Shown here: positions 1-64,000 of the stretch, piece by piece
Numbering within the stretch: the first letter of the stretch is position 1
Layout of the letters: each line of letters starts with the position of its first letter
Origin: Streptomyces brasiliensis
GTDB taxonomy: Bacteria > Actinomycetota > Actinomycetes > Streptomycetales > Streptomycetaceae
DNA length: 64,000 nucleotides
Direction of reading: 5' to 3'
NCBI RefSeq assembly: GCF_014647875.1
Contig: NZ_BMQA01000003.1
Span: 62,001 to 126,000, forward strand
The notes under the pieces: generated by a model
The model's input: only the letters and a program-made list of their open reading frames with translations
Databases searched by the model: none
What the model was told of the DNA's origin: nothing
Position numbers and translations under genes: made by a program

Positions 1-581
1 GCCGATCCGGCGTTTCGCACCAAGGGCCAACTGGCCGCCCACCTGGTGCTCCGGGCCCGCGTCGCGACCCCCTACTCGGTGGCGGTCGAGCCGAACACCC
101 CGCTCATGACCGAGACGGGGAAAAGCCCGCCCACCGTCGCAGACCATCCGGCAGATGCGATGCACTCCCCCTCCCGTCGGGGCCGACGCCATGTCACCCG
201 CCGCTACCGCGATGCCGCGCCCCCCGAGAACTGCCCGCTGCCGCTGGTCGACGTGGCCTTCGGCTTCTGCCGGCGCCAACTCCCCACCAGCGAGCCCCCC
301 GTCGTGTCTGACTCGGCCCGCGCGGGACATCAGCCTGTGCAGTCCCGAACTCGCCAGCCTGTCCGTCACCCTAACCAACATTGCGGTCGCGGCAAACCGC
401 CGCCGGAAAGTCCATGCGTCAACACTCCGCGAATTTGGTTCTGGATCGCTTTTCCGTACCGGAGCCACGGAGTGTCACCGAAACCGCGATCGTGATGCGT
501 CGTGGATGACGCCCTCCTGCGGGCCCCGACTTGGGCCCGGGGCACGTTGTCGGCACCGCTCGGCCCTACCGAGGCCGCAGG
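1..581. other. No recognisable intact gene; possible 3' end of a truncated gene
   Basis: The first about 130 bases read open on the plus strand from the window edge (ADPAFRTKGQLAAHLVLRAR at the start), which could be the end of a gene cut by the boundary. The frame then runs into low-complexity, Arg/Pro-rich translation that looks non-coding. I recognise no family. The rest holds no feature apart from the repeat described at 575-744. Confidence 0.3.
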
Positions 582-744
582 TCAGACGGCCTGTCGGACC
601 GGCTCGAGAATGGCGACACACTCCACGTGATGCGTCATCGGGAACAGGTCGACTTCGAACAGAAATACAAAACCGCAGGTCAGACGGAACTTTTCAGATG
701 TTCTTCCCGGCCTGGAGGGCTCGGAGCGTCAAACGAGCGTCACG
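575..744. repeat. att-like short repeats, left copy
   Basis: CCGCAGGTCAGACGG occurs at 575-589, and the longer CAAAACCGCAGGTCAGACGG at 668-687. AGCGTCAAACGAGCGTCACG lies at 725-744. The same two motif types, in the same order and around the same methyltransferase tail, recur at 30011-30322. The stop codon of the methyltransferase tail lies inside the first motif. This is consistent with core and arm sites of a tyrosine-recombinase element, but I cannot prove that. Confidence 0.55.
582..660 (-). pseudogene. 3'-terminal fragment of a TrmA/RumA-type RNA (uracil-5)-methyltransferase gene
   Basis: Reading leftwards, the last 25 or so codons of a class I SAM-dependent RNA methyltransferase are visible: VDLFPMTHHVECVAILEPV, a few more residues, then TGA at 584-582. 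The PMTxHVE..A.L motif is characteristic of the C-terminus of the TrmA/RumA family. No catalytic body precedes it; upstream is repeat DNA. A near-identical tail lies at 30160-30231 in the same orientation. The simplest reading is a displaced 3' end left by site-specific integration into such a gene. Confidence 0.7.
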
Positions 745-1171
745 GCTCAACCCCCGCGTTCCCCGCTCTGGAGCCACTCGACGCGGCCTTGGGAGCACAC
801 TCAATTGAGATCACTTCCGCGCACTGCGGAAGCTCCTCCGCGCGGCCAAGGTCTCTCTACGGCACCCGCTCACCGGGCGTAAGCCGCTCCGGTCGTCTGC
901 CCGAAGTACACACCGCGGCGGACGCTGATTCCCCTACGCGCAGGAGGACGCGTCCTCGCACCCTTCCCGGAGATCGAACCAGAAGTCGACACCGGCACCC
1001 ACGCGAACTCACCGCCCGCTTCCCTCCACCGCCGCCTCCCCGGCAACTTCATCTGCGACACGGACCGGGGTGCCTTGATTGCCGCGCGGACTCCGGCAGA
1101 CAGGCCAGTCACCAAGATCAAAGTCCTGTGGCTGGCGCGCCAGCCTTGACGAAACAGACAGGGGCCGCGTC
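745..1171. other. Gene-free stretch
   Basis: About 430 bp between the repeat block and the MarR gene. Open frames exist on both strands, as expected from the GC content, but none has a ribosome-binding site with a recognisable product. I see nothing I would annotate. Confidence 0.4.
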
Positions 1172-1630
1172 TCAACTGTTGGTGACGTTGGCAGTGAGCA
1201 GGCGGAGCAGGTGTTTGGCGGTGGCGTCCTGTTCCGGGTTCAGGGCCATGGCCTCGCCGATGGCCAGAGGGACGCTGTGGGCCTTGGTCCGCAGCTCCGC
1301 GCCGGCGTCGGTGAGGTGGATGACGACGGAGCGTTCGTCGTCGGTGCGGCGCTCGCGGCGGATCAGGCCGGCGGCTTCGAGTCGCTTCAGCAGCGGTGAG
1401 AGGGTGCTGGACTCCAGGTGGAGGGCGGTGCCGAGCTCCCGGACGCTCACGCCGTTCTGCTGCCAGAGCACCAGCATGACCAGGTACTGCGGGTATGTCA
1501 GTCCGAGCTCGTCCAGGAGCGGCCGATAGCGGGTGGTCACCGCTCGCGAGGCTGCGTAGAGGGCGAAGCACAGCTGGTCCTGCAGCAGGAGCGAGCCCTG
1601 TTCTGCGGGGTGGTCTGGGGCCTGGTCCAT
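1172..1630 (-). CDS. OhrR-like MarR-family transcriptional regulator
   Basis: A 152-residue winged-helix repressor of the MarR family, closest in appearance to OhrR organic-peroxide sensors. The N-terminal motif LQDQLCFALYAASR carries a cysteine (residue 21) at the place of the reactive peroxide-sensing Cys of OhrR, followed by LTYPQYLVMLVLW and the wing RRTDDERSV. The start at 1630 is chosen because GAGGAG lies 6-7 nt upstream; longer frames add no conserved sequence. It is divergent from an esterase gene, with an OhrR-type palindrome between them, so it probably represses itself and the esterases in response to peroxide or electrophilic stress. No ohr gene is adjacent, which is unusual for OhrR. 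It could instead sense another ligand. Confidence 0.85.
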   Translation of the reverse strand: MDQAPDHPAEQGSLLLQDQLCFALYAASRAVTTRYRPLLDELGLTYPQYLVMLVLWQQNGVSVRELGTALHLESSTLSPLLKRLEAAGLIRRERRTDDERSVVIHLTDAGAELRTKAHSVPLAIGEAMALNPEQDATAKHLLRLLTANVTNS

Positions 1631-1721
1631 CGCTTCACTCCTCATGCGGGCTGAACGGCAGGACTCCAGACTAGCTTTCCCGACACACACGATCACATCG
1701 CGCTCGTTCAAAGCTGGCTCG

Positions 1722-1743
1722 ATTGAGTTGCGCGCGACTTAAT
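1722..1743. promoter_or_regulatory. OhrR/MarR-type operator
   Basis: ATTGAGTTGCG at 1722-1732 followed directly by CGCGACTTAAT at 1733-1743 forms a 22-bp palindrome matching at 9 of 11 positions. AT-rich ends with a GCGCGC core resemble OhrR sites described in actinomycetes. It lies between the divergent regulator and esterase starts. Confidence 0.6.
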
Positions 1744-1834
1744 TGGTCGCTATCTTCTCCCTTGTGCTCGCCGCCCGGACGACCGACCGGCGCACGCACC
1801 GCCCCAGTAGTTCCTTCGTCTCCAGGAGACCGTC

Positions 1835-2800
1835 ATGTCCGAGCAGACCGCCCGCCCCGTGCTTGAGCCGGCCGCCGCCGCTTTCGTCGAGGCCACCGCG
1901 AACCCGCCGTACCTCTTCGACCTCGGCCCGGTGGAGGGCCGTAAGGCGGTCGACGAGGTGCAGTCCGGCGAGATCGGCAAGCCGGAGGTCGACGAGGAGT
2001 GGGTGACCGTCCAGGGCGGGCCCACCGGATCGGTCAGGGCCCGCATCGTTCGCCCCGCCGGCGCCGAGGGCACCCTGCCGGTGATCGTCTACATCCACGG
2101 CGCCGGCTGGGTCTTCGGCAACGCCCACACCCACGACCGGTTGGTGCGGGAACTCGCCGTCGGTGCCGGTGCGGCGGTCGTCTTCCCGGAGTACGACCTC
2201 TCCCCCGAGGCCCGCTACCCCGTCGCCATCGAGCAGAACTACGCCGTGGCCCGCCGGATCGTCACCGACGGCGCGGCCAAGGGCCTGGACGCGACCCGGA
2301 TCGCGGTGGCCGGCGACTCGGTCGGCGGCAACATGAGCGCCGCGCTGACCCTGATGGCCAAGGAACGGGGTGATGTCCCGCTGGTGCAGCAGGTGCTGTT
2401 CTACCCGGTCACCGACGCCGCCTTCGACACGCCGTCGTACCACCAGTTCGCCGAGGGTTACTTCCTGCGCCGCGACGGCATGCAGTGGTTCTGGGACCAG
2501 TACACCACCAGCGAGGCGGAGCGCGCCCAGATCACCGCTTCCCCGCTGCGCGCCACCACCGAGCAGCTCACCGGCCTGCCCCCGGCCCTCGTCATCACGG
2601 GCGAGGCCGACGTCCTGCGCGACGAGGGCGAGGCGTACGCGAACAAGCTCCGTGAGGCCGGTGTCCCGGTCACCGCGGTCCGCCACCAGGGCATCATCCA
2701 CGACTTCGTCATGCTCAACGCCCTGCGCGAAACGCACGCCGCCGAGGCCGCCATCAACCAGGCCGTCGCGACCCTGCGCACCGCCTTCCGCACCGCCTGA
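1835..2800 (+). CDS. Alpha/beta hydrolase, hormone-sensitive-lipase (family IV) esterase
   Basis: A 321-residue cytoplasmic esterase. It shows the oxyanion-hole motif HGAGW (residues 88-92; HGGGW in most relatives), nucleophile motif GDSVGG (Ser162), acid Asp259 in GEADVLRDEG and His289 in IIHDFVML, so the triad is complete. AGGAG lies about 9 nt upstream of the ATG. It is divergent from the OhrR-like gene with their shared operator between, and is followed by a secreted paralogue. The preferred substrate cannot be read from the sequence; short-chain acyl esters are usual for the family. Confidence 0.88.
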   Translation: MSEQTARPVLEPAAAAFVEATANPPYLFDLGPVEGRKAVDEVQSGEIGKPEVDEEWVTVQGGPTGSVRARIVRPAGAEGTLPVIVYIHGAGWVFGNAHTHDRLVRELAVGAGAAVVFPEYDLSPEARYPVAIEQNYAVARRIVTDGAAKGLDATRIAVAGDSVGGNMSAALTLMAKERGDVPLVQQVLFYPVTDAAFDTPSYHQFAEGYFLRRDGMQWFWDQYTTSEAERAQITASPLRATTEQLTGLPPALVITGEADVLRDEGEAYANKLREAGVPVTAVRHQGIIHDFVMLNALRETHAAEAAINQAVATLRTAFRTA

Positions 2801-2926
2801 TCCCTGCCGCCCGGGCACGGCGCCACGTCCTGACCGCCGCCCCGCACAGTCCGGCGCCCTCACCCGCGGTCCCGCCGACGGGGTGGGTGGGGGCGCCATC
2901 CAGCACCATCTCACCCGGAGTTTCCC

Positions 2927-4003
2927 ATGCCCAGCACCCGTATACGCATCAGCCGCAAGACGGCCGTCACCGCAGCCGTCGCCCTCGTCACCGGGGCCGC
3001 GATCAGCATCTCTGCCACCGCCTCCGCCACCCCGTCGTCTGCCAAGCAGCAGGGCGTGGTCCTCGAGAAGGACGCCCAGACTTTCGCCGACGCGGCCGCG
3101 AAGAACCCCCCGATCTACACCCAGTCCTACGCGGACGCCCGCGCGGCTCTGGACAGCGCCCAGTCCGGTGACGTCGACAAGCTCCCGGCCGACGTCACCC
3201 ACCGCACCCTCAAGGTCGGCCCCACCGGTGAGGTGACCATCCGCATCGTCAGACCGGCGGGCGTGAGCGGAACGCTGCCCGCCGTCATGTACTTCCACGG
3301 CGGCGGCTGGGTCCTGGGCAACGAGAACACCCACGACCGGCTGGTCAGGCAGATCGCCAACGGAGCTCGCGCCGCGGTCATCTTCGTCGACTACACGCCC
3401 GCGCCTGAGGCCCGATACCCCATTGCCATCGAGCAGGCCTACGCCGCCACGAAGTGGGTCGCCGAGCACGGCAGCGAGATCAACGTCGACGGCTCCAAGA
3501 TCGCAGTCGCCGGTGACAGCGCCGGCGGCAACATGGCCGCCGCCGTCACCCTCATGGCCAAGCAGCGCAGCGGTCCGAAGCTGAGCGGGCAGATGCTCTT
3601 CTACCCCGTCACCGACGCCGACTTCACCACCACGTCCTACCAGCAGTTCGCCGATGGCCCCTGGCTGACCCGCAACGCCATGAAGTGGTTCTGGGACACC
3701 TACGCCCCCAACGCCAAGGACCGCAAGCAGATCCTCGCCTCCCCGCTGCGCGCCAGCCTCAACCAGCTCGCGAACCTGCCCAAGGCTCTGGTCATCACCG
3801 ACGAGGCCGATGTGCTTCGCGACGAGGGTGAGGCATACGCGGCCAAACTCCGCGCCGCCGGCAACGACGTCACCGCCGTCCGCTACCAGGGCACCATCCA
3901 CGACTTCGCCATGCTCAACGCCCTCGCCGACACCAACGCCGCCAAGGCGGCCGTCGACCAGGCCAGCCACTTCCTCTACGACGACCTGCACAACGGCTCC
4001 TGA
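2927..4003 (+). CDS. Secreted alpha/beta hydrolase (family IV esterase) paralogue
   Basis: A 358-residue paralogue of the preceding gene with an added N-terminal export signal: basic RIRISRK, a hydrophobic Ala/Val-rich stretch, then an ATASA cleavage-like site near residue 36. The mature part aligns over its length with the upstream protein and keeps HGGGW, GDSAGG, EADVLRDEGEAYA and IHDFAMLNAL, so it should be active outside the membrane. A weak GGAG precedes the ATG. The pair looks like a tandem duplication in which one copy gained secretion. It is probably co-controlled with the first gene from the OhrR-type operator. A long hairpin follows about 100 bp downstream. Confidence 0.87.
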   Translation: MPSTRIRISRKTAVTAAVALVTGAAISISATASATPSSAKQQGVVLEKDAQTFADAAAKNPPIYTQSYADARAALDSAQSGDVDKLPADVTHRTLKVGPTGEVTIRIVRPAGVSGTLPAVMYFHGGGWVLGNENTHDRLVRQIANGARAAVIFVDYTPAPEARYPIAIEQAYAATKWVAEHGSEINVDGSKIAVAGDSAGGNMAAAVTLMAKQRSGPKLSGQMLFYPVTDADFTTTSYQQFADGPWLTRNAMKWFWDTYAPNAKDRKQILASPLRASLNQLANLPKALVITDEADVLRDEGEAYAAKLRAAGNDVTAVRYQGTIHDFAMLNALADTNAAKAAVDQASHFLYDDLHNGS

Positions 4004-4100
4004 CCGTAAGGCTTGCTGGGCCTGCGCGGCTTTCACCTCGGCCGAGGCCGCGCTGCGGCTCCGCGGACCGTGTGGTTTCTCGGCCAGGTCTCGATGTGGC

Positions 4101-4135
4101 AGACACCGCTGCGGCGTATCGCCGCAGCGGTGTCT
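4101..4135. terminator. Perfect 16-bp hairpin, probable terminator
   Basis: AGACACCGCTGCGGCG at 4101-4116, loop TAT, then its exact reverse complement at 4120-4135. It lies 98 bp after the secreted esterase stop. No U-run follows, as is common in high-GC actinomycetes. Confidence 0.6.
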
Positions 4136-4139
4136 CATA

Positions 4140-4260
4140 ACTGGTCAGGAGTCGAACCTGCCCTTGGCTCCGCAGGTCAAGTCCTCGGTCGCCGTCGATC
4201 GCCCCGCAATGATGGTCCTTGCCCGCGTCCATGCCGACCGAGATCTGGGGCACCGGCACC
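4140..4260 (-). pseudogene. IS110-family transposase N-terminal remnant
   Basis: On the minus strand, ISVGMDAGKDHHCGAIDGD matches the start of IS110/IS900-type DEDD transposases (VGVDAGK.HH..VID.DG). The similarity ends after about 25 residues and the frame decays; there is no complete element. The surrounding 4004-4738 interval (735 bp) has no other recognisable gene. A short plus-strand frame begins MSRSSKPVQPTVRSSTR at 4480 and stops almost at once, perhaps another scrap. Confidence 0.45.
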
Positions 4261-4738
4261 CCCGTCAGTTCATCGTTCACGGTCCCGCAGACAACCCCGC
4301 CGCCGTGTCCCTGCACAGCGATCTCGCGCCGCACATCCCCCTTGGCGACCTGGGCTCGGAACGGCCAACCTCCGTGAGCCATCCAGCGGCTACCCCCGTG
4401 CCGGCCACACCCGGAACCCCGGGTGATCCAACCCTACGAATCGCTCGATCAACCCAACAAGAAAGGTAGGGATTTCCCATGTCCCGTTCCTCTAAGCCGG
4501 TTCAACCGACCGTACGGTCGTCGACACGGTGAGCAGCACTGCCGCCTCGCACAAGTCCGAGGCGGGCAAGGCCGCGCCGACCGTCGTGCACGCGGTGGCG
4601 TTTCCGAGCCGGAGGGGGTGACGGACCTCATCCGCCGCGCGGCACATGACATCCGCTGACCCCCAGGGTCGCGATCGATGCCGGCCCGTACTCGACGACC
4701 CGGCGGTTTCTAACGGGGAAAACTCTTAGCCGGACTGT

Positions 4739-5683
4739 TCACTGAACGCGCGGCCCGTTGGCGCGGAGCGGTTTCCCAGTCGAGGGCTGCGAGTTTCCAT
4801 CAGGAATTCCGTGTGGACCACCCGGATTCTCTTGTGGCATGGTCTCGATCTCGCTTGTCGCGGCCAACGCGCCGAGTAGGCTGAGCGCCTCGGCCGAGGG
4901 CGATCCCGGCTCAGCAGCATAGGCGTAAAGCCAGCTCTCGCTGCTGGCAATCTGCATCGCTTCGGTATACGCAACAATTTCGCCGACGACGGGATGATGG
5001 AACCGTTTGGGCCCGCGGCAATGCGCGTCCACGTCGTGCTCGGCCCACCAGGTGCGGAACTCCGGACTGACCACGGACAACTCACCAACGAGCGCGTGCA
5101 ACTGGCTGTCACGCGGATAGCGGCCCGCCGCCTGCCGCAGCACTCCGACGCTCAAGCGGGCGACCATCTCCCACTCGACCAGCAAGTCGCGCGCCGTCGA
5201 GTCCAGGAAGAGCCAGCGCGGATGGCTCGCCGACACCGACGGCAGTGGTTCAAGGCCCGGCAGCAGGGCGCGACCCAGGAGGTTCATCGCCTGCACGTCG
5301 CCGCGCACATCGACAACGATCGCCGGGATCTGAAGGCTGTCAAGGAGCATCCGTGTGCCGGCATCGAGCGGTGACACCAGCGCCTGCCCTTGCTCACGCG
5401 CAGTGACCGTGGACCTCACGAGGTTATGAAGGTGTCGCTGCTCGACCCCGCTGAGACGGAGCGCCCGGGCAATCGCATCGAGCACCTGGTCGGAGGGCTG
5501 GAGATGTCGGCCCTGCTCGAGGCGCGTGTAGTAGTCGGCGCTGACGCCCGCCAACATCGCGACCTCTTCCCGTCGCAGCCCGGGAACTCGGCGGTGACCG
5601 GCATGGGGAACGCCGACGTCTTCCGGCTGCACGCGCGCTCGACGGCTGCGCAGGAATTCCCGCAGTTCCCGATTCATGGCCAT
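4739..5683 (-). CDS. XRE-family regulator with MmyB-like ligand-binding domain
   Basis: A 314-residue DNA-binding protein. Residues about 5-80 form an XRE helix-turn-helix (RRVPGLRREEVAMLAGVS, then YYTRLEQGRHLQPS), followed by the MmyB-like PAS-type domain typical of these actinomycete regulators (WLFLDSTARDLLVEWE, WWAEHDV, RFHHPVVGEI). ATG codons at 5683 and 5677 are both possible. Such regulators usually sit divergent from a single oxidoreductase or hydrolase gene they repress, exactly the arrangement here. A 7-bp inverted repeat lies in the intergenic region. The ligand is unknown. Confidence 0.88.
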   Translation of the reverse strand: MAMNRELREFLRSRRARVQPEDVGVPHAGHRRVPGLRREEVAMLAGVSADYYTRLEQGRHLQPSDQVLDAIARALRLSGVEQRHLHNLVRSTVTAREQGQALVSPLDAGTRMLLDSLQIPAIVVDVRGDVQAMNLLGRALLPGLEPLPSVSASHPRWLFLDSTARDLLVEWEMVARLSVGVLRQAAGRYPRDSQLHALVGELSVVSPEFRTWWAEHDVDAHCRGPKRFHHPVVGEIVAYTEAMQIASSESWLYAYAAEPGSPSAEALSLLGALAATSEIETMPQENPGGPHGIPDGNSQPSTGKPLRANGPRVQ

Positions 5684-5735
5684 AGGTGCAATCGTACGCA
5701 GTGGTCCCGGTGACCTGGGTAGGTCGCTGCGTCCT

Positions 5736-5756
5736 AGGAAGGTCTGGCCCCTTCCT
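5736..5756. promoter_or_regulatory. Candidate operator between divergent genes
   Basis: AGGAAGG (5736-5742) and CCTTCCT (5750-5756) form a perfect 7-bp inverted repeat with a 7-nt spacer, midway between the MmyB-type regulator and the divergent esterase. The assignment to this regulator is inference from position. Confidence 0.4.
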
Positions 5757-5786
5757 GGTTTGCGTCCCCCCGATGAAACTCATCGC

Positions 5787-6665
5787 ATGACCACTTCTCC
5801 AGATCTGTCCGCAGCCGAAACGGCGACGCAGGAACGGCGCACCGGTTATGACGCCTTCATGATGCGACCGATGCCCCGTGGTGTACGAACGGAGTCCACC
5901 GTCGTGGGAGGGCGCGCGGCGCTCGAGCTCATCCCGGAGCATATGGAAAACAAGTCTGCGCGGCTGCTCTACATCCACGGGGGTGCCTTCGTCATGGGCT
6001 CCCCGACCGGTTACGCCGGGTTCGTCGCTCAACTCACGAACCGGGCGTCCATACATACGGTCAGTGTCGACTACCGACTCGCACCCGAACATCCCTTCCC
6101 CGCGGCAGTCGACGACGCACTCGGCGCGTACCGCGAACTGCTGGACCAAGGCACGCCTGCTGACAGCATCGTCCTGGCAGGGGACTCCGCTGGGGGTAAC
6201 CTGGTGTTGGCCGCCCTCCTTTCGGCTCGTCAGGCGGGCCTTGCGATGCCGGCCGGAGCAGTCCTGATGTCGCCTGTCACCGATCTCTCCATGGCCAGTG
6301 AGTCGATGGCATCGAAGAATGGCATCGACCCCCTCTTCGTCCCTGAAGCCCTTGCAGGGCCCTTCGCCGAATACCTTGCGGGGACTGATCCGCGCGCCGA
6401 GCTCGCCAGTCCCGTCCATGCCGACTTCAGCGGGTTTCCGGACCTGCTCATCCAGGTCGGCACTCATGAGCTGCTCCTTGACGATGCCACTCGGCTCGCC
6501 GCCCGAGCAGCCGCTCACGACGTGAACGTCACCTTGGAAGTCGAGGCCGGTGCCCCACACGTCTTCCAGATCGGTTACGAGACGTCGCAGACGGCAGCGT
6601 CCGCGCTCGACCGGATCGCGCTCTTCATCGGCCGTGCTCTTGAGGCATCCGCGCACCGGGCATGA
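5787..6665 (+). CDS. Alpha/beta hydrolase (family IV esterase-like)
   Basis: A 292-residue hydrolase distinct from the two esterases further left. Motifs: YIHGGAFVMGSP (HGG oxyanion hole), DYRLAPEHPFPAAVDD, nucleophile motif GDSAGGNL, and a C-terminal GAPHVFQI supplying the catalytic His. The ATG at 5787 is chosen because the region before it contains the regulatory repeat and no conserved sequence; the ribosome-binding site is weak. It overlaps or directly precedes the SDR gene, with which it should form a two-gene operon under the divergent MmyB-type regulator. Confidence 0.85.
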   Translation: MTTSPDLSAAETATQERRTGYDAFMMRPMPRGVRTESTVVGGRAALELIPEHMENKSARLLYIHGGAFVMGSPTGYAGFVAQLTNRASIHTVSVDYRLAPEHPFPAAVDDALGAYRELLDQGTPADSIVLAGDSAGGNLVLAALLSARQAGLAMPAGAVLMSPVTDLSMASESMASKNGIDPLFVPEALAGPFAEYLAGTDPRAELASPVHADFSGFPDLLIQVGTHELLLDDATRLAARAAAHDVNVTLEVEAGAPHVFQIGYETSQTAASALDRIALFIGRALEASAHRA

Positions 6666-6700
6666 GCGCGACCACCCTCGACCTGTCGAGAAGGACCTTC

Positions 6701-7426
6701 ATGACAACAAGATCTGAACACAAGGTTGCGCTGGTGACGGGGGCGAACAAGGGCATCGGGTTCGCCATCGCGGCGAGCCTGGGAACGCTCGGTTTCGTCA
6801 TCGCCGTGGGCGCACGCGACGCGACACGAGGCGCGGCAGCCGTTGAACGGCTCGAAGCGACTGGCATCAACGCGTTCGCCGTCGCTCTCGACGTCACGTC
6901 AGATGCCAGCGCGTTGGCGGCCGCTGAGCACATCGCCGGACGAGCGGGCCGCCTGGATGTCCTTGTGAACAACGCTGGGATCGCCGGCCGCAGCGACAAC
7001 GGCGCACAGGACCCCACCACGCTCGACCTCGACGTGTTTCGCACTGTCGTGGAGACGAACGTGCTCGGCGCGGTCAGGGTCACCAACGCCTTGCTCCCGC
7101 TGCTCACGCGCGCGCCGTCGCCCCGCATCGTGAACGTGTCGAGCAACATGGGCTCGCTTGCGCTGCACACCGGGCCGATCATGGCGGCCTACTCGTCCTC
7201 CAAGACCATGCTCAATGGCCTCACCGTGCAGTACGCACGACGTTTCGCCGAAACAAAGATCATGGTCAACGCTTGCTGCCCCGGGTACGTCGCCACCGAC
7301 TTCACCGGGCACTTCCCCGACCGCACGCCCGAAGAGGGCGCGGCGATCGCTGTCCGTCTCGCCACCCTCCCGGACGACGGGCCCCGCGGTGGATTCTTCG
7401 ACGATGACGGCGATATTCCCTGGTGA
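6701..7426 (+). CDS. Short-chain dehydrogenase/reductase
   Basis: A 241-residue classical SDR: cofactor motif TGANKGIG near the N-terminus, NNAG, catalytic Ser in NVSSNMGS and YSSSK (Tyr/Lys pair). An Arg in GARDATRG after strand 2 suggests NADPH preference. The start at 6701 follows AAGGA. An earlier in-frame ATG at 6662 overlaps the esterase stop (ATGA) and would give 254 residues, so coupling to the upstream gene is likely either way. Resembles plant-type carbonyl reductases (long YSSSK and PGYVATDFTG signature). Substrate unknown. Confidence 0.87.
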   Translation: MTTRSEHKVALVTGANKGIGFAIAASLGTLGFVIAVGARDATRGAAAVERLEATGINAFAVALDVTSDASALAAAEHIAGRAGRLDVLVNNAGIAGRSDNGAQDPTTLDLDVFRTVVETNVLGAVRVTNALLPLLTRAPSPRIVNVSSNMGSLALHTGPIMAAYSSSKTMLNGLTVQYARRFAETKIMVNACCPGYVATDFTGHFPDRTPEEGAAIAVRLATLPDDGPRGGFFDDDGDIPW

Positions 7427-7650
7427 GAGGCTTCAGCGAGGACGAACGAAGCCGAGCGCCGTTACCGCCCTTCCCTCTATGGAAGAGACCCGGGGTGTCA
7501 CCCGGGCCACGAAGCCGCTCGTGACGGCCTGCAAGAGAGGAGGATTCCGCAGTTGCCCTACGGGGGGTAGAAAGTTCGTCGCTTCACTTTGAACCGTGTC
7601 CTACGTGGTGAGGCGTCGTCGACGTCAGTATGGGCGGGTACGTGGAGTCG

Positions 7651-7872
7651 GATCGTGCCGGACGGCTTGTGGCAGATCGCGAAGCCGCTGATCCCGCCGT
7701 GGAAAGCGCGGCCGCAGGGCGGCGGAACCGCAGGACACGTTTGATGAGACGCTGTTCGCAGCCGTCATCGACGTGCTGGTCAGCGGCTGCGCCTGGCGAG
7801 CCCTGCCGCCGTGCTTCGGGAGATCGAAGTCGACCGCTCACCGCTGGCTCCTGATCTGGTCGAGAGCCGGCG
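7651..7872 (+). pseudogene. IS5-family transposase N-terminal remnant
   Basis: The plus strand encodes LWQIAKPLIPPWKARPQGGG, then after a frame change DETLFAAVIDVLVSGCAWRA and STAHRWLLIWSRAG. These are the N-terminal HTH region of IS5-type transposases in two frames. The DDE catalytic part is absent. The fragment abuts the truncated PucR-like gene on its right, so an insertion or deletion event here probably cut that gene. Confidence 0.65.
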
Positions 7873-8255
7873 GATCTGGGCTTAGCCGGCGTGTGGGCCC
7901 CTCGTCCAAGGTGAGATGGATGTCGAGGAGGCAGATGAAGCCGCAGGTGGTCGATGCCCAGCGGGCCGGCACCACCACTCGGCTCGCCAGTCCGCGCTGT
8001 GGATCCGCGGGGATGCGCACGGGGCCGGTCGCCGTGTCGATGCCGTAGCGTCCGAACCATTTCCGCACCCAGCCGGGCGTGGAACGCAGCAAGCAGGGCC
8101 TCCCGGCGGACGGCGTCGATCTCCTCGTCGAAGTACGGGCCGAACACCACCGAGTTCAGCCGCGTGTCCGTCAGCGACGTCGGCGTGCCGGTGTCGGCCG
8201 CGATCCGGTTGATGATCTCCTGCAGCTCGTGCGACTCGGCGGTTCCGTATTTCAC
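7873..8255 (-). pseudogene. Truncated, frameshifted PucR/CdaR-like regulator N-terminus
   Basis: Starts at GTG 8255-8253, overlapping the EamA stop (GTGA), so it was the third gene of the TetR-EamA operon. The first about 55 residues (KYGTAESHELQEIINRIAAD, later SVVFGPYFDEEIDAVRRE) run in one frame; near 8094 the reading must shift to continue with WVRKWFGRYGIDTATGPVRI and ASRVVVPARWASTTCGFICL. This resembles the N-terminal sensory domain of PucR-type regulators. The C-terminal HTH is gone, replaced by IS5 sequence. The family call is moderate; the broken state is clear. Confidence 0.5.
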
Positions 8256-9277
8256 GTGGGCGTCACCTCGTTTGCCGGGTCGACGGCCACCGGCGCAGAG
8301 GGTGCGGCGGTGTGCGGCGGCCCGGCCCGGCGGGCCCGGACGCCGATCCGGCGGCCGGAGCGTGCGGGCGTGATGAGGACGGCCAGGCAGCCGCCGACGA
8401 GGGCGATCCCGATCCAGCCGAAGGCCGGGAGCCGTTCCCCGACGACGAGCACCGCCAGCACGGCCGCGACAGCCGGCTCCAGGAGCGACAGGGTGGTCGC
8501 CGTGCTGGCGGGAACGTGCGCAAGTCCCCGGCCGAACAGGAGGTACCCGGCGAACATCGGCACGATCGCCATGTATGCGCCGACACCGGCATTGGACCAG
8601 GAGTCGACCAGGGGCGCGCCCGTGACCAGCAGGACGGGCAGGAGCAGCAGCCCGCCGAGCCCGAAGATCGAGCCCATCGCCGCACGCGAGGCGATCCCGT
8701 TGCTGATGAGCCGGTGGGCCGCCCACGAATACACCGCGTATGTCACGGCGGCCAACAGGCCGAGCACCACCCCGAGCATCGTGGCCGCTGTGGAGGTCGG
8801 GTCGGCACCGTCGCGGCTGCGCGTCGCTTCCGCCACGCACAACAGCACGGTGCCGAGCAGGCCGATGGCCGCTCCGAACATCCAGCGGCGGGTGAGGCGC
8901 CTGCGGTCCACGACGCGCTCGATGAGGGCCGATGCCAGCGGCGCCGTCCCGATCGAGATCACCGTTCCCGCGGCCACTCCGGCCAGATGCATCGAGCTGT
9001 AGAACCCCAGCGGGTACACGCCCACCGCGGCGGCCCCCAGGAGCACGGTGCCCGTCCGGGCGCACAGTTCGCGGGCCTGCCCCTTTATCCGGGGTGCGGC
9101 CACCACCGCCTGGAGGATTCCGCCGAGCCCCATGGCCGCAGCCCCAATTGCCAGCGGTCCCACGGCCGGAGCGAACGTCGCCACCGTGCCCGTCGTGCCC
9201 CACAGCACCGATGCTGTGAGCACGCACAGTGCCCCGACGCTCGTCGAGCGGGCACCGCTTCCCGTGGTTCGACTCAC
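8252..9277 (-). CDS. EamA-family (DMT superfamily) transporter
   Basis: A 341-residue integral membrane protein with about ten hydrophobic segments in two EamA repeats (for example VGALCVLTASVLWGTTGTVA and MLGVVLGLLAAVTYAVYSWA). The terminal LEPAVAAVLAVLVVGERL is the usual EamA signature, followed by a Pro/Ala/Arg-rich cytoplasmic tail. These are exporters or permeases of small metabolites; the substrate is unknown. Its ATG overlaps the TetR stop codon (ATGA), so it is translationally coupled to and presumably repressed by that regulator. Confidence 0.9.
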   Translation of the reverse strand: MSRTTGSGARSTSVGALCVLTASVLWGTTGTVATFAPAVGPLAIGAAAMGLGGILQAVVAAPRIKGQARELCARTGTVLLGAAAVGVYPLGFYSSMHLAGVAAGTVISIGTAPLASALIERVVDRRRLTRRWMFGAAIGLLGTVLLCVAEATRSRDGADPTSTAATMLGVVLGLLAAVTYAVYSWAAHRLISNGIASRAAMGSIFGLGGLLLLPVLLVTGAPLVDSWSNAGVGAYMAIVPMFAGYLLFGRGLAHVPASTATTLSLLEPAVAAVLAVLVVGERLPAFGWIGIALVGGCLAVLITPARSGRRIGVRARRAGPPHTAAPSAPVAVDPANEVTPT

Positions 9278-9879
9278 AGCTGCTCCAGCAGCTCTGCCGC
9301 AAGCACACGCGCCTGTCGGATCCGGGAGCTCCCGCCTTCCAGTCCGGCGCGCACCGTCGCACCCTCCAGCAGGAACGACAGATGCTCCGCGGTCACGTGT
9401 ACCTGTTCGGGACGGCCGGGCAGCAGCTCTTCGAGGTGTTTCACGAGCAGGGCTTCGACGTCCTCCTTGTAGCGGCGTACGACCGCCCGCCCCTCGTCAC
9501 CGGCAGGCAGCTCGGCGGCGACGTTCAGCAGTCCGCAACCGCGAAATCCCTGCTCGTACTCGAATTCCGCGTGGTCGACGTAGGCATCGAACACGGCCAG
9601 CACACGGCCGCGCGCGTCCTGGGCCCGCTCCAGCCGCGCGCGGTACAGACCCAGCCACTCCTCGTGGCGCCCCTCAAGGTAGGCCTGCACCAGCTCGGCC
9701 TTGGACGCGAAGTTGTTGTACAGGCTCTTCTTCGCCACGCCCGCCTGGTCAGTGATCGTGTCGATCCCGGTCGCCGACACGCCATCGGCGTAGAAGCGGT
9801 GTGCCGCAGCTCGCAGCAATCGCTCCCGGGCGGGGCGCCGTCGCACGGCCCCGCCCGTCTTTTCGACGGCCTCGTCCAT
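9274..9879 (-). CDS. TetR-family transcriptional regulator
   Basis: A 201-residue TetR repressor. N-terminal HTH: RERLLRAAAHRFYADGVSAT, then ITDQAGVAKKSLYNNFASKA; a divergent effector domain follows. The start at 9879 is preferred over the one 12 nt upstream because the family begins shortly before the conserved helix. Directly upstream lies a perfect 11-bp inverted repeat that must be its operator. It forms an operon with the EamA transporter, so the likely role is ligand-induced efflux. Confidence 0.9.
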   Translation of the reverse strand: MDEAVEKTGGAVRRRPARERLLRAAAHRFYADGVSATGIDTITDQAGVAKKSLYNNFASKAELVQAYLEGRHEEWLGLYRARLERAQDARGRVLAVFDAYVDHAEFEYEQGFRGCGLLNVAAELPAGDEGRAVVRRYKEDVEALLVKHLEELLPGRPEQVHVTAEHLSFLLEGATVRAGLEGGSSRIRQARVLAAELLEQL

Positions 9880-9889
9880 CACACACTCC

Positions 9890-9917
9890 AAAGTAGGTAG
9901 ATAGGGCTACCTACTTT
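9890..9917. promoter_or_regulatory. TetR operator, perfect inverted repeat
   Basis: AAAGTAGGTAG (9890-9900), six bases, then CTACCTACTTT (9907-9917), an exact 11-bp inverted repeat. It begins 11 bp upstream of the TetR start codon, where it would cover the promoter. Confidence 0.8.
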
Positions 9918-9949
9918 AGCGTGCTGGTCCGTGATCCGCGCAACGTGCG

Positions 9950-10215
9950 CGTGATGCGACCGGCCGGGTGGGTATTCGTCCCGGGCGAGGAACTTGTCGG
10001 CCGGCAGGCGGGTGATGCCCCGGTCCTGCACGACGAAGCCGACCATCCTGAGGACGGCGCGCCTACCGCGCGGCGCCTCGGGGGCGCTCAGTGCGGGGCC
10101 GAACTCGGTGAGGTCCGATTCCTCGATCGTGCCGGACGCGAGGGCGTGCAGGAACTCGCCGGACTCGAGAATCGCCTCGCGTTCGTCGATGACTACAGCG
10201 GCGTCGGCGAGGAGC
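9950..10215 (-). pseudogene. C-terminal remnant of an ornithine cyclodeaminase/mu-crystallin family protein
   Basis: The minus strand reads VVIDEREAILESGEFLHALA, SGTIEESDLTEFGPALS and RRAVLRMVGFVVQDRG. This is the pattern near the C-terminus of the ornithine cyclodeaminase family (V.VD.RE.A..E.GDL, then V.V..S.G.A.QD). There is no N-terminal part: upstream it merges, out of frame, into a Dps fragment. Confidence 0.5.
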
Positions 10216-10269
10216 CCGCCGGGCAGTCGCCCATGGCGGAGCGCCAGCCGTCCGTCGGGCCCGGCAGCG

Positions 10270-10537
10270 CGAACGCCGAGGCGATCGCCTCCGGCCGGCC
10301 GTCCGGCGGGAGACCGAGCGTCGCGGCCCGTTCGGCGACCGTGTCGGCGGCCTCGCGGATCACCGTCACCAGTTCGTCGAGCTGCAGGTGGATGGAGCGG
10401 AAGCGAGGCCCCACGATGTTCCAGTGCGCCTGCTTCCCGATCAGCGAGATCCCGAGGAGATCCACGAGGGTGCTCTGCAGCACGCTCCCGGCGACCTGAC
10501 GGGCCGCGTCGGGAATCGTGCTCTTCATGACAGTCAT
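10270..10537 (-). pseudogene. Dps/ferritin-like protein, N-terminal half only
   Basis: Good AAGGAG and ATG at 10537. The product begins MTVMKSTIPDAARQVAG, then shows LLGISLIGKQAHWNIVGPRF and HLQLDELV, the helix A/B region of Dps with the His/Trp of the ferroxidase site, and VAERAATLGLPPDG. After about 85 residues similarity stops and the frame ends at about 10193, fused to cyclodeaminase debris. The C-terminal helices needed for the four-helix bundle are missing, so it is presumed non-functional. Confidence 0.7.
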
Positions 10538-10646
10538 ACGGCGGTTCTCCTTGCGTAATCGTCTCCGGCGATACGGAGCAGCGCGATACGTTCCGGTGGC
10601 GGGGTGAGCGGTGGGCCCGCTCACTGGGCGTCGTCGTGGTGTGGGT

Positions 10647-10735
10647 TCAGGCGGTGTGGAGGGTGACGGCGGCATGGGCGGCGTCGGTGTCGCCCAGGGC
10701 GTTGAGCATGACGAAGTCGATCGCCGCCATCGCGT
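10647..10735 (-). pseudogene. C-terminal scrap of a third family IV esterase
   Basis: On the minus strand, IDFVMLNALGDTDAAHAAV and a short tail end at a stop at 10647-10649. This matches the HDFxMLNAL..T.AA.AA ending of the two esterases at 1835-4003. Only about 25 codons remain. The 10736-10864 interval holds nothing else recognisable. Confidence 0.6.
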
Positions 10736-10864
10736 TCACCGAGAACCGGGCCCCGCGCCGCCGCACCACGGGGTCTGTCCCTTCTCACCCCAGGTGCGGC
10801 CGGTGACCTGGTTGGAACAGATACCGACCTGCTCAACGAAGAGGATTTCGCCGCCCGGTTGTTC

Positions 10865-11893
10865 TCACTGTCCGCGGCGGCCGAGGACGAGCCGACCGAC
10901 CGGGGTGGGTGCAACCTCCACGCCGGTGAAGCCGCCGGCCCGCAGCTCCGCGGCCAGGTCCTCCGCGCTCACAACAGACGGGACCCCGCGGCAGTCGGCG
11001 ACGAGCGCGTCGAGGGATGCGCCCAGGCCGGCGGACGTCGAGCCGTCCGCCGGCGCGGCGATTTCCTGTGCGAGAAGTAGACCGCCCGGGGCGAGTGCGC
11101 GCCGGATGGCGGCCAGGGTGGACTCGCGGGTGTGGCTCGGGAAGAATGCCTGGGCCCAGTAGCAAACACCGTAGACCGCGTCGTCGTCGAGCTCCTGGGC
11201 ATTGGAGTGCCGGATGTCCAGGCGTGCGGCCACACCGGCGGCCTGGGCACGTTGCCGCAGTTCCTCGACGACGTCGGAGGCACGCTCGACGGTGACAGCT
11301 CGCAGGGCGGGGTACTCCACCAGCGTACTCAGCACGGCTCCGCCGACCCCGCTGCCGACGTCCAGCAGGGGACCGCCGGCGGCCAGCCGGTCACGGTACG
11401 CCGGTAGCGCGTCGTAGGCCATCGCGAACATGCTGCGCGCGGCCTCGGTGGGCCGGACGCCCCAGTCGCGGGCGATGACCAGCGCGTCCGACTCCCAGTC
11501 GTACGCGGTGGGCGGGGAGAAGGCAGAGTGCACCCGGTCGAGTGCCGCGTTCGATGCCTCCAGCACGGTCGCCAGTTCCACGCCGGAGGCGCCGGCGTGC
11601 AGAGCGCCGAACTCCGGGCTCAGCACGAAGGCGGGCGAGGAGTCGTCCGCCTTTCGGACCACCCCGGCAGCCTGGAGTACCTCGATGATCCGGCGGGCCC
11701 GGTCGGTGGTGATGTCACTGACGGTGGCGAGGGCCTCCACGGTGATGGGCCGGGTCAGAAGGTCGAGCGTCTTCGTGTCCGATGCCGCCTGCAGCAGAGC
11801 GAGCAGCTCGGCACCCCGCGCCCACTGCTGTATCTGTGCACGCCCGGCGAAGGCCGCCTGCAGGGCGCCGAGTTCTGCGAGCCGTTCGTCCAT
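10865..11893 (-). CDS. SAM-dependent methyltransferase with N-terminal winged helix (O-methyltransferase-like)
   Basis: A 342-residue two-domain protein. Residues about 25-110 form the dimerising winged-helix domain typical of plant-type/antibiotic O-methyltransferases (LLTRPITVEALATVSDITTD, RRIIEVLQAAGVV). The catalytic domain contains LLDVGSGVGGAVLSTL (SAM motif I), VERASDVVEELRQRA and LAPGGLLLAQE. It is the distal gene of a minus-strand series (regulator, hydrolase, monooxygenase, SDR, this gene), suggesting modification of a small aromatic or polyketide-like substrate. The acceptor is unknown. Confidence 0.82.
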   Translation of the reverse strand: MDERLAELGALQAAFAGRAQIQQWARGAELLALLQAASDTKTLDLLTRPITVEALATVSDITTDRARRIIEVLQAAGVVRKADDSSPAFVLSPEFGALHAGASGVELATVLEASNAALDRVHSAFSPPTAYDWESDALVIARDWGVRPTEAARSMFAMAYDALPAYRDRLAAGGPLLDVGSGVGGAVLSTLVEYPALRAVTVERASDVVEELRQRAQAAGVAARLDIRHSNAQELDDDAVYGVCYWAQAFFPSHTRESTLAAIRRALAPGGLLLAQEIAAPADGSTSAGLGASLDALVADCRGVPSVVSAEDLAAELRAGGFTGVEVAPTPVGRLVLGRRGQ

Positions 11894-12105
11894 CGTGATC
11901 TTCCTTCTCGTGGGGTACCGATCGCTGCGACCGCGAGATCGACGCGGGGCCGGTGGTCCGATCCGGGGGAGCTCCCCGCGCCGGCCTAGGTGGTCTCAGG
12001 GGCTTGGCGACTGAGTCCTGATTCCCTCGGTGAGGGCCCGTCGGCCCTCACCGGTGCGCCGGGTGTGTGGTTGTCAGGACTGTCGCGGGGTCGGGCCTGC
12101 CGCCG

Positions 12106-12798
12106 TCACCAGGGGAGCACGCCGGCGCGGTCGGTAACCGTGCCGGTGGGCGTGTCGGGCCCCAGGGTGGCGATACGCACCGCCGCCTCCGCGCCCTCCT
12201 CGACGCTCTGCCCGATGTGGCCGGTGAACTCGGTCGCGGTCTGGCCGGGGTCCACCGCGTTGAAGCGGACGTCGGGGATCGTCCTGGCGTACTGCGTGGT
12301 CAGCATGGTGACCGCGCTCTTCGACGAGCCGTAGGCGGCGAGCGGATACTGCGACTCGACCCGCTCCGGGTCGTGGGTCAGCGTGAACGACCCCATACCG
12401 CTGGTGACGTTGACGACGGACGGGGCGGCCGCCTTCCGCAACAGGGGCAGGAACGCGTGCGTGACGCGCACCAGGCCGAAGACGTTGGTTTCGTAGACGT
12501 GGCGGATCTGGTCGGCCGTCATGTCCTCGGGGGCCGTCACTTCACCGAGGATCCCGGCGTTGTTGACGAGAATGTCCAGGTGGCCGGCCCGCGCCCCCAG
12601 CGTCTCGACCGCCGCGTCGACCGACGCGTCGTCGGTCACGTCCAGCTGGACGAAGTCGGCGCCGAGCCGGTCGGCGGCCTTGCGTCCGTTCTCGGCGTCC
12701 CGGGCTCCGATCCAGACCGTCTGGCCCGCCTGGACGAGTCTGCGCGCGATCTCGTGGCCGAGGCCTCTGTTGCCGCCGGTGATCAATGTGGTGGTCAT
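12106..12798 (-). CDS. Short-chain dehydrogenase/reductase
   Basis: A 230-residue classical SDR: TGGNRGLG cofactor loop, LDVTDDASV, NNAG, Ser in NVTSGMGSF and YGSSK catalytic pair, PGQTATEFTG. The start at 12798 has a purine-rich AAGAGAGA upstream. It is a paralogue (same subgroup, ending GVLPW versus DIPW) of the SDR at 6701-7426. It lies between the monooxygenase and the methyltransferase in the minus-strand group. Substrate unknown. Confidence 0.87.
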   Translation of the reverse strand: MTTTLITGGNRGLGHEIARRLVQAGQTVWIGARDAENGRKAADRLGADFVQLDVTDDASVDAAVETLGARAGHLDILVNNAGILGEVTAPEDMTADQIRHVYETNVFGLVRVTHAFLPLLRKAAAPSVVNVTSGMGSFTLTHDPERVESQYPLAAYGSSKSAVTMLTTQYARTIPDVRFNAVDPGQTATEFTGHIGQSVEEGAEAAVRIATLGPDTPTGTVTDRAGVLPW

Positions 12799-12888
12799 GT
12801 CGTGTCTCTCTTGTGCGTGTCGTCGCAGCGGGTGCTCCCGCACAAGCGGTCACCGGGAGCACCCGCGGGATCGGTTCGTGGTGGTGCG

Positions 12889-12914
12889 GCCCGCCGGCGT
12901 CGATGCCGGCGGGC
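12889..12914. terminator. Perfect 10-bp GC hairpin after the ABM gene
   Basis: GCCCGCCGGC, loop GTCGAT, then the exact complement. It begins 9 nt beyond the stop of the ABM gene on the minus strand, so it may terminate or attenuate transcription before the SDR. Confidence 0.5.
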
Positions 12915-12922
12915 GTCCGGCG

Positions 12923-13246
12923 TTAGTGGGCGGGGCGGAACGGGCGCAGGAGGCGGATGCCGTCCTCGATGGACCCGTCGATCAGTTCGAGCATCTGCGG
13001 GACGAGTTCCTGCATCCGGGGCGCGGCGAGGTGGGCGTCGAGGTGGGCGCGGGTCTCCCAGCGTTCGTAGATGACGAATTCGCCGGGCCTGCCCTCGACT
13101 TCGTGGGCCTCGTAGTCGATGTTGCCGGGGTCGTTGCGCGAGGGGGTGACGGCGGCGGTGACGAACGCCTTGAGGTCGGCCTCCCTGCCCGCCTTCGCCT
13201 TCGCGTCCCAGACGACGGTCACGTATCCGTTGGGTGTTGCGGTCAT
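12923..13246 (-). CDS. Antibiotic biosynthesis monooxygenase (ABM) domain protein
   Basis: A 107-residue single-domain protein with the ABM/YgiN ferredoxin-like fold: VTVVWDAKAKAGREADLKAF, DPGNIDYEAHEV, FVIYERWETRAHLDAHLAAP. Members are cofactor-free quinol or anthrone monooxygenases. The start at 13246 has GGAAA upstream. It is sandwiched between a chloroperoxidase-like hydrolase and an SDR, consistent with redox modification or detoxification of a quinone-like compound. A purely detoxifying role is as likely as a biosynthetic one. Confidence 0.85.
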   Translation of the reverse strand: MTATPNGYVTVVWDAKAKAGREADLKAFVTAAVTPSRNDPGNIDYEAHEVEGRPGEFVIYERWETRAHLDAHLAAPRMQELVPQMLELIDGSIEDGIRLLRPFRPAH

Positions 13247-13314
13247 GGTGGTTTCCTTTTCTGTTCCGTGTTGTGTTCCGTGCTGACGGGCTGTGTGTCG
13301 GTACCGGGCCGGTG

Positions 13315-14139
13315 TCAGCTCTCGATGAAGTCGAGGAGGTCGGCGTTGATGATGTCGGCGTTGACGGTGCACATGCCGTGCGACAGCCCCGGGTAGACCT
13401 TCAGGCGCGCGTTCTTGACCAACGTGACCGCCATCTCGGCGGAGTCGGCGATCGCGACGATCTGGTCGTCGTCGCCGTGCATGATGAGCGTGGGCACGTC
13501 GATCGCCCGGAGGTCGTCGGTGAAGTCGGTCTCCGAGAACGCCTTGATCCCCTCGTAGTGCGCCTGTGCGCTGCCGGTCATTCCCTGGCGCCACCAGTTC
13601 TGGATGACGCCCTGGGAGATGTCCGCGCCCGGGCGGTTGAACCCGTAGAACGGCCCGGAGGCGAGGTCGAGGTAGAACTGGGAGCGGTTGGTGGCCACGG
13701 CCTCGCGGAAGCCGTCGAAGACCTCGACCGGCAGCCCTCCCGGGTTCGATTCGGTCTGGACCATGAGCGGCGGGACCGCTCCGATGAGGACGGCCTTGGC
13801 GACCCGCCCGGCACCGTGCCTGGCGACGTACCGGGCGACCTCTCCACCACCCGTGGAGTGGCCGACGTGGACGATGTCACGCAGGCCGAGGTGCGCCACC
13901 ACGGCGGCGGCGTCCGCCGCGTAGTGGTCCATGTCGTGCCCGTGGCCGACCTGGGCGGAGCGCCCGTGCCCGCGGCGGTCGTGGGCGATGACACGGTAGC
14001 CGTGCTGGACGAGGAACAGCAGCTGGGCGTCCCAGTCGTCCGAGCTCAGCGGCCAGCCGTGGTGGAACATGACCGGCCGCCCCGAGCCCCAGTCCTTGTA
14101 GAAGATTTCGGTTCCGTCGCCGGCGGTGACGAACGGCAT
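13315..14139 (-). CDS. Alpha/beta hydrolase, cofactor-free chloroperoxidase-like
   Basis: A 274-residue alpha/beta hydrolase very close in pattern to non-haem (cofactor-free) haloperoxidases and esterases: [18 protein letters not shown] start, [12 protein letters not shown], nucleophile GHSTGGG (Ser95), acid in GDDDQIV (Asp224 region) and GLSHGM (His254). GAGGAG precedes the ATG at 14139. Its 5' region is a 123-bp block repeated before the aldehyde dehydrogenase at 21568. Haloperoxidase activity in this family is usually perhydrolysis; the physiological substrate is unknown. Confidence 0.88.
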
Positions 14140-14260
14140 GGTCTGCTCCTCGTGGTCTCGCCCGGGTACCGGGCGGTTTCGATGTCTCCACGAGAATGGC
14201 TCGGCCACCGTACCGACAGCCTCCGTCAGCTGACTGACATCCGGCCGACGGCACGCTTAC
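14138..14260. repeat. Duplicated promoter/leader, copy 1
   Basis: This 123-bp block upstream of the chloroperoxidase-like gene matches 21567-21689, upstream of the aldehyde dehydrogenase, at 118 of 123 positions without gaps. It includes the ribosome-binding site, a GGGTACC-centred inverted repeat and the palindrome GTCAGCTGAC at 14225-14234. The two coding regions that follow are unrelated. Confidence 0.9.
14225..14234. promoter_or_regulatory. Palindrome GTCAGCTGAC, candidate activator/repressor site
   Basis: Ten-base perfect palindrome, followed by TGACATCC, inside the duplicated promoter. An identical copy occurs at 21654-21663. It is a plausible binding site of a shared regulator, for example the adjacent LAL protein; this link is inference. 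Confidence 0.4.
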
Positions 14261-14299
14261 TTCAGTACCGGGGCAGTGCTGAGACCCGACCGGTAGCTC

Positions 14300-17083
14300 T
14301 CACAGCCGGGTGGCCGAAGGCTCGGGAGGCAGCGCCTCCAGTGCGTCGCGGAGCTCGGCCCGCGATGTGATCCCCAGCTTCGGGAACACATGGTAGAGAT
14401 GCGACGACACGGTCCGCGGCGAAAGGAACAGACGCGACGCGATCTGCGGGTTCGACAGCCCCGTCGCCGCCAGCCTGGCGACCTCCAGCTCCTGCGGGGT
14501 GAGGGCCTCACCGGCCTTGCCCCGGCCGGTCCGCGTCATGCCGGTGGCGCGGAGCTCCGCCGCGGCCCGGGCCTCCCACGAACGGGCCCCGAGCTCCTCG
14601 AAGCAGCCGCGGGCGGCGGCCAGCTGCACCCGGGCGTCACGGTTGAGTCCTTGCCGGCGAAGCGCTTCGCCGTACGCCAGACGAGCACGGCCGACCTCGA
14701 AGGGCCACTGCTCGACGCCCGGCAGTGCGAGGGCCTCCTCGAAGCACCGGACCGTGTCCTCGGCAGGCGATGTCATCGCCGTGACCGTGGCCGAGCTCAG
14801 CGCGAGCCGCGACGAGAGGTGGCCGACACCGGCGTCGCGCAGCGCGTCCGCGTGCCGTCGCGCCTCCGCGTGCCGCCCGGTGCGCACGGCGGCCTCGACG
14901 AGGTCCGGCGCGGACCACACGGCCTCGGGGTTGAACGGCGGCAGCACACCCGGGGCGCAGATCGCTGTGGCGTGCCGGAAGGCCGTCTCGAAGTCGGCGG
15001 CGCCGAGGGCCGCCCGGGCCGCCGCCTGGTGGGCGCAGTTCTCCAGCCGCCGCAGTCCCCTGGGCCCCGACCACTCCCAGACGGCCTCGCAGTGGCGGCG
15101 GCACGCGTCGAGGTCGCCGCGCTGGGCCGCGGCCATCGCGGCGACGTAGTGCCCCACCTGGGCGAACAAGTGGTATCCCGTCTCCTCGGACAGTGCGATG
15201 AGCTCGTCCGCGGCGTCGGCCGACGGCTGCCACCGGCCGGTGTAAAGGTCGTCCAGGGCGACGAACATCAGGGCCGGCATGCTCGACCCCACCGCGCCGC
15301 CGTCGCGTATGACCCGGGACACGGCCTCGCGGCAGCCCGGAAGCCGGTCGAGGTAGGAGGCGGTCAGGGCGGTGCGGACGACCACGTCGGCGTCACTCTG
15401 GTCCCTCAGCCGCGAGATCTCCTCGTCCAGGCGGCGCAGCATGCCGTCGGTGACGGAGCCGAGGTCGTGGTGGACGCGCCCCAGGGACGCCGCGGCGGCG
15501 GGTGCCGCCTCGGGGATCCGGGCGAGCATGTCGACCAGAGGCTGCCAGTGCTCGGGCCGGCCCGAGTACTGGCTGGCGAGGGTGAGGGTGAACAGCGCGG
15601 TCTCCAGCTCGCCGGACGGCGGACCGGGCGACATCGGCACCTGCTCGATCGCCTCCATCAGCAGCGCGTGGGCGGTGTCGGCGTCGCCTTCCGTGACGAG
15701 CACGAGGAAGCCGGCCGTCGCGGCCGCCGAGAGCGACCGGGCCACCGGATCGCCCTCGACCTCACGCATGATCTCGTGGCTGACCTCCAGATGACCCGCG
15801 ACCCAGGCGGCGACGTAGGCGGCCTGCGACAGGCGGCGTCTGCGGGCCGCCCGGTCGGGACTCAGCTCGGCCGCGCGCCGCAGCCTCGCGATCGCGCCGT
15901 CGGCGTCACCGCGTCGCAGGCTGCTGCGGGCCGCCGACTCCACGACGGCGGCGACCGCCTCGTCGGGCGCCGTCGTGGCTCTCGCGAGGTGATCACCGCG
16001 CCGCTCGGGCTGGTCGCCCAGCGCGTCGGCCAGCCGGCGGTGGGCGCCGCGCCGCTGCTCGCCGGTGGAACCGTCGACCACCGCGGTCCTGACCAGCGGG
16101 TGCCTGAAGCGCACCGCGCGGCCGTTCTCCGCGACCATGACCAGATGGTCGCGCTCCGCGGGAGCGAGTTCCTCAAGACTGCCCGGCCCGCCGGCCGCCT
16201 CGAGGACGCCGATGTCGCCGGAGCCCTCGAGAGCCGCGAGCAGCAGTACCTCGCGCGTTCTCTGCGGCAGTCGTCCGACGCGGGCGCCGTACAGAGCGCG
16301 CACGTCCCGCCCCGGACCGCTCGCCCACCTCGCCCCTTGGCCGTGCCGGTCACTGGACACCCCGGTGGACCCGGCGAACTCGAGCAGAGCCAGGGGGTTT
16401 CCCTGCGCCTCGTGCGCCACGGTCGAAAGAACCCGGCGGGGAAGGTGGGCGAAGCGCCGGGACAGCAGCCGCAGGGCGTCCGCCTCACCCAGCGGCGCGA
16501 TCTCGAGCTCCGGCAGACCGGTGGACCGGAAGGATTCGCCGGAATCCGCTCGCTGTGCTCCGAGCAGCCCGATGCGGCGACCGCCCAGTCTTCTGGCGAC
16601 GAAACCCACCGCAGCCCGGCTCGCCTGGTCGACGGCATGAAAGTCATCGACCACGAGGAGCAACGGCCGCTCCTTCGCGGCCTCGTCGAACAGGGACAGT
16701 GCCGCGTTCAGGACGGCGATCCGGCTCGGCGCGGGACCGGCGCCGAGACCGAGGGCGACTTCGAGGGCCTCCCGCATGGAACGCGGCAGACGACCGACCT
16801 CGTCCGGCAGCGAGCCGACGAGCTGATGGAGCCCCGCGAAGCTGATGTCCGTCTCATACTCGACGCCGCTCCCGCGGACGACCCGCACTCCCTTCGCCAC
16901 CGCCAGCTCGGCGGTCGCGTCCAGGAGCGCCGTCTTCCCCACGCCCGGATCACCGGTGAGCAGCAGGACGGCTCCGTCCATCCCGGCCATGTCCAGGAAT
17001 GCCGCAAGCTCGGCGAGCTCGCCCTCCCGGCCGACCAGCCCGGTCGGGCCGACACCCATGTCTGTCCTTGACTTCGCCCGCAT
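14300..17083 (-). CDS. LuxR-family LAL-type transcriptional regulator
   Basis: A large ATP-binding regulator of about 927 residues. Near the N-terminus is an AAA-type P-loop (LLTGDPGVGKTALLDA) after GLVGREGELAEL. A long helical, TPR-like middle follows, then a C-terminal LuxR HTH (LTPQELEVARLAATGLSNPQ, then SPRTVSSHLYHVFPKLGI). The start at 17083 is chosen for GCGAGGGA upstream; 17125 and 17059 are alternatives. LAL proteins are usually pathway-specific activators responding to a small ligand. It sits immediately upstream, same strand, of the hydrolase-ABM-SDR-methyltransferase genes and is their likely activator. Confidence 0.9.
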   Translation of the reverse strand: MRAKSRTDMGVGPTGLVGREGELAELAAFLDMAGMDGAVLLLTGDPGVGKTALLDATAELAVAKGVRVVRGSGVEYETDISFAGLHQLVGSLPDEVGRLPRSMREALEVALGLGAGPAPSRIAVLNAALSLFDEAAKERPLLLVVDDFHAVDQASRAAVGFVARRLGGRRIGLLGAQRADSGESFRSTGLPELEIAPLGEADALRLLSRRFAHLPRRVLSTVAHEAQGNPLALLEFAGSTGVSSDRHGQGARWASGPGRDVRALYGARVGRLPQRTREVLLLAALEGSGDIGVLEAAGGPGSLEELAPAERDHLVMVAENGRAVRFRHPLVRTAVVDGSTGEQRRGAHRRLADALGDQPERRGDHLARATTAPDEAVAAVVESAARSSLRRGDADGAIARLRRAAELSPDRAARRRRLSQAAYVAAWVAGHLEVSHEIMREVEGDPVARSLSAAATAGFLVLVTEGDADTAHALLMEAIEQVPMSPGPPSGELETALFTLTLASQYSGRPEHWQPLVDMLARIPEAAPAAAASLGRVHHDLGSVTDGMLRRLDEEISRLRDQSDADVVVRTALTASYLDRLPGCREAVSRVIRDGGAVGSSMPALMFVALDDLYTGRWQPSADAADELIALSEETGYHLFAQVGHYVAAMAAAQRGDLDACRRHCEAVWEWSGPRGLRRLENCAHQAAARAALGAADFETAFRHATAICAPGVLPPFNPEAVWSAPDLVEAAVRTGRHAEARRHADALRDAGVGHLSSRLALSSATVTAMTSPAEDTVRCFEEALALPGVEQWPFEVGRARLAYGEALRRQGLNRDARVQLAAARGCFEELGARSWEARAAAELRATGMTRTGRGKAGEALTPQELEVARLAATGLSNPQIASRLFLSPRTVSSHLYHVFPKLGITSRAELRDALEALPPEPSATRL

Positions 17084-17600
17084 CCGCCGTGTCCCTCGCC
17101 ATGCCTCGCGAGGCAGTCGAACCACCAGCCACGCACTTGACCAGCAATTATCGCACCCACCGGCAAACGGAGTGTGAAACCATCGGCTTCGCCGACACCC
17201 GCAGCTCCCAGACGAAGATCATGCAGAACACCAGCCGGGCGCTGCAGCCCCACCGCAACGACAGCACGAAGGTCACGCGGGTCATCGTGCCGGTCTCTCC
17301 CCCGCCTGGCAAAGACCCGGCCGGCATGGTCGCTTCCGTCAGCTACCGCACCTTCGTCGCCGTCCTCCGAGGCCGGCGCAGCCATGATGAACGACTCGTG
17401 GGGCAGCTCGCCTCCCGCGCCCACAGCAGCCGACAGCGCACGATCCACGTCCGACGCGACGAAGACGGACGGATCGTCGGCGCCGGCGCCGGCGGCGGCG
17501 GCGGCGAGGACGACGGCGAAGACCAGGAACACGCCGACGCCGACGCCGCTGTCGAGTCCGCCCCGCTCCACTTCTCCACCCCGCGCGAGGCGATCCCGAT
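17084..17600. other. Region without an assignable gene
   Basis: Open frames run on both strands but translate to Arg/Pro/Ala-rich sequence without a recognisable family. A minus-strand segment (RVTFVLSLRWGCSARLVFCM) might be a decayed membrane segment. I leave it unassigned. Confidence 0.3.
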
Positions 17601-18057
17601 GCTCTTGAGAATCGGGAAGGGCTTGTCGGTAGCGATCAGGTCTGCCTCGTTGATGGTGACGTGGCCCTGTAGTGGAGCCAGAGGTAGTCCTTGGTGGAGA
17701 ACAGGTCCTCGATGTCAGCCTTCCCGGGGAGCCCTCCGAGTCGGCTGATGACGGTGATGTGGTGGCGTCGACGTTGGTGGCCTGAGCGGCGTTGAGGACC
17801 TTGGTGGTCTCAGCTCCGTCGATGAGGACGCGACCCACTCGGCGGTGCCCACAGCGCGTACGGTCGCGTGGGTCACCGCGCCCGCGCCCCGCCGTGAGGA
17901 CGTCGTCCAGGGCCGGCGGGTTCGCGGTGCCGAGCGGGTGCGTCCCCGTCGTCGGCGTGAACAACGTGTCGCCGCCGTTGACCAGGTGCACCGGGCGCAC
18001 GGCACGGGCGCCGTCGTACGCCGTGCCGGCCGGGTTTCCGCGGCGGTGAGGGTGCCC
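17600..18057 (-). pseudogene. Degenerate remnants, including a P1-family peptidase C-terminus
   Basis: From 18050 leftwards the minus strand reads AYDGARAVRPVHLVNGGDTL, then TGTHPLGTANPPALDDVLTA and, after a frame shift, THATVRAVGTAEW. This is the pattern at the C-terminus of P1 (DmpA-type) aminopeptidases (ARA.RP.HT..DGDT.FA..TG). Further left, VISRLGGLPGKADIEDLFST and KDYLWLHY resemble part of another broken protein (possibly an OLD-type ATP-dependent nuclease). Several frame changes and no start make this a graveyard of at least two genes. Confidence 0.4.
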
Positions 18058-19296
18058 TCAGAGAACTTGCACCGCGACGCTTTCCTTGCCCCTCCCGCGC
18101 TCCGGGCTCGCCCCGAGCGCCGTCAGCGTCACCCCGGTTGCCACCGCCAGCGCCGCCACCAGCCCCGCCGCGAGCACCGCCCAGCGACCCAGGAACGTAC
18201 AGACGACCACCAGCAGCGCCGTGGCCGGCAGCACCGACTGCTGGGCGATCCCCACCTTGTAGAAGCGCGAGTGCAGCGCCCACACCGTGAGCAGGAACAG
18301 CGCTGTCGGCAGCGTCACCGCCGCCGCGGACAGCGCCGAAAGGTGCGCCTTGCCCACCGCCTGCTCCACCGCCACCTTCAGGCCGGCCCCGATCGCGGCA
18401 CCCGAGACGAAGATCAGGTAATGGCCGTAGCCCCAGAGGAAGGACTGCCGGTTGGACCGGAGGTGCCCGTGGATGGGGACCGCGAAGTACACCCACCAGG
18501 CGGCGAAGATGATCAACAGTCCGCCGGCGGCGATGGGCAGCAACTCACCCAGGGCCTGGTGCTCGTCGATCCCCGACTTCACGGCGACGGTTGCCGCCGC
18601 GACGGTCTCGCCGAGCACGATGAGCGTGAGCAGCCCGTACCGTTCGGCGATGTGGTGGGGGTGCCACGGCGTGGGGTGGGCCCGCTCCGCATACAGCGGT
18701 ACGGCCATCTCCAGCAGCGCCATCACCAGGAAGACCCACGGGCGGCCGGCCTCCGGCAGGGCCAGTAGCCCCAGCCAGCCGATCTGGCACAAGCCGATGG
18801 CGTACCGCAGCGCCATCGTCCGCTCGGGGCCCTGGCTCGACCGCGCCACACGCAGCCACTGCGCCGTCATGGCGAGCCGCATGATCACATAGCCCAGGAT
18901 GACGACCAGGTACGCGTGTTCCTCGAACGCCTGGGAGACGCCTGCCGTCAGGACGAGCACGCCGGCTGTCTGGATCAGCGTGACGATCCGGTACAGCACG
19001 TCGTCGTTGTCGTAAGCCGAGGCGAACCACGTGAAGTTCATCCACGCCCACCAGATGGCGAAGAAGATCATCAAATAGTTGAGGATCCCCTCGCCCGCGT
19101 GTCCCTCGACCATGGCGTGCACCAACTGGGCGCCTGCCTGGTCTATGGCCACGATGAAGCACAGGTCGAAGAAGAGCTCCAGTGAGGAGACGCCGCGGTG
19201 GGTCTCGTCGCGGCCTCGCGCCGTCAGCCTGCGCAGTGGTCTGTGGTGTGCGGGCGCCGCGGAGTACACCGGCGGCGGAGCCGGGCTGCTTGTCAT
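18058..19296 (-). CDS. ltrA: Low temperature requirement protein A (LtrA) family membrane protein
   Basis: A 412-residue polytopic membrane protein with about ten to twelve hydrophobic segments and the LtrA hallmarks ETHRGVSSLELFFDLCFIVA near the N-terminus, FFAIWWAWMNFTWFASAYDN, ERYGLLTLIVLGETV, and HYLIFVSGAAIGAG. The molecular function of LtrA is not established; the name comes from a cold-sensitive Listeria mutant. ATG at 19296 overlaps the stop of the preceding small membrane protein gene (ATGA), so the two are co-translated. Confidence 0.92.
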   Translation of the reverse strand: MTSSPAPPPVYSAAPAHHRPLRRLTARGRDETHRGVSSLELFFDLCFIVAIDQAGAQLVHAMVEGHAGEGILNYLMIFFAIWWAWMNFTWFASAYDNDDVLYRIVTLIQTAGVLVLTAGVSQAFEEHAYLVVILGYVIMRLAMTAQWLRVARSSQGPERTMALRYAIGLCQIGWLGLLALPEAGRPWVFLVMALLEMAVPLYAERAHPTPWHPHHIAERYGLLTLIVLGETVAAATVAVKSGIDEHQALGELLPIAAGGLLIIFAAWWVYFAVPIHGHLRSNRQSFLWGYGHYLIFVSGAAIGAGLKVAVEQAVGKAHLSALSAAAVTLPTALFLLTVWALHSRFYKVGIAQQSVLPATALLVVVCTFLGRWAVLAAGLVAALAVATGVTLTALGASPERGRGKESVAVQVL

Positions 19297-19661
19297 CTGG
19301 TGAGCCAAGCTCCGAAACGCCGCTGCAGTCGGGGATTGATCTGCCAGACCATCGCCGCTGCCGCCGCCGGGACGAGTACAGCGAGTCGCACCGGCAGGTA
19401 CAGATCCTCCAGAACAGGATTCGTGGCCAGGCCCAGCAGGACGATGGTGGGGTAGATACCGCACACGGTGAGGAGCCACAGCTTCCAACGCCGGACGGCG
19501 GCCGGAACGGTGGGGCCGAGCCGGGGTTCGGCGTTCGCGAACGCGTTCCGGCTCTGCTCCCGGAGCGTGTGCCGGATGTCTGTCACTGCCGGCGGGTTGG
19601 GCAGTCCAGGATCGTCGGCATCGTGGGCATCGTGGGCATGGGAAACAATTCTCTCGTTCAT
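19293..19661 (-). CDS. Small two-helix membrane protein, hypothetical
   Basis: A 122-residue protein: about 60 polar residues (MNERIVSHAHDAHDADD start) followed by two predicted membrane helices (WLLTVCGIYPTIVLLGLA and LAVLVPAAAAAMVWQI) and a basic end. The KLWLLTVCGIYPTI pattern resembles the membrane tail found after ABM domains in other actinomycetes, but no ABM domain is present. The open frame continues upstream to 19961 with coding-like sequence (LSAPAKTQRLAAEVAARRRQ), so the start could be at 19709 or earlier. Coupled to ltrA by an ATGA overlap. Confidence 0.55.
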   Translation of the reverse strand: MNERIVSHAHDAHDADDPGLPNPPAVTDIRHTLREQSRNAFANAEPRLGPTVPAAVRRWKLWLLTVCGIYPTIVLLGLATNPVLEDLYLPVRLAVLVPAAAAAMVWQINPRLQRRFGAWLTR

Positions 19662-20110
19662 GAACTGGACCACTCCAAATCGAAATGCTGCGTATCGTTT
19701 TGATTCCATCGGTTCCTGCGCGGCCGAGGCGATGTCGGCGCTGCGTGATGGGCTGCCCGCGCGTACCAGCGGCAGCAGTTGCCGGGGGAGCAGCACCGGG
19801 CTCGGATGGTTCACCGCCAGCCTCTGCCGGCGCCGTGCCGCCACTTCGGCCGCGAGTCGCTGGGTCTTGGCCGGAGCGGACAGGTCGGCGATGTAGTGCT
19901 CGGCCCTGAAATGCCGCGCGATCGGCACCGGTTGCTGCGGGTTACGATCGTGCGGAAGCAACTGGTGCCCGGCTTCCGGGGGCTCCTCAGCCAGAGCGAG
20001 ACCAAGACCGTTCGCCGCTCCGGTGATTCAGAATCGACGCCCGGTGCAACCTTCTCGCGCAGGGGGACGGCCCGGCGCCCAGGTAGGCGCCGGGCCAGGT
20101 CATGATCTGA
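19662..20110. other. No assignable gene between ltrA operon and aldehyde dehydrogenase
   Basis: 449 bp. The minus frame continuous with the small membrane protein remains open to 19961 and may be part of that gene; the remainder shows nothing recognisable. Confidence 0.35.
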
Positions 20111-21568
20111 TCAGTGAGCGGACTGGGTGTGGTCCTGCTCCACATACACCTTGAGCGCCTGGAACTCCTCGATCGCTCGCGGGCCGCACAGATAGCCGTA
20201 ACCACTTCCCTTGACGCCGCCCTCCTCGAAGTCCTCACTGATGGCTCCCCAGGTGTTGATCCATACGGTGCCGGTGCGGATGCGCCGGGCGATCCGGCGG
20301 GCCTTCATCGAGTCCGAGCTGAACACCGAGGCGGCCAGGCCGTAGATGGTGGCGTTCGCCTTGGTCACGGCGTCGTCCTCGTCGTCGAAGATCTCGAACG
20401 TCTGGACCGGGCCGAAGACCTCTTCCTGCACGATCCGGACGTCGGTGCGGTCCACCTCGACCAGGCTCGGCCGGTAGAACGCGCCGGCGGCCAGGGGGCC
20501 GTCGGTGACCACGCCGCCGCGCAGCAGTACCGTGCCGTACGAGGTGGCTTCCTCGACGATCGCGTCCACCCGCTGGGCGGACGCCCGGTCGATCACCGGG
20601 CCCAGCTGGGCCTTCTCGTCGTCGCCCGAGCCGAGCCGCACCTGCGCGAGCGCGCTGGTGAGCCGGGTGCGCACCTGGTCGGCGATGTCCCGGTGAACCA
20701 GTACGCGGGAGCCGGTGCAGCAGAACTGCCCGTTCATCAGCACCAGCGACTGCACCACGGTCGGGATCACCATGTCCAGATCGGCGTCGGGAAGGATCAC
20801 CATCGGCGCCTTGCCGCCCAGTTCCAGACCGAGCCGCTTGAGCGTGGTGGAGGCCGCGGCCGCGATACGGCGCCCGACCGGCGTGCTGCCGGTGTAGTTG
20901 ATCACGTCGACCTTGTCCGAGGAGACAAGGAACGGGGCCCCGGTGTTGCCGGACTCGGTGAACACGCTGACCACGCCCGCCGGGATCTCCGGGACCGAGG
21001 CCAGGACCTGCGCGAAGAGCTCGTTGGTCAGCGCCGTCTGAGCCGGAAGCTTGACCACGACGGTGCAGCCGGCCGCCAGCGCCGGGCCCAGTGCCCGCAC
21101 GGTCAGCATGATGGGGGAATTCCAGGGAGAGATGATCCCGGCGACACCGAGCGGCTCGGGCACCGAGTGGGTGTACTGGCCAGGTGCCGTCTCGGCGGCG
21201 CGCCCGGCGGTCTGGGTGCGCGCAGAGGCCGCCGCGTACCGCAGCCACCCGACCGCACCGCTGACCTCCCACATGGTCTCACCCAGCAGCTTGCCGTTCT
21301 CCCGGGACAACATGGCCGCAACCTCGGGGACCCGGGCCTCAAGGGCGTCGGCCAGTCGGCTGAGCGCGGTCGCCCGAAGCGAGGGAGTGCGCGCCCATGC
21401 GGTGGTCTCGAACGCGGCGGCGGCGGCGTCCACGGCGGCCGAGGCCTCCGCCTCGCCACCGTCGTAGAACGAGCCGACGACGGTGCCGTCGGCCGGGTTG
21501 ATCGATTCCAGAACCGAGCCGGAGCCGGTCCACCGTCCATTGATCCAGTGCTGCGCGATGGTATTCAT
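20111..21568 (-). CDS. NAD(P)-dependent aldehyde dehydrogenase
   Basis: A 485-residue aldehyde dehydrogenase of normal length: IISPWNSPIMLTVRALGPAL, VVKLPAQTALT, YTGSTPVGRRIA, general base in LELGGKAP and nucleophile in GQFCCTGSRVLVH, then EEVFGPV and the C-terminal KGSGYGYLCG. The ATG at 21568 has GAGGAG-like sequence upstream within the duplicated leader. It oxidises an aldehyde to the acid; the substrate is unknown. Because its promoter/leader is nearly identical to that of the chloroperoxidase-like gene at 13315-14139, both are probably switched on together. Confidence 0.92.
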   Translation of the reverse strand: MNTIAQHWINGRWTGSGSVLESINPADGTVVGSFYDGGEAEASAAVDAAAAAFETTAWARTPSLRATALSRLADALEARVPEVAAMLSRENGKLLGETMWEVSGAVGWLRYAAASARTQTAGRAAETAPGQYTHSVPEPLGVAGIISPWNSPIMLTVRALGPALAAGCTVVVKLPAQTALTNELFAQVLASVPEIPAGVVSVFTESGNTGAPFLVSSDKVDVINYTGSTPVGRRIAAAASTTLKRLGLELGGKAPMVILPDADLDMVIPTVVQSLVLMNGQFCCTGSRVLVHRDIADQVRTRLTSALAQVRLGSGDDEKAQLGPVIDRASAQRVDAIVEEATSYGTVLLRGGVVTDGPLAAGAFYRPSLVEVDRTDVRIVQEEVFGPVQTFEIFDDEDDAVTKANATIYGLAASVFSSDSMKARRIARRIRTGTVWINTWGAISEDFEEGGVKGSGYGYLCGPRAIEEFQALKVYVEQDHTQSAH

Positions 21569-21689
21569 GGTCCGCTCCTCGTGGTCCCGCCCGGGTACCG
21601 GGCGGATTCGATGTCTCCACGAGAATGGCTCGGCCACCGTGCCGACAGCCTCCGTCAGCTGACTGACATCCGGCCGACGGCTCGCTTAC
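21567..21689. repeat. Duplicated promoter/leader, copy 2
   Basis: Second copy of the 123-bp block at 14138-14260 (five substitutions, no indels), same orientation relative to the downstream gene. Contains GTCAGCTGAC at 21654-21663. The similarity ends right after CGCTTAC and IS-derived sequence begins about 35 bp beyond. Confidence 0.9.
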
Positions 21690-21726
21690 TGAGTGTTTGG
21701 TCCGGTGATTCGTGTTTGGTCGCGGG

Positions 21727-21910
21727 TCAGGTGCCGCGCCAGTTGGGGCTGGCTTCGCCGGTGAGGCGGCGGGCCATGAGGTCGATCATCGCGAGGTGGA
21801 TCATGGCTTCGGAGCGGTGCGGGTGTCGCTCGTAGTCGCGGGCGAGACGGCGGTGGTGCATAAGCCGGCCGATGCTGCGTTCGATGGTCCACCGCCGCGG
21901 CCTGATCGTG
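21727..21910 (-). pseudogene. IS5-family transposase C-terminal remnant
   Basis: Minus-strand frame ends ...RWTIERSIGRLMHHRRLARD, YERHPHRSEAMIHLAMIDLM, ARRLTGEASPNWRGT. This is the C-terminal region (with the final catalytic E) of IS5-type transposases. No upstream catalytic part is in frame. It abuts an oppositely oriented transposase piece. Confidence 0.7.
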
Positions 21911-21929
21911 AAACCCCGGGCACCGGGCG

Positions 21930-22230
21930 GGCGGTGGACGGGCTGGACGTCGATGCCCAGGCGTTCGTCCTGCTGGACGGGACCCTGCTGCCGATCGACC
22001 GGATCGCCGCGGACCGGCCGTATTATTCCGGGAAGCATAAGAAGCACGGGATGAACGTGCAGGTCATCGCAGACCCCTTCGGTGGGCTGCTGTGGGCCTC
22101 ACCGGCGCTGCCTGGTGCCGTCCACGATGTCCGCGCGGCCCGAGAAATCGGCATCGCCGATACCCTCGCCGAGGCAGGCATCAAGTGCTGGGCCGACAAA
22201 GGCTACCGAGGCACTTCGTCCGCCACGTGA
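21930..22230 (+). pseudogene. DDE transposase internal fragment (IS5-like)
   Basis: Plus-strand FVLLDGTLLPIDRIAADRPY, YSGKHKKHGMNVQVIADPFG, then AVHDVRAAREIGI and CWADKGYRGTSS. It carries two DDE-region motifs (D in LLDGTL; D in WADKGYRG) of a helix-turn-helix/DDE transposase. It stops shortly after the second and has no natural start. Confidence 0.7.
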
Positions 22231-22237
22231 ACGGGAA

Positions 22238-22862
22238 TCAGACACCGCACCGTACCCGCCCGCGCCCCGGCGACAAACGACGACGGGTCCCTCCGACGGG
22301 TGGCCGCGATGGGGAGGTGGGACGGCTCGGTTGTCGGGGCTCCGGAGTTTCGTGGTCGACCTGGTCCAGGCGCTCGATGCGCTGGGGGAGCAGGGCCCGC
22401 TGTTCGGCGATCTGCTTACCGAGCAGCCGGTAGGACCCGCTGCCTCCGGCGGCGTTGACCTGTTCCTGGGCCTGGCGGTGCATCTGGTCGGCCTGGTTGC
22501 GCAGGTCGAGCGCCTGGGAGCGCAGTGCCCCGATTTGCTCGGCGCGCTGGGTGGTGCGGTCGCGTAGGGCGTCGGCGTCGGCCAGCATGCCCTTGCGCCA
22601 CGGCAGCATCCGCTTGAGGGCGGCCCGCTCCCGGATACGCCGCTCGACCTGCAGCTCCTGGTGGTTCGTGTCGTACATGCCGCGGATCTGGGCGTCGACG
22701 CCGTCGGCCCGCTGGTCGGCGTGGTGGGCGCGGGTCAGCAGGTCCTCGGCGGCGTCCAGACGGGCCACGGTGCGGGCGTATGCCTGGCGGCCCGGGGCGG
22801 CGTCGGTGCCCAGCACGGCGCGCAAGTCTTCGGCCTGGGTGGTGAGTGCGTGGGACACCACC
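22238..22862 (-). pseudogene. Coiled-coil C-terminal fragment, possibly of a conjugative relaxase-type protein
   Basis: The minus frame has good codon bias and translates to a long helical, charged region (AEDLRAVLGTDAAPGRQAYA; RIRERAALKRMLPWRKGML; DLRNQADQMHRQAQEQVNAA), ending in a Pro/Arg/Ser-rich tail. It resembles the helical tail of large mobilisation proteins, but I cannot name the family. The N-terminus runs into Tn3 transposase sequence at 22863, so only the tail of the original gene remains. Confidence 0.35.
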
Positions 22863-23024
22863 CGGGCCCGGAGCCTGACCGAGCACATCCGCCGCTTCGG
22901 CGAGTACTCCACCCACGAACTCGGCATGCAGCCCGAGGCGTACGACCCGCACCTGGACGTCGACTTCAGCCCGCTCCGAGGCAACGACCCGCCCGCCCCG
23001 GACGGCTACGGCCAGGCGGCATGA
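22863..23024 (+). pseudogene. Tn3-family transposase C-terminal remnant
   Basis: Plus strand ends with RSLTEHIRRFGEYSTHELGM, QPEAYDPHLDVDFSPL, then a stop at 23024. The TEHI.RFGEY.T..L....P pattern is the C-terminus of Tn3-type TnpA. About 54 codons remain of a protein of roughly 1000 residues. Confidence 0.65.
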
Positions 23025-23265
23025 TCAGGAGAAGTCGGCCCTGGAGTCCTGCTGGCTCAGACGCCAGGGGACACCTGACCCGCCGGTAGGTTGGCGGGGC
23101 CCTATCGCCGTTCGGCTTCTGCTTGGGTGCTGGCCCTGGGTGCGTCGCAGGACTCGATAGACGGTGACCTGGCTGACGGAGAAGAGCTCGGCGATGGTGT
23201 GCTCGCGGGTGACGTGCTCCTTGACGAGGCCGGTCCGGCCAGCACCGTAGAACTTGCCGCATGTC
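23025..23265 (-). pseudogene. Serine resolvase C-terminal HTH remnant
   Basis: Minus strand shows GLVKEHVTREHTIAELFSVS followed by QVTVYRVLRRTQ, the Hin-like HTH that ends TnpR-type resolvases. The catalytic domain is missing here; a resolvase N-terminus occurs separately at 25208. Together with the TnpA tail this marks an eroded Tn3 element. Confidence 0.5.
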
Positions 23266-23267
23266 AT

Positions 23268-23286
23268 TGTAACGACTACTGTTACG
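23268..23286. promoter_or_regulatory. Rrf2-type operator, left
   Basis: TGTAAC, seven bases, GTTACG: inverted GTAAC/GTTAC half-sites (23269-23273 and 23281-23285), 24 bp upstream of the Rrf2 regulator start. A related site follows the gene at 23808-23826. Confidence 0.55.
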
Positions 23287-23309
23287 ACTGGACCGGAGGA
23301 ACGAGGGAG

Positions 23310-23753
23310 GTGGAGTCCGACGTGAGCGCGAACAGCAGACTGACCATTGCGGCGCACGCCCTGACATGGATCGGGCTGTACCAGCGGCGCGGCCACGAGG
23401 TCGCCACCTCCGAGCAGATCGCGACGAGCGTCAACACCAACCCGGTGGTGATCCGCCGTCTGCTGGGCGAGCTGCGCAAGGCCGGCCTGGCCGATTCACG
23501 GCGGGGGGCGGGGGCGGGCTGGATACTCGCGCGGGACCTGGCGGCGATCACCCTGCTCGACATCTACCAGGCGATCGAACCGGGACCGGTCTTCGCCCTG
23601 CACCGCGCGACACCGAACCCTGAGTGCGTCGTGGGCCACGGTATCGGGCCGGCGATGACCGCCGTGTACGACGGGGTGGAGGTCGCCCTGCGTGGAGAGC
23701 TGGCCAAGACCACGCTGAAGGACGTGCTGCGGGACATCTTGCAAGCCGCCTGA
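23310..23753 (+). CDS. Rrf2-family (YwnA-like) transcriptional regulator
   Basis: A 147-residue winged-helix regulator: SRLTIAAHALTWIGLYQRRG, ATSEQIATSVNTNPVVIRRL, GELRKAGLADSRRGAGAGW and PNPECVVGHGI. It belongs to the YwnA-like branch, which lacks the three-cysteine Fe-S cluster motif and keeps a single Cys in the PNPxC segment, suggesting thiol/electrophile sensing. GTG at 23310 (GGAGGA 9 nt upstream) or GTG at 23322 are both possible. Operator-like repeats on both sides imply autoregulation and control of the genes to the right, of which only the NTF2-like gene is intact. Confidence 0.87.
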   Translation: MESDVSANSRLTIAAHALTWIGLYQRRGHEVATSEQIATSVNTNPVVIRRLLGELRKAGLADSRRGAGAGWILARDLAAITLLDIYQAIEPGPVFALHRATPNPECVVGHGIGPAMTAVYDGVEVALRGELAKTTLKDVLRDILQAA

Positions 23754-23807
23754 GCCCGGGTCGTCAACTTCCCCTGACCGGGGGAGGTTGCTTTCCACGC
23801 CCATAAA

Positions 23808-23826
23808 TGTAACAAGAATGATTACA
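23808..23826. promoter_or_regulatory. Rrf2-type operator, right
   Basis: TGTAA (23808-23812) and TTACA (23822-23826) flank nine bases, immediately before the decayed SDR. It is the same motif class as 23268-23286, supporting one regulator acting at both promoters. Confidence 0.5.
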
Positions 23827-23833
23827 TCAAGGA

Positions 23834-24154
23834 ATGGAGAATCTCATGGGGCAGCTGGACGACAGACCGCCCTCGTCACCGGGGCCTCCAGCGGCATCGG
23901 CCTGGCGATCGCCCGCCGTTTCGCCGCCGAGGGTGCGACCGTCTTACCTGACCGGGCGCCGCAAGGCCGAACTGGACGCCGCCGTCGCCGCCGCCCTCTA
24001 CCTGGCCGGCGATCAAAGCAGTTTCACCACCGGCGCGGAACTGTTCGTCGACGGCGGCGCCACAGGGGACGCATTCGACGCCCCGGGGCGTCTGAGCCGC
24101 GTACTTGCGACCGTCGCCAGGGCAACGGTCGCGACACAACGGCACGGCAAGTAG
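23834..24154 (+). pseudogene. Short-chain dehydrogenase with internal deletion and frameshifts
   Basis: The 5' part in one frame gives QTALVTGASSGIGLAIARRF and AAEGATV (Rossmann start). After frame changes the sequence continues TGRRKAELDAAVAAALYLAG, then DQSSFTTGAELFVDGGAT, the SDR C-terminus. The whole middle with the catalytic Ser, Tyr and Lys is deleted, so the product cannot be active. It lies right behind an Rrf2-type operator and probably was that regulator's target. Confidence 0.75.
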
Positions 24155-24160
24155 TGAGTC

Positions 24161-24277
24161 ATGAAAAGAGCCGAATTCGGGTTCGCGCCGGTCAGCCTTG
24201 GCGCGCTGTGTGAAGGCGGGGCGCTCATGCAGCTCGGCGGGCCGTTGAGCGGCAAGCACTTCCTGTTCCAGGGCTGA
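24161..24277 (+). CDS. Short open frame, 38 residues, doubtful
   Basis: ATG at 24161 to TGA at 24277 gives a peptide beginning MKRAEFGFAPVSLGALCEGG and ending with GGPLSGKHFLFQG. No clear ribosome-binding site and no family recognised; it may be a scrap of another gene in this decayed interval. Confidence 0.2.
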   Translation: MKRAEFGFAPVSLGALCEGGALMQLGGPLSGKHFLFQG

Positions 24278-24324
24278 GGCCCGACCGACACCTCAAGCAG
24301 ACGAAGAGACAAAGGACGAGAACG

Positions 24325-24741
24325 ATGGCAACAGACGCTCAGACCTCGGGGACCGTGGCCGAGAAGTTCGTGGAGCGCCTCGGCAGGCAGGACCCCGACG
24401 GCATCCAGGAACTGTTCGCCGAGGAGATCGACTGGCACGTCCCCGGCAGTGACGCGCTGCCCTGGACCGGGCGCCGTACCCGCCGGGAGGAGGTCGCGCC
24501 GTACTTCACCACTATGTGGCCGCACTTCGCGCACGGCAGGAGCAAGGTCGTGCTGGAGCGATTCATCGTCGACGGTGGTGACGTGGTGCTGCTGGCGGTC
24601 TTCACGCACACCGTCGCGGCCAGTGGCAAGGAGTTCACCACACCGGTGGCCATGCACCTGGCGGTCGAGGACAACCGGATCGTACGCATGCACCTGTACG
24701 AGGACACGCTGACCGTCGCCGAGGCGTTCGACGTCGGCTGA
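24325..24741 (+). CDS. NTF2-like (SnoaL/ketosteroid-isomerase-like) protein
   Basis: A 138-residue single-domain protein of the NTF2-like cone fold: VAEKFVERLGRQDPDGIQEL, DWHVPGSDALPWTG, VVLLAVFTHTVAASGKEFTT and IVRMHLYEDTLTVAEAF. AAAGGA lies 10 nt before the ATG. Such proteins bind small hydrophobic ligands and act as isomerases, cyclases or dehydratases; nothing here fixes the role. It is the only intact gene downstream of the right Rrf2-type operator. Confidence 0.85.
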   Translation: MATDAQTSGTVAEKFVERLGRQDPDGIQELFAEEIDWHVPGSDALPWTGRRTRREEVAPYFTTMWPHFAHGRSKVVLERFIVDGGDVVLLAVFTHTVAASGKEFTTPVAMHLAVEDNRIVRMHLYEDTLTVAEAFDVG

Positions 24742-25207
24742 GCGCAGGGGACTCAGGCGCCCCGCGGCCCGGGGCGGCTCGGCCAGGCATGTACGTAGAG
24801 GGGCAGCCGAGATACGGCAGAAACGGATAGCAGAACTCGCCCCGGCCGATCGCTGCCGGTCAGCACGGTGGGGTGATCGACCTTCGGCGCTGGCTGCCGA
24901 TCAGTCCCCCAGCGTCGCCAGTCCGTCGGCCGGTGTCGCCTTGTCCACCAGCGTGCCGCCTGTCGGGTCTGCCACACTGGGGACTTGACCGGCGCCCCGA
25001 ACTTTCGCGCCCCCACCGTGTTCCACCGGTCTCCGGCCTCCTCGCCCGGTTGATTGGTGTTCGCAAACGTTCGAATGAAGACAGAGGCGCCAGGCGTCCA
25101 ATGAACCCGGACTTTCCGCGGTCTCGATCCAATGAGATCCGATGGCGGATGATGACAGCGTTTGCTGACAGATAGGGTCGCATCCGACCACCGACACGGG
25201 GAGCGGC
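24742..25207. other. Gene-free stretch before resolvase remnant
   Basis: 466 bp without a recognisable gene. Short palindromic segments around 25061-25075 could be part of an old resolution (res) site because a resolvase start follows at 25208. This is only suggestive. Confidence 0.25.
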
Positions 25208-25315
25208 ATGGCCAACCTGGTCTACAAGCGGGTGTCGACCGACCGGCCCGGCAGAACCTCGTCCTCGCCGAGGCCGGGATCGAGGCCCCCGGGACGAGAA
25301 GGGAGGCTGGCCCCC
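25208..25315 (+). pseudogene. Serine recombinase (resolvase) N-terminal remnant
   Basis: ATG at 25208 gives MANLVYKRVSTDRPG, the canonical start of TnpR-like recombinases with the catalytic Ser in YKRVSTD. A frame change then continues as RQNLVLAEAGIEAPG. After about 35 codons it is joined to aldo/keto reductase sequence. Confidence 0.7.
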
Positions 25316-25500
25316 GGCGCGCAAGCCGGAAGACCTGCGCCGGGCCGTCCAGGAGAACGTGGAAAACCTCGGTCTCGAGATGCTGGATGTGGTGAACCTC
25401 AGGCTCGGCGACGCCCAGGGACCCCAGCCCGGCTCGCTCGCCGAGGCGCTCGAAACACTCGTCGAACTCCAGCGGCAGGGCCTGATCCGGCAGTTTCGGG
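25316..25500 (+). pseudogene. Aldo/keto reductase internal fragment
   Basis: KPEDLRRAVQENVENLGLEM, LDVVNLRLGD, then SLAEALETLVELQRQGLIR: the region around helices 4-5 of aldo/keto reductases. Neither end of the gene is present; the right end abuts a transposase remnant. Confidence 0.65.
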
Positions 25501-25697
25501 TGCAGGCGGCCCCAGCAGCGGGCCGTCACGCGGCCGTACCGGTCGTGGACGGTAGCCGATTCCTGGACGGGCTGTGGGTGGGTGGCCGGGTCGGCAAGGC
25601 GGAACGCCTCGCCGTGACGCGGTTGCCGGCCTTTGGCGGACCCCTTGCGACGTCCTGGCGGACAGTGCATGACACGGTCGGCGCGGATCCGCCCGAG
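25494..25697 (-). pseudogene. Transposase remnant (IS701-like group)
   Basis: Minus strand reads VRLLGRIRADRVMHCPPGRR, RQPRHGEAFRLADPATHP, ESATVHDRYGRVTARCWGRL. It looks like the internal part of a common actinomycete DDE transposase with conserved GRIR.DRV and RYG....W.RLHP. It interrupts the DoxX-like frame to its right. Confidence 0.55.
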
Positions 25698-25842
25698 TAG
25701 GCGGACCGGTGCGCTGTCGGGCACCCCCACCGCCTTGAGCTGCTCGGTGATCTTCGGGTCGCGGGTGATGTCGCCGCGGGCGGAGGCGAGCATCATCAGG
25801 GACAGCAGAATCGCGAGGATGACGTAGGCGATGAACACCGGG
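25698..25842 (-). pseudogene. DoxX-family membrane protein, N-terminal fragment
   Basis: From a GTG near 25840 the minus strand gives VFIAYVILAILLSLMMLASA, RGDITRDPKITEQLKAVGVP, the first membrane helix and loop of a DoxX-like protein. The remaining helices are replaced by transposase sequence at about 25697. Confidence 0.6.
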
Positions 25843-25951
25843 CAACTCCAGGGCGGGAAAGGGAGGGGCCGCCGATCGGCCCAGGGATACGTTGCGACAA
25901 GCGATGGAGCCGCTGTGATGCGGGTCGTGGCGGCACCGCGCGCGCGGAGTG

Positions 25952-25991
25952 ACGAAGGGGCGGGTGGCGGCACGGCCACCCGCCCCTTCGT
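25952..25991. terminator. Perfect 17-bp hairpin, terminator of the NmrA-like gene
   Basis: ACGAAGGGGCGGGTGGC at 25952-25968, six-base loop, exact complement at 25975-25991. It starts 8 nt beyond the stop of the minus-strand gene at 25999. Confidence 0.8.
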
Positions 25992-25998
25992 CTGAAGA

Positions 25999-26853
25999 TC
26001 AGGCCCAGGTGCGCAGGGTGTCGGCCAGCGGCTCGGTCGGGTGACCGATGAGGCGGGCCAGGTCGCCCGGGGTGGGGGCCATGGCGCCGTCGCGGAGGTT
26101 GGCGTTGAGGGTGACCATGAAGCCGGCGGTGCCTTCGTCGAGGCCGAAGGACAGGAGCCGCTCGCGCTCCTGGTCGGAGGTGAGCGGCTGGTAGCTGACC
26201 GGCTTGCCGAGGATCTCGGCGGCGGTGGCGGCGAACTCCTCGAAGTTCCAGGCGGTGTCGCCGGACAGCTCGTACGCCTTGCCCTCGTGGCCGGGGGTGG
26301 AGAGCACGACGGCGGCGGCCTCGGCGAAGTCCTTGCGCGGGGCGGTCGCGAGGCGTCCGTCACCGAGGCTGTTGGTGATGACACGGTGCTCGCGGGCGGA
26401 CTTGAAGTCCTGCAGGTGGTTCTCGGTGTACCAGCCGTTGCGCAGGAACGTCGCCGGGATGCCGGAGGCGGTCACCAGTTCCTCGGTCGCCTTGTGGTCG
26501 GCGGCCAACCGCAGGATCGTGTCGGGCGCGTTGAGGCCCGAGGTGTAGATGAGGTGGCCGACGCCGGCCTTGCGGGCGGCCTCGATGGCGTTGCCGTGCT
26601 GCGCGACCCGCTTGCCGAGATCGCCGAAGGACACCAGCAGCAGCTTCTCGACGCCGTCGAGGGTCTTGGCGGTGCCGTCGACGTCGTCCAGGTCGATGAC
26701 GGCGGTGCGCAAACCGCGCTCGCCGAAGGCTGCCAGGCGTTCGGCGTCGCGGCCGAGGGCGAGGATGTCGCCTGCCGGGAAACCACGCTCGAGGAGAGCG
26801 TCGACGGTGAGGGTGCCGAGCTTGCCGGTGGCGCCGATGATCGCGATGGTCAT
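25999..26853 (-). CDS. NmrA-like NAD(P)H-binding reductase (quinone oxidoreductase 2-like)
   Basis: A 284-residue atypical SDR: N-terminal IAIIGATGKLGTLTVDALLE, LGRDAERLAAF, YTSGLNAPDTILRLAADHKA, RNGWYTENH, and an extended C-terminal substrate domain. This matches the QOR2/NmrA group, which binds NADPH and reduces quinones or senses redox state. Starts at ATG 26853 and ends before a strong hairpin. A truncated relative and a TetR gene lie directly upstream; TetR may control it. Confidence 0.86.
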   Translation of the reverse strand: MTIAIIGATGKLGTLTVDALLERGFPAGDILALGRDAERLAAFGERGLRTAVIDLDDVDGTAKTLDGVEKLLLVSFGDLGKRVAQHGNAIEAARKAGVGHLIYTSGLNAPDTILRLAADHKATEELVTASGIPATFLRNGWYTENHLQDFKSAREHRVITNSLGDGRLATAPRKDFAEAAAVVLSTPGHEGKAYELSGDTAWNFEEFAATAAEILGKPVSYQPLTSDQERERLLSFGLDEGTAGFMVTLNANLRDGAMAPTPGDLARLIGHPTEPLADTLRTWA

Positions 26854-26884
26854 GAGGACTTCTCTTCTTTCCTGTGAAACGGCT

Positions 26885-27088
26885 TCAGTTGCTGATGGCG
26901 GGCGCGCGGCCGGTGTACGTCGTGTCCTCGACCTGCTGGGCGGTGAACGCGGCGATGTCGGCGCGGCTGACGGGGAAGCCGAGCTTGTCCGTGCCGAAGA
27001 AGCCGACTCGCGCGCGGGGCTGCTTCGGCTTGTTGTTCGGGGCGATGAAGCGGACGATCGTCCAGTCCAGGCCCGAGTTCATGATCAT
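26885..27088 (-). pseudogene. NAD(P)-binding (NAD_binding_10-like) protein, C-terminal fragment
   Basis: Minus strand gives MNSGLDWTIVRFIAPNNKPK, RVGFFGTDKLGFPVSRADIA and FTAQQVEDTTYTGRAPAISN to a stop at 26885. GLDWTIVR...P and SRADIAAF are typical of the C-terminal half of NAD_binding_10 proteins. The N-terminal Rossmann part is missing, and the fragment's 5' end overlaps the divergent TetR start at a TCATGATCATGA palindrome (27079-27090). Confidence 0.65.
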
Positions 27089-27776
27089 GACAGCCTCAGC
27101 AGCAGTCCCCGGCGACGACTCGAACCAGCAGCCCGGAGCAGGGCTGCGCGCGGACGCCGAACGCAACCGCTGCCGCATCCTGGCCGCCGCCCGCCACCTG
27201 TTCGCCGAGGAAGGGCTCGGCGTCTCCATGGCCTCCGTCGCCCGGGAGGCCGGCGTCGGCAAGGCGACGCTCTCGCGCCGCTTCGCCACCCGCGACGAGC
27301 TGATCAGCGCCGTCTTCGCCGACCGCATGGACGCCTACGCCGCCGCCACCCGTGAGGCCCTCGCCGACCCCGACCCGTGGCACGGTTTCATCGGCTGCAT
27401 CCACGCCGTCTGCGCCATGCAGGCCGCCGACCGCGGCTTCGCCGACGTCCTCACCCTGACCTTCCCCGCCGCCAAGGCCCTGGAGGCCCGCCGCGCCGAG
27501 GCGTACAACGGCCTCCTCGAACTCATCGACCGCGCCAAGGCCACCGGCCACCTGCGCGAGGACTTCACCGACCGGGACATGCCGATCCTGCTGATGGCCA
27601 ACGCCGGCGTCCTCAACGCCGCCGGCGACGCGGCCCCCGACGCCTGGCGCCGCCTGGTCGCCCACATGATCCGCTCGTACGCCACCCCGGACGCCCCGGT
27701 CCCACCGATCCCCGACGCCCCCACACCCAGCGCCCTGTACCGGGCGATGGTCCGCCTGGCCCGCCACGCGGACTGA
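27081..27776 (+). CDS. TetR-family transcriptional regulator
   Basis: A 231-residue TetR protein: RNRCRILAAARHLFAEEGLG, VSMASVAREAGVGKATLSRR, FATRDELISAVFADRM, and a C-terminal domain of the type seen in oxidoreductase-linked TetR regulators (RRLVAHMIRSYATP). ATG at 27081 or 27087; the ribosome-binding site is weak. It is head-to-head with, and overlaps, a truncated reductase, so recombination may have removed its original upstream region. It is divergent from the NmrA-like gene and is a candidate repressor of it. Confidence 0.87.
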   Translation: MIMTASAAVPGDDSNQQPGAGLRADAERNRCRILAAARHLFAEEGLGVSMASVAREAGVGKATLSRRFATRDELISAVFADRMDAYAAATREALADPDPWHGFIGCIHAVCAMQAADRGFADVLTLTFPAAKALEARRAEAYNGLLELIDRAKATGHLREDFTDRDMPILLMANAGVLNAAGDAAPDAWRRLVAHMIRSYATPDAPVPPIPDAPTPSALYRAMVRLARHAD

Positions 27777-28042
27777 ACCCGGCACAATGCCACGCGGTCG
27801 CCGCGCAACCTGGGCAGGCGCTCAGCACGAGCGGGACGCGGCGGTGCATGGTCGGATCGGTCCCCTCGGCGCCGTTCGTGCCGGAACGGTTCCCCGGAGT
27901 GGTGTAACCAGTGACTGGACGCGGCGCCCGCTCTTCAATGCTGGAGGAGAGATGGGACGAGCCCGCATACGTACGCGTCGGCGGACCGAGAACACCGCCC
28001 TGGCTGTGACGCTGTTGGTGGGCACCGCGCCTGCCGCGGGGT

Positions 28043-28895
28043 CTACCCGATCCCGTACAGCCCCGGCAGGTCGACCAGGAGGAGGCCATCACGGTCGGCC
28101 GCAGACTCGGTCACGTCCGGGTAGAAGCCGTGCAGGGAGAACAACGCCAGCGTCGTGCCCGTGGTGTCATAGCCCTGGTCGGTGAGCAGACCGCGGATGT
28201 GTTCGAGACGCTTCAGATCGCCAGTGCCGCGCCGGGCGGCAGTTGCCTTGGCCTCCCCGATGAGGGCGGTCCTGGCCCGGGGAGCCTGCGGGCGCTCGCC
28301 CAAGGCCAGGGCGATGACGTCGACCTCGTGCTTGGTGCGGGCAGCCGGGTCGGCGACCTCGGTGGTGCCGACCGGGCCGGGCAGGCCGCCGGGAAGGAGG
28401 GTGTGGGCGTAGCGGCGGGTGAAGGTGCGGGCGAGGTCCTCGAAGTGGGGGCCGAGGATCTTGGAGTTGAAGGTCGGCGCGGCCGCATGCCATGCCTGTT
28501 CCGCGAAGCCCTGCTCCACGATGGCGGCCTGCGGCAGGGTGATGAGCTGGTTGAAGCGAATGACCGGGTCGGCAAGCGTGGTGACCGGGTGGCGGGGGCG
28601 CAGGATGTCCTGCTCGCGCTGGATGTAGCCGGTGGACTCCAGGACGTCCAACGGGTGTGTGACGGCGTTGCGTTGACGTTCCAGGGCTGCACCGATCTTC
28701 GTGGGGGTGGAGGCGCCCTGGGCAATCGCGGTGAGGATGTCGTAGTAGAGGGTGTGCTGGGTGATGCGCGGGTCCTCACGCAGCAGGTACTCCGTCTCCG
28801 TGCGCGAGTGGACCGCCCTGCCCGGGTCCAGGAGAGTACGTACGGCCGCGTCGGCCGCACGCTCCTACGCCAGCTCATCCTGCTCGACTGACCGC
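28043..28895 (-). pseudogene. AAA ATPase (DUF234/archaeal-type), N-terminally truncated with a nonsense codon
   Basis: The minus strand encodes the C-terminal two thirds of an ATPase of the archaeal-ATPase/DUF234 type: YLLREDPRITQHTLYYDILT, AIAQGASTPTKIGAALERQR, DVLESTGYIQREQDILRPRH, DPVIRFNQLITLPQAAIVEQ, then a nuclease-like DUF234 part with HEVDVIALA and ALIGEAKAT (E-x-K). The frame is interrupted by TAG at 28867-28865, and the P-loop half is absent. The DUF234 end is a PD-(D/E)xK-like fold in known members. Confidence 0.7.
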
Positions 28896-29098
28896 CACCG
28901 GCACCGACTACGAAAACCTTGGAGGACCCCGGTCTTCGGTGTAACTCCCGATCATGGTGCCGACGAGCAATTCAGGCAGTTGGTCGACCGGGCCCGTGCG
29001 AGTAGGTGTGTACTGCTTCGTTAGGAAACTGCTCCCCGGACGTTGGTTGCAGCAGGCCGTCACAGCTTCCTGTCGGGCGCTGGTGCCGCTTCGCAGTG

Positions 29099-29380
29099 TC
29101 AAAGAAGGTGAAACGGCGGAACCACTTCGACCACGGCAAGAAGGGGCGGTCGGCTGTACGGCAGAGACTGGGTCGTGAACCAGCCTCCGCACGGCAGGTC
29201 ATGCCGACGGGCCGTCCCCGAGGTGGGCTCGCCGAGCTCGGCGGGATCAATACCGAGGTTCGCCATCTCGACGAGCTGATCGGCGATGATTTTCACTTCG
29301 CCCCGGACAATCTGCGGATAGCTGATCTCGTCCTCGGCATGGAAGGCGTACTCCCATACCCAGAGGTGGTCGAAGCTCAC
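29099..29380 (-). CDS. Small protein paired with DUF6247, candidate toxin
   Basis: A 93-residue protein starting at GTG 29380, which overlaps the DUF6247 stop (GTGA). Sequence: SFDHLWVWEYAFHAEDEISY, PQIVRGEVKIIADQLVEMAN, LPCGGWFTTQSL and LAVVEVVPPFHLL. The acidic helix followed by a beta-rich end (GGWF, VV.V.PPFH) is plausible for a small RelE-like or binding partner, but I do not recognise a named toxin family. Tight coupling to DUF6247 and location among mobile debris suggest a toxin-antitoxin-like pair. Confidence 0.6.
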   Translation of the reverse strand: MSFDHLWVWEYAFHAEDEISYPQIVRGEVKIIADQLVEMANLGIDPAELGEPTSGTARRHDLPCGGWFTTQSLPYSRPPLLAVVEVVPPFHLL

Positions 29381-29742
29381 CGAGCGCCCGCCTCGTGAAG
29401 GCCCACCTCGACTGCGGCACTACGGCGGATGCTGCTGATCTCCGCGGCAATGGCGCGTGCCTCGTCCAAGCTGGCGGCCCTCGCCGCGCGCGCCTCCAAG
29501 TCACGGAGGCGGGCAGATGTCTCCGGCCTACGGGCTATGGCCACTTCCACGGCCCAGCCCTGCACGAAGTTCCGCAGCGGTGTCGCGGAGACACTCAGCC
29601 GGGCCTTGGCCGTGGCCGCCACCCGCGCCTCGTCGAACCGGGGAAGCAACTCTGGTGCGACCTGCGCGAGGGCCGAGCGGATCGCCTCCACCTGCATGGG
29701 CGGCTGCGGAACATCGGCCGCCTCGTGCGCAGGCTCACTCAT
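29377..29742 (-). CDS. DUF6247 family protein, candidate antitoxin
   Basis: A 121-residue helical protein with the DUF6247 pattern: AIRSALAQVAPELLPRFDEA, ATPLRNFVQGWAVEVAIARR and AAEISSIRRSAAVEVG. AAGGAGAGG precedes ATG 29742. DUF6247 proteins in Streptomyces are commonly followed, with overlap, by a roughly 90-residue partner, as here. The biochemical role is unknown; the toxin-antitoxin reading is inference from architecture. Confidence 0.7.
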   Translation of the reverse strand: MSEPAHEAADVPQPPMQVEAIRSALAQVAPELLPRFDEARVAATAKARLSVSATPLRNFVQGWAVEVAIARRPETSARLRDLEARAARAASLDEARAIAAEISSIRRSAAVEVGLHEAGAR

Positions 29743-30010
29743 CGTCGCGCTCCTCTCCTTGGCTTGTCCCGACGAGCGTGCACCTGGATCTCTGCAGATA
29801 TCAAGCGCACCCGTGGAACAACACCCGATCGAAAGCCCCCGCACTACCGAAAGCCGCCGTCGCCGCTCGATGCGGCCGCTTGAACATCACTCTGTGCAAC
29901 CAGATGCGGTCATCCGCAGCAGGGCCTCGCAGCCCTTCGCACAGAGCACCGTTCTTGGCGAGCCACCATGTCGTGCGGGGTCTCCGGCCTCTTGTGTGCC
30001 GCCGAGCTCC

Positions 30011-30322
30011 AGCGTCAAACGAGCGTCAAGAGTCCCGAAAACCACCCGTCCCACCCGCCACCCCAGCACAAAACCCCAGGTCAGACGGATGCCCGAGCCT
30101 CGACCTGTTTCATCCCCCGAAACAGGTCAAGATCTCCGACTCGCTCGCAAAACCGCAGGTCAGCGACCCTTCCCCACCGGCTCAAGGATCGCCACGCACT
30201 CCACGTGATGCGTCATCGGAAAGATGTCGACCTGGACGGGTCACGAAAAAGCCCAGGTCAGAGGCAGTCTGTCCGCCCGTTGTCCCGCGTACGGGAACTC
30301 GGAGCGTCAAACGAGCGTCACG
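30011..30322. repeat. att-like short repeats, right cluster
   Basis: AGCGTCAAACGAGCGTCA-type motifs at 30011-30030 and 30303-30322. CAAAACC(C/G)CAGGTCAG-type motifs at 30069-30088, 30148-30165 and, diverged, 30246-30263. The order (arm motif, about 55 bp, core-like motif, methyltransferase tail, core-like motif) matches the left cluster at 575-744. Three core-like copies within 200 bp suggest successive integrations at one site. Confidence 0.6.
30160..30231 (-). pseudogene. 3'-terminal fragment of a TrmA/RumA-type RNA methyltransferase gene, second copy
   Basis: Minus strand: VDIFPMTHHVECVAILEPV, four more residues, stop TGA at 30162-30160 lying inside a core-like repeat (CGCTGACCTGCGG). Same orientation and near-identical peptide as the copy at 582-660, about 29.6 kb away. 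No body of the gene is attached on the upstream side. Confidence 0.72.
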
Positions 30323-30699
30323 CCACACAATCCATCCTCGCGCTTCGCGACAGGCCGCCCGCGCCCGAACCGACGACGCGCCAGCTGCGACGGACTAGAG
30401 GGATTGGCTGGAGTGAACCGAGCAGTGCTTCGTCAGGTCTGGCGTTCACGTCTGGTGCGGAGCACATTGCTGATATGAAGTCTGGGCAGGTGTAGCGGCT
30501 TCGCTGAAAGAGCACGACGGCTGACGTCCGGTCGGCTGATCGACGCTTGATGAGGGACGACCGACGACGGTGGCGACGCCCAGGTCCCCCAGGTACCGCC
30601 ACCGGCATGTCGGAGTCCCGTACTCCTCGTGGGGGCCCGGCCGGCCGCCCGCCATGGGATGATCAGTCCCGTGGAAGGCGCCGGTCTGCGGAGGACAGC

Positions 30700-33600
30700 A
30701 TGAGTGACGGCACCGGGCATCTGTCCAAGCTCGTCTGGTCGGTGGCCGACCTGCTGCGCGGCGACTTCAAGTCTTCCGAGTACGGGCGGGTGATCCTGCC
30801 GTTCACGGTGCTGCGCCGGCTGGACTGCCTGCTAGCCCCGAGCCGGCAGGCGGTGCTCGACGAGGCCGAGCGCACCGACGGTGAGCAGGAGCGTGAGCAG
30901 CGCCTGACGGCCGCCTCGGGGTGGCCCTTCTACAACTCCAGCCGATTCTCCATGGAGAGCGTGCTCAGCGAGCCGGATCACGCCGACCGGTTACTCCTGG
31001 CCCATGTCAACGGGTACTCCCGGAACGTCAGGGAACTGCTGGACGGCTTCGAGTTCGAGCGGACCGTCAACCGCCTGCACCAGGCCCGACTCCTCTACCG
31101 CGTCGTCGCGCAGTTCGTCTCGATCGACCTGGGGCAGATGATCACCGACGACCACATGGAGAGCCTCTTCGAGGAGCTCGTCAGGCGGTTCGCGGAGAGC
31201 GGCAACGAGGCGAGCGGGGAGCACTACACCCCCCGAGACGTCGCCCACCTGATGGCCGGCTTCCTCGTCTCCGCCGACTCGGACCTCCTGACATCGCCGC
31301 ATGCCGTCCGCACCATCCTGGATCCGGCCTGCGGGACGGCCGGTCTGCTGACCGAGGCTGCCTCGTACATCGCGTTGATGAACCCCCAGGCGGACGTCAC
31401 GCTGTACGGCCAGGAGATCAACCGGGAGTCATGGGCGATCTCCCGTGCCACCATGATGACCAGTGGTCGCCGGGCCTCGACGATCGCCTTCGGGAACGTC
31501 TTCGCCGAGGACGGGCACCAGGGAACCGCCTTCGACTACCTCGTCGCCAATCCGCCGTTCGGCGTCGACTGGAAGAAGAGCGAGTACGCGGTCCGGTCGG
31601 AGCACGAGCAGCTCGGTTTCGCGGGCCGCTTCGGAGCCGGTCTTCCCCGGATCAACGACGGCTCACTGCTCTTCCTCCAGCACATGCTGGCGAAGATGAA
31701 GCCGGTGAGCGCCTCGGGCGAGGGCGGCAGCCGAATCGCGGTCATCTTCAACGGCTCCCCGATGTACGTCGGAGGTGCGGGGTCCGGCGAATCGGACATC
31801 CGGCGGTGGATCGTGGAGAACGACTGGCTCGAGGCCGTGGTCGCGCTGCCCGACCACCTCTTCTACAACACCGGCATCAGCACCTACCTGTGGGTCCTCA
31901 GCAACCGCAAGCCGGCACAGCGCAGGGGCCAGGTGCTGCTGCTGAACGCTCAGGACCAGTGGCAGCGGATGCGCCGCTCCATCGGCTCTAAGCGCAAATA
32001 CATCACGTCGGATCAGATCGCCGAGATCACCGGGCTCTACCTGGAAACCATATCCGCCGACCCCGCCCAGCAGCCGGACGACCGGGTCCGCGTCGTCTCC
32101 ACCCACGAACTGATGTACCAGCGCGTCACGATCGATCAACCGCTGCGGCTCAAGTACGAGCTGTCCGAGGAGGTCCTGACTCGGCTCGCCGAATCGCGCG
32201 TGATCCAGAAGACCCATGATCCCGCTGCCCTGGTGGCCGCCCTGCGTCCGCTGGTCGGCTCGACGTGGACGAGGGGCCAGGAGGCCGTCACAGCGCTACG
32301 CCGGGCGGTCGCCTCGGCCGGCGTGAGCTGGCCGCGCGGGAAGGTCTTCGAGGCGGCGGTCCGCAAGGCCGTCGGCGTACGCGATGGCGACGGAGAGCCG
32401 CAGCGGATCGGCGAGGCGTACGAGCCGGATCCCGAGCTGCGCGAGTTCGTCCACCTGCCGCTGCAGGTGGATCCGATGGACCACCTCCGACGCGAAGTGC
32501 ACCCGACCGCTCCGGATGCCTGGATCGACGACAGCAGGACGCGGGTGGGTTGCGAGATCCCATCCGCGCTCTTCTACCGGCCGGAACTGGACGGCGAGTT
32601 CGAACTGCTGCGTAACCTGGCCAGGTTGGAGACCACGCGGGTCCACCCGCCGCAGCGCGGCGAGGAGCAGGAGGACGGCGCCGACCGGCCCAAGCACCTG
32701 CGCGCCCAGGACCTCCACGAGGCGGACTCGGCCGTTGAGCTCCCGGACGCGCCGGAGGATGGGGTGGCGCTGACCCTGTGCTCGGGCGGCATGCTCGTCG
32801 GACGGCCGGGGAACTGGCGCCTGCTGCCGCAGGGCTTCGGCGAGGCGGCGACCTCGCTCTTCGTGCTGCAGCCGCTCCGAGGCAGCGGGCAGGCGCTCTG
32901 CGAGTGGTTGAACTCCCGCAAGGACAACGGTCAGTACCCCAGCGCTCGCGATCTGCTGGACACGCACGTCCCCGTCGACCTGGTGACCGACAGCGAGGTG
33001 GAGAGCCTCCTGGAGACCGTGCAGGAGGGGCGGCGCGCACTGCGGACCACGATGTCGGGAATCTTGCCCAACGTCTTCGGCAGCGGCGAACGGGACGTCC
33101 AGGGGGTTCGGAACGAGATCAGGGCCGCCGCCCACGAGGCCGGCCTGATCGGCGAACTCGTGCGCCCGCTGGACGACCCAATCTCGCGCGCCGAGTGGAG
33201 CTTTCCGTACCACGCCGCCGCGCTGTCCCGTCGGTACCGGGTCAGCACGCACCCGGCGGAGCGGAAGGACGGACTGCTCAAGCTGGGCGAGGGCCTGGCC
33301 CGGGTGCTAGGTGTGCTGGCGCTCACCGAGCTCGCCGCATCGAACGGCTTCTCCCGGAACCTGCGCAAGCAGTTCCGGACCGGCGCCACCTTCGGCACCT
33401 GGCTCTGGATCCTCGATCGGCTGGAGGCCGAGGGAATCGAGCCCCGCATCCAACAGCTCGCCACCGTGCGCGACCGGGGAAACGCACGCGCGCTACTGGG
33501 CCACATCAAGGATTTCAGGAACACCTCGCACCACGCGCACGGCGTCCGCGCCAGCCATCAGCTGGCGGAGGACGTCGAGCGGCTGGAACCGCACATCGTG

Positions 33601-33954
33601 CGGGCGATCAGCGCGGTCAGCTGGCTCTCTGGGACGCACTGGGACTGGGTGGAGCGGTGCGAGTACCTCGACGAGGGCTCGTACCGGATAGTCGGGCTCC
33701 GGCTGAGGGGCAGCCATCCGAGCTGGGAGCCGTTCGAGCGGCCGAGCACCCAGCCGCTTCGGCCCGACCGCATCTACGTGGACAGTGCCCCGTACGGGGC
33801 TCCGGTCGATCTCTGGCCGTTCGCTGTCGTCAGCCTGTGCGAGGAGTGTCGGACCCGGGAGCTCTTCCTGCTCAATGAGGTCCGGGACGACCAGCTGACG
33901 CTCCGCAGCCTGGAGGAGCATTCGCTGGAGATGACGTACGGCCCGCCCGAGTAA
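30700..33954 (+). CDS. N6-adenine DNA methyltransferase fused to specificity-like and HEPN-like C-terminal domains
   Basis: A 1084-residue protein; start ATG 30700 preceded by GGAGG. Residues about 5-150 resemble the HsdM N-terminal helical domain; then the catalytic domain with motif I DPACGTAGLL (from residue 208) and motif IV NPPF (284-287), the gamma-type N6-adenine signature. Residues about 640-790 (LTLCSGGMLVGRPGNWRLLP; ARDLLDTHVPVDLVTD) look like a target-recognition half-domain. The final about 250 residues form a separate helical domain with RNTSHH (R940-x4-H945), a HEPN-type RX4H motif, and a terminal CxxC (C1047/C1050). Length is about twice a normal HsdM. Next gene, after 409 bp, is a GHKL-ATPase/nuclease. 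I infer a self-marking component of a restriction-like system; the HEPN call is tentative. Confidence 0.8.
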   Translation: MSDGTGHLSKLVWSVADLLRGDFKSSEYGRVILPFTVLRRLDCLLAPSRQAVLDEAERTDGEQEREQRLTAASGWPFYNSSRFSMESVLSEPDHADRLLLAHVNGYSRNVRELLDGFEFERTVNRLHQARLLYRVVAQFVSIDLGQMITDDHMESLFEELVRRFAESGNEASGEHYTPRDVAHLMAGFLVSADSDLLTSPHAVRTILDPACGTAGLLTEAASYIALMNPQADVTLYGQEINRESWAISRATMMTSGRRASTIAFGNVFAEDGHQGTAFDYLVANPPFGVDWKKSEYAVRSEHEQLGFAGRFGAGLPRINDGSLLFLQHMLAKMKPVSASGEGGSRIAVIFNGSPMYVGGAGSGESDIRRWIVENDWLEAVVALPDHLFYNTGISTYLWVLSNRKPAQRRGQVLLLNAQDQWQRMRRSIGSKRKYITSDQIAEITGLYLETISADPAQQPDDRVRVVSTHELMYQRVTIDQPLRLKYELSEEVLTRLAESRVIQKTHDPAALVAALRPLVGSTWTRGQEAVTALRRAVASAGVSWPRGKVFEAAVRKAVGVRDGDGEPQRIGEAYEPDPELREFVHLPLQVDPMDHLRREVHPTAPDAWIDDSRTRVGCEIPSALFYRPELDGEFELLRNLARLETTRVHPPQRGEEQEDGADRPKHLRAQDLHEADSAVELPDAPEDGVALTLCSGGMLVGRPGNWRLLPQGFGEAATSLFVLQPLRGSGQALCEWLNSRKDNGQYPSARDLLDTHVPVDLVTDSEVESLLETVQEGRRALRTTMSGILPNVFGSGERDVQGVRNEIRAAAHEAGLIGELVRPLDDPISRAEWSFPYHAAALSRRYRVSTHPAERKDGLLKLGEGLARVLGVLALTELAASNGFSRNLRKQFRTGATFGTWLWILDRLEAEGIEPRIQQLATVRDRGNARALLGHIKDFRNTSHHAHGVRASHQLAEDVERLEPHIVRAISAVSWLSGTHWDWVERCEYLDEGSYRIVGLRLRGSHPSWEPFERPSTQPLRPDRIYVDSAPYGAPVDLWPFAVVSLCEECRTRELFLLNEVRDDQLTLRSLEEHSLEMTYGPPE

Positions 33955-34018
33955 CGGCGGGGGCGAGGCTCAGCGACCTGGCGCGACTGCGCCGGGATCG
34001 GGACCGGGATTCGGCGAC

Positions 34019-34132
34019 GCCCACCTCCGGCCGATCCGGTTTCACGATCTCCGTCGTTCCACGGCGACGCTACTCCAGGAACAGGGCGTCGAAGTTGTCG
34101 TCATCAAGGAACTCCGATGTTCCAGACCATGA
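34019..34132 (+). pseudogene. Tyrosine recombinase (integrase) C-terminal remnant
   Basis: AHLRPIRFHDLRRSTATLLQ, EQGVEVVVIKEL then a frame break and stop at 34132. HDLRxSTATLLxEQGVxxxVIxxLLGH is the box II region of phage integrases, here retaining the HxxR pair. About 35 codons remain, between the methyltransferase and the ATPase gene. The rest of 33955-34363 has no other gene; GGGGAG directly precedes the next start. Confidence 0.7.
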
Positions 34133-34363
34133 CCACCAACGACTAGAACTCCGACTTACCCACCGCGGAAGGCGAACCCAACACCGCACCGATCGGCACC
34201 TCGTCTCCACCTACCGGGCACCCGTCGCCGGAGACTCCTGTACCGGAGTCATGGCCCTCTCAAAGCGGCGCCCGCGCCATGCTCCACTCGGTAGCTCTCC
34301 GCGCCCGTCCGATGTCAGTGAGGTGGGATACCGTCCTCGCCACGCTGAGGTGAGGGGAGAACC

Positions 34364-37300
34364 ATGGCGAGGAACGCCCGGGCCAAGCAGTTGCGGGAGT
34401 ACGGCCTGTCGGTGCTGGAGGGGGCCCGGTCGGAGCAAGTGCTGCGCATGGCACGGCAAGTCAACGCAGCGTCGTACACGAGCGCGCGGGAGTACGCCGG
34501 CCGCTCGCTCTTCGAGTTGCTGCAGAACGGCTACGACGCGCATCCGAGGGACCGCCGCGGCGGACGGGTCCACGTCCTACTGGATGAGACGGAGGGCGAG
34601 TGGGGGACCTTGTACGTCGCCAACGGCGGCATGCCTTTCACCTGGCGGGACGTCGAGCGGGTCTGCGAGCTCGCGCAGAGCTCGAAGGAGGTGGGCGAGG
34701 GCATCGGGAACAAGGGGGTCGGATTCCGCAGCATCCTGCTGATCAGCGACGCGCCCGAGATCTACAGCGCAGACCCGGACAGCCCGCTCGGCCCGGAATT
34801 GGACGGATACTGTTTCCGCTTCGCGCAGAAGGTCGACGTGGAGGAATTCCTCGCCGGTGAGGAGAATGCTCACGAGGCGGCCTCCAAGTATCCGCCACTC
34901 CAGGCGCCCCTGCCGCTTGACGATGTACCCGCGACCTGTCGGCATCTGGCCGCCCAGGGGTACGTAACCGTCGTCCGGCTGCCCTTGCTGAGCGAGGCCG
35001 CCCGGGCCGAGGTACGGCTGCGGATGCGCGAGCTCGCGGGGTCGAAAGTACCCGTCATGCTGTTCCTCGACCGGCTCGCTGGCCTGACGCTGGAACGACG
35101 GGCTGCTGGTGGCGAGGCGGGCGAGTTGGACGACCGCCGAGAGGCACACGAGCGGTATGAGCTGACCCGCTCCGAGGACGGCTTCGCGGTGGCGCAGAAC
35201 GGCACCGGGCCCGAACTCCCCGTCTCCTGTGCGACTGTGGACCTGGGGTCGGCCGGCACCTTTCTCGTATTCCGGGGCACCGTGGAGAAGGAACGGCTGA
35301 ACAGCGCGCTAGCCGAGGCCGTGGGTTGCGGGCTCCTCGACGACACGTGGCAGGAGTGGAAGCGGTCGGCCGTCGTAGAGGTCGCGCTCCCGCTGCCCGC
35401 CGCCCGCCGACCGCGACGCGGGCAGATCTACACCTTCCTGCCGATGGCTGAGGACCAGGCCGCGCCGTTCCCGGGGCACGTGAACGCCCCGTTCTTCACC
35501 ACGTTCGACCGCACCGGGTTTCCCGCCGACAACCCCCTCAATGTGTTGCTGCTTGACGCGGTCGCCGAGACTTGTCTGGCGGCCGCTGCGGTACCGCGTA
35601 CCGTGCCCGAGCCGTCCATGCGGCAGCTGGCCGTGGACCTGGTGAGCTGGGAGAGTGAGAGGGGTTCGGCGAGGCGCCTCCGCGCGGCGGCTCTGCGCGT
35701 GTACGGGAGCGAGCTCACCGACGTGCCGCTCGTGCCCGTCCTCTCCGCGGACGGCGCCCCGCCGGAGGCGGGCTGGGCCCCACCCCAGGACGCGGTCTTG
35801 TGGCCGGACCTCAACCTGACCGTCCTCACGGCGCACCGCGCGCACGAGTCTGAGATCGTGGTGGCGGACCCCGAGATCGGCGGCGACCGGCTGAAGCGGC
35901 TGGCCACCCTGTGCAAGGCCCTCGCGTGCCCGTGGGAGCCGAGCCCGGAGATCCTTGCCGAGTACGTGGAACGGATCGTCGGGGGCCTTCCCCTCCCCCT
36001 GTCCGGTGAGTCCCTCGAGCAGTGGAGCGCGCTGTACGAGGACTTGGCTGCCCTCTTTGAGGACGATGGGCACGTTCTGCACGGCAAGCAGTTGCTGCTC
36101 GCGGAGGACTGCACCCTGCGGCCCACCAACCGCCCCCTCGAAAGGGCGGGTGCAGGCATAAGTACACGTGTACAGGGCAAGCCGAGCGGTCAGGGTGCCC
36201 GCCGCGAGGCGTTCTTCCAGCCGGTGCGTACGGAGGCGAACGAGACCGGCGCCCCGTCCGTCCCCGCCCTGCTCAGCAAGCGGTTGTTCTCCCTGCACCC
36301 GGGGCTGGTCTGGAAGGACCGCGGCGAGCGTACGCGCGGGCGGGCCGCCCGCGCCTTCCTCGAACAGGAGGGGCTCGTCCGGCCGTACGACACGAGGGGG
36401 CTGCTGGACCACGTACGGCAGGCTCTCAGCGCGAGCACCGATCGCAGACTGCGGCTCCAAACCCTGCGGTTCGTCTTCCGGTTGTGGCAGCCCAGGCGCT
36501 CGTTGGGCGGGACGGAGATCTCCTCGCTCGGACTGTACGTACCGTCGGCGGACGGCCGACTGATCAGAGCGAGCGACGCCGTCTTCGGCCGGGGCTGGGG
36601 CCGCGCGTCCGTCGGTGAGGACCTGGCGGCGGTGGTCGCCGCCGGGCAGGACGTGTCGAAGAGCCTCAAGGCAATCGCCGGACGCCTCCTGGCCGTGCCC
36701 GAGGAGTTCGCCAAGCGGGGCGAGACTACCCCTGCGGAGTGGTGGGCGTTCCTGTTGGAGGCGGGGGTGGCCGACGGTCTGCTCCCGGTCAGGTCTCGCG
36801 ACGCCTTGAGCCGGGTAGATCAAGGCCGGGAGCTCACCGCTCGGCAACTGATCCGCATGGCGAAGGTGTCTGCCGAGGTGCAGGAGCAGTGGGAGCCGTA
36901 CGTCCGCAACTGGTCCAGTGCCTACTACCCTCGGACGCCGTACCGGGGAACCCCGGCCTGGCGGCTCCCCGGCCAGGACGTCGTCGGACGCCTCGGCCGG
37001 GAGGCCCGGCTGGCGTACGCACGGCTCGTTTTGCACGGCCTGGCCAGCTGGGACGACGCTAGGTTCACCAGCGTCTGGACCAGTGCCGGCAGCCAGAGTT
37101 CCCCGGATACGGAACGGGTCCCGACCCCGCTCGGCGCCTTCGTCCGGGAGCAGCCGTGGCTCCCGGTCCGGGGCCGCGACCGGGCCGTCCGGTTCGTCCG
37201 GCCGGCCGACGCCTGGCGCTGCCCGCCCGGGCTGGAGGAAGAGCCATCGTACGCGCCGACTGTCGATCATCGGCTGCGCCACCTTCTTGAACGCGGGAAG

Positions 37301-39796
37301 GCGGGCGACCGCCTGAGGGAGATGCGGCTGCCGACCTGGGACGACCCGCGAGACAGCGCCCGCCTCATCGCCGCGTTGGGGCAGCTTGCCGCGGAGGGCG
37401 CGTTGGGGGCCGAGGACCGGCCCGCCGCGCAGCGCGCCAACGAACGTGCCTGGAGGGACCTCGTACGGCGGCCCCTTCCTGCACTACCCAAGGGTGCCAG
37501 TATGCTCGCCGAGTCCGAGGACCGACTGATCAGCGTATCGCTGTCCGCCCTGGACGGCGGGGAAAGCGATGGCACTGGTGATGCCGGGACTGTGCTCTAC
37601 GTCAGCGGCGAACGCGACGGCCTGACAGCCCTTCTGGTGCGGGAGATGGGGCGGCCCCTGCTCACCCTTCCCGGTGTCTCGGCGAAGGCCGTCGAGCTGC
37701 TGGCGACCGAACACCCCGCCAGCGTCCGGCATACAGACGACCTGATGTTCACGGTAACCGTGGACGGAGCACGGGTGGACCCTGCGGCCATGGGAGAGCC
37801 ACTGGTCCAGCAGTTGCCCTGGCTCACGCTGGCCGTGGGCGTCCTCTCCGACCACTTGGCGCGCGGCCCCCGGGCGAGCGAGGCCGAGCTGAGCGAGTTG
37901 GTGTCCCTGGTCAGGAGCGTACGACTGCACCGTTACCACTCCTGGGACATCGAACTCGACGGCCGCCCCGTGACGTTGCCGGGCCGCCTCGGCGGAGTGC
38001 TGCCGCTGCCCGATCCGAAGCATCCGCTCGTCCTCGCCCCGGCGGGCGAAGCGGGCTGGCCCGAGATCACCCGCGTCGTGGTGGCACTCGCCGAGCTGTT
38101 GGGACGACGGGAGTTCGGCGACCGGCTGCGCCTCGCGGCCCACCAGCTCGCCTCCCTTCACGCCGATCTACGCGACCCGAGCCAGGAGGAGCTCGCCGAT
38201 GCCCTGGAAGTCACGGTCCACCAGGTCGAGGAGACGCGTCGCCGAATCGACGGGGCCATCGGCGTGGTCCTCGAACGATGCCGGCCCTTTCTCGTCCACC
38301 TGCTTGGTTCGGAGGCGGCGGAGTCGTTGTTCCTGCCGCCGCCAGGCGACACCCGGGAGTTCCAGGCTCGCCTTGAAGAATACGCCGACGAACTCCCGTG
38401 CCTCGTATCCGAGTTCATCGTCAGGGCACGCGCGACCCGCGGTACGGACGAACTGCGGCGCGACCTGGGCATCGGATTCGCCGAGCTGAACGACACCCTG
38501 CGCACGATGAGCCCGCCCCTGGGTCCGATCAGCCACGCCGCTGAGCACGAGGAGGCACTCCGTACCTACCTGGACCTGCGTAAGAAGGAGTTCGTCAACC
38601 GGCTGCGCTGGGCGGTGCTGGAGGACTTCGACGCGCACCGTCCGATCCCGGACTGGCCTTCAACCCGGACCCTGGACTGGATCACCGCGCCGGAGGCATG
38701 GGCGCACACCGTGGATACGGCCGACGCAGGGATCCTGGAGGCATACGTGGAGGAGCGGCTGTCACTGCGCCTGGGCCGCCCGGTACCGTTGCCCCGGTCG
38801 GGCGAACGTCTGCCCGCCCTCGACCAGGTGCGCAGCGCGAACCTCCGCACAATCACCGGCCTGGCTGCCGACCTCGCGATCCTGATCAGAGCAGCCGATC
38901 ACTCCTTGCCCGCCGCCTTCACCGCAGCCGAGCCCGCCGAGGAGGTCACCGCGCGGCTGGACTCTGTGGGAGCGCTGGACTTCCGCCCCCTCTCCCCCAC
39001 CGACGTCGCCAGCTGGCTGGTGACCATCGGCCAGTGGCCCGACGGAATGGCCGTGGCGACAGATCCCGCACAGCACGGATTGTCCGGGGCCGCCCTGGAC
39101 CGGGTGCGCAATGCGGCGGAACACGAACGCCGGGAACGTGAGCGCAAGCGGCGGTCGATCTCCGTCGGCGGCCGCGACTTCGACGTCCACTCCGGTGACT
39201 TCACCGCCCTCACCCGCGAACTCGCCCGAGTCCTACAGAGCGGCTCGGCGCCGGGGATCGCCGCCGTGGGACCGCTCCGCTTCACGGACCCTCGCCCTCG
39301 GCCCGGACACACCCAGGCCGGCAGTCGCACACGCGGGTGGCGGTACGGAGGGGGCACGGACAGCGGGCTGACCACGGTCCAGCGGGAGGCCATCGGGTAC
39401 GTGGGCGAGTGGTACGCGTACCAATGGCTGTGCGTGCACTACCCGGACCACGTGGACGAGACCAGCTGGGTCTCGGGTAACCGCCGTAAAGCCTTCCCCG
39501 GTCCGTCTGGTGACGACAGTCTCGGTTTCGACTTCCGGGTAGGCTCCGGCAGCCGGCCCTACCTCTACGAGGTGAAGGCCACTGTGGGCGAAGGAGGCCG
39601 CTTCGAGTTGGGAGAGAGCGAGGTCCGCGCGGCCCGCCAGCACGCGGGCAACGACCGTTGGCGCCTTCTGGTGGTCACCCACGCCCTCACTCCTCACAAG
39701 GTGGCCGTCCAGATGCTCCCCAACCCCTACGGGAAGCGCGGTCGGGGACGCTACCGCGAGGAGGGCGGGGCACTGCGCTTCTCGTACGTGCTCTGA
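34364..39796 (+). CDS. GHKL/sacsin-like ATPase with C-terminal NO VEIN (DUF3883) nuclease domain
   Basis: A giant 1810-residue protein; ATG 34364 with GGGGAGA upstream. Residues about 40-130 form a Bergerat-fold ATPase: N-box ELLQNGYDA (51-59), VANGGMPF (85-92) and the lid GIGNKGVGFRS (113-123), as in sacsin/Hsp90-like proteins. A long middle part is unassigned. The C-terminus has the DUF3883 pattern: GYVGEWYAYQWL (Glu1675 nearby), GFDFRVG (Asp1723), YEVKAT (Glu1736, Lys1738), i.e. an E...D...ExK restriction-type nuclease core. Known relatives occur beside helicases and methyltransferases in defence islands. I infer an ATP-gated DNA nuclease, perhaps working with the methyltransferase upstream. 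Confidence 0.82.
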   Translation: MARNARAKQLREYGLSVLEGARSEQVLRMARQVNAASYTSAREYAGRSLFELLQNGYDAHPRDRRGGRVHVLLDETEGEWGTLYVANGGMPFTWRDVERVCELAQSSKEVGEGIGNKGVGFRSILLISDAPEIYSADPDSPLGPELDGYCFRFAQKVDVEEFLAGEENAHEAASKYPPLQAPLPLDDVPATCRHLAAQGYVTVVRLPLLSEAARAEVRLRMRELAGSKVPVMLFLDRLAGLTLERRAAGGEAGELDDRREAHERYELTRSEDGFAVAQNGTGPELPVSCATVDLGSAGTFLVFRGTVEKERLNSALAEAVGCGLLDDTWQEWKRSAVVEVALPLPAARRPRRGQIYTFLPMAEDQAAPFPGHVNAPFFTTFDRTGFPADNPLNVLLLDAVAETCLAAAAVPRTVPEPSMRQLAVDLVSWESERGSARRLRAAALRVYGSELTDVPLVPVLSADGAPPEAGWAPPQDAVLWPDLNLTVLTAHRAHESEIVVADPEIGGDRLKRLATLCKALACPWEPSPEILAEYVERIVGGLPLPLSGESLEQWSALYEDLAALFEDDGHVLHGKQLLLAEDCTLRPTNRPLERAGAGISTRVQGKPSGQGARREAFFQPVRTEANETGAPSVPALLSKRLFSLHPGLVWKDRGERTRGRAARAFLEQEGLVRPYDTRGLLDHVRQALSASTDRRLRLQTLRFVFRLWQPRRSLGGTEISSLGLYVPSADGRLIRASDAVFGRGWGRASVGEDLAAVVAAGQDVSKSLKAIAGRLLAVPEEFAKRGETTPAEWWAFLLEAGVADGLLPVRSRDALSRVDQGRELTARQLIRMAKVSAEVQEQWEPYVRNWSSAYYPRTPYRGTPAWRLPGQDVVGRLGREARLAYARLVLHGLASWDDARFTSVWTSAGSQSSPDTERVPTPLGAFVREQPWLPVRGRDRAVRFVRPADAWRCPPGLEEEPSYAPTVDHRLRHLLERGKAGDRLREMRLPTWDDPRDSARLIAALGQLAAEGALGAEDRPAAQRANERAWRDLVRRPLPALPKGASMLAESEDRLISVSLSALDGGESDGTGDAGTVLYVSGERDGLTALLVREMGRPLLTLPGVSAKAVELLATEHPASVRHTDDLMFTVTVDGARVDPAAMGEPLVQQLPWLTLAVGVLSDHLARGPRASEAELSELVSLVRSVRLHRYHSWDIELDGRPVTLPGRLGGVLPLPDPKHPLVLAPAGEAGWPEITRVVVALAELLGRREFGDRLRLAAHQLASLHADLRDPSQEELADALEVTVHQVEETRRRIDGAIGVVLERCRPFLVHLLGSEAAESLFLPPPGDTREFQARLEEYADELPCLVSEFIVRARATRGTDELRRDLGIGFAELNDTLRTMSPPLGPISHAAEHEEALRTYLDLRKKEFVNRLRWAVLEDFDAHRPIPDWPSTRTLDWITAPEAWAHTVDTADAGILEAYVEERLSLRLGRPVPLPRSGERLPALDQVRSANLRTITGLAADLAILIRAADHSLPAAFTAAEPAEEVTARLDSVGALDFRPLSPTDVASWLVTIGQWPDGMAVATDPAQHGLSGAALDRVRNAAEHERRERERKRRSISVGGRDFDVHSGDFTALTRELARVLQSGSAPGIAAVGPLRFTDPRPRPGHTQAGSRTRGWRYGGGTDSGLTTVQREAIGYVGEWYAYQWLCVHYPDHVDETSWVSGNRRKAFPGPSGDDSLGFDFRVGSGSRPYLYEVKATVGEGGRFELGESEVRAARQHAGNDRWRLLVVTHALTPHKVAVQMLPNPYGKRGRGRYREEGGALRFSYVL

Positions 39797-40290
39797 TCTT
39801 GACTTTCAACCCCGGCCAAAATGAGCCGAGGCCACAGGGCCTGATCAAGTTCCGGAGTCGAGTGGCTGGACCGGGGCGAAATGAAGGAAGGGGGTCTCGT
39901 TGCTCTTGTCCGCGATCTGCCGGTGCCCAAGGACGGTGCCCGCGTGGCTCATGGCGGCCAGGAGCCACACGGACTTGCGGCCGGGAACGCGGGATCCGTG
40001 CAGGACCTTCCCGTCCACCGCCACGCCCCTCGACCGTGTCCCGGCCCGGCGGGAGTCGTCCCTAGACCAGAGGAACGCGCAGACCGCGGCATCGAGGGCG
40101 TCGCCGTTCGAGACGGCTGAGCAGCCGCATCACCGTGGTCGGGTGGGGCACTGAGACCGTCTTGCTGAGCGGATCAGTCCGGGGTGCGTCCGCGATCCAC
40201 TCGGCGGTCGCGGTCAGGGACCGAGCGCCAGACAGATATCGCATGAAGCGGGAGCCGTCATAATCGCAGTTCAAAGCGGGTATGCGGCCG
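39797..40290 (-). pseudogene. ISAs1-family transposase remnant
   Basis: Minus strand from about 40275: RFMRYLSGARSLTATAEWIA and VPHPTTVMRLLSRL, a frame shift, then DALDAAVCAFLWSRDDSRRA, VAVDGKVLHGSRVPGRKSVW, LLAAMSHAGTVLGHRQIADK. These are N-terminal and first-Asp (AVDGK) segments of ISAs1 transposases. The C-terminal half is missing. The 40291-40526 remainder shows nothing else. Confidence 0.72.
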
Positions 40291-40526
40291 ATCCAGACGG
40301 CTGTTGGAGCCTGGAGCGACTCCAGCACGGAGCGGCACCCCCCGCTGGAGCGCTCAGGGCACTCTGACACTCCTACGCGGCTTGCGGCCAAACCGATGCT
40401 CGGCTCCTTCGCACCCTGCCACCGAGAGGCACGGACCGCGTGCCTCCTGAGGGGCGACCAGCGATGGCCCCATGCCCTGGACAGTAGATGCCCGCAACCA
40501 CCTCGGCGGGGATCGAGATCCGCGCC

Positions 40527-40552
40527 GTGAACAGTTGCAGTGAACTGTTCAC
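40527..40552. promoter_or_regulatory. Perfect 10-bp inverted repeat, operator of the pPIWI-RE operon
   Basis: GTGAACAGTT (40527-40536), six bases, AACTGTTCAC (40543-40552), an exact inverted repeat. It ends 17 bp before the preferred start codon of the two-HTH regulator and overlaps the expected promoter, so autoregulation is likely. No Shine-Dalgarno lies between it and the ATG at 40570, suggesting a leaderless or very short-leader transcript. Confidence 0.75.
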
Positions 40553-40569
40553 TACGTTTTGCTTCCGGT

Positions 40570-41796
40570 ATGGCACAGTCCCTCCGTCCCCAGGCCCTGC
40601 AACGCCAACGATTGTTCAGAGACATGAGCGTGGAACAGCTCGCCGAGGCTGTAGGGGTTACGCCACGTGCTGTACGCCACTGGGAAGCGGGAACACGGAC
40701 TGTTGGTGACCGAGCTTTCGGCCGATTGCTAGAGGTTCTGCGGTGTGGTGCGCAGGATCTGACAGGGCGCGAACCGGGTACCGAGAGCCTGGCCGACTTG
40801 CGTCGTGATGCTGGCTTGAGCACGGAAGAGGCCGCCTCAGCTCTACGACGCAAGCGTGGTGCACACGGTCTGCATATCAGCGCCGAGAAGATCCGCGATC
40901 TTGAACGCGGCAGACGTGTGCGCGGCTGGATGTGGGGATCTCCCGAGACCCTGGGGAGAGTGGTGCACATGATCGCCCAGGTCTATAGAGTCCCCGACCG
41001 GGTGGTGATGGATGCCTGGCGCCGCAGCCGCCCGGAGGACCCTCTCCCAGTGCTTCCCGTCCGACGTCCCCGTCAGCCTTCCAAGGAGTCGATGGCTGTA
41101 TGGAGGGCCCTCAACGAGCGGCAACGTACCTATCTGACGTGCATCTTCCGTCACGACCAGGAGGTAGAGGAAGAACAGCGGCAGGCCCGCTTGGTGGGAG
41201 CGGAACAGCGACCGGCAGCCGAATGGCGGCGCATGACGTTGGCGATCTCCGCCTCGTCTGATGTAGTCGGGTACACCCGCATTCAGGAGGGGCTGCGCGC
41301 AGCGGGGGTACATGACCCAGGAGCTGGATCGTCGGTGGCCGCTTTGGAGCGGCGTGGCCTGATCGTCGTGTACCGGGACCGGCTGTATGTCGACGGTCTG
41401 GGGGATATCCCCCGTACCCGGGTGGAGATGACCCGGCACGGGCGAGCGGTGGCCCGTGCGGCCCTCGGGGCTCCCCGGGAAGCAGGACCACCTGCGCCGC
41501 TGCTGTCGTTGTGGCTCTGGAAGATCATGGTCCGGGTCGCGCGCGCCGGAGCGCAGGGGGTGGACGGCAGCCTCGCCGGGCGTGGGCCGCATTACCTGGC
41601 GGTGGGGCAAAGCCCTGATGGACGGACCCCGAGCCGGGGCTTCATCGTGTTGCGGCACCCCGACGGAGTGACTCACGGACCGTACCGGTGGTTCCTTACC
41701 GACTCCGGGCGAAGCCACATCGCCGACCACCTCGACGCCTACCGCGGCCTGTATCCCGGCATCGACACCGAGGGCCTCGACGAGAGCTCTGGCTGA
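40570..41796 (+). CDS. Two-HTH XRE-type regulator of the pPIWI-RE locus
   Basis: A 408-residue protein. First HTH at about residues 15-60 (MSVEQLAEAVGVTPRAVRHW, EAGTRTV); second, diverged, at about 80-130 (LADLRRDAGLSTEEAASALR, ISAEKIRDLERGRR). The C-terminal half contains a winged-helix-like part (SSDVVGYTRIQEGLRAAGVH, GSSVAALERRGLIVVYRDRL) resembling MarR-like wings. ATG 40570 is preferred over GTG 40540, which lies inside the operator. It is the first gene before the nuclease, helicase and pPIWI-RE genes. I infer that it represses the system until invasion. Confidence 0.75.
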   Translation: MAQSLRPQALQRQRLFRDMSVEQLAEAVGVTPRAVRHWEAGTRTVGDRAFGRLLEVLRCGAQDLTGREPGTESLADLRRDAGLSTEEAASALRRKRGAHGLHISAEKIRDLERGRRVRGWMWGSPETLGRVVHMIAQVYRVPDRVVMDAWRRSRPEDPLPVLPVRRPRQPSKESMAVWRALNERQRTYLTCIFRHDQEVEEEQRQARLVGAEQRPAAEWRRMTLAISASSDVVGYTRIQEGLRAAGVHDPGAGSSVAALERRGLIVVYRDRLYVDGLGDIPRTRVEMTRHGRAVARAALGAPREAGPPAPLLSLWLWKIMVRVARAGAQGVDGSLAGRGPHYLAVGQSPDGRTPSRGFIVLRHPDGVTHGPYRWFLTDSGRSHIADHLDAYRGLYPGIDTEGLDESSG

Positions 41797-41840
41797 ACTC
41801 CCCTCGGGATTCCCAGGGCCCATTGTCAGTGGCCTGCCGT

Positions 41841-43106
41841 ATGGTCCGGCACGTGATGCAAGCTGACGACACAACGGACATTCAGCAGACTCACGCACTG
41901 CTGGAAATCGTCAAGGCGTTCGCCGTGTGCGAGCACGCGATGGTCGGCGAGGGACTGGACGGGCCGAGACGCCTGGACCGCCTCATGGAGGCCCACGGCA
42001 TCCTGATGGCGGCATGCGGCCCGGGGCACCTGATCCTGTTCGACGAACTGATGGGCAGGCTCACTGGCGACCGGGCTGGCTCCCTGGAAGGGCTGCTGCC
42101 CGACTGGATCGACAGCGAGGCTCTCGCTGGCGTGCGGCTCATGGACAGCGAGGGCGTTGCCACGGAGGACGGGTTCGACTTCCGGCACGAAGCCCAGCGC
42201 GTCCTGCGGGCCGCGCAGAAGGTCGGGAAGTTCACCGGGCAGGTAACGAAACCGAAGCTGGATGACGAGTACAGCCAGGAAGCCGTCTTCAGCGCGATCA
42301 AGGGCTCCTTCTACCAGAGGCACCGCACCACTCTGGTTGAGAACCCGACGGTGCCGACGGGCAGTCTCACGGAGCTCAAGCTGCCCTCCCGGGCGAACGA
42401 CTTCTACAAGCCGATCGCCCAGTACGCGCAGTTCAACGGCTGGTGGTGGCCCTGCCCCGCCTGCAAGTGGCCGATGAAGGTGACAGCTGCCCGCACCGGC
42501 GCGCGCACAAGGGGCAGGGTGCGGTGTCTGTACCCCTGGCACGAGGAGACGGGCGCGTCGTACGAGTTCGTCGTGACCGCCCGGAAGAAGTCGGCCCCCG
42601 AACTGAGTCCGACGTTCGAATGCCGGGTCCCGTCCGGCCGGTTCGCACGCCTATGGACCGGGGCCGTACCGCACGTGCCGCAGGCCAAGCCGGCCGCAGA
42701 GTACATGGCGCTGGTACGGCCGGTGTGGCGCTACACCGTCATCCCTGGCCTACCCGAACTGGCCCTGCACCGAGCCGCCGCGGCGGCCCTGGAGGGAACC
42801 GCCTGGACATCACATCTGTGGCCCAACGGGGACCAGTGTGACCTGTGGATCACCCGCGAAGGAAGCGAACAGCCGCACTTTCCTGCTGACTTCAAGGACT
42901 ACACCTGGCCGAATCACCTGGTCAGCAAACTTCATATGGACGGCGGCGATAAGGGCGGCGCCGAGTACCTGGTAGTGCCCGACCATCGCCAGGACCAGGT
43001 GGCCCAGCTCCACGCGGTGTGCCGCACATACAGGATGAAGGCGGCGATGACCGCGACGGACTACCTCGAGATGGTCATCACGCAGATCAAGGAGGGCAAG
43101 GCGTGA
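41841..43106 (+). CDS. pPIWI-RE-associated restriction-endonuclease-like protein with Zn ribbon
   Basis: A 421-residue protein. The helical N-terminal half (TDIQQTHALLEIVKAFAVCE) is followed by a Zn ribbon C205-x2-C208...C229-x4-H234 (WPCPACKWPM; RCLYPWH). The C-terminal domain has CDLWITREG (Asp334) and PADFKDY (Asp350-x-Lys352), a PD-(D/E)xK nuclease core. This matches the REase that accompanies pPIWI-RE proteins (REase associating with pPIWI_RE family). Start 41841 or ATG 41856; no strong ribosome-binding site. Its stop overlaps the helicase GTG (GTGA). Likely the DNA-cutting effector of the complex. Confidence 0.78.
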   Translation: MVRHVMQADDTTDIQQTHALLEIVKAFAVCEHAMVGEGLDGPRRLDRLMEAHGILMAACGPGHLILFDELMGRLTGDRAGSLEGLLPDWIDSEALAGVRLMDSEGVATEDGFDFRHEAQRVLRAAQKVGKFTGQVTKPKLDDEYSQEAVFSAIKGSFYQRHRTTLVENPTVPTGSLTELKLPSRANDFYKPIAQYAQFNGWWWPCPACKWPMKVTAARTGARTRGRVRCLYPWHEETGASYEFVVTARKKSAPELSPTFECRVPSGRFARLWTGAVPHVPQAKPAAEYMALVRPVWRYTVIPGLPELALHRAAAAALEGTAWTSHLWPNGDQCDLWITREGSEQPHFPADFKDYTWPNHLVSKLHMDGGDKGGAEYLVVPDHRQDQVAQLHAVCRTYRMKAAMTATDYLEMVITQIKEGKA

Positions 43107-46100
43107 GCGGGGAGATGACGGGTAAGGAAGCCGGCCTGGCTGGAGCACTCGCTCTGGCCGCGCACTACTTTCCCCGCAAGGACGACGAGGGGCGCATCCT
43201 GGCCGGCTTCGAAGAAGCCACGTTCTTCGCCCACCGCAAGCCGCAGGCATGGTCGGATTGGGCGAGCTTGCCAGTGGCCGAGCGGAACCTGATCCGTCAG
43301 GTGATGGCCTTGATGGCTCCCGAATGGACGGATGCGAAGAAACTCAGGGCCGCCGTCCTCGCGCTCCTAGGCACCCTGGCCCCCGATCCCGACCTCGCGG
43401 ACAGGTCGGGAGGTTCGCTGCGGCTGCCGGCCGGAGACCCACAGCTGGCCGAGGCGGTGATTCCCAGGGTGGGAGGGGATTTCCTCGGATACGCACAACG
43501 CGTCACCGGGCCGTTCTTCACCTTCGGCAAGCGCCCCAAGGCACAGGCGTTCGCGGGCCCAGGAACCCTCAAGACGAGGACGGCCTACCTGGGCCAAGAG
43601 CACGGCACGACCAGTAGAGAGATCCATATCCAGGCGACTCCCGGCTTCCTTGAAGCGCCCGGCCACGAGGTGCTCCCGCAGGTGCACACCCGCCCGCAGC
43701 GCGACCGGGTCGCGCCGACAGTGAACCAACTCCTGGATGTCGCCAAGATCCTTAGCGGCCAGGACAAGAGCGTCGCCTACCTGCACAAGGTGCTCAAGCG
43801 CTTCTTCAAGGCAATGAAGACGACCGACGGCGAGCTGACCGAACTGGACCTGACGTCCGGAGACCTGCAGGTCCTCAACGCCCCCACGGGAAGCGGCAAA
43901 ACGGTACTCGTACGGGTCATGGCGTCCTGGGCAGCGCTCAACGACCGGCGAATCGCCCTCGCCGTCACCGATGTCCGCGCCACCCTGGACATGGCCTGGG
44001 ACATCAACAACGACCTGGCCTATCTGCACAAGAACAAGCACCTAGCCGAGCCCGCTCACTGCGCTCCGCTGATGTCCCCGTCGAGCATGCACCGGCGGGC
44101 CATGGACTACGCCGCCCTGGGTACCTCCACCCAGATCGACGAATGGGACCGGCGCGCCAGGACCGACATCGCGCTGCTGTCGGCCGGCTGCGCGCAGCGG
44201 GCGTTGATGGACCCGCCCACCCTGTATCCGTACGGGGAGGAGAACTGCACCTCGCTGACCTCTCCGGCCACCGGCTCCACCCGGCTCACCTGCTCCTTCG
44301 CCCCGGTGTGCGGCAAGTTCCAGCAGTTCTACCGGGCCACCGACGCGGCCGTGATCGTCACCAACCACGCCAACCTCCTGGAAGGCCGCACACGCATCGG
44401 TGTCGTCCTGGACGGGCAGGAGTTCCGCGGCAAGGCACGTGGCACCAGGGGCATGAGCGTCCTGGAGATGACGCTGCGCGCCTGCGATGCGCTGGTGATC
44501 GATGAGATCGATGCCTTCCAGACGGCCGCCATCAGCCGCTGTACCTCGGAGCTCACTCTGGCTTCCCGGAAACGGACGACCGCGTTGCGGGAGATCGACT
44601 CGGACGCCAGGAACCTGCCCGTCGTCCATGAGATGGCCCTTGCAGCGCCGGTCAGCCACGCGCGGCTCATGGCCGAGATGCTGCTGCTGTGGCTCTGCTC
44701 AGGCAGCGGGCTCAGGCTGAACCCGGGCAACGAGGCGGACAGCCCTGACGGGGCCAGCCGCGACAACACCGGCTGGCGCCTGGCCCGCTCGAGGGACCGT
44801 GAAATCCTTCAGCTCCTGTTCCCCCACCAGACCGCGGCCGACGACGTTCCGCCCGAGCTGTTCGCCTTCCTCGACGAGATCATGCCCGCCCGCTGGTACG
44901 CGGCCGGACCGGATGAGGAGGCCAAGCTTCCCGACGGAGCCGACTGGGACGCCATCCAAACAGCCCTGACGATCCTCACCGCGCAGCGCGGCCAGGACCA
45001 CCTCACCGACACTCGCGACGCGATGCGCACGCTCCTGCGTGAGCTCGTGCCCGATGCGCATCAGCAGGCCGCCGTGGTGAACCTGTTGATCACCCGCACC
45101 GTGCTACGGGAACTCGACAGCGCGCTGGACGAGCTGCGCATGCAGGCCCAGACCCTGCGCTATCTCGACCTGGGATCGGTCCGCAAGATCCTTGAAAGCA
45201 TGCGCAGCAGCACGGTCGCCACCCTCTACCCCCTGGCCATGCTGGGCCGCTCCATCCACGGCTACCAGGTCAAGGGCATGGACAAAAAGGAGCAGGAAGC
45301 GGAACTCCTGTCACGTTCTTTCGGCGGCGATCCGCACACCTTCGTCAGCGAACTCGGCGGCCTCACCGCCCTGCTGGCGGCCGGCGTGCAGCGTCCCGTC
45401 ATGGGCCTGTCCGCCACCGCCTACCTACCACAGGCCGTACAGGAACACATCCATGCCCCGGTCCGCTGGTGGCTCCCCGACACCCGTCCGGAGTCCATCG
45501 TCACCCTCGCCACGCCTGTACGGGGCAGCAGCGGGGATGCCATGAGGATCGGGGGTCTCCCGCCAGAGCTGAAGCCCAACGCACTGCGCGATCTCGGCCG
45601 GGGCCTGTACGAGCAGCAGCTCGCCAAGCGCCTGGCCCGCCTGGAGAAGCACGAACCGGAACGGGCCCGCGTCATCCTCGCCGTCAACTCCTATGAGCAG
45701 GCCGCCTACCTCGCCTCCGGGGTGGCACAGGCCGACGGGCTGAACCACCGGATCTGCCTGCTGGTGAAGAAGCCGGAGAAACAGAACTACGAGGAGCACC
45801 TGCCTGCCCACGTGGACCGGATGGTCCGCGAAGAGCTCAAGGAGTTCCCCGACCGCGGAGAGATCCTTATCGCCCCCCTCGCCGTCATCGGCCGGGGCCT
45901 GAACATCGTCGTCGGAACGCGCTCGGCAGTCCGCGACATCTATCTGTGCGTCCGGCCTGTCCTGAGCATCGAGGACACCGACTGGCTGCACGCAAGCGTC
46001 AACGCCGCCGGTTACAACACCCTTCCCGCCGGCGGCAGCGACGAGCCCTTGGCCGTCCTGCGCGCAGCAGGCGAAGCCTCCTGGAAGCAACTCACCAAGA

Positions 46101-46402
46101 TCCTTCGCTCCCCGGCCCGGTTCTCCAACATGGACCACGACCTGCGCAAGGAACTCGTCGCAGGAATGCTCGTCCTGCTCATCCAGCTCGCCGGCCGTGC
46201 CCGGCGGGGCGAGACCGACATGACCCTCCACATCGTGGACCACTCCATCCACGACAAAAAGTTCAGCTCCGACCTGGCCACGATCATCGAACAGATCTAC
46301 CGCGACTGGACTCCGAAACAGCGCGACATCATGAATGAGCTCTACGGTCAAGCGCTTCAGGCATTCCTGACCTATGCAGGGCTCGACCGCGAGACGCTCT
46401 GA
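43103..46402 (+). CDS. DinG/XPD-type Fe-S helicase of the pPIWI-RE system
   Basis: A 1099-residue superfamily 2 helicase starting at GTG 43103 (AAGGAGGG upstream). Walker A APTGSGKT at residues 260-267, Walker B DEID at 467-470, and motif VI QLAGRARRGE near the C-terminus. Four cysteines between motifs I and II (C363, C382, C397, C403) are placed like the Fe-S cluster ligands of DinG/XPD helicases. The N-terminal about 240 residues are an extra domain. DinG-like helicases are the constant partner of pPIWI-RE proteins. It should unwind target or guide duplexes; translationally coupled to the nuclease gene. Confidence 0.82.
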   Translation: MSGEMTGKEAGLAGALALAAHYFPRKDDEGRILAGFEEATFFAHRKPQAWSDWASLPVAERNLIRQVMALMAPEWTDAKKLRAAVLALLGTLAPDPDLADRSGGSLRLPAGDPQLAEAVIPRVGGDFLGYAQRVTGPFFTFGKRPKAQAFAGPGTLKTRTAYLGQEHGTTSREIHIQATPGFLEAPGHEVLPQVHTRPQRDRVAPTVNQLLDVAKILSGQDKSVAYLHKVLKRFFKAMKTTDGELTELDLTSGDLQVLNAPTGSGKTVLVRVMASWAALNDRRIALAVTDVRATLDMAWDINNDLAYLHKNKHLAEPAHCAPLMSPSSMHRRAMDYAALGTSTQIDEWDRRARTDIALLSAGCAQRALMDPPTLYPYGEENCTSLTSPATGSTRLTCSFAPVCGKFQQFYRATDAAVIVTNHANLLEGRTRIGVVLDGQEFRGKARGTRGMSVLEMTLRACDALVIDEIDAFQTAAISRCTSELTLASRKRTTALREIDSDARNLPVVHEMALAAPVSHARLMAEMLLLWLCSGSGLRLNPGNEADSPDGASRDNTGWRLARSRDREILQLLFPHQTAADDVPPELFAFLDEIMPARWYAAGPDEEAKLPDGADWDAIQTALTILTAQRGQDHLTDTRDAMRTLLRELVPDAHQQAAVVNLLITRTVLRELDSALDELRMQAQTLRYLDLGSVRKILESMRSSTVATLYPLAMLGRSIHGYQVKGMDKKEQEAELLSRSFGGDPHTFVSELGGLTALLAAGVQRPVMGLSATAYLPQAVQEHIHAPVRWWLPDTRPESIVTLATPVRGSSGDAMRIGGLPPELKPNALRDLGRGLYEQQLAKRLARLEKHEPERARVILAVNSYEQAAYLASGVAQADGLNHRICLLVKKPEKQNYEEHLPAHVDRMVREELKEFPDRGEILIAPLAVIGRGLNIVVGTRSAVRDIYLCVRPVLSIEDTDWLHASVNAAGYNTLPAGGSDEPLAVLRAAGEASWKQLTKILRSPARFSNMDHDLRKELVAGMLVLLIQLAGRARRGETDMTLHIVDHSIHDKKFSSDLATIIEQIYRDWTPKQRDIMNELYGQALQAFLTYAGLDRETL

Positions 46403-46493
46403 ACTGATCACGCCCGTCGCCGCCTTGCCGCGGCGGAGACGGACCCGCATCCTCTCCCCAACGGAGAGACCGAGAGACGAGGTACCCCCGCTC

Positions 46494-49478
46494 ATGGGGC
46501 GAAGCAACACTCAGCGGGATCTCACCGCGCACACCACATCGATCCGGTGCACCCCCGAGCTCCTGGACGGCATGACCGCCCTGGTCTGGGACTTCGGCGA
46601 CTACCACTCGCCCATCCGCACGGCCTGGAGGGATTTGGGGAGCACGGCCTCAAAGAACGCGAAATGGATCAAGGGTGTCCAGGAATCCGACCCCTTCCTG
46701 GTCCCCTATTCCATCGCTGTCACCGTGCTCCAGCAGATCACCGATGGCTACGTCTACCTGGACAAGTACCTGGCCTTCATGGTGACGCTCAACCCCGTGG
46801 AGCCCGACGCCCTCAGGACGGTCTTCACTTACCTGGAAGGCATCGTCCGCCGGATTCCTCTGGATGAGATCCCCTTCATGGATCCACCCACCTTGGCCCG
46901 ACTGGTCGCGGACGTCGCTCCTGAGCGCCGAAGCCTGGCTATAAACATCCTCCAGGAGGAAGACGGCAAGCCCGCCAGTCCGGACAGCTGGGCCTACGAG
47001 GCGGTGAAGTGGCACATCGCCAAGAAGCTGGCGGCAAAGCCCTTCCTCGACCGGGAAGTCGAGCCGGTCCGTGAGGCGTACGAGGCGGCGAACGGCCAGG
47101 TGAAACACAGGACCGTCGGCTGGCAGCCCTCCGACAACGTCGCGGCCGTGCAGTACCGGCCCATCAGCAACGGTGACCTGATCGCCTGGGAACAGCCCAT
47201 CGGCCCGGTCTTCGCCACCCTCGCCCACCCGGTCGACCTCGCCGAAGCGCTCAAGGCCCGTCCCGAGAACCCCACCCGCAGTCAAGTCCAGTATGCGCTG
47301 TCCCGCCTGTCGGTGAAGATGGCTACCTACACGGCCGAGCCGAACCCCGTCCTGAATCTTGACGCTCACATCCGGCGCATCAACAACACGGTGATCCACG
47401 CCAGCACCGTTCTCGTGGACCAGGGAACAGACCGGCCGATCATGTCTGTGTCCCTGGATGGGCGCGGTCTGCGGCAGACGAACAAGCACGCGCTGGAAAT
47501 CCTGGCGAAGATGGACGCCGACCGGTCTTCGCTCAACGCCATCGAGGAACGCGCCGCCGGTGAGCGCAGCCGCCTGAACGCCAGGGACGAAAATGGCAAG
47601 AGGATCGACATCCTGACTCCTCCTCCTGGAGCGATCAGGCCGACCATGCCGAAGGCGGACTCCTTCGCTGTCGGTACCGGCGCCGGCATCTACCATCTCT
47701 CCCTGCTGCGGGAACACATCCAGCGAGTCTTCGGTGACGCCGTCTCCCTGCTCGACCTGAAGTCGAAGGGAAATGTCTTCGGTAAGCGTTCCCACGAGCC
47801 CGCCACCGCCGCCCAGGAGAAAGAGAAGAAACAGAAGAAGCAGGATGGCGAATACGTCGATCTCATCGGCAAGCCCTCCCCGGAGGGTATTCGCCGTTCC
47901 ATCGAAGCGGCCGGCTACAAGAAACTCCGCATCCTGTGCCTGTGGTACCGCGACGCGACCCTCACGCGGATGATCCACGGTCTCGCCCACCCCTACGGGC
48001 TGGACCCGGAGGGCATCGATCCGGACCCTGGCGGAAAGAAGTCCTTCCCGCTCGCGGACGGCATCGAAGCTGTCTTCTGCAACGCCGAAGCCCTGCTGGA
48101 GCACGGCCCCGGCACTCAGCGCGCCACTGACGCCCAAAGGATCGCCGGCACCTTCGCAGAACCCGGCGTCCTCCTCGCCGCCTGGTGTGAAACAGAGATC
48201 CCGGTGCGCGGCGAGGAACACGAGGGCATGAAGCCCGCCGAAGTGAAGACCGCCCTGGCGGAGAACGACGCCAAGCACCAAGTCGTCCGGGAGCTCGCCA
48301 AGGCCGCAGTGCCGTCCCAATTCCTCGTCGGCCGCGAGTACGACCCGTTCACCAAGACCTTCACCATCATCAAGAGGCCCGCGAAAGCCTTCGAGGATCA
48401 CCGCGTCTACATGGGTCTGCTGGACCTCTACCGTTCGTGCGGGGTCGTGGACGACCGCTTCGAGCGTGCCCTCTACCCCGGCGACGACACCTACCCGCTG
48501 CCCCGCATGGCCTTCTGCGGCATCCACATCCGCAAGCAGGCCACGGACCGCAAGTACAAGGGCCAGCCCAAAAGGATCATCACCGCCAGCGTGATCATCC
48601 CCTCCCCTGAACCCGGCGGCCCGTGGCGCATGATCGGCTGGAGCAACATCCACCCGCAGTGGGAGCACTACGCCCTCGCACAGAGCAACTTCCACGCCGC
48701 CAACTACCCTCTTCACACTGAAAACGGCGACGGCGAAATCCAGCGCTGGGCACAGGCCGGTGAAGACGTCCGCACCGCCCTCCAAGAGCTCCACGACGAG
48801 CTCGACGGCCTGCCCTACGCCTTGATGATCGACGGTCACGCCAGCCGCCGTGTATGGCCCGGCCTCCACAACAACAAGCAGGGCCTCGGAAAAGATCCCG
48901 GCGACCCGCGCCTTTGGCTCCCCGCAAGCGGACTGCCCCCGTCCTGGAATCCGGTCAGCATCATCCGCATGAACTGCGCGCAGGCGGAAATGCCCCGCCT
49001 GGTCGCCGTCACCGAGAAGCAGAAGAACGGCAAGACCGTCCCGCTCAAGACCTCCAGCGACCTCTACTACCCGGAAGCCCGGCCCGAAGGCCACCCCTGG
49101 TTCCTGTTCACCGAACCCCGCAACTACGGCAAGAAGCGCCACGGGCAGTGGAAGACCCGCTGGCGCGCCGACCCGGGGAAGGCATCGAAGAATGCCGACG
49201 AGCGCAAGGAGAACGAACTGAGCGCACCGTGGTACAGCATGACCACCAGGGAGATCACCCCCATGCACACGCGGGACGGCTACGACCGAGAGATTCTCGC
49301 GGTTGCCGCGGCACGGCTTTGTCACCAGGCGCTCTCCTGGTCAGACCGGACGCGATACCCAGCCCCGCTCCACGCCGCGCTTCAGATGGACCTTGGCCAC
49401 CCCCAGTACCGACGCTCCGAGCCGAAGGACTTTGAGAGCATCGAAATCCTGAGGGAAGCCAGCGGCACCGACCTGTAG
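46494..49478 (+). CDS. pPIWI-RE protein (Argonaute/PIWI-like, DUF3962/DUF3893)
   Basis: A 994-residue protein of the size and layout of pPIWI-RE proteins. N-terminal helical/beta region, MID-like part, then a C-terminal RNase H-fold PIWI domain: KRIITASVIIPSPEPGGPWR, YALMIDGHASRRVWPGLHNN (Asp780), TTREITPMHTRDGYDREI (Arg919/Glu920) and CHQALSWSDRT. The Arg/Glu-bearing strand matches the feature that names the family (RE), though I cannot map the catalytic residues with certainty. ATG 46494 has GACGAGG upstream. It follows the REase and DinG genes, completing the three-gene module. Expected role: guide-dependent recognition of invading DNA or RNA-DNA hybrids. Confidence 0.82.
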   Translation: MGRSNTQRDLTAHTTSIRCTPELLDGMTALVWDFGDYHSPIRTAWRDLGSTASKNAKWIKGVQESDPFLVPYSIAVTVLQQITDGYVYLDKYLAFMVTLNPVEPDALRTVFTYLEGIVRRIPLDEIPFMDPPTLARLVADVAPERRSLAINILQEEDGKPASPDSWAYEAVKWHIAKKLAAKPFLDREVEPVREAYEAANGQVKHRTVGWQPSDNVAAVQYRPISNGDLIAWEQPIGPVFATLAHPVDLAEALKARPENPTRSQVQYALSRLSVKMATYTAEPNPVLNLDAHIRRINNTVIHASTVLVDQGTDRPIMSVSLDGRGLRQTNKHALEILAKMDADRSSLNAIEERAAGERSRLNARDENGKRIDILTPPPGAIRPTMPKADSFAVGTGAGIYHLSLLREHIQRVFGDAVSLLDLKSKGNVFGKRSHEPATAAQEKEKKQKKQDGEYVDLIGKPSPEGIRRSIEAAGYKKLRILCLWYRDATLTRMIHGLAHPYGLDPEGIDPDPGGKKSFPLADGIEAVFCNAEALLEHGPGTQRATDAQRIAGTFAEPGVLLAAWCETEIPVRGEEHEGMKPAEVKTALAENDAKHQVVRELAKAAVPSQFLVGREYDPFTKTFTIIKRPAKAFEDHRVYMGLLDLYRSCGVVDDRFERALYPGDDTYPLPRMAFCGIHIRKQATDRKYKGQPKRIITASVIIPSPEPGGPWRMIGWSNIHPQWEHYALAQSNFHAANYPLHTENGDGEIQRWAQAGEDVRTALQELHDELDGLPYALMIDGHASRRVWPGLHNNKQGLGKDPGDPRLWLPASGLPPSWNPVSIIRMNCAQAEMPRLVAVTEKQKNGKTVPLKTSSDLYYPEARPEGHPWFLFTEPRNYGKKRHGQWKTRWRADPGKASKNADERKENELSAPWYSMTTREITPMHTRDGYDREILAVAAARLCHQALSWSDRTRYPAPLHAALQMDLGHPQYRRSEPKDFESIEILREASGTDL

Positions 49479-49496
49479 GTATAGGGACGGCTCCGA

Positions 49497-49543
49497 GCCG
49501 TTCGGCGTGGTGGCCTCGAAGATGAGGCCGCCACGCCGAACGG
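49497..49543. terminator. Strong hairpin terminating the pPIWI-RE operon
   Basis: GTTCGGCGTGG(T/C)GGCCTC pairs with GAGGCCGCCACGCCGAAC around a short loop at about 49499-49543, 20 bp after the pPIWI-RE stop. One G-T wobble in an otherwise perfect stem of about 17 bp. Confidence 0.75.
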
Positions 49544-50063
49544 CAGCAACGCTGGCCGCACTCATCTCAGGTGGAGTGACGGCCTCGTCTGGCACGAAAC
49601 GCCCACCCTGTGGCCCCAAACGGATGCACAGGCGATGATTTGACGAGACGACAACGATCTGATCGACGCTTTCAGCTACTCCGTGGGCCGAAGGTCCGCC
49701 CTGCCCCCCTTACGCGTTCTGGAGTAGATGTTGTCCTTCACCGACGCCATCGCGGCACCGGACCAAGATCAGGACCCCTGCAGGTCGCTGGTCCACGTGG
49801 CATACGGTTATGCAGTTGGTCTGATACGGCCAGGACATCACGTGCCAAGGCGCGTTCGAGTGTGCTTGCGTCGCGCCCAGAGCTCAGTTGTGTCAACGGT
49901 CATTAGGCTCTGGACGAACCGCTTCGGGACGATCTCTGCAGCCATCCTTGGCCGTTCGACAGCACGAAGCGCTGGGTGCCACCTGGAAGAGGGTGTCGCT
50001 GTCGCACGGCCCCTCTGATCAGGCAAGCGCCTCCGCCTGTCGGTGAGGGAACAGCAGGATCGT
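49544..50063. other. Gene-free stretch at integrase 3' side
   Basis: 520 bp between the terminator and the integrase stop. No tRNA or tRNA 3' half is visible, although the attachment site of a tyrosine integrase would be expected near here. No coding gene is recognised. Confidence 0.4.
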
Positions 50064-51152
50064 TCATACGGCGACGGTGAGCGGAACGTCCAAGCGCTCC
50101 CAGGCACCAAGAACGGCCTTGTGCGCGTCCGGTTGAAGGTGAGCGTAGCGCTGGGTGGTCTGAAAGCTCTCGTGGCCGAGGAGGTGCTGGACCTCGTAGA
50201 GCGAGACTCCCTTCTGGACCAGCCATGAGGCACAGGTATGACGCATGGAGTGCGGCGGGTAGTGCGGGACGAGTTGTTGCTCGCCGTCGGTGTCGAAGTA
50301 GTGGGCGGCGTCGACGGTGGGCCACCAGGTCTGCCGGCGCCAGTTGCTGTCGGCGAGGAGCCGTCCGGCACGGCCCTTGGTGATGGTGGTGAACACCACG
50401 GCGTCGCGGTCGAGCCGGTGGATGTGGCGTTCGAGGGCCTCTAGGACGTGAGGCGGGAGCGGGACCTCTCTACGACTCTTGGAGCTCTTGGGGTACTCCT
50501 TGATGCCGCTCTTGCTGTTGACCTCCACCACAAACAATCGCGAGCGGCGCTGGTCGATGCGGTGGCGATGCAGGCCAGACAGTTCTCCCCAACGGAGTCC
50601 GGTGTAGAAGCCAAGCAAGCACATCGTCCGCCACGCGGCGGGGAGTTCGTCCAGGATGCTCTGTGCCTGGTCAAGCGTGAACCACTGCGGCGGCTTGACC
50701 GCGATCTGAGGCAAGTCGATGTTGCGGCACGGGGTCACCGCCAGGACATCGTCGTCGACGGCAGCGCGCATCATGGAGGATGTCAGGTTGTAAGCCCGTT
50801 TGATCGCAGCGGCCCCCGCCCCTTTCTCGACCAGGGTCCGGATCCAGCTCTGGACGTCCATACGAGTGATGGCCCGCATCTCCCAGTCCGCCCAGTAGGG
50901 CATGACGTGGTTCTTGATGTTGGACGCATCGCCGCGAAGCGTGTGGGGCTCAACGATTCGGGCGTTCCACCATCGGTCGTGCCACTCGCGGAATGACATC
51001 TCACCGGCCCGCGGGTCGCGCATGCCTCCGCGGGCGAACTGGGTCTCCATCTCGATGCCCCAGGCGCGCGCCTGCGCCTTGAGGGGGAACGACTCGCTGA
51101 ACCGGTCTCCTGTCCGGTTGCGTACGGTCGCCTGCCACTTGCCGGACTTCAA
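50064..51152 (-). CDS. Tyrosine recombinase (phage-type integrase)
   Basis: A 362-residue integrase with N-terminal AP2-like arm-binding part (GKWQATVRNRTGDRFSESFP), core-binding SAM-like domain (SFREWHDRWWNARIVEPHTL) and catalytic domain with all key residues: Arg in YTGLRWGEL, HSMRH (HxxR), HLLGHES and the Tyr in QRYAHL. It appears intact. Upstream codons are limited to TTG 51152 unless the true start uses an unusual codon, because a stop lies about 33 bp upstream. It sits behind a small excisionase and at the right edge of the defence island, so it is the best candidate to have moved it. Confidence 0.88.
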   Translation of the reverse strand: MKSGKWQATVRNRTGDRFSESFPLKAQARAWGIEMETQFARGGMRDPRAGEMSFREWHDRWWNARIVEPHTLRGDASNIKNHVMPYWADWEMRAITRMDVQSWIRTLVEKGAGAAAIKRAYNLTSSMMRAAVDDDVLAVTPCRNIDLPQIAVKPPQWFTLDQAQSILDELPAAWRTMCLLGFYTGLRWGELSGLHRHRIDQRRSRLFVVEVNSKSGIKEYPKSSKSRREVPLPPHVLEALERHIHRLDRDAVVFTTITKGRAGRLLADSNWRRQTWWPTVDAAHYFDTDGEQQLVPHYPPHSMRHTCASWLVQKGVSLYEVQHLLGHESFQTTQRYAHLQPDAHKAVLGAWERLDVPLTVAV

Positions 51153-51213
51153 CTTACGGAGGTACGAGGCTCTACTCCTTGTTCAACGGTGACGGGGCCG
51201 GGATGGGCCAAGG

Positions 51214-51420
51214 TCAGCGGCGGGCTGCCGGCGGTACGACGGCACGGCGGCTGATGAACTCGTCGAGGCTGGCCGCGGGGACCCGAACACGGGACCGGCC
51301 TGATCCGGTACGGAGGTCGACGACTGGCAAATCGCCGGCAGCGATAAAGCGGTAGACGGTGCGGCGGTCGACGTCCAGGGCGGCGGCGACGGCCGGGATG
51401 GACAGCAGGCGTGCAGGCAT
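51214..51420 (-). CDS. Excisionase / HTH_17 DNA-binding protein
   Basis: A 68-residue MerR-like winged helix: LLSIPAVAAALDVDRRTVYR, FIAAGDLPVVDLRTGSGRSR, VRVPAASLDEFI. This is the HTH_17 excisionase pattern found just upstream of integrases in actinomycete integrative elements. AAGGTTCTCC precedes the ATG. It would direct excision and bend DNA at att sites. Confidence 0.82.
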   Translation of the reverse strand: MPARLLSIPAVAAALDVDRRTVYRFIAAGDLPVVDLRTGSGRSRVRVPAASLDEFISRRAVVPPAARR

Positions 51421-52737
51421 GGAGGAGAACCTTGAGGTAGGGATGGACTTGGGGTCGGCGTGTCAGCAATCGGCGGGTCGACCGGGAGACCTGCAGCTCG
51501 GCAAAGACCCTCATCGACCGTCAGCTTTTGCCCAGGCCGAACCGGAACCGCTACTGACATGACGCCGTCCCGCGATTGCGGATAGACGCGGAGTCAGCAA
51601 GCGAGACGGACAGGCCCGCCAGGCCGGGGTGAAAGGGCAGGGGGTATCGCGGATCGGCACATCAGGTGAAGTTCCTCGAGAGGGAGCACACTGGCGACAG
51701 AACGGAATCAGCAACGCCAGAGTGCCCTCACGCAAACTCGACTTGGGAATCGTTGCTTTGAGGAAACCAGGGCTGCAAAATCAGGGAAGCCGCAGGCGGG
51801 GCCGCTCATTACCTCCTTGCGACTTGCGGCACTACCGCCTGCATCCCGTAACGGCTCCACCGCCAAGCACAGCCGCTACGAACACCCTCAATGGTCATCA
51901 CGATCGCCGGTTTGGCTAACCGGCGATCGTGGTCTATGTTGCGCACCGCATCAAAGGGATCCGACAGCACCTCGGGCTGGCCGCAGTCAGGACGCCAGCC
52001 GGTGAGCGCGGGGATGAGGCCGCACCGTTCGCGACAAACACCAGCAGACCGTCATCGGGTTGGCGGTCACGATCCCCCTAGCACGCTCAGGAACCGCGAC
52101 GGCATGGGCCACGAGCCGAGTTGCAGCTCCGGGGTGCGCCGCAACATGTGCGAGGACGGCCCTATCGCGGCGGTAGCCGTGTGGCAGCAGATCCTCGCCG
52201 AACAGGCCAGCCGTTCAGTGCACCGAACGCAAAGAGGAAGGGGGGATGATGAGCATGCAACGAATAGCGGAACCGGCAGGCGGGCCTCCTAAGTAGTGCC
52301 GTGCCAGCAAAATAGTCCGGCGCGGTGCAGGGTTCCGAATCATTCGCAATCCGGCGCACTGGAGTAACTGCATGCGTCTGATTTGGTGTTTTCCGGGACG
52401 TTATACGTTGGCATGCTCCCGGCAGAAGTTTCCAGTCCTTTGGAGTTCTTTCCTGTCTGCCGTGGGCGAATGCCAGCGGACAACTGTTGGAGCCCTCCTG
52501 CCACAGACCCGTTGAGGCGGGCATGCGTCGGCACCCGCATCATGAAGCCGGCACACAACCTCGTTGACGAGGAGACCTTCACCGTGGTTTCGGAGCGACG
52601 CGCCACCCAGAATGACCCGCAGCCGTCTGACTGATCCGGGCTGGTGGGTAGTTCCCCCCTCACCGGTAGCGACCGGCTTTCGGCGTGCCCTTGACGGCTG
52701 GGTAGGGTCGCGGTACCCGAGCTGAAGAGGTAGTTGC
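51421..52737. other. 1.3-kb stretch without assignable genes
   Basis: No recognisable family in any frame. Base composition is lower in GC at about 52300-52470 than in the neighbours. One plus-strand frame (51891-52292) and one minus-strand frame (52162-52524) stay open but look non-coding. Contains the hairpin at 51899-51931. It may be decayed mobile DNA between the integrase and the backbone gene cutA. Confidence 0.4.
51899..51931. terminator. Perfect 14-bp hairpin
   Basis: CACGATCGCCGGTT, loop TGGCT, AACCGGCGATCGTG. No gene end adjoins it, so it could be a terminator of a lost gene or a recombination-related structure. Confidence 0.4.
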
Positions 52738-53064
52738 ATGACCAACGAGATTGTGATCGCGCAGACGACCAGCGACAACGAGGATCAGGCGAAGGCTCTG
52801 GCCCGTGGCGCGGTCGAAAGCAAGTTGGCAGCGGGCGTTCACATTGATGCGCCGATCACAGCCTTCTACTGGTGGAAGGGGAAGGTCGAGACGGCGCACG
52901 AGTGGCGGATCTCGTATATGACTACGACGGACCGTCTCCCTGCACTGGAGGCGTGGCTGCACGAGAAGCACCCGTACGACGTCCCCCAGTGGATCACACT
53001 GCCCGTGACCGGAGGGTCGGAGGCGTATTTGTCCTGGGTTGTTGCGGAAACGGCCCGGGACTGA
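52738..53064 (+). CDS. cutA: CutA1 divalent-cation tolerance protein
   Basis: A 108-residue PII-like trimeric protein: VIAQTTSDNEDQAKALARGA, VESKLAAGVHIDAPITAFYW, WKGKVETAHEWRISYMTT, HPYDVPQWITLPVTGG. All CutA1 landmarks (VESKLAA, FYWWKGK, HPYDVP) are present. AGAGG lies upstream. Linked to copper tolerance in E. coli, but the molecular role is uncertain. Stand-alone gene; first backbone gene right of the island. Confidence 0.93.
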   Translation: MTNEIVIAQTTSDNEDQAKALARGAVESKLAAGVHIDAPITAFYWWKGKVETAHEWRISYMTTTDRLPALEAWLHEKHPYDVPQWITLPVTGGSEAYLSWVVAETARD

Positions 53065-53127
53065 AGAACGACGGGACTACAACGGCGTTCGCGTCCTGAG
53101 TTTGGCCCTGTACCGACGCAAGGGGGT

Positions 53128-54369
53128 TCAGGAGGCGAACTGCCGCAGGTAAACAGCAAGGTCCTTTTCTCTCTCGGGGAGCGACGCTGCGATAGTCGAT
53201 GCGCGCTCCTTGCCCATCGTGTTGGGCTTGGCCTGTGCTGCGGCGGCGAACTGGCTTGACACGTAGACCCCTTGGTCGACGTCACCTCCACGCAGCAGGG
53301 CCGAAGCGAGATCACCGAGAACCACGACGCCTCCGTCCGGGAGTTCGTCTCCGAGGCGGTCGACTGCGGTGTCTGCTGTGGCGGTGAGTTCGGGACGCCC
53401 CAACTGCCCGTATACAGAGAGGGCCAACGAGTCCATGCGGTACGGGGTCACGAACCGGACCCACGCCTGCTCGCTGGTGTGATCTGCGAAGTCGTAGGCG
53501 AAGCGCGCTCGCTCCAACGCCCGGAGCGCCCCCATTTCGTCGCCGACCGCTGCAGCCTCCTCCGCGCATCTGCCGAGAACCCAGGCTGCAGCAGTAGCGT
53601 TTCCGTGGCCTCGCACGTCGTTGGCGGCTTGGGAGAGGAACTCCATCTTCTCCTTTGGCGTCAAAGCGCCGTAGCTGCTGTAGGTCAGGGCCAGGGCTCG
53701 GAGTGGAGGATGCCCGGCAGCCGCCGCGCACTGCGACGTGACTTTGTAGTAGGCGTTGGCTTTGTCGTGCTCCCCCAGGTCCCAGGCCACCCAACCGGCC
53801 AGAGCGGCGGTTTCCCCGGCGGCGATGGTGAGAGCGCCTTCGTGATCACCTGCACGAGGCAGGGCCGCAGTGATCGCGTCAAGATGCGACTCGACCGTTT
53901 TTTGTAGCCGCCGCGCGCTGAGGTTGAGTTCCTGGACGTGCAGTTCAGCGGCTCGGTCGATGAGCGCGGCGGCAGCGGGCGAATCGATCTTGGCCCCCTT
54001 GCTGAGGGCGAAGGCGAGGCGCCCCCAGGGCTCGGCGGCCACGCTCACGCCGATGGTGGCGCTACCCAGGAGCGTGCGACGCTTCACGGCGTCTTGCTCC
54101 TTGCCTGCATCGGCATGCCCCTTTCTCTTCCGAGCGCGGGCGGCCTTGGCCTCTCGCTGTAGTTTCTCGAAGGGGACACCGCAGGCCGCCGCGATGTGGC
54201 CGATCGTGTGGTTGGTAGGAATGTTCTCGAAGTTCTCATAACGGCTGATCTCTCGGCGGGTCATGGTGTCCCGGCCGGAGACAGCGTTGATCGCCTCCGC
54301 CTGCTCCTCCTGAGTCCGGCCCGCCTCCTGCCGAAGCCGGAGGAGCAGGTCTGCGAACGGGTCTGGCAT
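53128..54369 (-). CDS. XRE-family regulator with TPR-like C-terminal domain
   Basis: A 413-residue regulator. N-terminal XRE HTH (FADLLLRLRQEAGRTQEEQA, TMTRREISRYENFENIPTNH), a basic linker (KAARARKRKGHADAG), then helical TPR-like repeats common in Streptomyces XRE/TPR regulators. ATG 54369 has AGAGG 8 nt upstream. An earlier ATG at 54441 also has a good AGAGGGGG site and would add 24 residues across the repeat region. It is divergent from an RsbW-like ATPase gene, and C-run repeats lie between them. Confidence 0.85.
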   Translation of the reverse strand: MPDPFADLLLRLRQEAGRTQEEQAEAINAVSGRDTMTRREISRYENFENIPTNHTIGHIAAACGVPFEKLQREAKAARARKRKGHADAGKEQDAVKRRTLLGSATIGVSVAAEPWGRLAFALSKGAKIDSPAAAALIDRAAELHVQELNLSARRLQKTVESHLDAITAALPRAGDHEGALTIAAGETAALAGWVAWDLGEHDKANAYYKVTSQCAAAAGHPPLRALALTYSSYGALTPKEKMEFLSQAANDVRGHGNATAAAWVLGRCAEEAAAVGDEMGALRALERARFAYDFADHTSEQAWVRFVTPYRMDSLALSVYGQLGRPELTATADTAVDRLGDELPDGGVVVLGDLASALLRGGDVDQGVYVSSQFAAAAQAKPNTMGKERASTIAASLPEREKDLAVYLRQFAS

Positions 54370-54412
54370 GAGTGTGACCTCTGTTGGTGGGCGGAATCCA
54401 ATCATGGCCTCA

Positions 54413-54464
54413 ATTCCCCCCTGTACTTTCCCCCTTGACATATTTTTCCCCCTCTGGATTCCCC
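54413..54464. promoter_or_regulatory. Four short (A/T)TTCCCC repeats in a divergent promoter
   Basis: ATTCCCCCC, TTTCCCCC, TTTTTCCCCC and ATTCCCC, with C-runs starting at about 54416, 54430, 54448 and 54461. They surround a TTGACA at 54435-54440. They lie between the XRE/TPR regulator and the RsbW-like gene and may be its binding sites. Confidence 0.4.
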
Positions 54465-54500
54465 TGGTCGACGGCGTCGCCGCGCGGTGCCATAGCCCAC

Positions 54501-55010
54501 ATGACCAGGCTCCAAGAGGCGGCCCCGCCCGGCGGGGGCATCCGTAGCTGTGCGGATACAGCAGGCGCGTCATGCGTCAGGCCAGTTCAGGAAGATGAGC
54601 CCGTCGCATGGGAGAGGGCAGAGGTACCGGCGGCATCCCATGCCTGTCAGGCGGCCCTTCTCCCCGACCTCGCGAAGGTCGGGGAGATGCGGCGCATAGC
54701 CAGGGCGTTCCTGCGGCGGTGCCGTGTTTCGGAGCCGGTGGCGGGGTTCGTCGTACTGGCCGTTTCGGAGCTGGTCACCAACGCCGTGGTCCACGGTGAG
54801 GGCGAAGTCGTGCTCCGCATCACGGTGGGCGTCGACGTGGTGCGTGTCTCGGTAACCGACCACAACCCGGCGCCCGCTGTGCTCAAGGAAGCCGGACCCG
54901 ACGGTGAATCGGGGCGCGGGATCCGGCTGGTCGATGCGATCTCAGACGCATGGGAGAGCAGCGGCGAGGAGACGTGGTGTGAGTTCCGAGACGCGAGGGC
55001 TGCAGCTTGA
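54501..55010 (+). CDS. RsbW-like ATP-binding protein (anti-sigma/histidine-kinase-like ATPase)
   Basis: A 169-residue protein with the HATPase_c fold: VAGFVVLAVSELVTNAVVHG (N-box), VSVTDHNPAPA (G1-type) and GESGRGIRLVDAIS (G2). Such stand-alone RsbW-like proteins, abundant in Streptomyces, bind sigma factors or anti-sigma antagonists. Start ATG 54501, about 130 bp from the divergent XRE regulator; that pairing is common and may form a regulatory couple. The partner sigma factor is not in the window. Confidence 0.82.
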   Translation: MTRLQEAAPPGGGIRSCADTAGASCVRPVQEDEPVAWERAEVPAASHACQAALLPDLAKVGEMRRIARAFLRRCRVSEPVAGFVVLAVSELVTNAVVHGEGEVVLRITVGVDVVRVSVTDHNPAPAVLKEAGPDGESGRGIRLVDAISDAWESSGEETWCEFRDARAAA

Positions 55011-55072
55011 GCCAGACCTCCAGTTGGTTGCCGACGATGCAAATGGCAAGCCGGGCAGCTCAGTCGCTTCTG

Positions 55073-55573
55073 TCATACAGGGCGCTCCGAGGGCCGTTCG
55101 CCCGCCTTCGCCCAGTAATTCGGTTCGAGCATCTCGCCGGGCCAGGCGGGCTGACGGATCGGGCCACGAGGCCCCATCTGTTCGAAGTACGGTGCCAAGT
55201 CGATCACGGGCGTTCCGTCTACAGCGTCGAGATCGGTGACCAACAGGTCCCGCCCCTCGACCTTGAGCAGCCGCGGGTAGCTGATCGCCAGTTGATTGGG
55301 ACGCCGATGGTTGCGGTGGACGAAAGTACCGGTCGACGGCCAGTCCGGATTCCCGCGGGGGCTGCGTGCGTGGAGCTGGACGTCTTCCGGTCGCGCCAGG
55401 TGGAAGAGCCAGGTCACCGTCAGATGGGAAAACTCTTCGATTCCCTGCAGCGTCTCAAGGGGGTACGCCTCGTTGAGTCGGATGACCGACTCGACTCCGC
55501 CCTGGTAATCGTCCTGAACGCGGGTGTGGCCCCCGACCACCGTTGCGATCGATTCGACCTCGTACGTTGCCAT
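55073..55573 (-). CDS. TrmO/TsaA-family SAM-dependent methyltransferase-like protein
   Basis: A 166-residue protein of the UPF0066/TrmO family: VESIATVVGGHTRVQDDYQG, GVESVIRLNEAYPLETLQGI, EEFSHLTVTWLFHLARPEDV, HARSPRGNPDWPSTGTFVHR, RRPNQLAISYPRLLKVEGRD, DAVDGTPVIDLAPY. Family members methylate tRNA threonylcarbamoyl-adenosine (N6) using SAM. This short stand-alone form lacks the C-terminal TrmO extension, so it may act on another substrate. AGAGGAA precedes ATG 55573. Neighbouring genes give no further clue. Confidence 0.85.
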   Translation of the reverse strand: MATYEVESIATVVGGHTRVQDDYQGGVESVIRLNEAYPLETLQGIEEFSHLTVTWLFHLARPEDVQLHARSPRGNPDWPSTGTFVHRNHRRPNQLAISYPRLLKVEGRDLLVTDLDAVDGTPVIDLAPYFEQMGPRGPIRQPAWPGEMLEPNYWAKAGERPSERPV

Positions 55574-55645
55574 CGGCGCTCGTTCCTCTCTAACGGGGTC
55601 GCGTGTTCAGCATCTGCCGTCAATAGCTGCGGACGTGCCCGGTGG

Positions 55646-57034
55646 TTAGCCTATGGCGCGCAGCATTTCCCGCGCCCGGCGGTCCAGTTCGGCGACGTGG
55701 CGGCCACCACGTTGCCGCACAGGCGAGAGGTCGCTCTGCATGCGGACGATGACGTCGCGGGCGCGGCCGGACTGGACGCCAGCCATGGCGTACAGTGCTT
55801 GTCCCCAGGTACCACATGCCTCATCGAGGCGTCCCTGCTGGACCTGGACAGCACCGAGGTAGCCGAGCGTCACACTGTGGGTACGGGCATACTGCTGCCG
55901 CCGGCGGGTGGCGACGCTGCGCTGGAAATGCAACTCCGCGTCGAGAGGATTTCCCAGGTCCCGCAAGGCACACGCAGTCTCGTGGGCGAGGGAGGCTTCC
56001 TGGAAAAAGCTGACGCGGTCGGGGGCATCCTCGTTATCGGTACGTGCGAGGTCCCTCTCCGCGCGACTGATGGCCGCGAGAGTGCCGCGGCGGTCGCCGC
56101 CGGCGGCCAGGGCGCGGGCATGGACTACCGCGAGCAGGGCCTTCTCCCGCGAGCTGGCCTGGCCGTAGTGGGTGCGGGACATGGAGGCGTCGGCCAGGTC
56201 GAGCGCTCTGCGTGGGTGCCCGAGGTCGACTGCTTGATGGGCGAGGGCACGCAGGATGTGGCCGCCCAGCGGTCCGTCTGCGGCTTCGGCCGCAATGCGT
56301 GCGGCGAGGGTGAGGTAGCGCTGGGCGGTCCGATGCTCGGAGGCGTCGAAGGCCATCCAGCCGGCGAGGTAGGTCATCTCTGCCACGGCCGAGTACGTAT
56401 CCCGGCGGTGCTGTTCCGTTCGGAACCTGCTGCCCAGGAGCGGCACCGCTTCGTCGCGAAGATGGCCGGCCAGGGCCGAGCGCCCCGAGGCTCCACCGCG
56501 CTGCTGGTCCCTCGCGGAGTAGAAGGTGGTCAGTTTGCGGACATCGTCGATGTCAGCCTGAGTCACCAGCCGGGAGGAGACTGCAGGGCGCGAGGCCGCC
56601 GCGGCCGGGGCGGCTGCCCACCATGGAGCGGCAGGCAGGACGAGGCCGGCGGCCGAGTACGCGGTGGTAGCCAACAGCTTGCGTCGGTGCATATCCAGAT
56701 CGTCGCTTCCCAGCTCGGCCAGCACGGTCAGAGGGTCGACGCTCCAGTCAGAACTACTGTCAGTGGATCCTGTCGGCCCATCTTCCAGTCCGAGGTCAGC
56801 GAGGGTGAGGCGTCGGCCGAGCCTGCGGGACAGCGTCTCACGCAGGATATGAGGCGCTCGTCCACTGGGCTTCGTGCCCTGGACCCACATGGCGATGTGG
56901 GAGCGGGAAATGGCCTCCAGTTCGCGTACACCGCTCTCCGCGGCAACGCGAGCGACCGCGGCGGCTGCTTGGGGCTGGGACCAGCCCGCTTCGCGCAGGA
57001 GCGCGGCAAGGGCGACGTTTCTCTCACGGGCCAT
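55646..57034 (-). CDS. DNA-binding regulator with TPR-like C-terminal region
   Basis: A 462-residue protein. N-terminal HTH-like region (NVALAALLREAGWSQPQAAA, ELEAISRSHIAMWVQGTKPS), a Ser/Asp-rich linker and an Ala-rich segment (LLATTAYSAAGLVLPAAPWW) that may be a hydrophobic patch, then tetratricopeptide-like repeats (YLTLAARIAAEAADG, RALDLADASMSRTHYGQASS, ALLAVVHARALAAGG). ATG 57034 follows GAGGGG. This is the typical Streptomyces regulator paired with small ATPase or DUF genes. Target unknown; divergent from the DUF6415 gene. Confidence 0.82.
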   Translation of the reverse strand: MARERNVALAALLREAGWSQPQAAAAVARVAAESGVRELEAISRSHIAMWVQGTKPSGRAPHILRETLSRRLGRRLTLADLGLEDGPTGSTDSSSDWSVDPLTVLAELGSDDLDMHRRKLLATTAYSAAGLVLPAAPWWAAAPAAAASRPAVSSRLVTQADIDDVRKLTTFYSARDQQRGGASGRSALAGHLRDEAVPLLGSRFRTEQHRRDTYSAVAEMTYLAGWMAFDASEHRTAQRYLTLAARIAAEAADGPLGGHILRALAHQAVDLGHPRRALDLADASMSRTHYGQASSREKALLAVVHARALAAGGDRRGTLAAISRAERDLARTDNEDAPDRVSFFQEASLAHETACALRDLGNPLDAELHFQRSVATRRRQQYARTHSVTLGYLGAVQVQQGRLDEACGTWGQALYAMAGVQSGRARDVIVRMQSDLSPVRQRGGRHVAELDRRAREMLRAIG

Positions 57035-57223
57035 GTACTGCCCCTCGGTTCCGAAATGATCTTTGACGCCTTTGACGGCCTTGAGGGCCGCGTAGGCATA
57101 CCCCCTGACAGGGATTCGCGGTTCGCTCAACGTAGCCGCAGGATCACTCACCTTGCACGTCAGTTGCCTGCGGTGCACAGCGTTCCTCGCTCAAGTTGGC
57201 TTGATTCACCTAGGAGTTGCGTC

Positions 57224-57715
57224 ATGCGTCCCTCGCTGGCCCTTCGCCGGGCGTGCCAACTCAGTGATCAGGGAAGGAGAAGCCACGCCCATGGTGAGCC
57301 CATCCTGCGACGGGACCCGGCGGCCTCGGCGACGGAAACGGTGGCGCTCGTGCTGGGCGAGGACTCGCCGTTACCCGATACTGCCGCCGACGTGGAGGAC
57401 CTCGCACTGCGGCTGCGAGGACACGTCAGCCAGCTCGGAGCTCTGACGCCTTCGCAAGAGCCAGCCCTGCTCCGTGCGCAGCAGCTCTGTTCGGGCGGCC
57501 TCCCCGATGGCTACATGCCCAGCAGGGTTCATCTGGTCAGGCTGGCCGAGGCGACCCAAGACCTTATCGCTGCCGTGCAGGCCCACGACGTGGCCCCTGC
57601 GAAGTCGGTCCAGAGACGGCGCTGGTGGAAGCCGCCGATCAACGTGCTGCGCGGCGCGGTCTTCGCTCTCGCCCTCGCGTGCGTGGTTCTGGCCGCGTCG
57701 GTGCCCCGGACATGA
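57224..57715 (+). CDS. DUF6415 family protein with C-terminal membrane helix
   Basis: A 163-residue protein; AGGAG 6 nt before ATG 57224. The core TVALVLGEDSPLPDTAADVE, DLALRLRGHVSQLGALTPSQ and GLPDGYMPSRVHLVRLAEAT is the DUF6415 pattern. It ends in one membrane helix (GAVFALALACVVLAASVP). Annotated in databases as a natural-product-related family, but without known function. It overlaps the next small gene by ATGA, making it the first gene of the conservon operon. Confidence 0.72.
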   Translation: MRPSLALRRACQLSDQGRRSHAHGEPILRRDPAASATETVALVLGEDSPLPDTAADVEDLALRLRGHVSQLGALTPSQEPALLRAQQLCSGGLPDGYMPSRVHLVRLAEATQDLIAAVQAHDVAPAKSVQRRRWWKPPINVLRGAVFALALACVVLAASVPRT

Positions 57716-57822
57716 CCGCCGCCGAGGCAGTTCTGATCGCGCTGATTCTCGGTCCCATGGCGTGGCTGGCTCTTCGCAGCACGCCTAGCCACCCCCACCC
57801 TGACGAGGATTCCCATGCCTGA
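57712..57822 (+). CDS. Single-helix membrane peptide, 36 residues
   Basis: ATG 57712 overlaps the DUF6415 stop, and its own stop (57822) overlaps the kinase ATG at 57815. Sequence MTAAEAVLIALILGPMAWLA is one predicted membrane helix followed by a polar tail SHPHPDEDSHA. The double overlap strongly argues that it is translated. No family known; it may help anchor the conservon complex. Confidence 0.6.
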   Translation: MTAAEAVLIALILGPMAWLALRSTPSHPHPDEDSHA

Positions 57823-59332
57823 CAGCGCCTTTGCGGCAGGGCCGGCCGCCACCGGCCACCGCCGACGGCGGCCTCCGATCGACGCGTTCACGCTGCACCA
57901 TGTACACCGCGCCGTCGCACTGCCCCTAGTGCTCCTTGCCGCACTGCTGGGTGCCGCCTTCATCCTCTGGTCGGTGCCCGTGGTGGGCCCCGGCTGGCTC
58001 CTCGCCGGCCTCGTCTGCGGACTGGCGGGGGTCGCCACGCTGGCGGCCCGCGGAGCGCGAACGGCTGCAGGGGCCGTGCAGGCGGCTGCGGAGCATGCCC
58101 AGGCAGCGGCACTGGCAGCGATCGCAGGAGCAGCGGCGGCCGTCGAAAAGTCGGTGCAGTGGTCGGCAGACGAGCTGTGCCGCGGGGGACGGCCGCCGCT
58201 GCCGGACCTGCAGGTGCCACCATCGGCCAATCCGAACGCCGAGATCAACAAGGCATTGAGTGGCGTCCAGGTGCAGGTCATCGCGTCGCTGATACGGGTG
58301 CACGACGAGTCCCAGTCCGTCGTCCTCCTGGAAGTGCTGCGTCGCCTGGCCATGCGCGAGCACGCGCTGGTCGGCAAGGCGCTTGAGGCACTGAGCCAGC
58401 TGGAGATGCTGACCGACGACCCGGAGCTGCTCGCCAAGATCTTCGAGATCGATCACCTCGTGACGCGGATGCGTCGTCAGGTCGAGAGCACAGCGGTGCT
58501 GGGCGGGCAGTCCCTGCGCAGCGTGCGTCGGCCCGTTCCCGTCAAGAGCGTGCTGCGCGGCGCCGTCTCCGAGGTCGTGCAGTATCCGCGGGTGGCGGTT
58601 GCGGCCGGGTCCGTGGGCGCGGAGCTGGGCCTTCCCGGCCATGTGGGTCCGGACCTGACGCACCTGCTGGCTGAGCTGATCGAGAACGCCTGTGAGTGTT
58701 CCGATCCGGCTACGAAGGTGATGGTGCGTGCGCAGCGGGTGGCGAACGGGCTGGCGGTCGAGGTCGAGGACCGGGCCATCCCCATGCATCCGCAGACGCG
58801 GGCGCAGATGAACCACCTGCTCCAGGCCCCCGACGAGGTCGACGTCAGCGGCCAGGTGCGAGCGGGGCAGCTCGGCTTACTGGTCGCCGCGAAGATCGCC
58901 CAGTCGCACGGGCTGTCCGTTCTCCTGCAGGAGAACGTGACGGGAGGTACCACCGCCCTGGTGGTCATCCCGGCACGGCTCCTAGTAGCGATTCCCTCCG
59001 TCGACGATGCGAGCGCGCTGCCCCAGGACGCCCGCCCCTTGGCGCCGCAACCGCAGCAGGTTGCCGCGACTCCAGCCGCCCCGAGGCCGGGGCAGGTCCC
59101 ACGCCCCGGTACCGCAGGGGCGCCGGAAGCCGCACAGCCAGGTCACTCTGCTGATGCGCCCGCCCTTCCCACGCGTAGACGCCAGGCCGGCACGTTCCAT
59201 CCGCCACACGTGCGGGAGCAAGCCCCCGTGACCGCGGCAACGCCAGGGCTCGCAGCCGCCTTCCGCACCGCCATCCAGGCCGGCGGGCAAGCCGGTTCTC
59301 CCACCGCTTCGACAGAGCACCCCAGTCCCTGA
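57815..59332 (+). CDS. cvnA: Conservon sensor histidine kinase-like ATPase (CvnA type)
   Basis: A 505-residue membrane protein. Two N-terminal membrane helices (VALPLVLLAALLGAAFILWS; GWLLAGLVCGLAGVATLA), a helical linker, a DHp-like dimerisation region (KIFEIDHLVTRMRRQVESTA), HATPase_c with N-box LAELIENACECSDP and GQLGLLVAAKIA, then a Pro/Ala-rich tail. It lacks most extracellular sensing sequence. In conservons this protein recruits the roadblock, DUF742 and GTPase products to the membrane in a GPCR-like signalling complex. The four genes follow in canonical order. Confidence 0.9.
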   Translation: MPDSAFAAGPAATGHRRRRPPIDAFTLHHVHRAVALPLVLLAALLGAAFILWSVPVVGPGWLLAGLVCGLAGVATLAARGARTAAGAVQAAAEHAQAAALAAIAGAAAAVEKSVQWSADELCRGGRPPLPDLQVPPSANPNAEINKALSGVQVQVIASLIRVHDESQSVVLLEVLRRLAMREHALVGKALEALSQLEMLTDDPELLAKIFEIDHLVTRMRRQVESTAVLGGQSLRSVRRPVPVKSVLRGAVSEVVQYPRVAVAAGSVGAELGLPGHVGPDLTHLLAELIENACECSDPATKVMVRAQRVANGLAVEVEDRAIPMHPQTRAQMNHLLQAPDEVDVSGQVRAGQLGLLVAAKIAQSHGLSVLLQENVTGGTTALVVIPARLLVAIPSVDDASALPQDARPLAPQPQQVAATPAAPRPGQVPRPGTAGAPEAAQPGHSADAPALPTRRRQAGTFHPPHVREQAPVTAATPGLAAAFRTAIQAGGQAGSPTASTEHPSP

Positions 59333-59401
59333 ACCTCGTCCCTCCACGTTCCCGGTGGCCGTTACATCCGCTGGCCCTTCCCCCCTTCTGGAGCGATCCC
59401 T

Positions 59402-59917
59402 ATGAGCACCCACCCCGCGATGAACAACGTGACCGGCGACGCACCCGCAACCGAGACAACGGCAAGCGGACAGCGGGACAACATGGCGTGGCTGCTGCGG
59501 CAGTTCGCCTCCGACACGACGGGCGTCACGCACGCCGTCCTGCTCTCGCGGGACGGACTACGGCTGCTGGACAGCGACGTCGACAAGGACTGGGCGGACG
59601 AACTGTCGGCCGCTATCAGCGGAGTGGCCTCACTCGCGGCGAACATCACCGGTCCCACCCACAAGAAGAGGCCGGCGAGGCAGGTCGTCATTGAGCGAGA
59701 CGACTGTCTGATCTTCGTCCAGAGCTCCGGTCGCAGCGCGGCCTTCGAGGGCCATCCCGGCAACGAACGGGGCGTGGTGGACACGGTCCTCGCGGTGATC
59801 GCGACCACGGACGCCGATGCCGGCACCGTCGGGTTCGAGATGGGGCGCCTGGTGCAGAAGTTCGCCCCCTACATGCAGATTCCCGTCCGCGTCGGCACGG
59901 GTGATGAGGTCCGGTGA
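59402..59917 (+). CDS. cvnB: Roadblock/LC7 domain protein (CvnB type)
   Basis: A 171-residue roadblock/LC7 protein: MAWLLRQFASDTTGVTHAVL, LSRDGLRLLDSDVDKDWADE, LSAAISGVASLAANITGPTH. Roadblock proteins bind and regulate small GTPases; here the partner is CvnD. Its TGA overlaps the GTG of the DUF742 gene (GTGA). Slightly longer than usual at the N-terminus. Confidence 0.92.
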   Translation: MSTHPAMNNVTGDAPATETTASGQRDNMAWLLRQFASDTTGVTHAVLLSRDGLRLLDSDVDKDWADELSAAISGVASLAANITGPTHKKRPARQVVIERDDCLIFVQSSGRSAAFEGHPGNERGVVDTVLAVIATTDADAGTVGFEMGRLVQKFAPYMQIPVRVGTGDEVR

Positions 59918-60318
59918 CCGTACACGGCAGCGCGGCCGAGGATTCGACGTTCGTGCGGACCTACACCCTGACGCGCGGTCGCACCCGGCCACGGCATCTG
60001 CTCGGCCTGGACACGGTGCTGGATGCCGGACCCGGGCGGCCCGGCCCGGGCCAGGCCGAGGAATGCGCAGAGATCCTCGCCCTGTGCCGGGAGCACCGGC
60101 GTTCGGTGACCGAGCTGGCGGGCCGACTCGGCCGTCCCGTAACCGCCGTCAAGATCCTCATCTCCGACCTCCTGGACGCCGACGCCCTGGTCGTCCCTGT
60201 CACCGCCTATGCCGCGTCCGACGCGCATGCACGTCCCTCTGCACAACTGCTGGCGGCCCTGTCTGCCGGCCTGAAGAGGAAGTGGCCCGATGCCATCGCC
60301 TACCCCCAGGCCGGGTGA
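59914..60318 (+). CDS. cvnC: DUF742 protein (CvnC type)
   Basis: A 134-residue DUF742 protein: FVRTYTLTRGRTRPRHLLGL, DTVLDAGPG, CREHRRSVTELAGRLGRPVT, AVKILISDLLDADALVV. DUF742 adopts a winged-helix fold and is found only in conservons. It overlaps the GTPase gene by 29 nt. Confidence 0.92.
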   Translation: MTVHGSAAEDSTFVRTYTLTRGRTRPRHLLGLDTVLDAGPGRPGPGQAEECAEILALCREHRRSVTELAGRLGRPVTAVKILISDLLDADALVVPVTAYAASDAHARPSAQLLAALSAGLKRKWPDAIAYPQAG

Positions 60319-60958
60319 CCCGGCCGTGGTACTGCGGCCGTCGTCGCGCCCGTGTACCGGTGCACCGACCGTGCTGAAGGTCGTGATCGCTGGCGGTTTC
60401 GGCGCGGGCAAGACCACCGCCGTGGGTGCCGTCAGTGAGATCACGCCGCTGAGCACGGAGGAGTACCTGACCGAGGTGAGCGCGGACGTGGACAGCCTGG
60501 CGGGCGTCGAGGCCAAGCAGACCACCACGGTCGCCTTCGACTTCGGTCGCCTCCACCTGCCCGACGCGCCCGTGCCCCTGGAATTGTTCCTGTTCGGCAC
60601 GCCCGGCCAGGACCGGTTCGTCGACCTCTGGTACGACCTTTGTCGCGGAGCCGTCGGCGCGGTCGTCCTGGTCGACACCCGCCGCCTGGAAAGCAGCTTC
60701 ACCCCCGTCGGTTTCTTCGAGGACATCGGCCTGCCCTTCGTCGTCGCGGTGAACCAGTTCGACGGAGCACATCGTTACCACCCCGAAGAGGTCCGCACCG
60801 CCCTCGAACTGCCCGCCTCTGTGCCGGTGGTCACCTGCGACGCTCGCGATCCGAACCACGTCGCTGGCGTCCTGCTGACCCTCGTTGGCCACGCCTTGAA
60901 GAGCGCATCGGCAAGCCCCGCTCGCCCCGCATCCACTACCACCTTTCAGGACGCCTGA
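60290..60958 (+). CDS. cvnD: Conservon small GTPase/ATP-GTP-binding protein (CvnD type)
   Basis: A 222-residue Ras-like GTPase: G1 AGGFGAGKTTAVGAVSE, switch segment LSTEEYLTE, G3-like FLFGTPGQDRFVDLW, G4-like VAVNQFDGA. The N-terminal 28 residues overlap cvnC coding sequence. It is the output module of the conservon and interacts with the roadblock protein. Its TGA overlaps the start of the GAF gene (TGATG). Confidence 0.92.
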   Translation: MPSPTPRPGDPAVVLRPSSRPCTGAPTVLKVVIAGGFGAGKTTAVGAVSEITPLSTEEYLTEVSADVDSLAGVEAKQTTTVAFDFGRLHLPDAPVPLELFLFGTPGQDRFVDLWYDLCRGAVGAVVLVDTRRLESSFTPVGFFEDIGLPFVVAVNQFDGAHRYHPEEVRTALELPASVPVVTCDARDPNHVAGVLLTLVGHALKSASASPARPASTTTFQDA

Positions 60959-61599
60959 TGTCGTATCAGCCCAACGATCCCTACCGCGCGCGGCAGACCG
61001 CCCCCCTCACGCAGTCGCTGCCGCGACGCACCATGCGGGAGGTCACCCATGGGCCATCCCTCCCCGCCGGCGCCGCCGTCCCCGTCCCGCAGGCCCAGCA
61101 GGCGAGCGAGCTGGCGCAGCGGTACGAGCTGCTGGATCGCCTAGGCGTGCCCACCGCTGCCAGCGAGGACTTCGACGAACTGGCCCGCGACATGGCAACA
61201 CAAGCCGGGTTCCTGTACGGCTTCGTCAACCTCTTCCTGGAGGAGCAGACCTTCGTCGGGCTGCACCAGCCGTCCGCGGACAGCGGGTACGTCATCGTCG
61301 GCCGCACCATGAGCCGCGACCACGGCTGGTGCCCGGAGGTCATGGCCCGCAAGAAGGCCCTTCCGCTGCACGACGTGCACGCCAGCCCGCGCTTCAGCGG
61401 CAACCCCGTGGTCGACGCGGTCGGGATCCGCTCCTACTTCGGTGCCCCGCTCATCCACGACAGCGGCACCGTGCTGGGCACGGTGTGCGTCATCGACCCC
61501 GAGAAGCGGCCCCTGAGCGAGGCCCGACGGCTGAGAGACATCGTCATCAACGCCGGCGTCCGGGTGATGGACCACATCGCCCGCGCGCCCGTCCGCTAG
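60958..61599 (+). CDS. GAF-domain protein
   Basis: A 213-residue protein with one GAF domain (residues about 55-205): DFDELARDMATQAGFLYGFV, NLFLEEQTFVGLHQPSADSG, MSRDHGWCPEVMARKKALPL, SYFGAPLIHDSGTVLGTVCV. It has no output domain. Its ATG overlaps the CvnD stop, so it is a fifth conservon gene and may be the sensor or effector of this conservon. The Cys in GWC is a position that binds chromophore or haem in some GAF proteins; that role is not shown here. Confidence 0.87.
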   Translation: MSYQPNDPYRARQTAPLTQSLPRRTMREVTHGPSLPAGAAVPVPQAQQASELAQRYELLDRLGVPTAASEDFDELARDMATQAGFLYGFVNLFLEEQTFVGLHQPSADSGYVIVGRTMSRDHGWCPEVMARKKALPLHDVHASPRFSGNPVVDAVGIRSYFGAPLIHDSGTVLGTVCVIDPEKRPLSEARRLRDIVINAGVRVMDHIARAPVR

Positions 61600-61686
61600 T
61601 CCGTTGCACGACCCCCCACCCGGGAGCCGCAGGCGATCCCCGGCCGCTCCACCGTGCGACCTTCATCCAGGGAGAGGGAGAGGACC

Positions 61687-62940
61687 ATGCCCGCCACACC
61701 CACCACGCCGCCGCCGGCGCTGCGCCCCTATCTCAACGCCCGCCACGAACTGCTGTGGGACGAGGCGGACGCCTTCGCGGCCGAGCACATCGCGCCGCGC
61801 GCCGCACGCATGGAGGCCGCCCCCGGCAGGGTGGAGCGCAAGGTCGCCGACCTGATGGCCGCACGACGCTGGTTCGCCGTCAGCGTCCCGTCCTCCTTCG
61901 GCGGGCTGGACGCCGGACACGTGGCCAAGACAATCCTCGTCCACCGCATTGCCCGCGTCTCGGCGGCTGCGGCGGCCATCCTCCAGGCCACGCTGATCCC
62001 CGTCGGCGCCCTGCTGCACTTCGCCACCTACGAGCAGAAGGGCCGCTGGCTGCCCCGCGTAGCGGACGGTTCACTGCTCTTGTCGATCGCCGTGACCGAA
62101 CCGCGAGCCGGCGGACACATCGGCGGCATCGAGACCATCGCCGAGCACGTCGGCAACGAATGGGTGATCACCGGCAGCAAAATCCACATCGGGAATAGCC
62201 ACCTCGCGGGAGCCCACCTCGTGGTCGCCCGGACCGCCAAGGCAGGCGTGAGCACCTCCCAGGCGCTGACCGCGTTCATGGTCGAATCCAAGCGCCGAGG
62301 GCTCTCAGTCGCCGACCACCGTCCCGGCCTCGGCCTGCACGGCTTCTCCGCCGGCCGCCTCGACCTCGATCATGTCCGCGTCCCCGAGGAAAACGTGGTC
62401 GGAGAGATCGGCCAGGGGCTGGGCGTAGCGCAGAGCAGCAGCATCCTGTACGGCCGTCCCAACCTGGCCGCAGTCAGCCTGGGAATACACGAGGCAGTCG
62501 TGGCCACCTCGACCGCTTACCTCAAGACGCGCTCCCGCTACCGGGGCGCCCTCTCCGATCTGCCGGTTCTGCGGGACCGCATCGGTGACATGGAGGCCCG
62601 CCTGCGCGCCGGGCGAATCCTGGCCTATCAGTCCGTGCACCTCCTCGACCAGGGCCTGCCCTGCGACACCGACCTGATCAACGCCAAGTACCTCGGCCAC
62701 CAGTGGGCGATGCAGTCAACCCAGGACGCCATGGAGCTGCACGGCGCCCATGCCCTCAACGGCGACTACATCCTCCAGCGCCTGTGGCGCGACATCCAGT
62801 TCACCTACCCACCGGCCGGAACCGGCGAAGTCCAGCGCATACGCCTCGCCGACGCCGCCTTCGACGAGGCCCACATCCAGTGGTCAGAACGTCTCGCCGC
62901 CGAAGCGGCGTGGGCCCGCCCCGACCCGACAGCCGCATGA
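61687..62940 (+). CDS. Acyl-CoA dehydrogenase family flavoprotein
   Basis: A 417-residue acyl-CoA dehydrogenase-type protein: AAEHIAPRAARMEAAPGRVE, LLLSIAVTEPRAGGHIGGIE, WVITGSKIHIGNSHLAGAHL, QDAMELHGAHALNGDYILQR, LWRDIQFTYPPAGTGEVQRI. GGGAGAGG precedes ATG 61687. The usual family QxxGGxGY near the C-terminus is changed to ELHGAHAL, and YPPAGTGEVQ retains the adenine-binding part, so activity may be unusual (for example N- or C-hydroxylase or nitroalkane type). Downstream of the conservon and probably co-regulated. Confidence 0.85.
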   Translation: MPATPTTPPPALRPYLNARHELLWDEADAFAAEHIAPRAARMEAAPGRVERKVADLMAARRWFAVSVPSSFGGLDAGHVAKTILVHRIARVSAAAAAILQATLIPVGALLHFATYEQKGRWLPRVADGSLLLSIAVTEPRAGGHIGGIETIAEHVGNEWVITGSKIHIGNSHLAGAHLVVARTAKAGVSTSQALTAFMVESKRRGLSVADHRPGLGLHGFSAGRLDLDHVRVPEENVVGEIGQGLGVAQSSSILYGRPNLAAVSLGIHEAVVATSTAYLKTRSRYRGALSDLPVLRDRIGDMEARLRAGRILAYQSVHLLDQGLPCDTDLINAKYLGHQWAMQSTQDAMELHGAHALNGDYILQRLWRDIQFTYPPAGTGEVQRIRLADAAFDEAHIQWSERLAAEAAWARPDPTAA

Positions 62941-63068
62941 GCCCCCGTGTGCGGCGCCCCGTGAATCCAGACCGCCGCGCACGGGCCCGTGTCGCCGGCC
63001 CCCGTCCCCCGCGGGGTCCGGCGACACCCCACCCGATATCCCTCAACCCAGCCGCGAAAGAGACACCC

Positions 63069-63560
63069 GTGACCCCGCGCATGACGACCAGCGCACCGAT
63101 CACCCCCCTGACCCCGACCCAGCAGCGCGTCGCCCAGCACCTCGTGGACGGCCTCGGCCCTCAAGAGATCGCCGCGAGGACCGGGCTGTCGGCCGTGACC
63201 GTCCGCCAGTACGTACGCGACATCCGGGAGAGCCTCCACTGCCCGCCCCGCTGCAAGCCCCCGGTGATCGTGCACTTCCTGTGCAACGCCCGGCAGGTCG
63301 CTCCGCCCACAACGGACAGGCCAATGCCGGAACTCAGTCCAGAGCAGCAACTGTTGCTGCGGGCGGTCGCTGAGCACAGCAATCCCAGCGACATTGCTGC
63401 CATAGCCAAGATCGCGCCCGCCGACGTGCGAGCCGCACATGACGAACTGCTCGACAAGACGGGGGCGGCCAACACCACCCAACTTGTCGCCTGGGCCCAC
63501 GCGTGGGGCCTGCTGGGCGCCAGGCGGGCCACCACGATGGAGAGCGGAGCGAGCCAGTGA
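63069..63560 (+). CDS. LuxR-type DNA-binding protein with two HTH segments
   Basis: A 163-residue protein. The first HTH, LTPTQQRVAQHLVDGLGPQE followed by GLSAVTVRQYVRDIR, is clearly LuxR-like; a second weaker one follows (LSPEQQLLLRAVAEHSNPSD, ADVRAAHDELLDKTGAANTT). GTG 63069 (AAAGAGA upstream) or ATG 63081 may start it. No sensory domain. Its stop overlaps the next GTG (GTGA). Such small LuxR proteins accompany conservon-linked acyl-CoA dehydrogenase and GNAT genes and may control the operon. Confidence 0.75.
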   Translation: MTPRMTTSAPITPLTPTQQRVAQHLVDGLGPQEIAARTGLSAVTVRQYVRDIRESLHCPPRCKPPVIVHFLCNARQVAPPTTDRPMPELSPEQQLLLRAVAEHSNPSDIAAIAKIAPADVRAAHDELLDKTGAANTTQLVAWAHAWGLLGARRATTMESGASQ

Positions 63561-64000
63561 ATGCCTCACCCGCTTCTGCGGCCATCGAGTCCTCCCCCGC
63601 GCCTCGAAGCCAGTGCGCGAAAGGGTTACCGGCCGTGTACGAGATGCGGTCGTTGCGCACCGACGCCGAACGGGACGAGGCCGCGGCCCTCGTCCAGGAC
63701 CGTCAGCGCTGGCTCGCCATGCGCGGGGTGCCTACACCCGCCCGGTCCGATATCCCGGCCCTGTTCCGCGCCCCGCAGGTGAAACCGGCTGGACTGTTCG
63801 AGGACGGGCTGCTGCTGGCCTGCATGATCCCGCAACGCGGGCCCGACCTCGGATGGGGCGAAGGCCCGTGCCTCTTCCTGGACTGCGTCCACACCCTGCC
63901 CGGTCACTCCGATGACACCGTCCGGCTGATCACTCTGTGGGCCTCCGACTTCGCCGCCCGGCTCGAGGCACCGCTTGTGCGGGCCGAGGCCATGGCCCGC
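63557..64000 (+). CDS. GNAT-like N-acetyltransferase, truncated by the window end
   Basis: GTG at 63557 overlaps the LuxR-type stop. The first 148 codons are in the window: AVYEMRSLRTDAERDEAAAL, RQRWLAMRGVPTPARSDIPA, LFEDGLLLACMIPQRGPDLG, GPCLFLDCVHTLPGHSDDTV. The layout fits a GNAT-like acyltransferase, but the acetyl-CoA-binding motif lies beyond or near the edge. It is translationally coupled to the regulator and so part of the conservon-downstream operon. The 3' end is not visible. Confidence 0.6.
   Translation, partial: MNASPASAAIESSPAPRSQCAKGLPAVYEMRSLRTDAERDEAAALVQDRQRWLAMRGVPTPARSDIPALFRAPQVKPAGLFEDGLLLACMIPQRGPDLGWGEGPCLFLDCVHTLPGHSDDTVRLITLWASDFAARLEAPLVRAEAMAR

Follow-up and report, generated by a model that had tools for sequence, protein, structure and literature searches.

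A REase-DinG-pPIWI-RE triad of Streptomyces brasiliensis headed by a dedicated regulator gene and a predicted operator

The locus described here belongs to Streptomyces brasiliensis (GCF_014647875.1) and was analysed within a window, the whole stretch of 64,000 nt taken from contig NZ_BMQA01000003.1 (contig positions 62,001–126,000), whose numbering is used for all coordinates. It contains four co-directional genes on the + strand encoding a regulator of 408 aa (40570..41796, with the ATG at 40570), an REase (41856..43106), a DinG-type helicase (43103..46402), and a pPIWI-RE protein of 994 aa (46494..49478). The regulator and REase genes are separated by 59 bases, the REase and DinG genes overlap by 4 bases, and 91 bases lie between the DinG and PIWI genes; the order REase, DinG, PIWI is identical in relatives. 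The region 41856–49478 is a complete REase-DinG-pPIWI-RE triad, and the family identity and strict gene order claimed in a preliminary description of this DNA are confirmed by Pfam and PADLOC matches. No Rfam match at gathering scores to a known structured RNA was found near the operon.

The regulator belongs to the module, a four-gene unit that occurs in Streptomyces and in related bacteria of the soil. In a tree built from 113 DinG rows, the 35 that have the regulator upstream group into a single clade (1 change, support 100), so that the gene, already described as a dedicated regulator, is the fourth gene of a whole clade. Among 392 Streptomyces genomes, all strong regulator places (22/22, E ≤ 1.6e-44) are located ~7–8 kb from a PF13032 place, and the same distance is observed for 4/4 strong places (E ≤ 1e-35) among 394 genomes of the class; in 12 of the 16 weaker places the winged-helix part of the regulator is away from any pPIWI-RE gene. 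The homology block found in relatives starts at 40529–40551 and ends at 49471–49489, with flanks that do not match over 150 bases; these sharp limits, one at the promoter and the other at the stop codon of the PIWI gene, show that the promoter moves together with the four genes as a single cassette. The PF13032 family is present in a patchy manner, in 110/392 Streptomyces genomes, and the 80 triad-type loci of the genus, searched in all frames, are divided into 49 with a PprPDDEXK nuclease, 22 with the regulator or its C-terminal part, 9 with neither, and 0 with both, 58/80 having no regulator-type gene. The 22 regulator-type loci comprise 20 with the regulator upstream plus L153 and L157, which have only the C-terminal part after the PIWI gene. 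The search of called genes gave 46 nuclease loci and 12 with neither, this set missing real genes including the regulator of the window; the labels of the DinG tree use the 46 nuclease loci, and the regulator clade is independent of them.

The PIWI protein is recognised by PF13032 RNaseH_pPIWI_RE (240 bits, E 6e-71, cut-off 25) and, for the N-terminal domain X, by PF13111 pPIWI_RE_X (57.2 bits, E 2e-15, cut-off 30.5), both families having been named beforehand as a check, as well as by PprPIWI of PADLOC (377 bits). The MID model PF18157 scores 17.0 bits, under its cut-off of 26.6; the region is covered by the structural match to whole Argonautes. The predicted structure is Argonaute-like throughout, in agreement with the PIWI fold that had been proposed. 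The RNase H domain corresponds to residues 675–971. At the site expected for the first catalytic Asp, His678 is found in all the 35 rows of the regulator clade and Asp in 0/115 rows, D780, R825, E920, and H960 being kept in 35/35; without the first catalytic Asp, the protein would be predicted not to cut. The R/E pair of the family is R825 (102/115 aligned rows) and E920 (109/115), identified with the R and E of Burroughs 2013 by order and spacing relative to R639/E718 of PsPIWI-RE. The R of the TTREITP motif had been taken for the family residue, which is wrong, since R919 is R in only 24/115 aligned rows.

The REase is matched by PF18154 pPIWI_RE_REase (E 8e-21) and by the PADLOC model pPIWI_RE_REase (PDLC02430, 103 bits). 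Its predicted Zn ribbon comprises C200, C203, C224, and H229, and its PD-(D/E)xK residues are D329, D345, and K347 counting from the ATG at 41856; these are the residues numbered D334...D350xK352 in the preliminary description. Zn-ribbon and active-site residues are intact in 34/34 rows of the regulator clade. The helical domain Y (PF18156) is recognised in 0/10 REases of the regulator type, yet it is matched in L080, and the profile alignment of the two REase types spans only residue 139 onward. The helicase matches PprDinG of PADLOC (307 bits, E 6e-92) and has a Walker A at ~260–267, predicted Fe-S cysteines at 363, 382, 397, and 403, and DEID at 467–470; the four spaced cysteines and the DEID, reported earlier, are kept in 35/35 rows of the clade. 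A search of solved structures by sequence gave no credible relative of the PIWI, DinG, or REase protein.

The regulator consists of two XRE HTH domains (~7–65 and ~74–153), recognised by Pfam as HTH_31 (42 bits, 2 stretches) and HTH_3 (35 bits), followed by a predicted tandem winged helix (~172–300 and ~311–395) in an AlphaFold2 model with a pLDDT of 84.6. The earlier view of a two-HTH protein holds for the XRE domains but missed these two further predicted DNA-binding domains. In the structural comparison the first HTH resembles P22 c2 and restriction-modification C proteins; the match list of the whole regulator was filled by this HTH, so the fold assigned to the C-terminal half derives from the secondary structure of the model. 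Phage repressors and restriction-modification C proteins such as P22 c2, C.AhdI, and C.Csp231I contain a single HTH and are not known to carry paired winged helices. No Pfam family matched the C-terminal part, and no WYL domain is among the Pfam matches of the regulator at E ≤ 1. In L144, L145, and L193 both XRE domains are absent and the remainder of the regulator is kept in the same place (frames of 244–249 aa), with the whole triad seen in L144 and L145; repression cannot therefore be the whole role of the protein. Moreover, the winged-helix part alone is encoded directly after the PIWI gene in L157, which has the full triad, and in L153, where profiles detected no REase or DinG.

Upstream of the regulator, a promoter is predicted on the + strand (40535..40563), with a -35 TTGCAG (40535–40540), a 17-base spacer, and a -10 TTTGCT (40558–40563) separated by 6 bases from the ATG, which leads to the prediction of a leaderless mRNA. 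The layout, TTGC-N19-T with its end 6–8 bases before the ATG, is common to 28/30 related regulator genes with a placed start, the exceptions being L107 and L150, and was also recognised by eye in L191 and L192; a sigma-70 scan, which requires A at -10 position 2, gave no site. The predicted operator, AGTGAAC-T-GTTCACT (40539..40553, no strand), overlaps the -35 end and the promoter spacer. An inverted repeat with 10-base perfect arms is present at 40527–40536 and 40543–40552 (10-6-10), and a further half-site, GTGAACAGTT, occupies 40527–40536. The operator claimed previously is supported by arm covariation, but its conserved core is the odd palindrome of 13–15 bases at 40539–40553 and not the 10-6-10 repeat, common only to L002 and L015 in the compared loci, plus L113.

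An odd palindrome of arm 7 was matched by 2/1000 shuffles. The arms co-vary between lineages, with 24 cells changed on both sides vs 9.4 in shuffles and ≤6 when slid, a paired change that partly reflects relatedness, which shuffles leave in; for the measure called further pair types, the observed value does not exceed that of shuffles (239/500). At the innermost pair, 10 rows have C-G and another 10 have G-C; by eye, and with the helix of L105 left out, the C goes with recognition helices ending in W(E/Q)(A/T/S)G and the G with those ending in (W/Y)E(E/K)G in 19/20 rows. The palindrome is absent with the promoter kept in L006, L007, L008, L016, and L117, is imperfect in L123 and L004, and is replaced by a different repeat in L107; no repeat was found in L150. 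The genome, of 10.69 Mb, contains a single copy of the core, but a reversed control pattern is also found just once, and the uniqueness of the site is therefore slight evidence on its own. Overall, these data suggest that the regulator likely binds a mirror-symmetric site in the predicted promoter, holding the operon in check.

The triad shares with the pPIWI-RE system of Burroughs 2013, as given in passages of PMC3702460, the strict REase-first order with close or overlapping ends, a Zn ribbon plus REase, a Cys-rich DinG, and the conserved R and E. In contrast, the S. brasiliensis REase has no domain Y recognised by Pfam, and an XRE-XRE-winged helix-winged helix regulator is encoded here by a separate gene, while in those passages the HTHs of pPIWI-RE systems (LexA, TetR, MerR, and one other) are described only as N-terminal fusions to the REase. 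PprDinG and PprPIWI also match the commoner Streptomyces form, the PADLOC Ppr group, which differs in its PD-(D/E)xK nuclease gene (PF12705; PprPDDEXK 462 bits in L080); in the window, no reading frame of at least 90 aa between 30001 and 56000 matches PprPDDEXK. PsPIWI-RE of Pseudomonas stutzeri, according to parts of PMC10991935, likewise lies in a gene cluster that includes dinG and a putative restriction enzyme, and it has the R/E pair, but it cuts DNA with RNA guides and requires two catalytic residues, D525 and D610, the first of which is His here (H678/D525 and D780/D610 are matched by order and spacing, not by direct alignment); no phage test is described in those passages. As for the regulator, BrxR/CapW (PMC9122601, PMC9122589, PMC9122588) and RptR (PMC12255303), in the portions of these papers considered, are also encoded with a defence operon and act at its promoter, as predicted here; unlike the regulator, BrxR/CapW contain WYL, and RptR is a small protein with the minimal site TAGCTA, compared with 408 aa and four predicted DNA-binding domains.

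On the basis of sequence comparison, we consider it probable that the four-gene module is an autorepressed, hybrid-sensing restriction operon with a predicted leaderless promoter, inherited as one unit. In this model the four genes would be read as one transcript from the predicted promoter and the regulator would repress it through the palindrome between -35 and -10, so that expression of the three genes predicted to act in defence would stay low until it is required. Upon invasion, some signal, for which the two winged-helix domains may be the sensor, would relieve repression; RNA-DNA hybrids, of the guide/target or the R-loop kind, would be recognised but not cut by the PIWI protein and would be unwound or tracked by DinG, and the REase, with its active-site residues intact, would cut the invading DNA. 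A rather unlikely variant is a four-component machine in which the dead Argonaute relative would act as sensor while bound to a guide, all cutting would be done by the REase, the XRE half of the regulator would shut the operon, and its winged-helix half would act with the effector on DNA, which would explain why the winged-helix half is retained in lineages that have lost the XRE half.

An unlikely alternative is the reading of the regulator as a working effector subunit for DNA binding or specificity, with XRE autoregulation secondary or lineage-specific. It is favoured by the XRE-less form kept in place in three genomes, with the triad whole in L144 and L145, by the winged-helix-only gene that directly follows the PIWI gene in L157 and L153, and by the sequence specificity once proposed for REase-fused HTHs in passages of PMC3702460; however, at the promoter of the regulator gene itself the operator stays symmetric through paired changes, 58/80 triad-type Streptomyces loci lack such a gene, and the winged-helix part stands away from any pPIWI-RE gene in 12/16 weaker places. 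Other Streptomyces triads have another gene or neither at that position, as would be expected if the regulator were an unrelated neighbour found upstream by chance, but chance is rejected by the DinG-tree clade and the 22/22 co-location, as well as opposed by the joint cassette ends, and is extremely improbable.

That the PIWI protein is itself an active guided nuclease, with His678 or other residues supporting catalysis, appears improbable: PsPIWI-RE, also beside dinG, cuts DNA with RNA guides (parts of PMC10991935), and D780, R825, E920, and H960 are conserved in the whole clade, but PsPIWI-RE needed both D525 and D610, and the D525 position is His in 35/35 and Asp in 0/115. A similarly low probability is given to a housekeeping role of the operon in replication or at R-loops rather than in defence, consistent with the altered cell division and ciprofloxacin sensitivity upon PsPIWI-RE loss in the same passages of PMC10991935, but opposed by the patchy presence of the family, the unrelated flanks, and neighbours that match candidate defence models.

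The autorepressed operon proposed here is of interest because pPIWI-RE systems are frequent in Streptomyces (110/392 genomes) and little studied in the literature. The cassette, from a tractable genus, is compact, is predicted to carry its own switch and just one operator, and encodes a PIWI protein for which no cleavage is predicted; the defence question and the PIWI role can therefore be addressed by removing one gene or the operator.

With regard to mobility, the proposal of a mobile island is supported only in part, by the sharp cassette ends: a gene resembling the tyrosine integrase next to the locus is present in the examined flanks of 4/35 regulator-type loci, and comparison of 39801–40700 with 51101–52800 gave no att repeat, only two 11-base direct matches. 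Plasmid or viral carriage of the close form was rejected, with no near plasmid match and no relative in viral contigs. Genes neighbouring the cassette match candidate defence models. Distant PIWI relatives, with 23–31% identity, are found on 15 plasmids.

The operon on the forward strand, which comprises the genes of a regulator (40570-41796), a REase (41856-43106), a DinG helicase (43103-46402) and a pPIWI-RE protein (PIWI, 46494-49478), is confirmed as a pPIWI-RE system; this type of system is already known, and the novelty is the four-gene form with its predicted switch and not a new kind of system. The dedicated regulator claimed in the preliminary description is supported by genome counts. 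In a scan of named genomes, 16 loci with a close PIWI were found, and the four genes stand in the window order in 14 of them, including two (L011 and L012) broken inside; the remaining two are cut by a contig edge (L005) or are a remnant (L017). Acrocarpospora pleiomorpha belongs to these loci, with identities of 61% for PIWI and 63% for the regulator. PF13032, the marker of the PIWI gene, is present in 110 of 392 genomes of the genus (probably Streptomyces), and a search of the same genomes for the regulator (E <= 1e-10) gave 38 places in 32 genomes. All 22 strongest places (E <= 1.6e-44; some of them partial regulators) adjoin a PF13032 place; among the 16 weaker ones, four do so, namely two second fragments and the places in genomes G095 and G097, both with the regulator's C-terminal part after PIWI, and the other 12 are not beside PF13032 and match the C-terminal part only. 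A class-wide search of 394 genomes gave four regulator places in four genomes, 4/4 beside PF13032.

Among 80 loci from the genus, the regulator is upstream in 20, only its C-terminal part is present, downstream, in two, a PD-(D/E)xK nuclease gene of the PprPDDEXK kind is found in 49, and nine have neither; regulator and nuclease occur together in none of the 80, and such a nuclease gene is absent from the window and from all 16 named loci. The DinG tree comprised 113 rows with a DinG frame >900 aa (the window, 14/16 named loci, 79/80 genus loci and 19 of 20 further loci), some being one genome entered twice, e.g., L008/L117, L009/L124 and L014/L120. Here the 35 regulator rows form a single clade with support 100 and one change. 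The tree comes from FastTree and carries that program's warning about long branches; the clade of the regulator rows is itself starred. The four-gene form is clade-specific, and the regulator is likely an autoregulatory switch. A larger arrangement is found in 21/80 loci (L078-L096, L099, L100), with an N6 methyltransferase, a Ser/Thr kinase and a PD-(D/E)xK nuclease followed by REase-DinG-PIWI, as in L080:1443-7977, where the kinase is on the other strand; an NB-ARC/TPR protein in L097 and unnamed genes in L125 take the place of this set. A distant Streptomyces subgroup (L170-L181) has an RNase H core without the GxHxR strand motif and D780, with REase and DinG still present.

The two HTH domains ascribed to the regulator were recovered, since HTH_31 is detected twice by Pfam and the structure model has two XRE folds, the first HTH sharing its fold with P22 c2 and restriction-modification control proteins. 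The C-terminal half, whose winged-helix part is covered by no family in the Pfam search, is interpreted as two successive winged helices on the basis of secondary structure elements in the model: helices 183-208, 237-244 and 254-261, strands 265-274 and 278-287 and helix 289-299 in the first unit; helices 314-329 and 339-343, strands 359-362 and 373-376 and helix 378-394 in the second. The regulators of L144, L145 and L193, which have an ATG start and a Shine-Dalgarno-like GAAGAAGG or GAAGAGGG upstream, are XRE-less and keep this half, which suggests that it has a role besides binding the operon's operator. Separately, in L158-L169 the winged-helix part lies in frames of ~250-600 aa, partly repeated in some, away from any PF13032 place, and a second, shorter frame of 322 aa that resembles the regulator lies on the opposite strand ~4-5 kb past the PIWI gene (L009:17629-18594 and L010:17139-18104).

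Of the 30 regulator genes whose start is placed, 28 have an upstream TTGC and, ending 25 bases further on, a T-bounded -10-like hexamer at 6 (17 loci), 7 (nine) or 8 (two) bases from the ATG, a spacing from which a leaderless mRNA is predicted; the exceptions are L150 and L107, the latter with TATAAT six bases ahead of the ATG in place of the common layout, and L191 and L192 match the layout by eye. The predicted operator (40539-40553) is a palindrome with one central base after the -35, in a constant register, of the classes GTGAAC-T-GTTCAC (window type and Acrocarpospora), TGGAAC-T-GTTCCA (L126, L133) and TGAAG-T/A-CTTCA (L112, L118, L119, L121, L139, L140, L191; imperfect in L123, L192 and L105). 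Over 20 promoters, 85% of the cells are paired versus 70.3 in shuffles (sd 2.0), and 24 cells are changed on both sides versus 9.4 in shuffles (sd 2.0), which leave relatedness in, and 1-6 in slid versions; five pairs bear a double change, a value reached in 23/500 shuffles, and the further pair types are no different from shuffles. The letter of the innermost pair tracks two kinds of recognition helix in the first HTH in 19/20 rows (by eye; the L105 helix was not printed). Counting against the operator reading, L006, L007, L008, L016 and L117 keep -35 and -10 and lack the palindrome; their helix also differs (PASVRRW vs PRAVRHW). The core GTGAACNGTTCAC occurs once genome-wide, at the operon promoter, and its reversed control likewise once.

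Regarding the enzymes, REase residues C200, C203, C224, H229, D329, D345 and K347 are intact in 34/34 regulator-type rows, and D329, D345 and K347 are each missing in 11-12 of the 59 other rows. In PIWI, strand 673-681 bears G676-I-H678 at the position where Argonautes have the first catalytic Asp; residue 678 is His in 35/35 regulator-type rows and Asp in 0/115 rows, and D780 is present in 35/35. Since H678 replaces Asp and the REase residues are intact, PIWI is predicted to be non-cutting and the REase to be the cutter. In the Pseudomonas stutzeri protein PsPIWI-RE, the residues D525/D610/R639/E718 (PMC10991935) were matched to the window PIWI by order and spacing, with the first catalytic Asp there and H678 here.

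Under the 2013 proposal (PMC3702460), the PIWI part would be the sensor of RNA-DNA hybrids, R-loops would be the substrate of DinG, and cutting would fall to the REase. In the window operon a dedicated switch would be added to this scheme, in which the regulator would occupy its own promoter between -35 and -10. A tight switch is plausible because the nuclease gene stands early in the operon. Among the papers listed for PIWI-RE by title and opening of the abstract, including those with DinG, with Streptomyces and from 2023 onwards, none deals with a pPIWI-RE regulator, in a search with few subscription papers or preprints; in PMC7641849, the PIWI-RE wording means Piwi-related.

The DNA match to the window runs from 40529-40551 to 49472-49489 in L003, L004, L006-L010, L014, L016, L117, L120 and L124, and the flanks of these loci have no match to the window over 150 bases. 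The cassette ends of L011 and L012 are as in the other relatives (to 49478 and 49471), with a broken interior; L013 matches 40708-49429, slightly longer matches are found in L002 and L015 (40368-49568) and L113 (40414-49560), and L112 matches in patches of DinG only. Homology stops at the promoter and at the PIWI end, and therefore the promoter travels together with the four genes as a single unit. A window-like integrase gene is in the flanks covered by the comparison in 4/35 regulator-type loci (window, L002, L015, L105) and, weakly matching, in 2/62 other loci.

The window integrase is a tyrosine integrase (PF00589) on the reverse strand at 50064-51152, and L002 and L015 share this region at ~84% DNA identity up to 51421. 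In L012 the PIWI gene is interrupted by ~1.3 kb of extra DNA carrying a reverse-strand frame of 305 aa (L012:10958-12279), and the regulator-REase gap is 1.9 kb. Immediately upstream of the operon lies another candidate defence system, with a methyltransferase of type I at 30547-33954 (PDLC03029, 686 bits; N6_Mtase) and, at 34364-39796, a protein of 1810 aa with a PADLOC TmtA match of 1719 bits.
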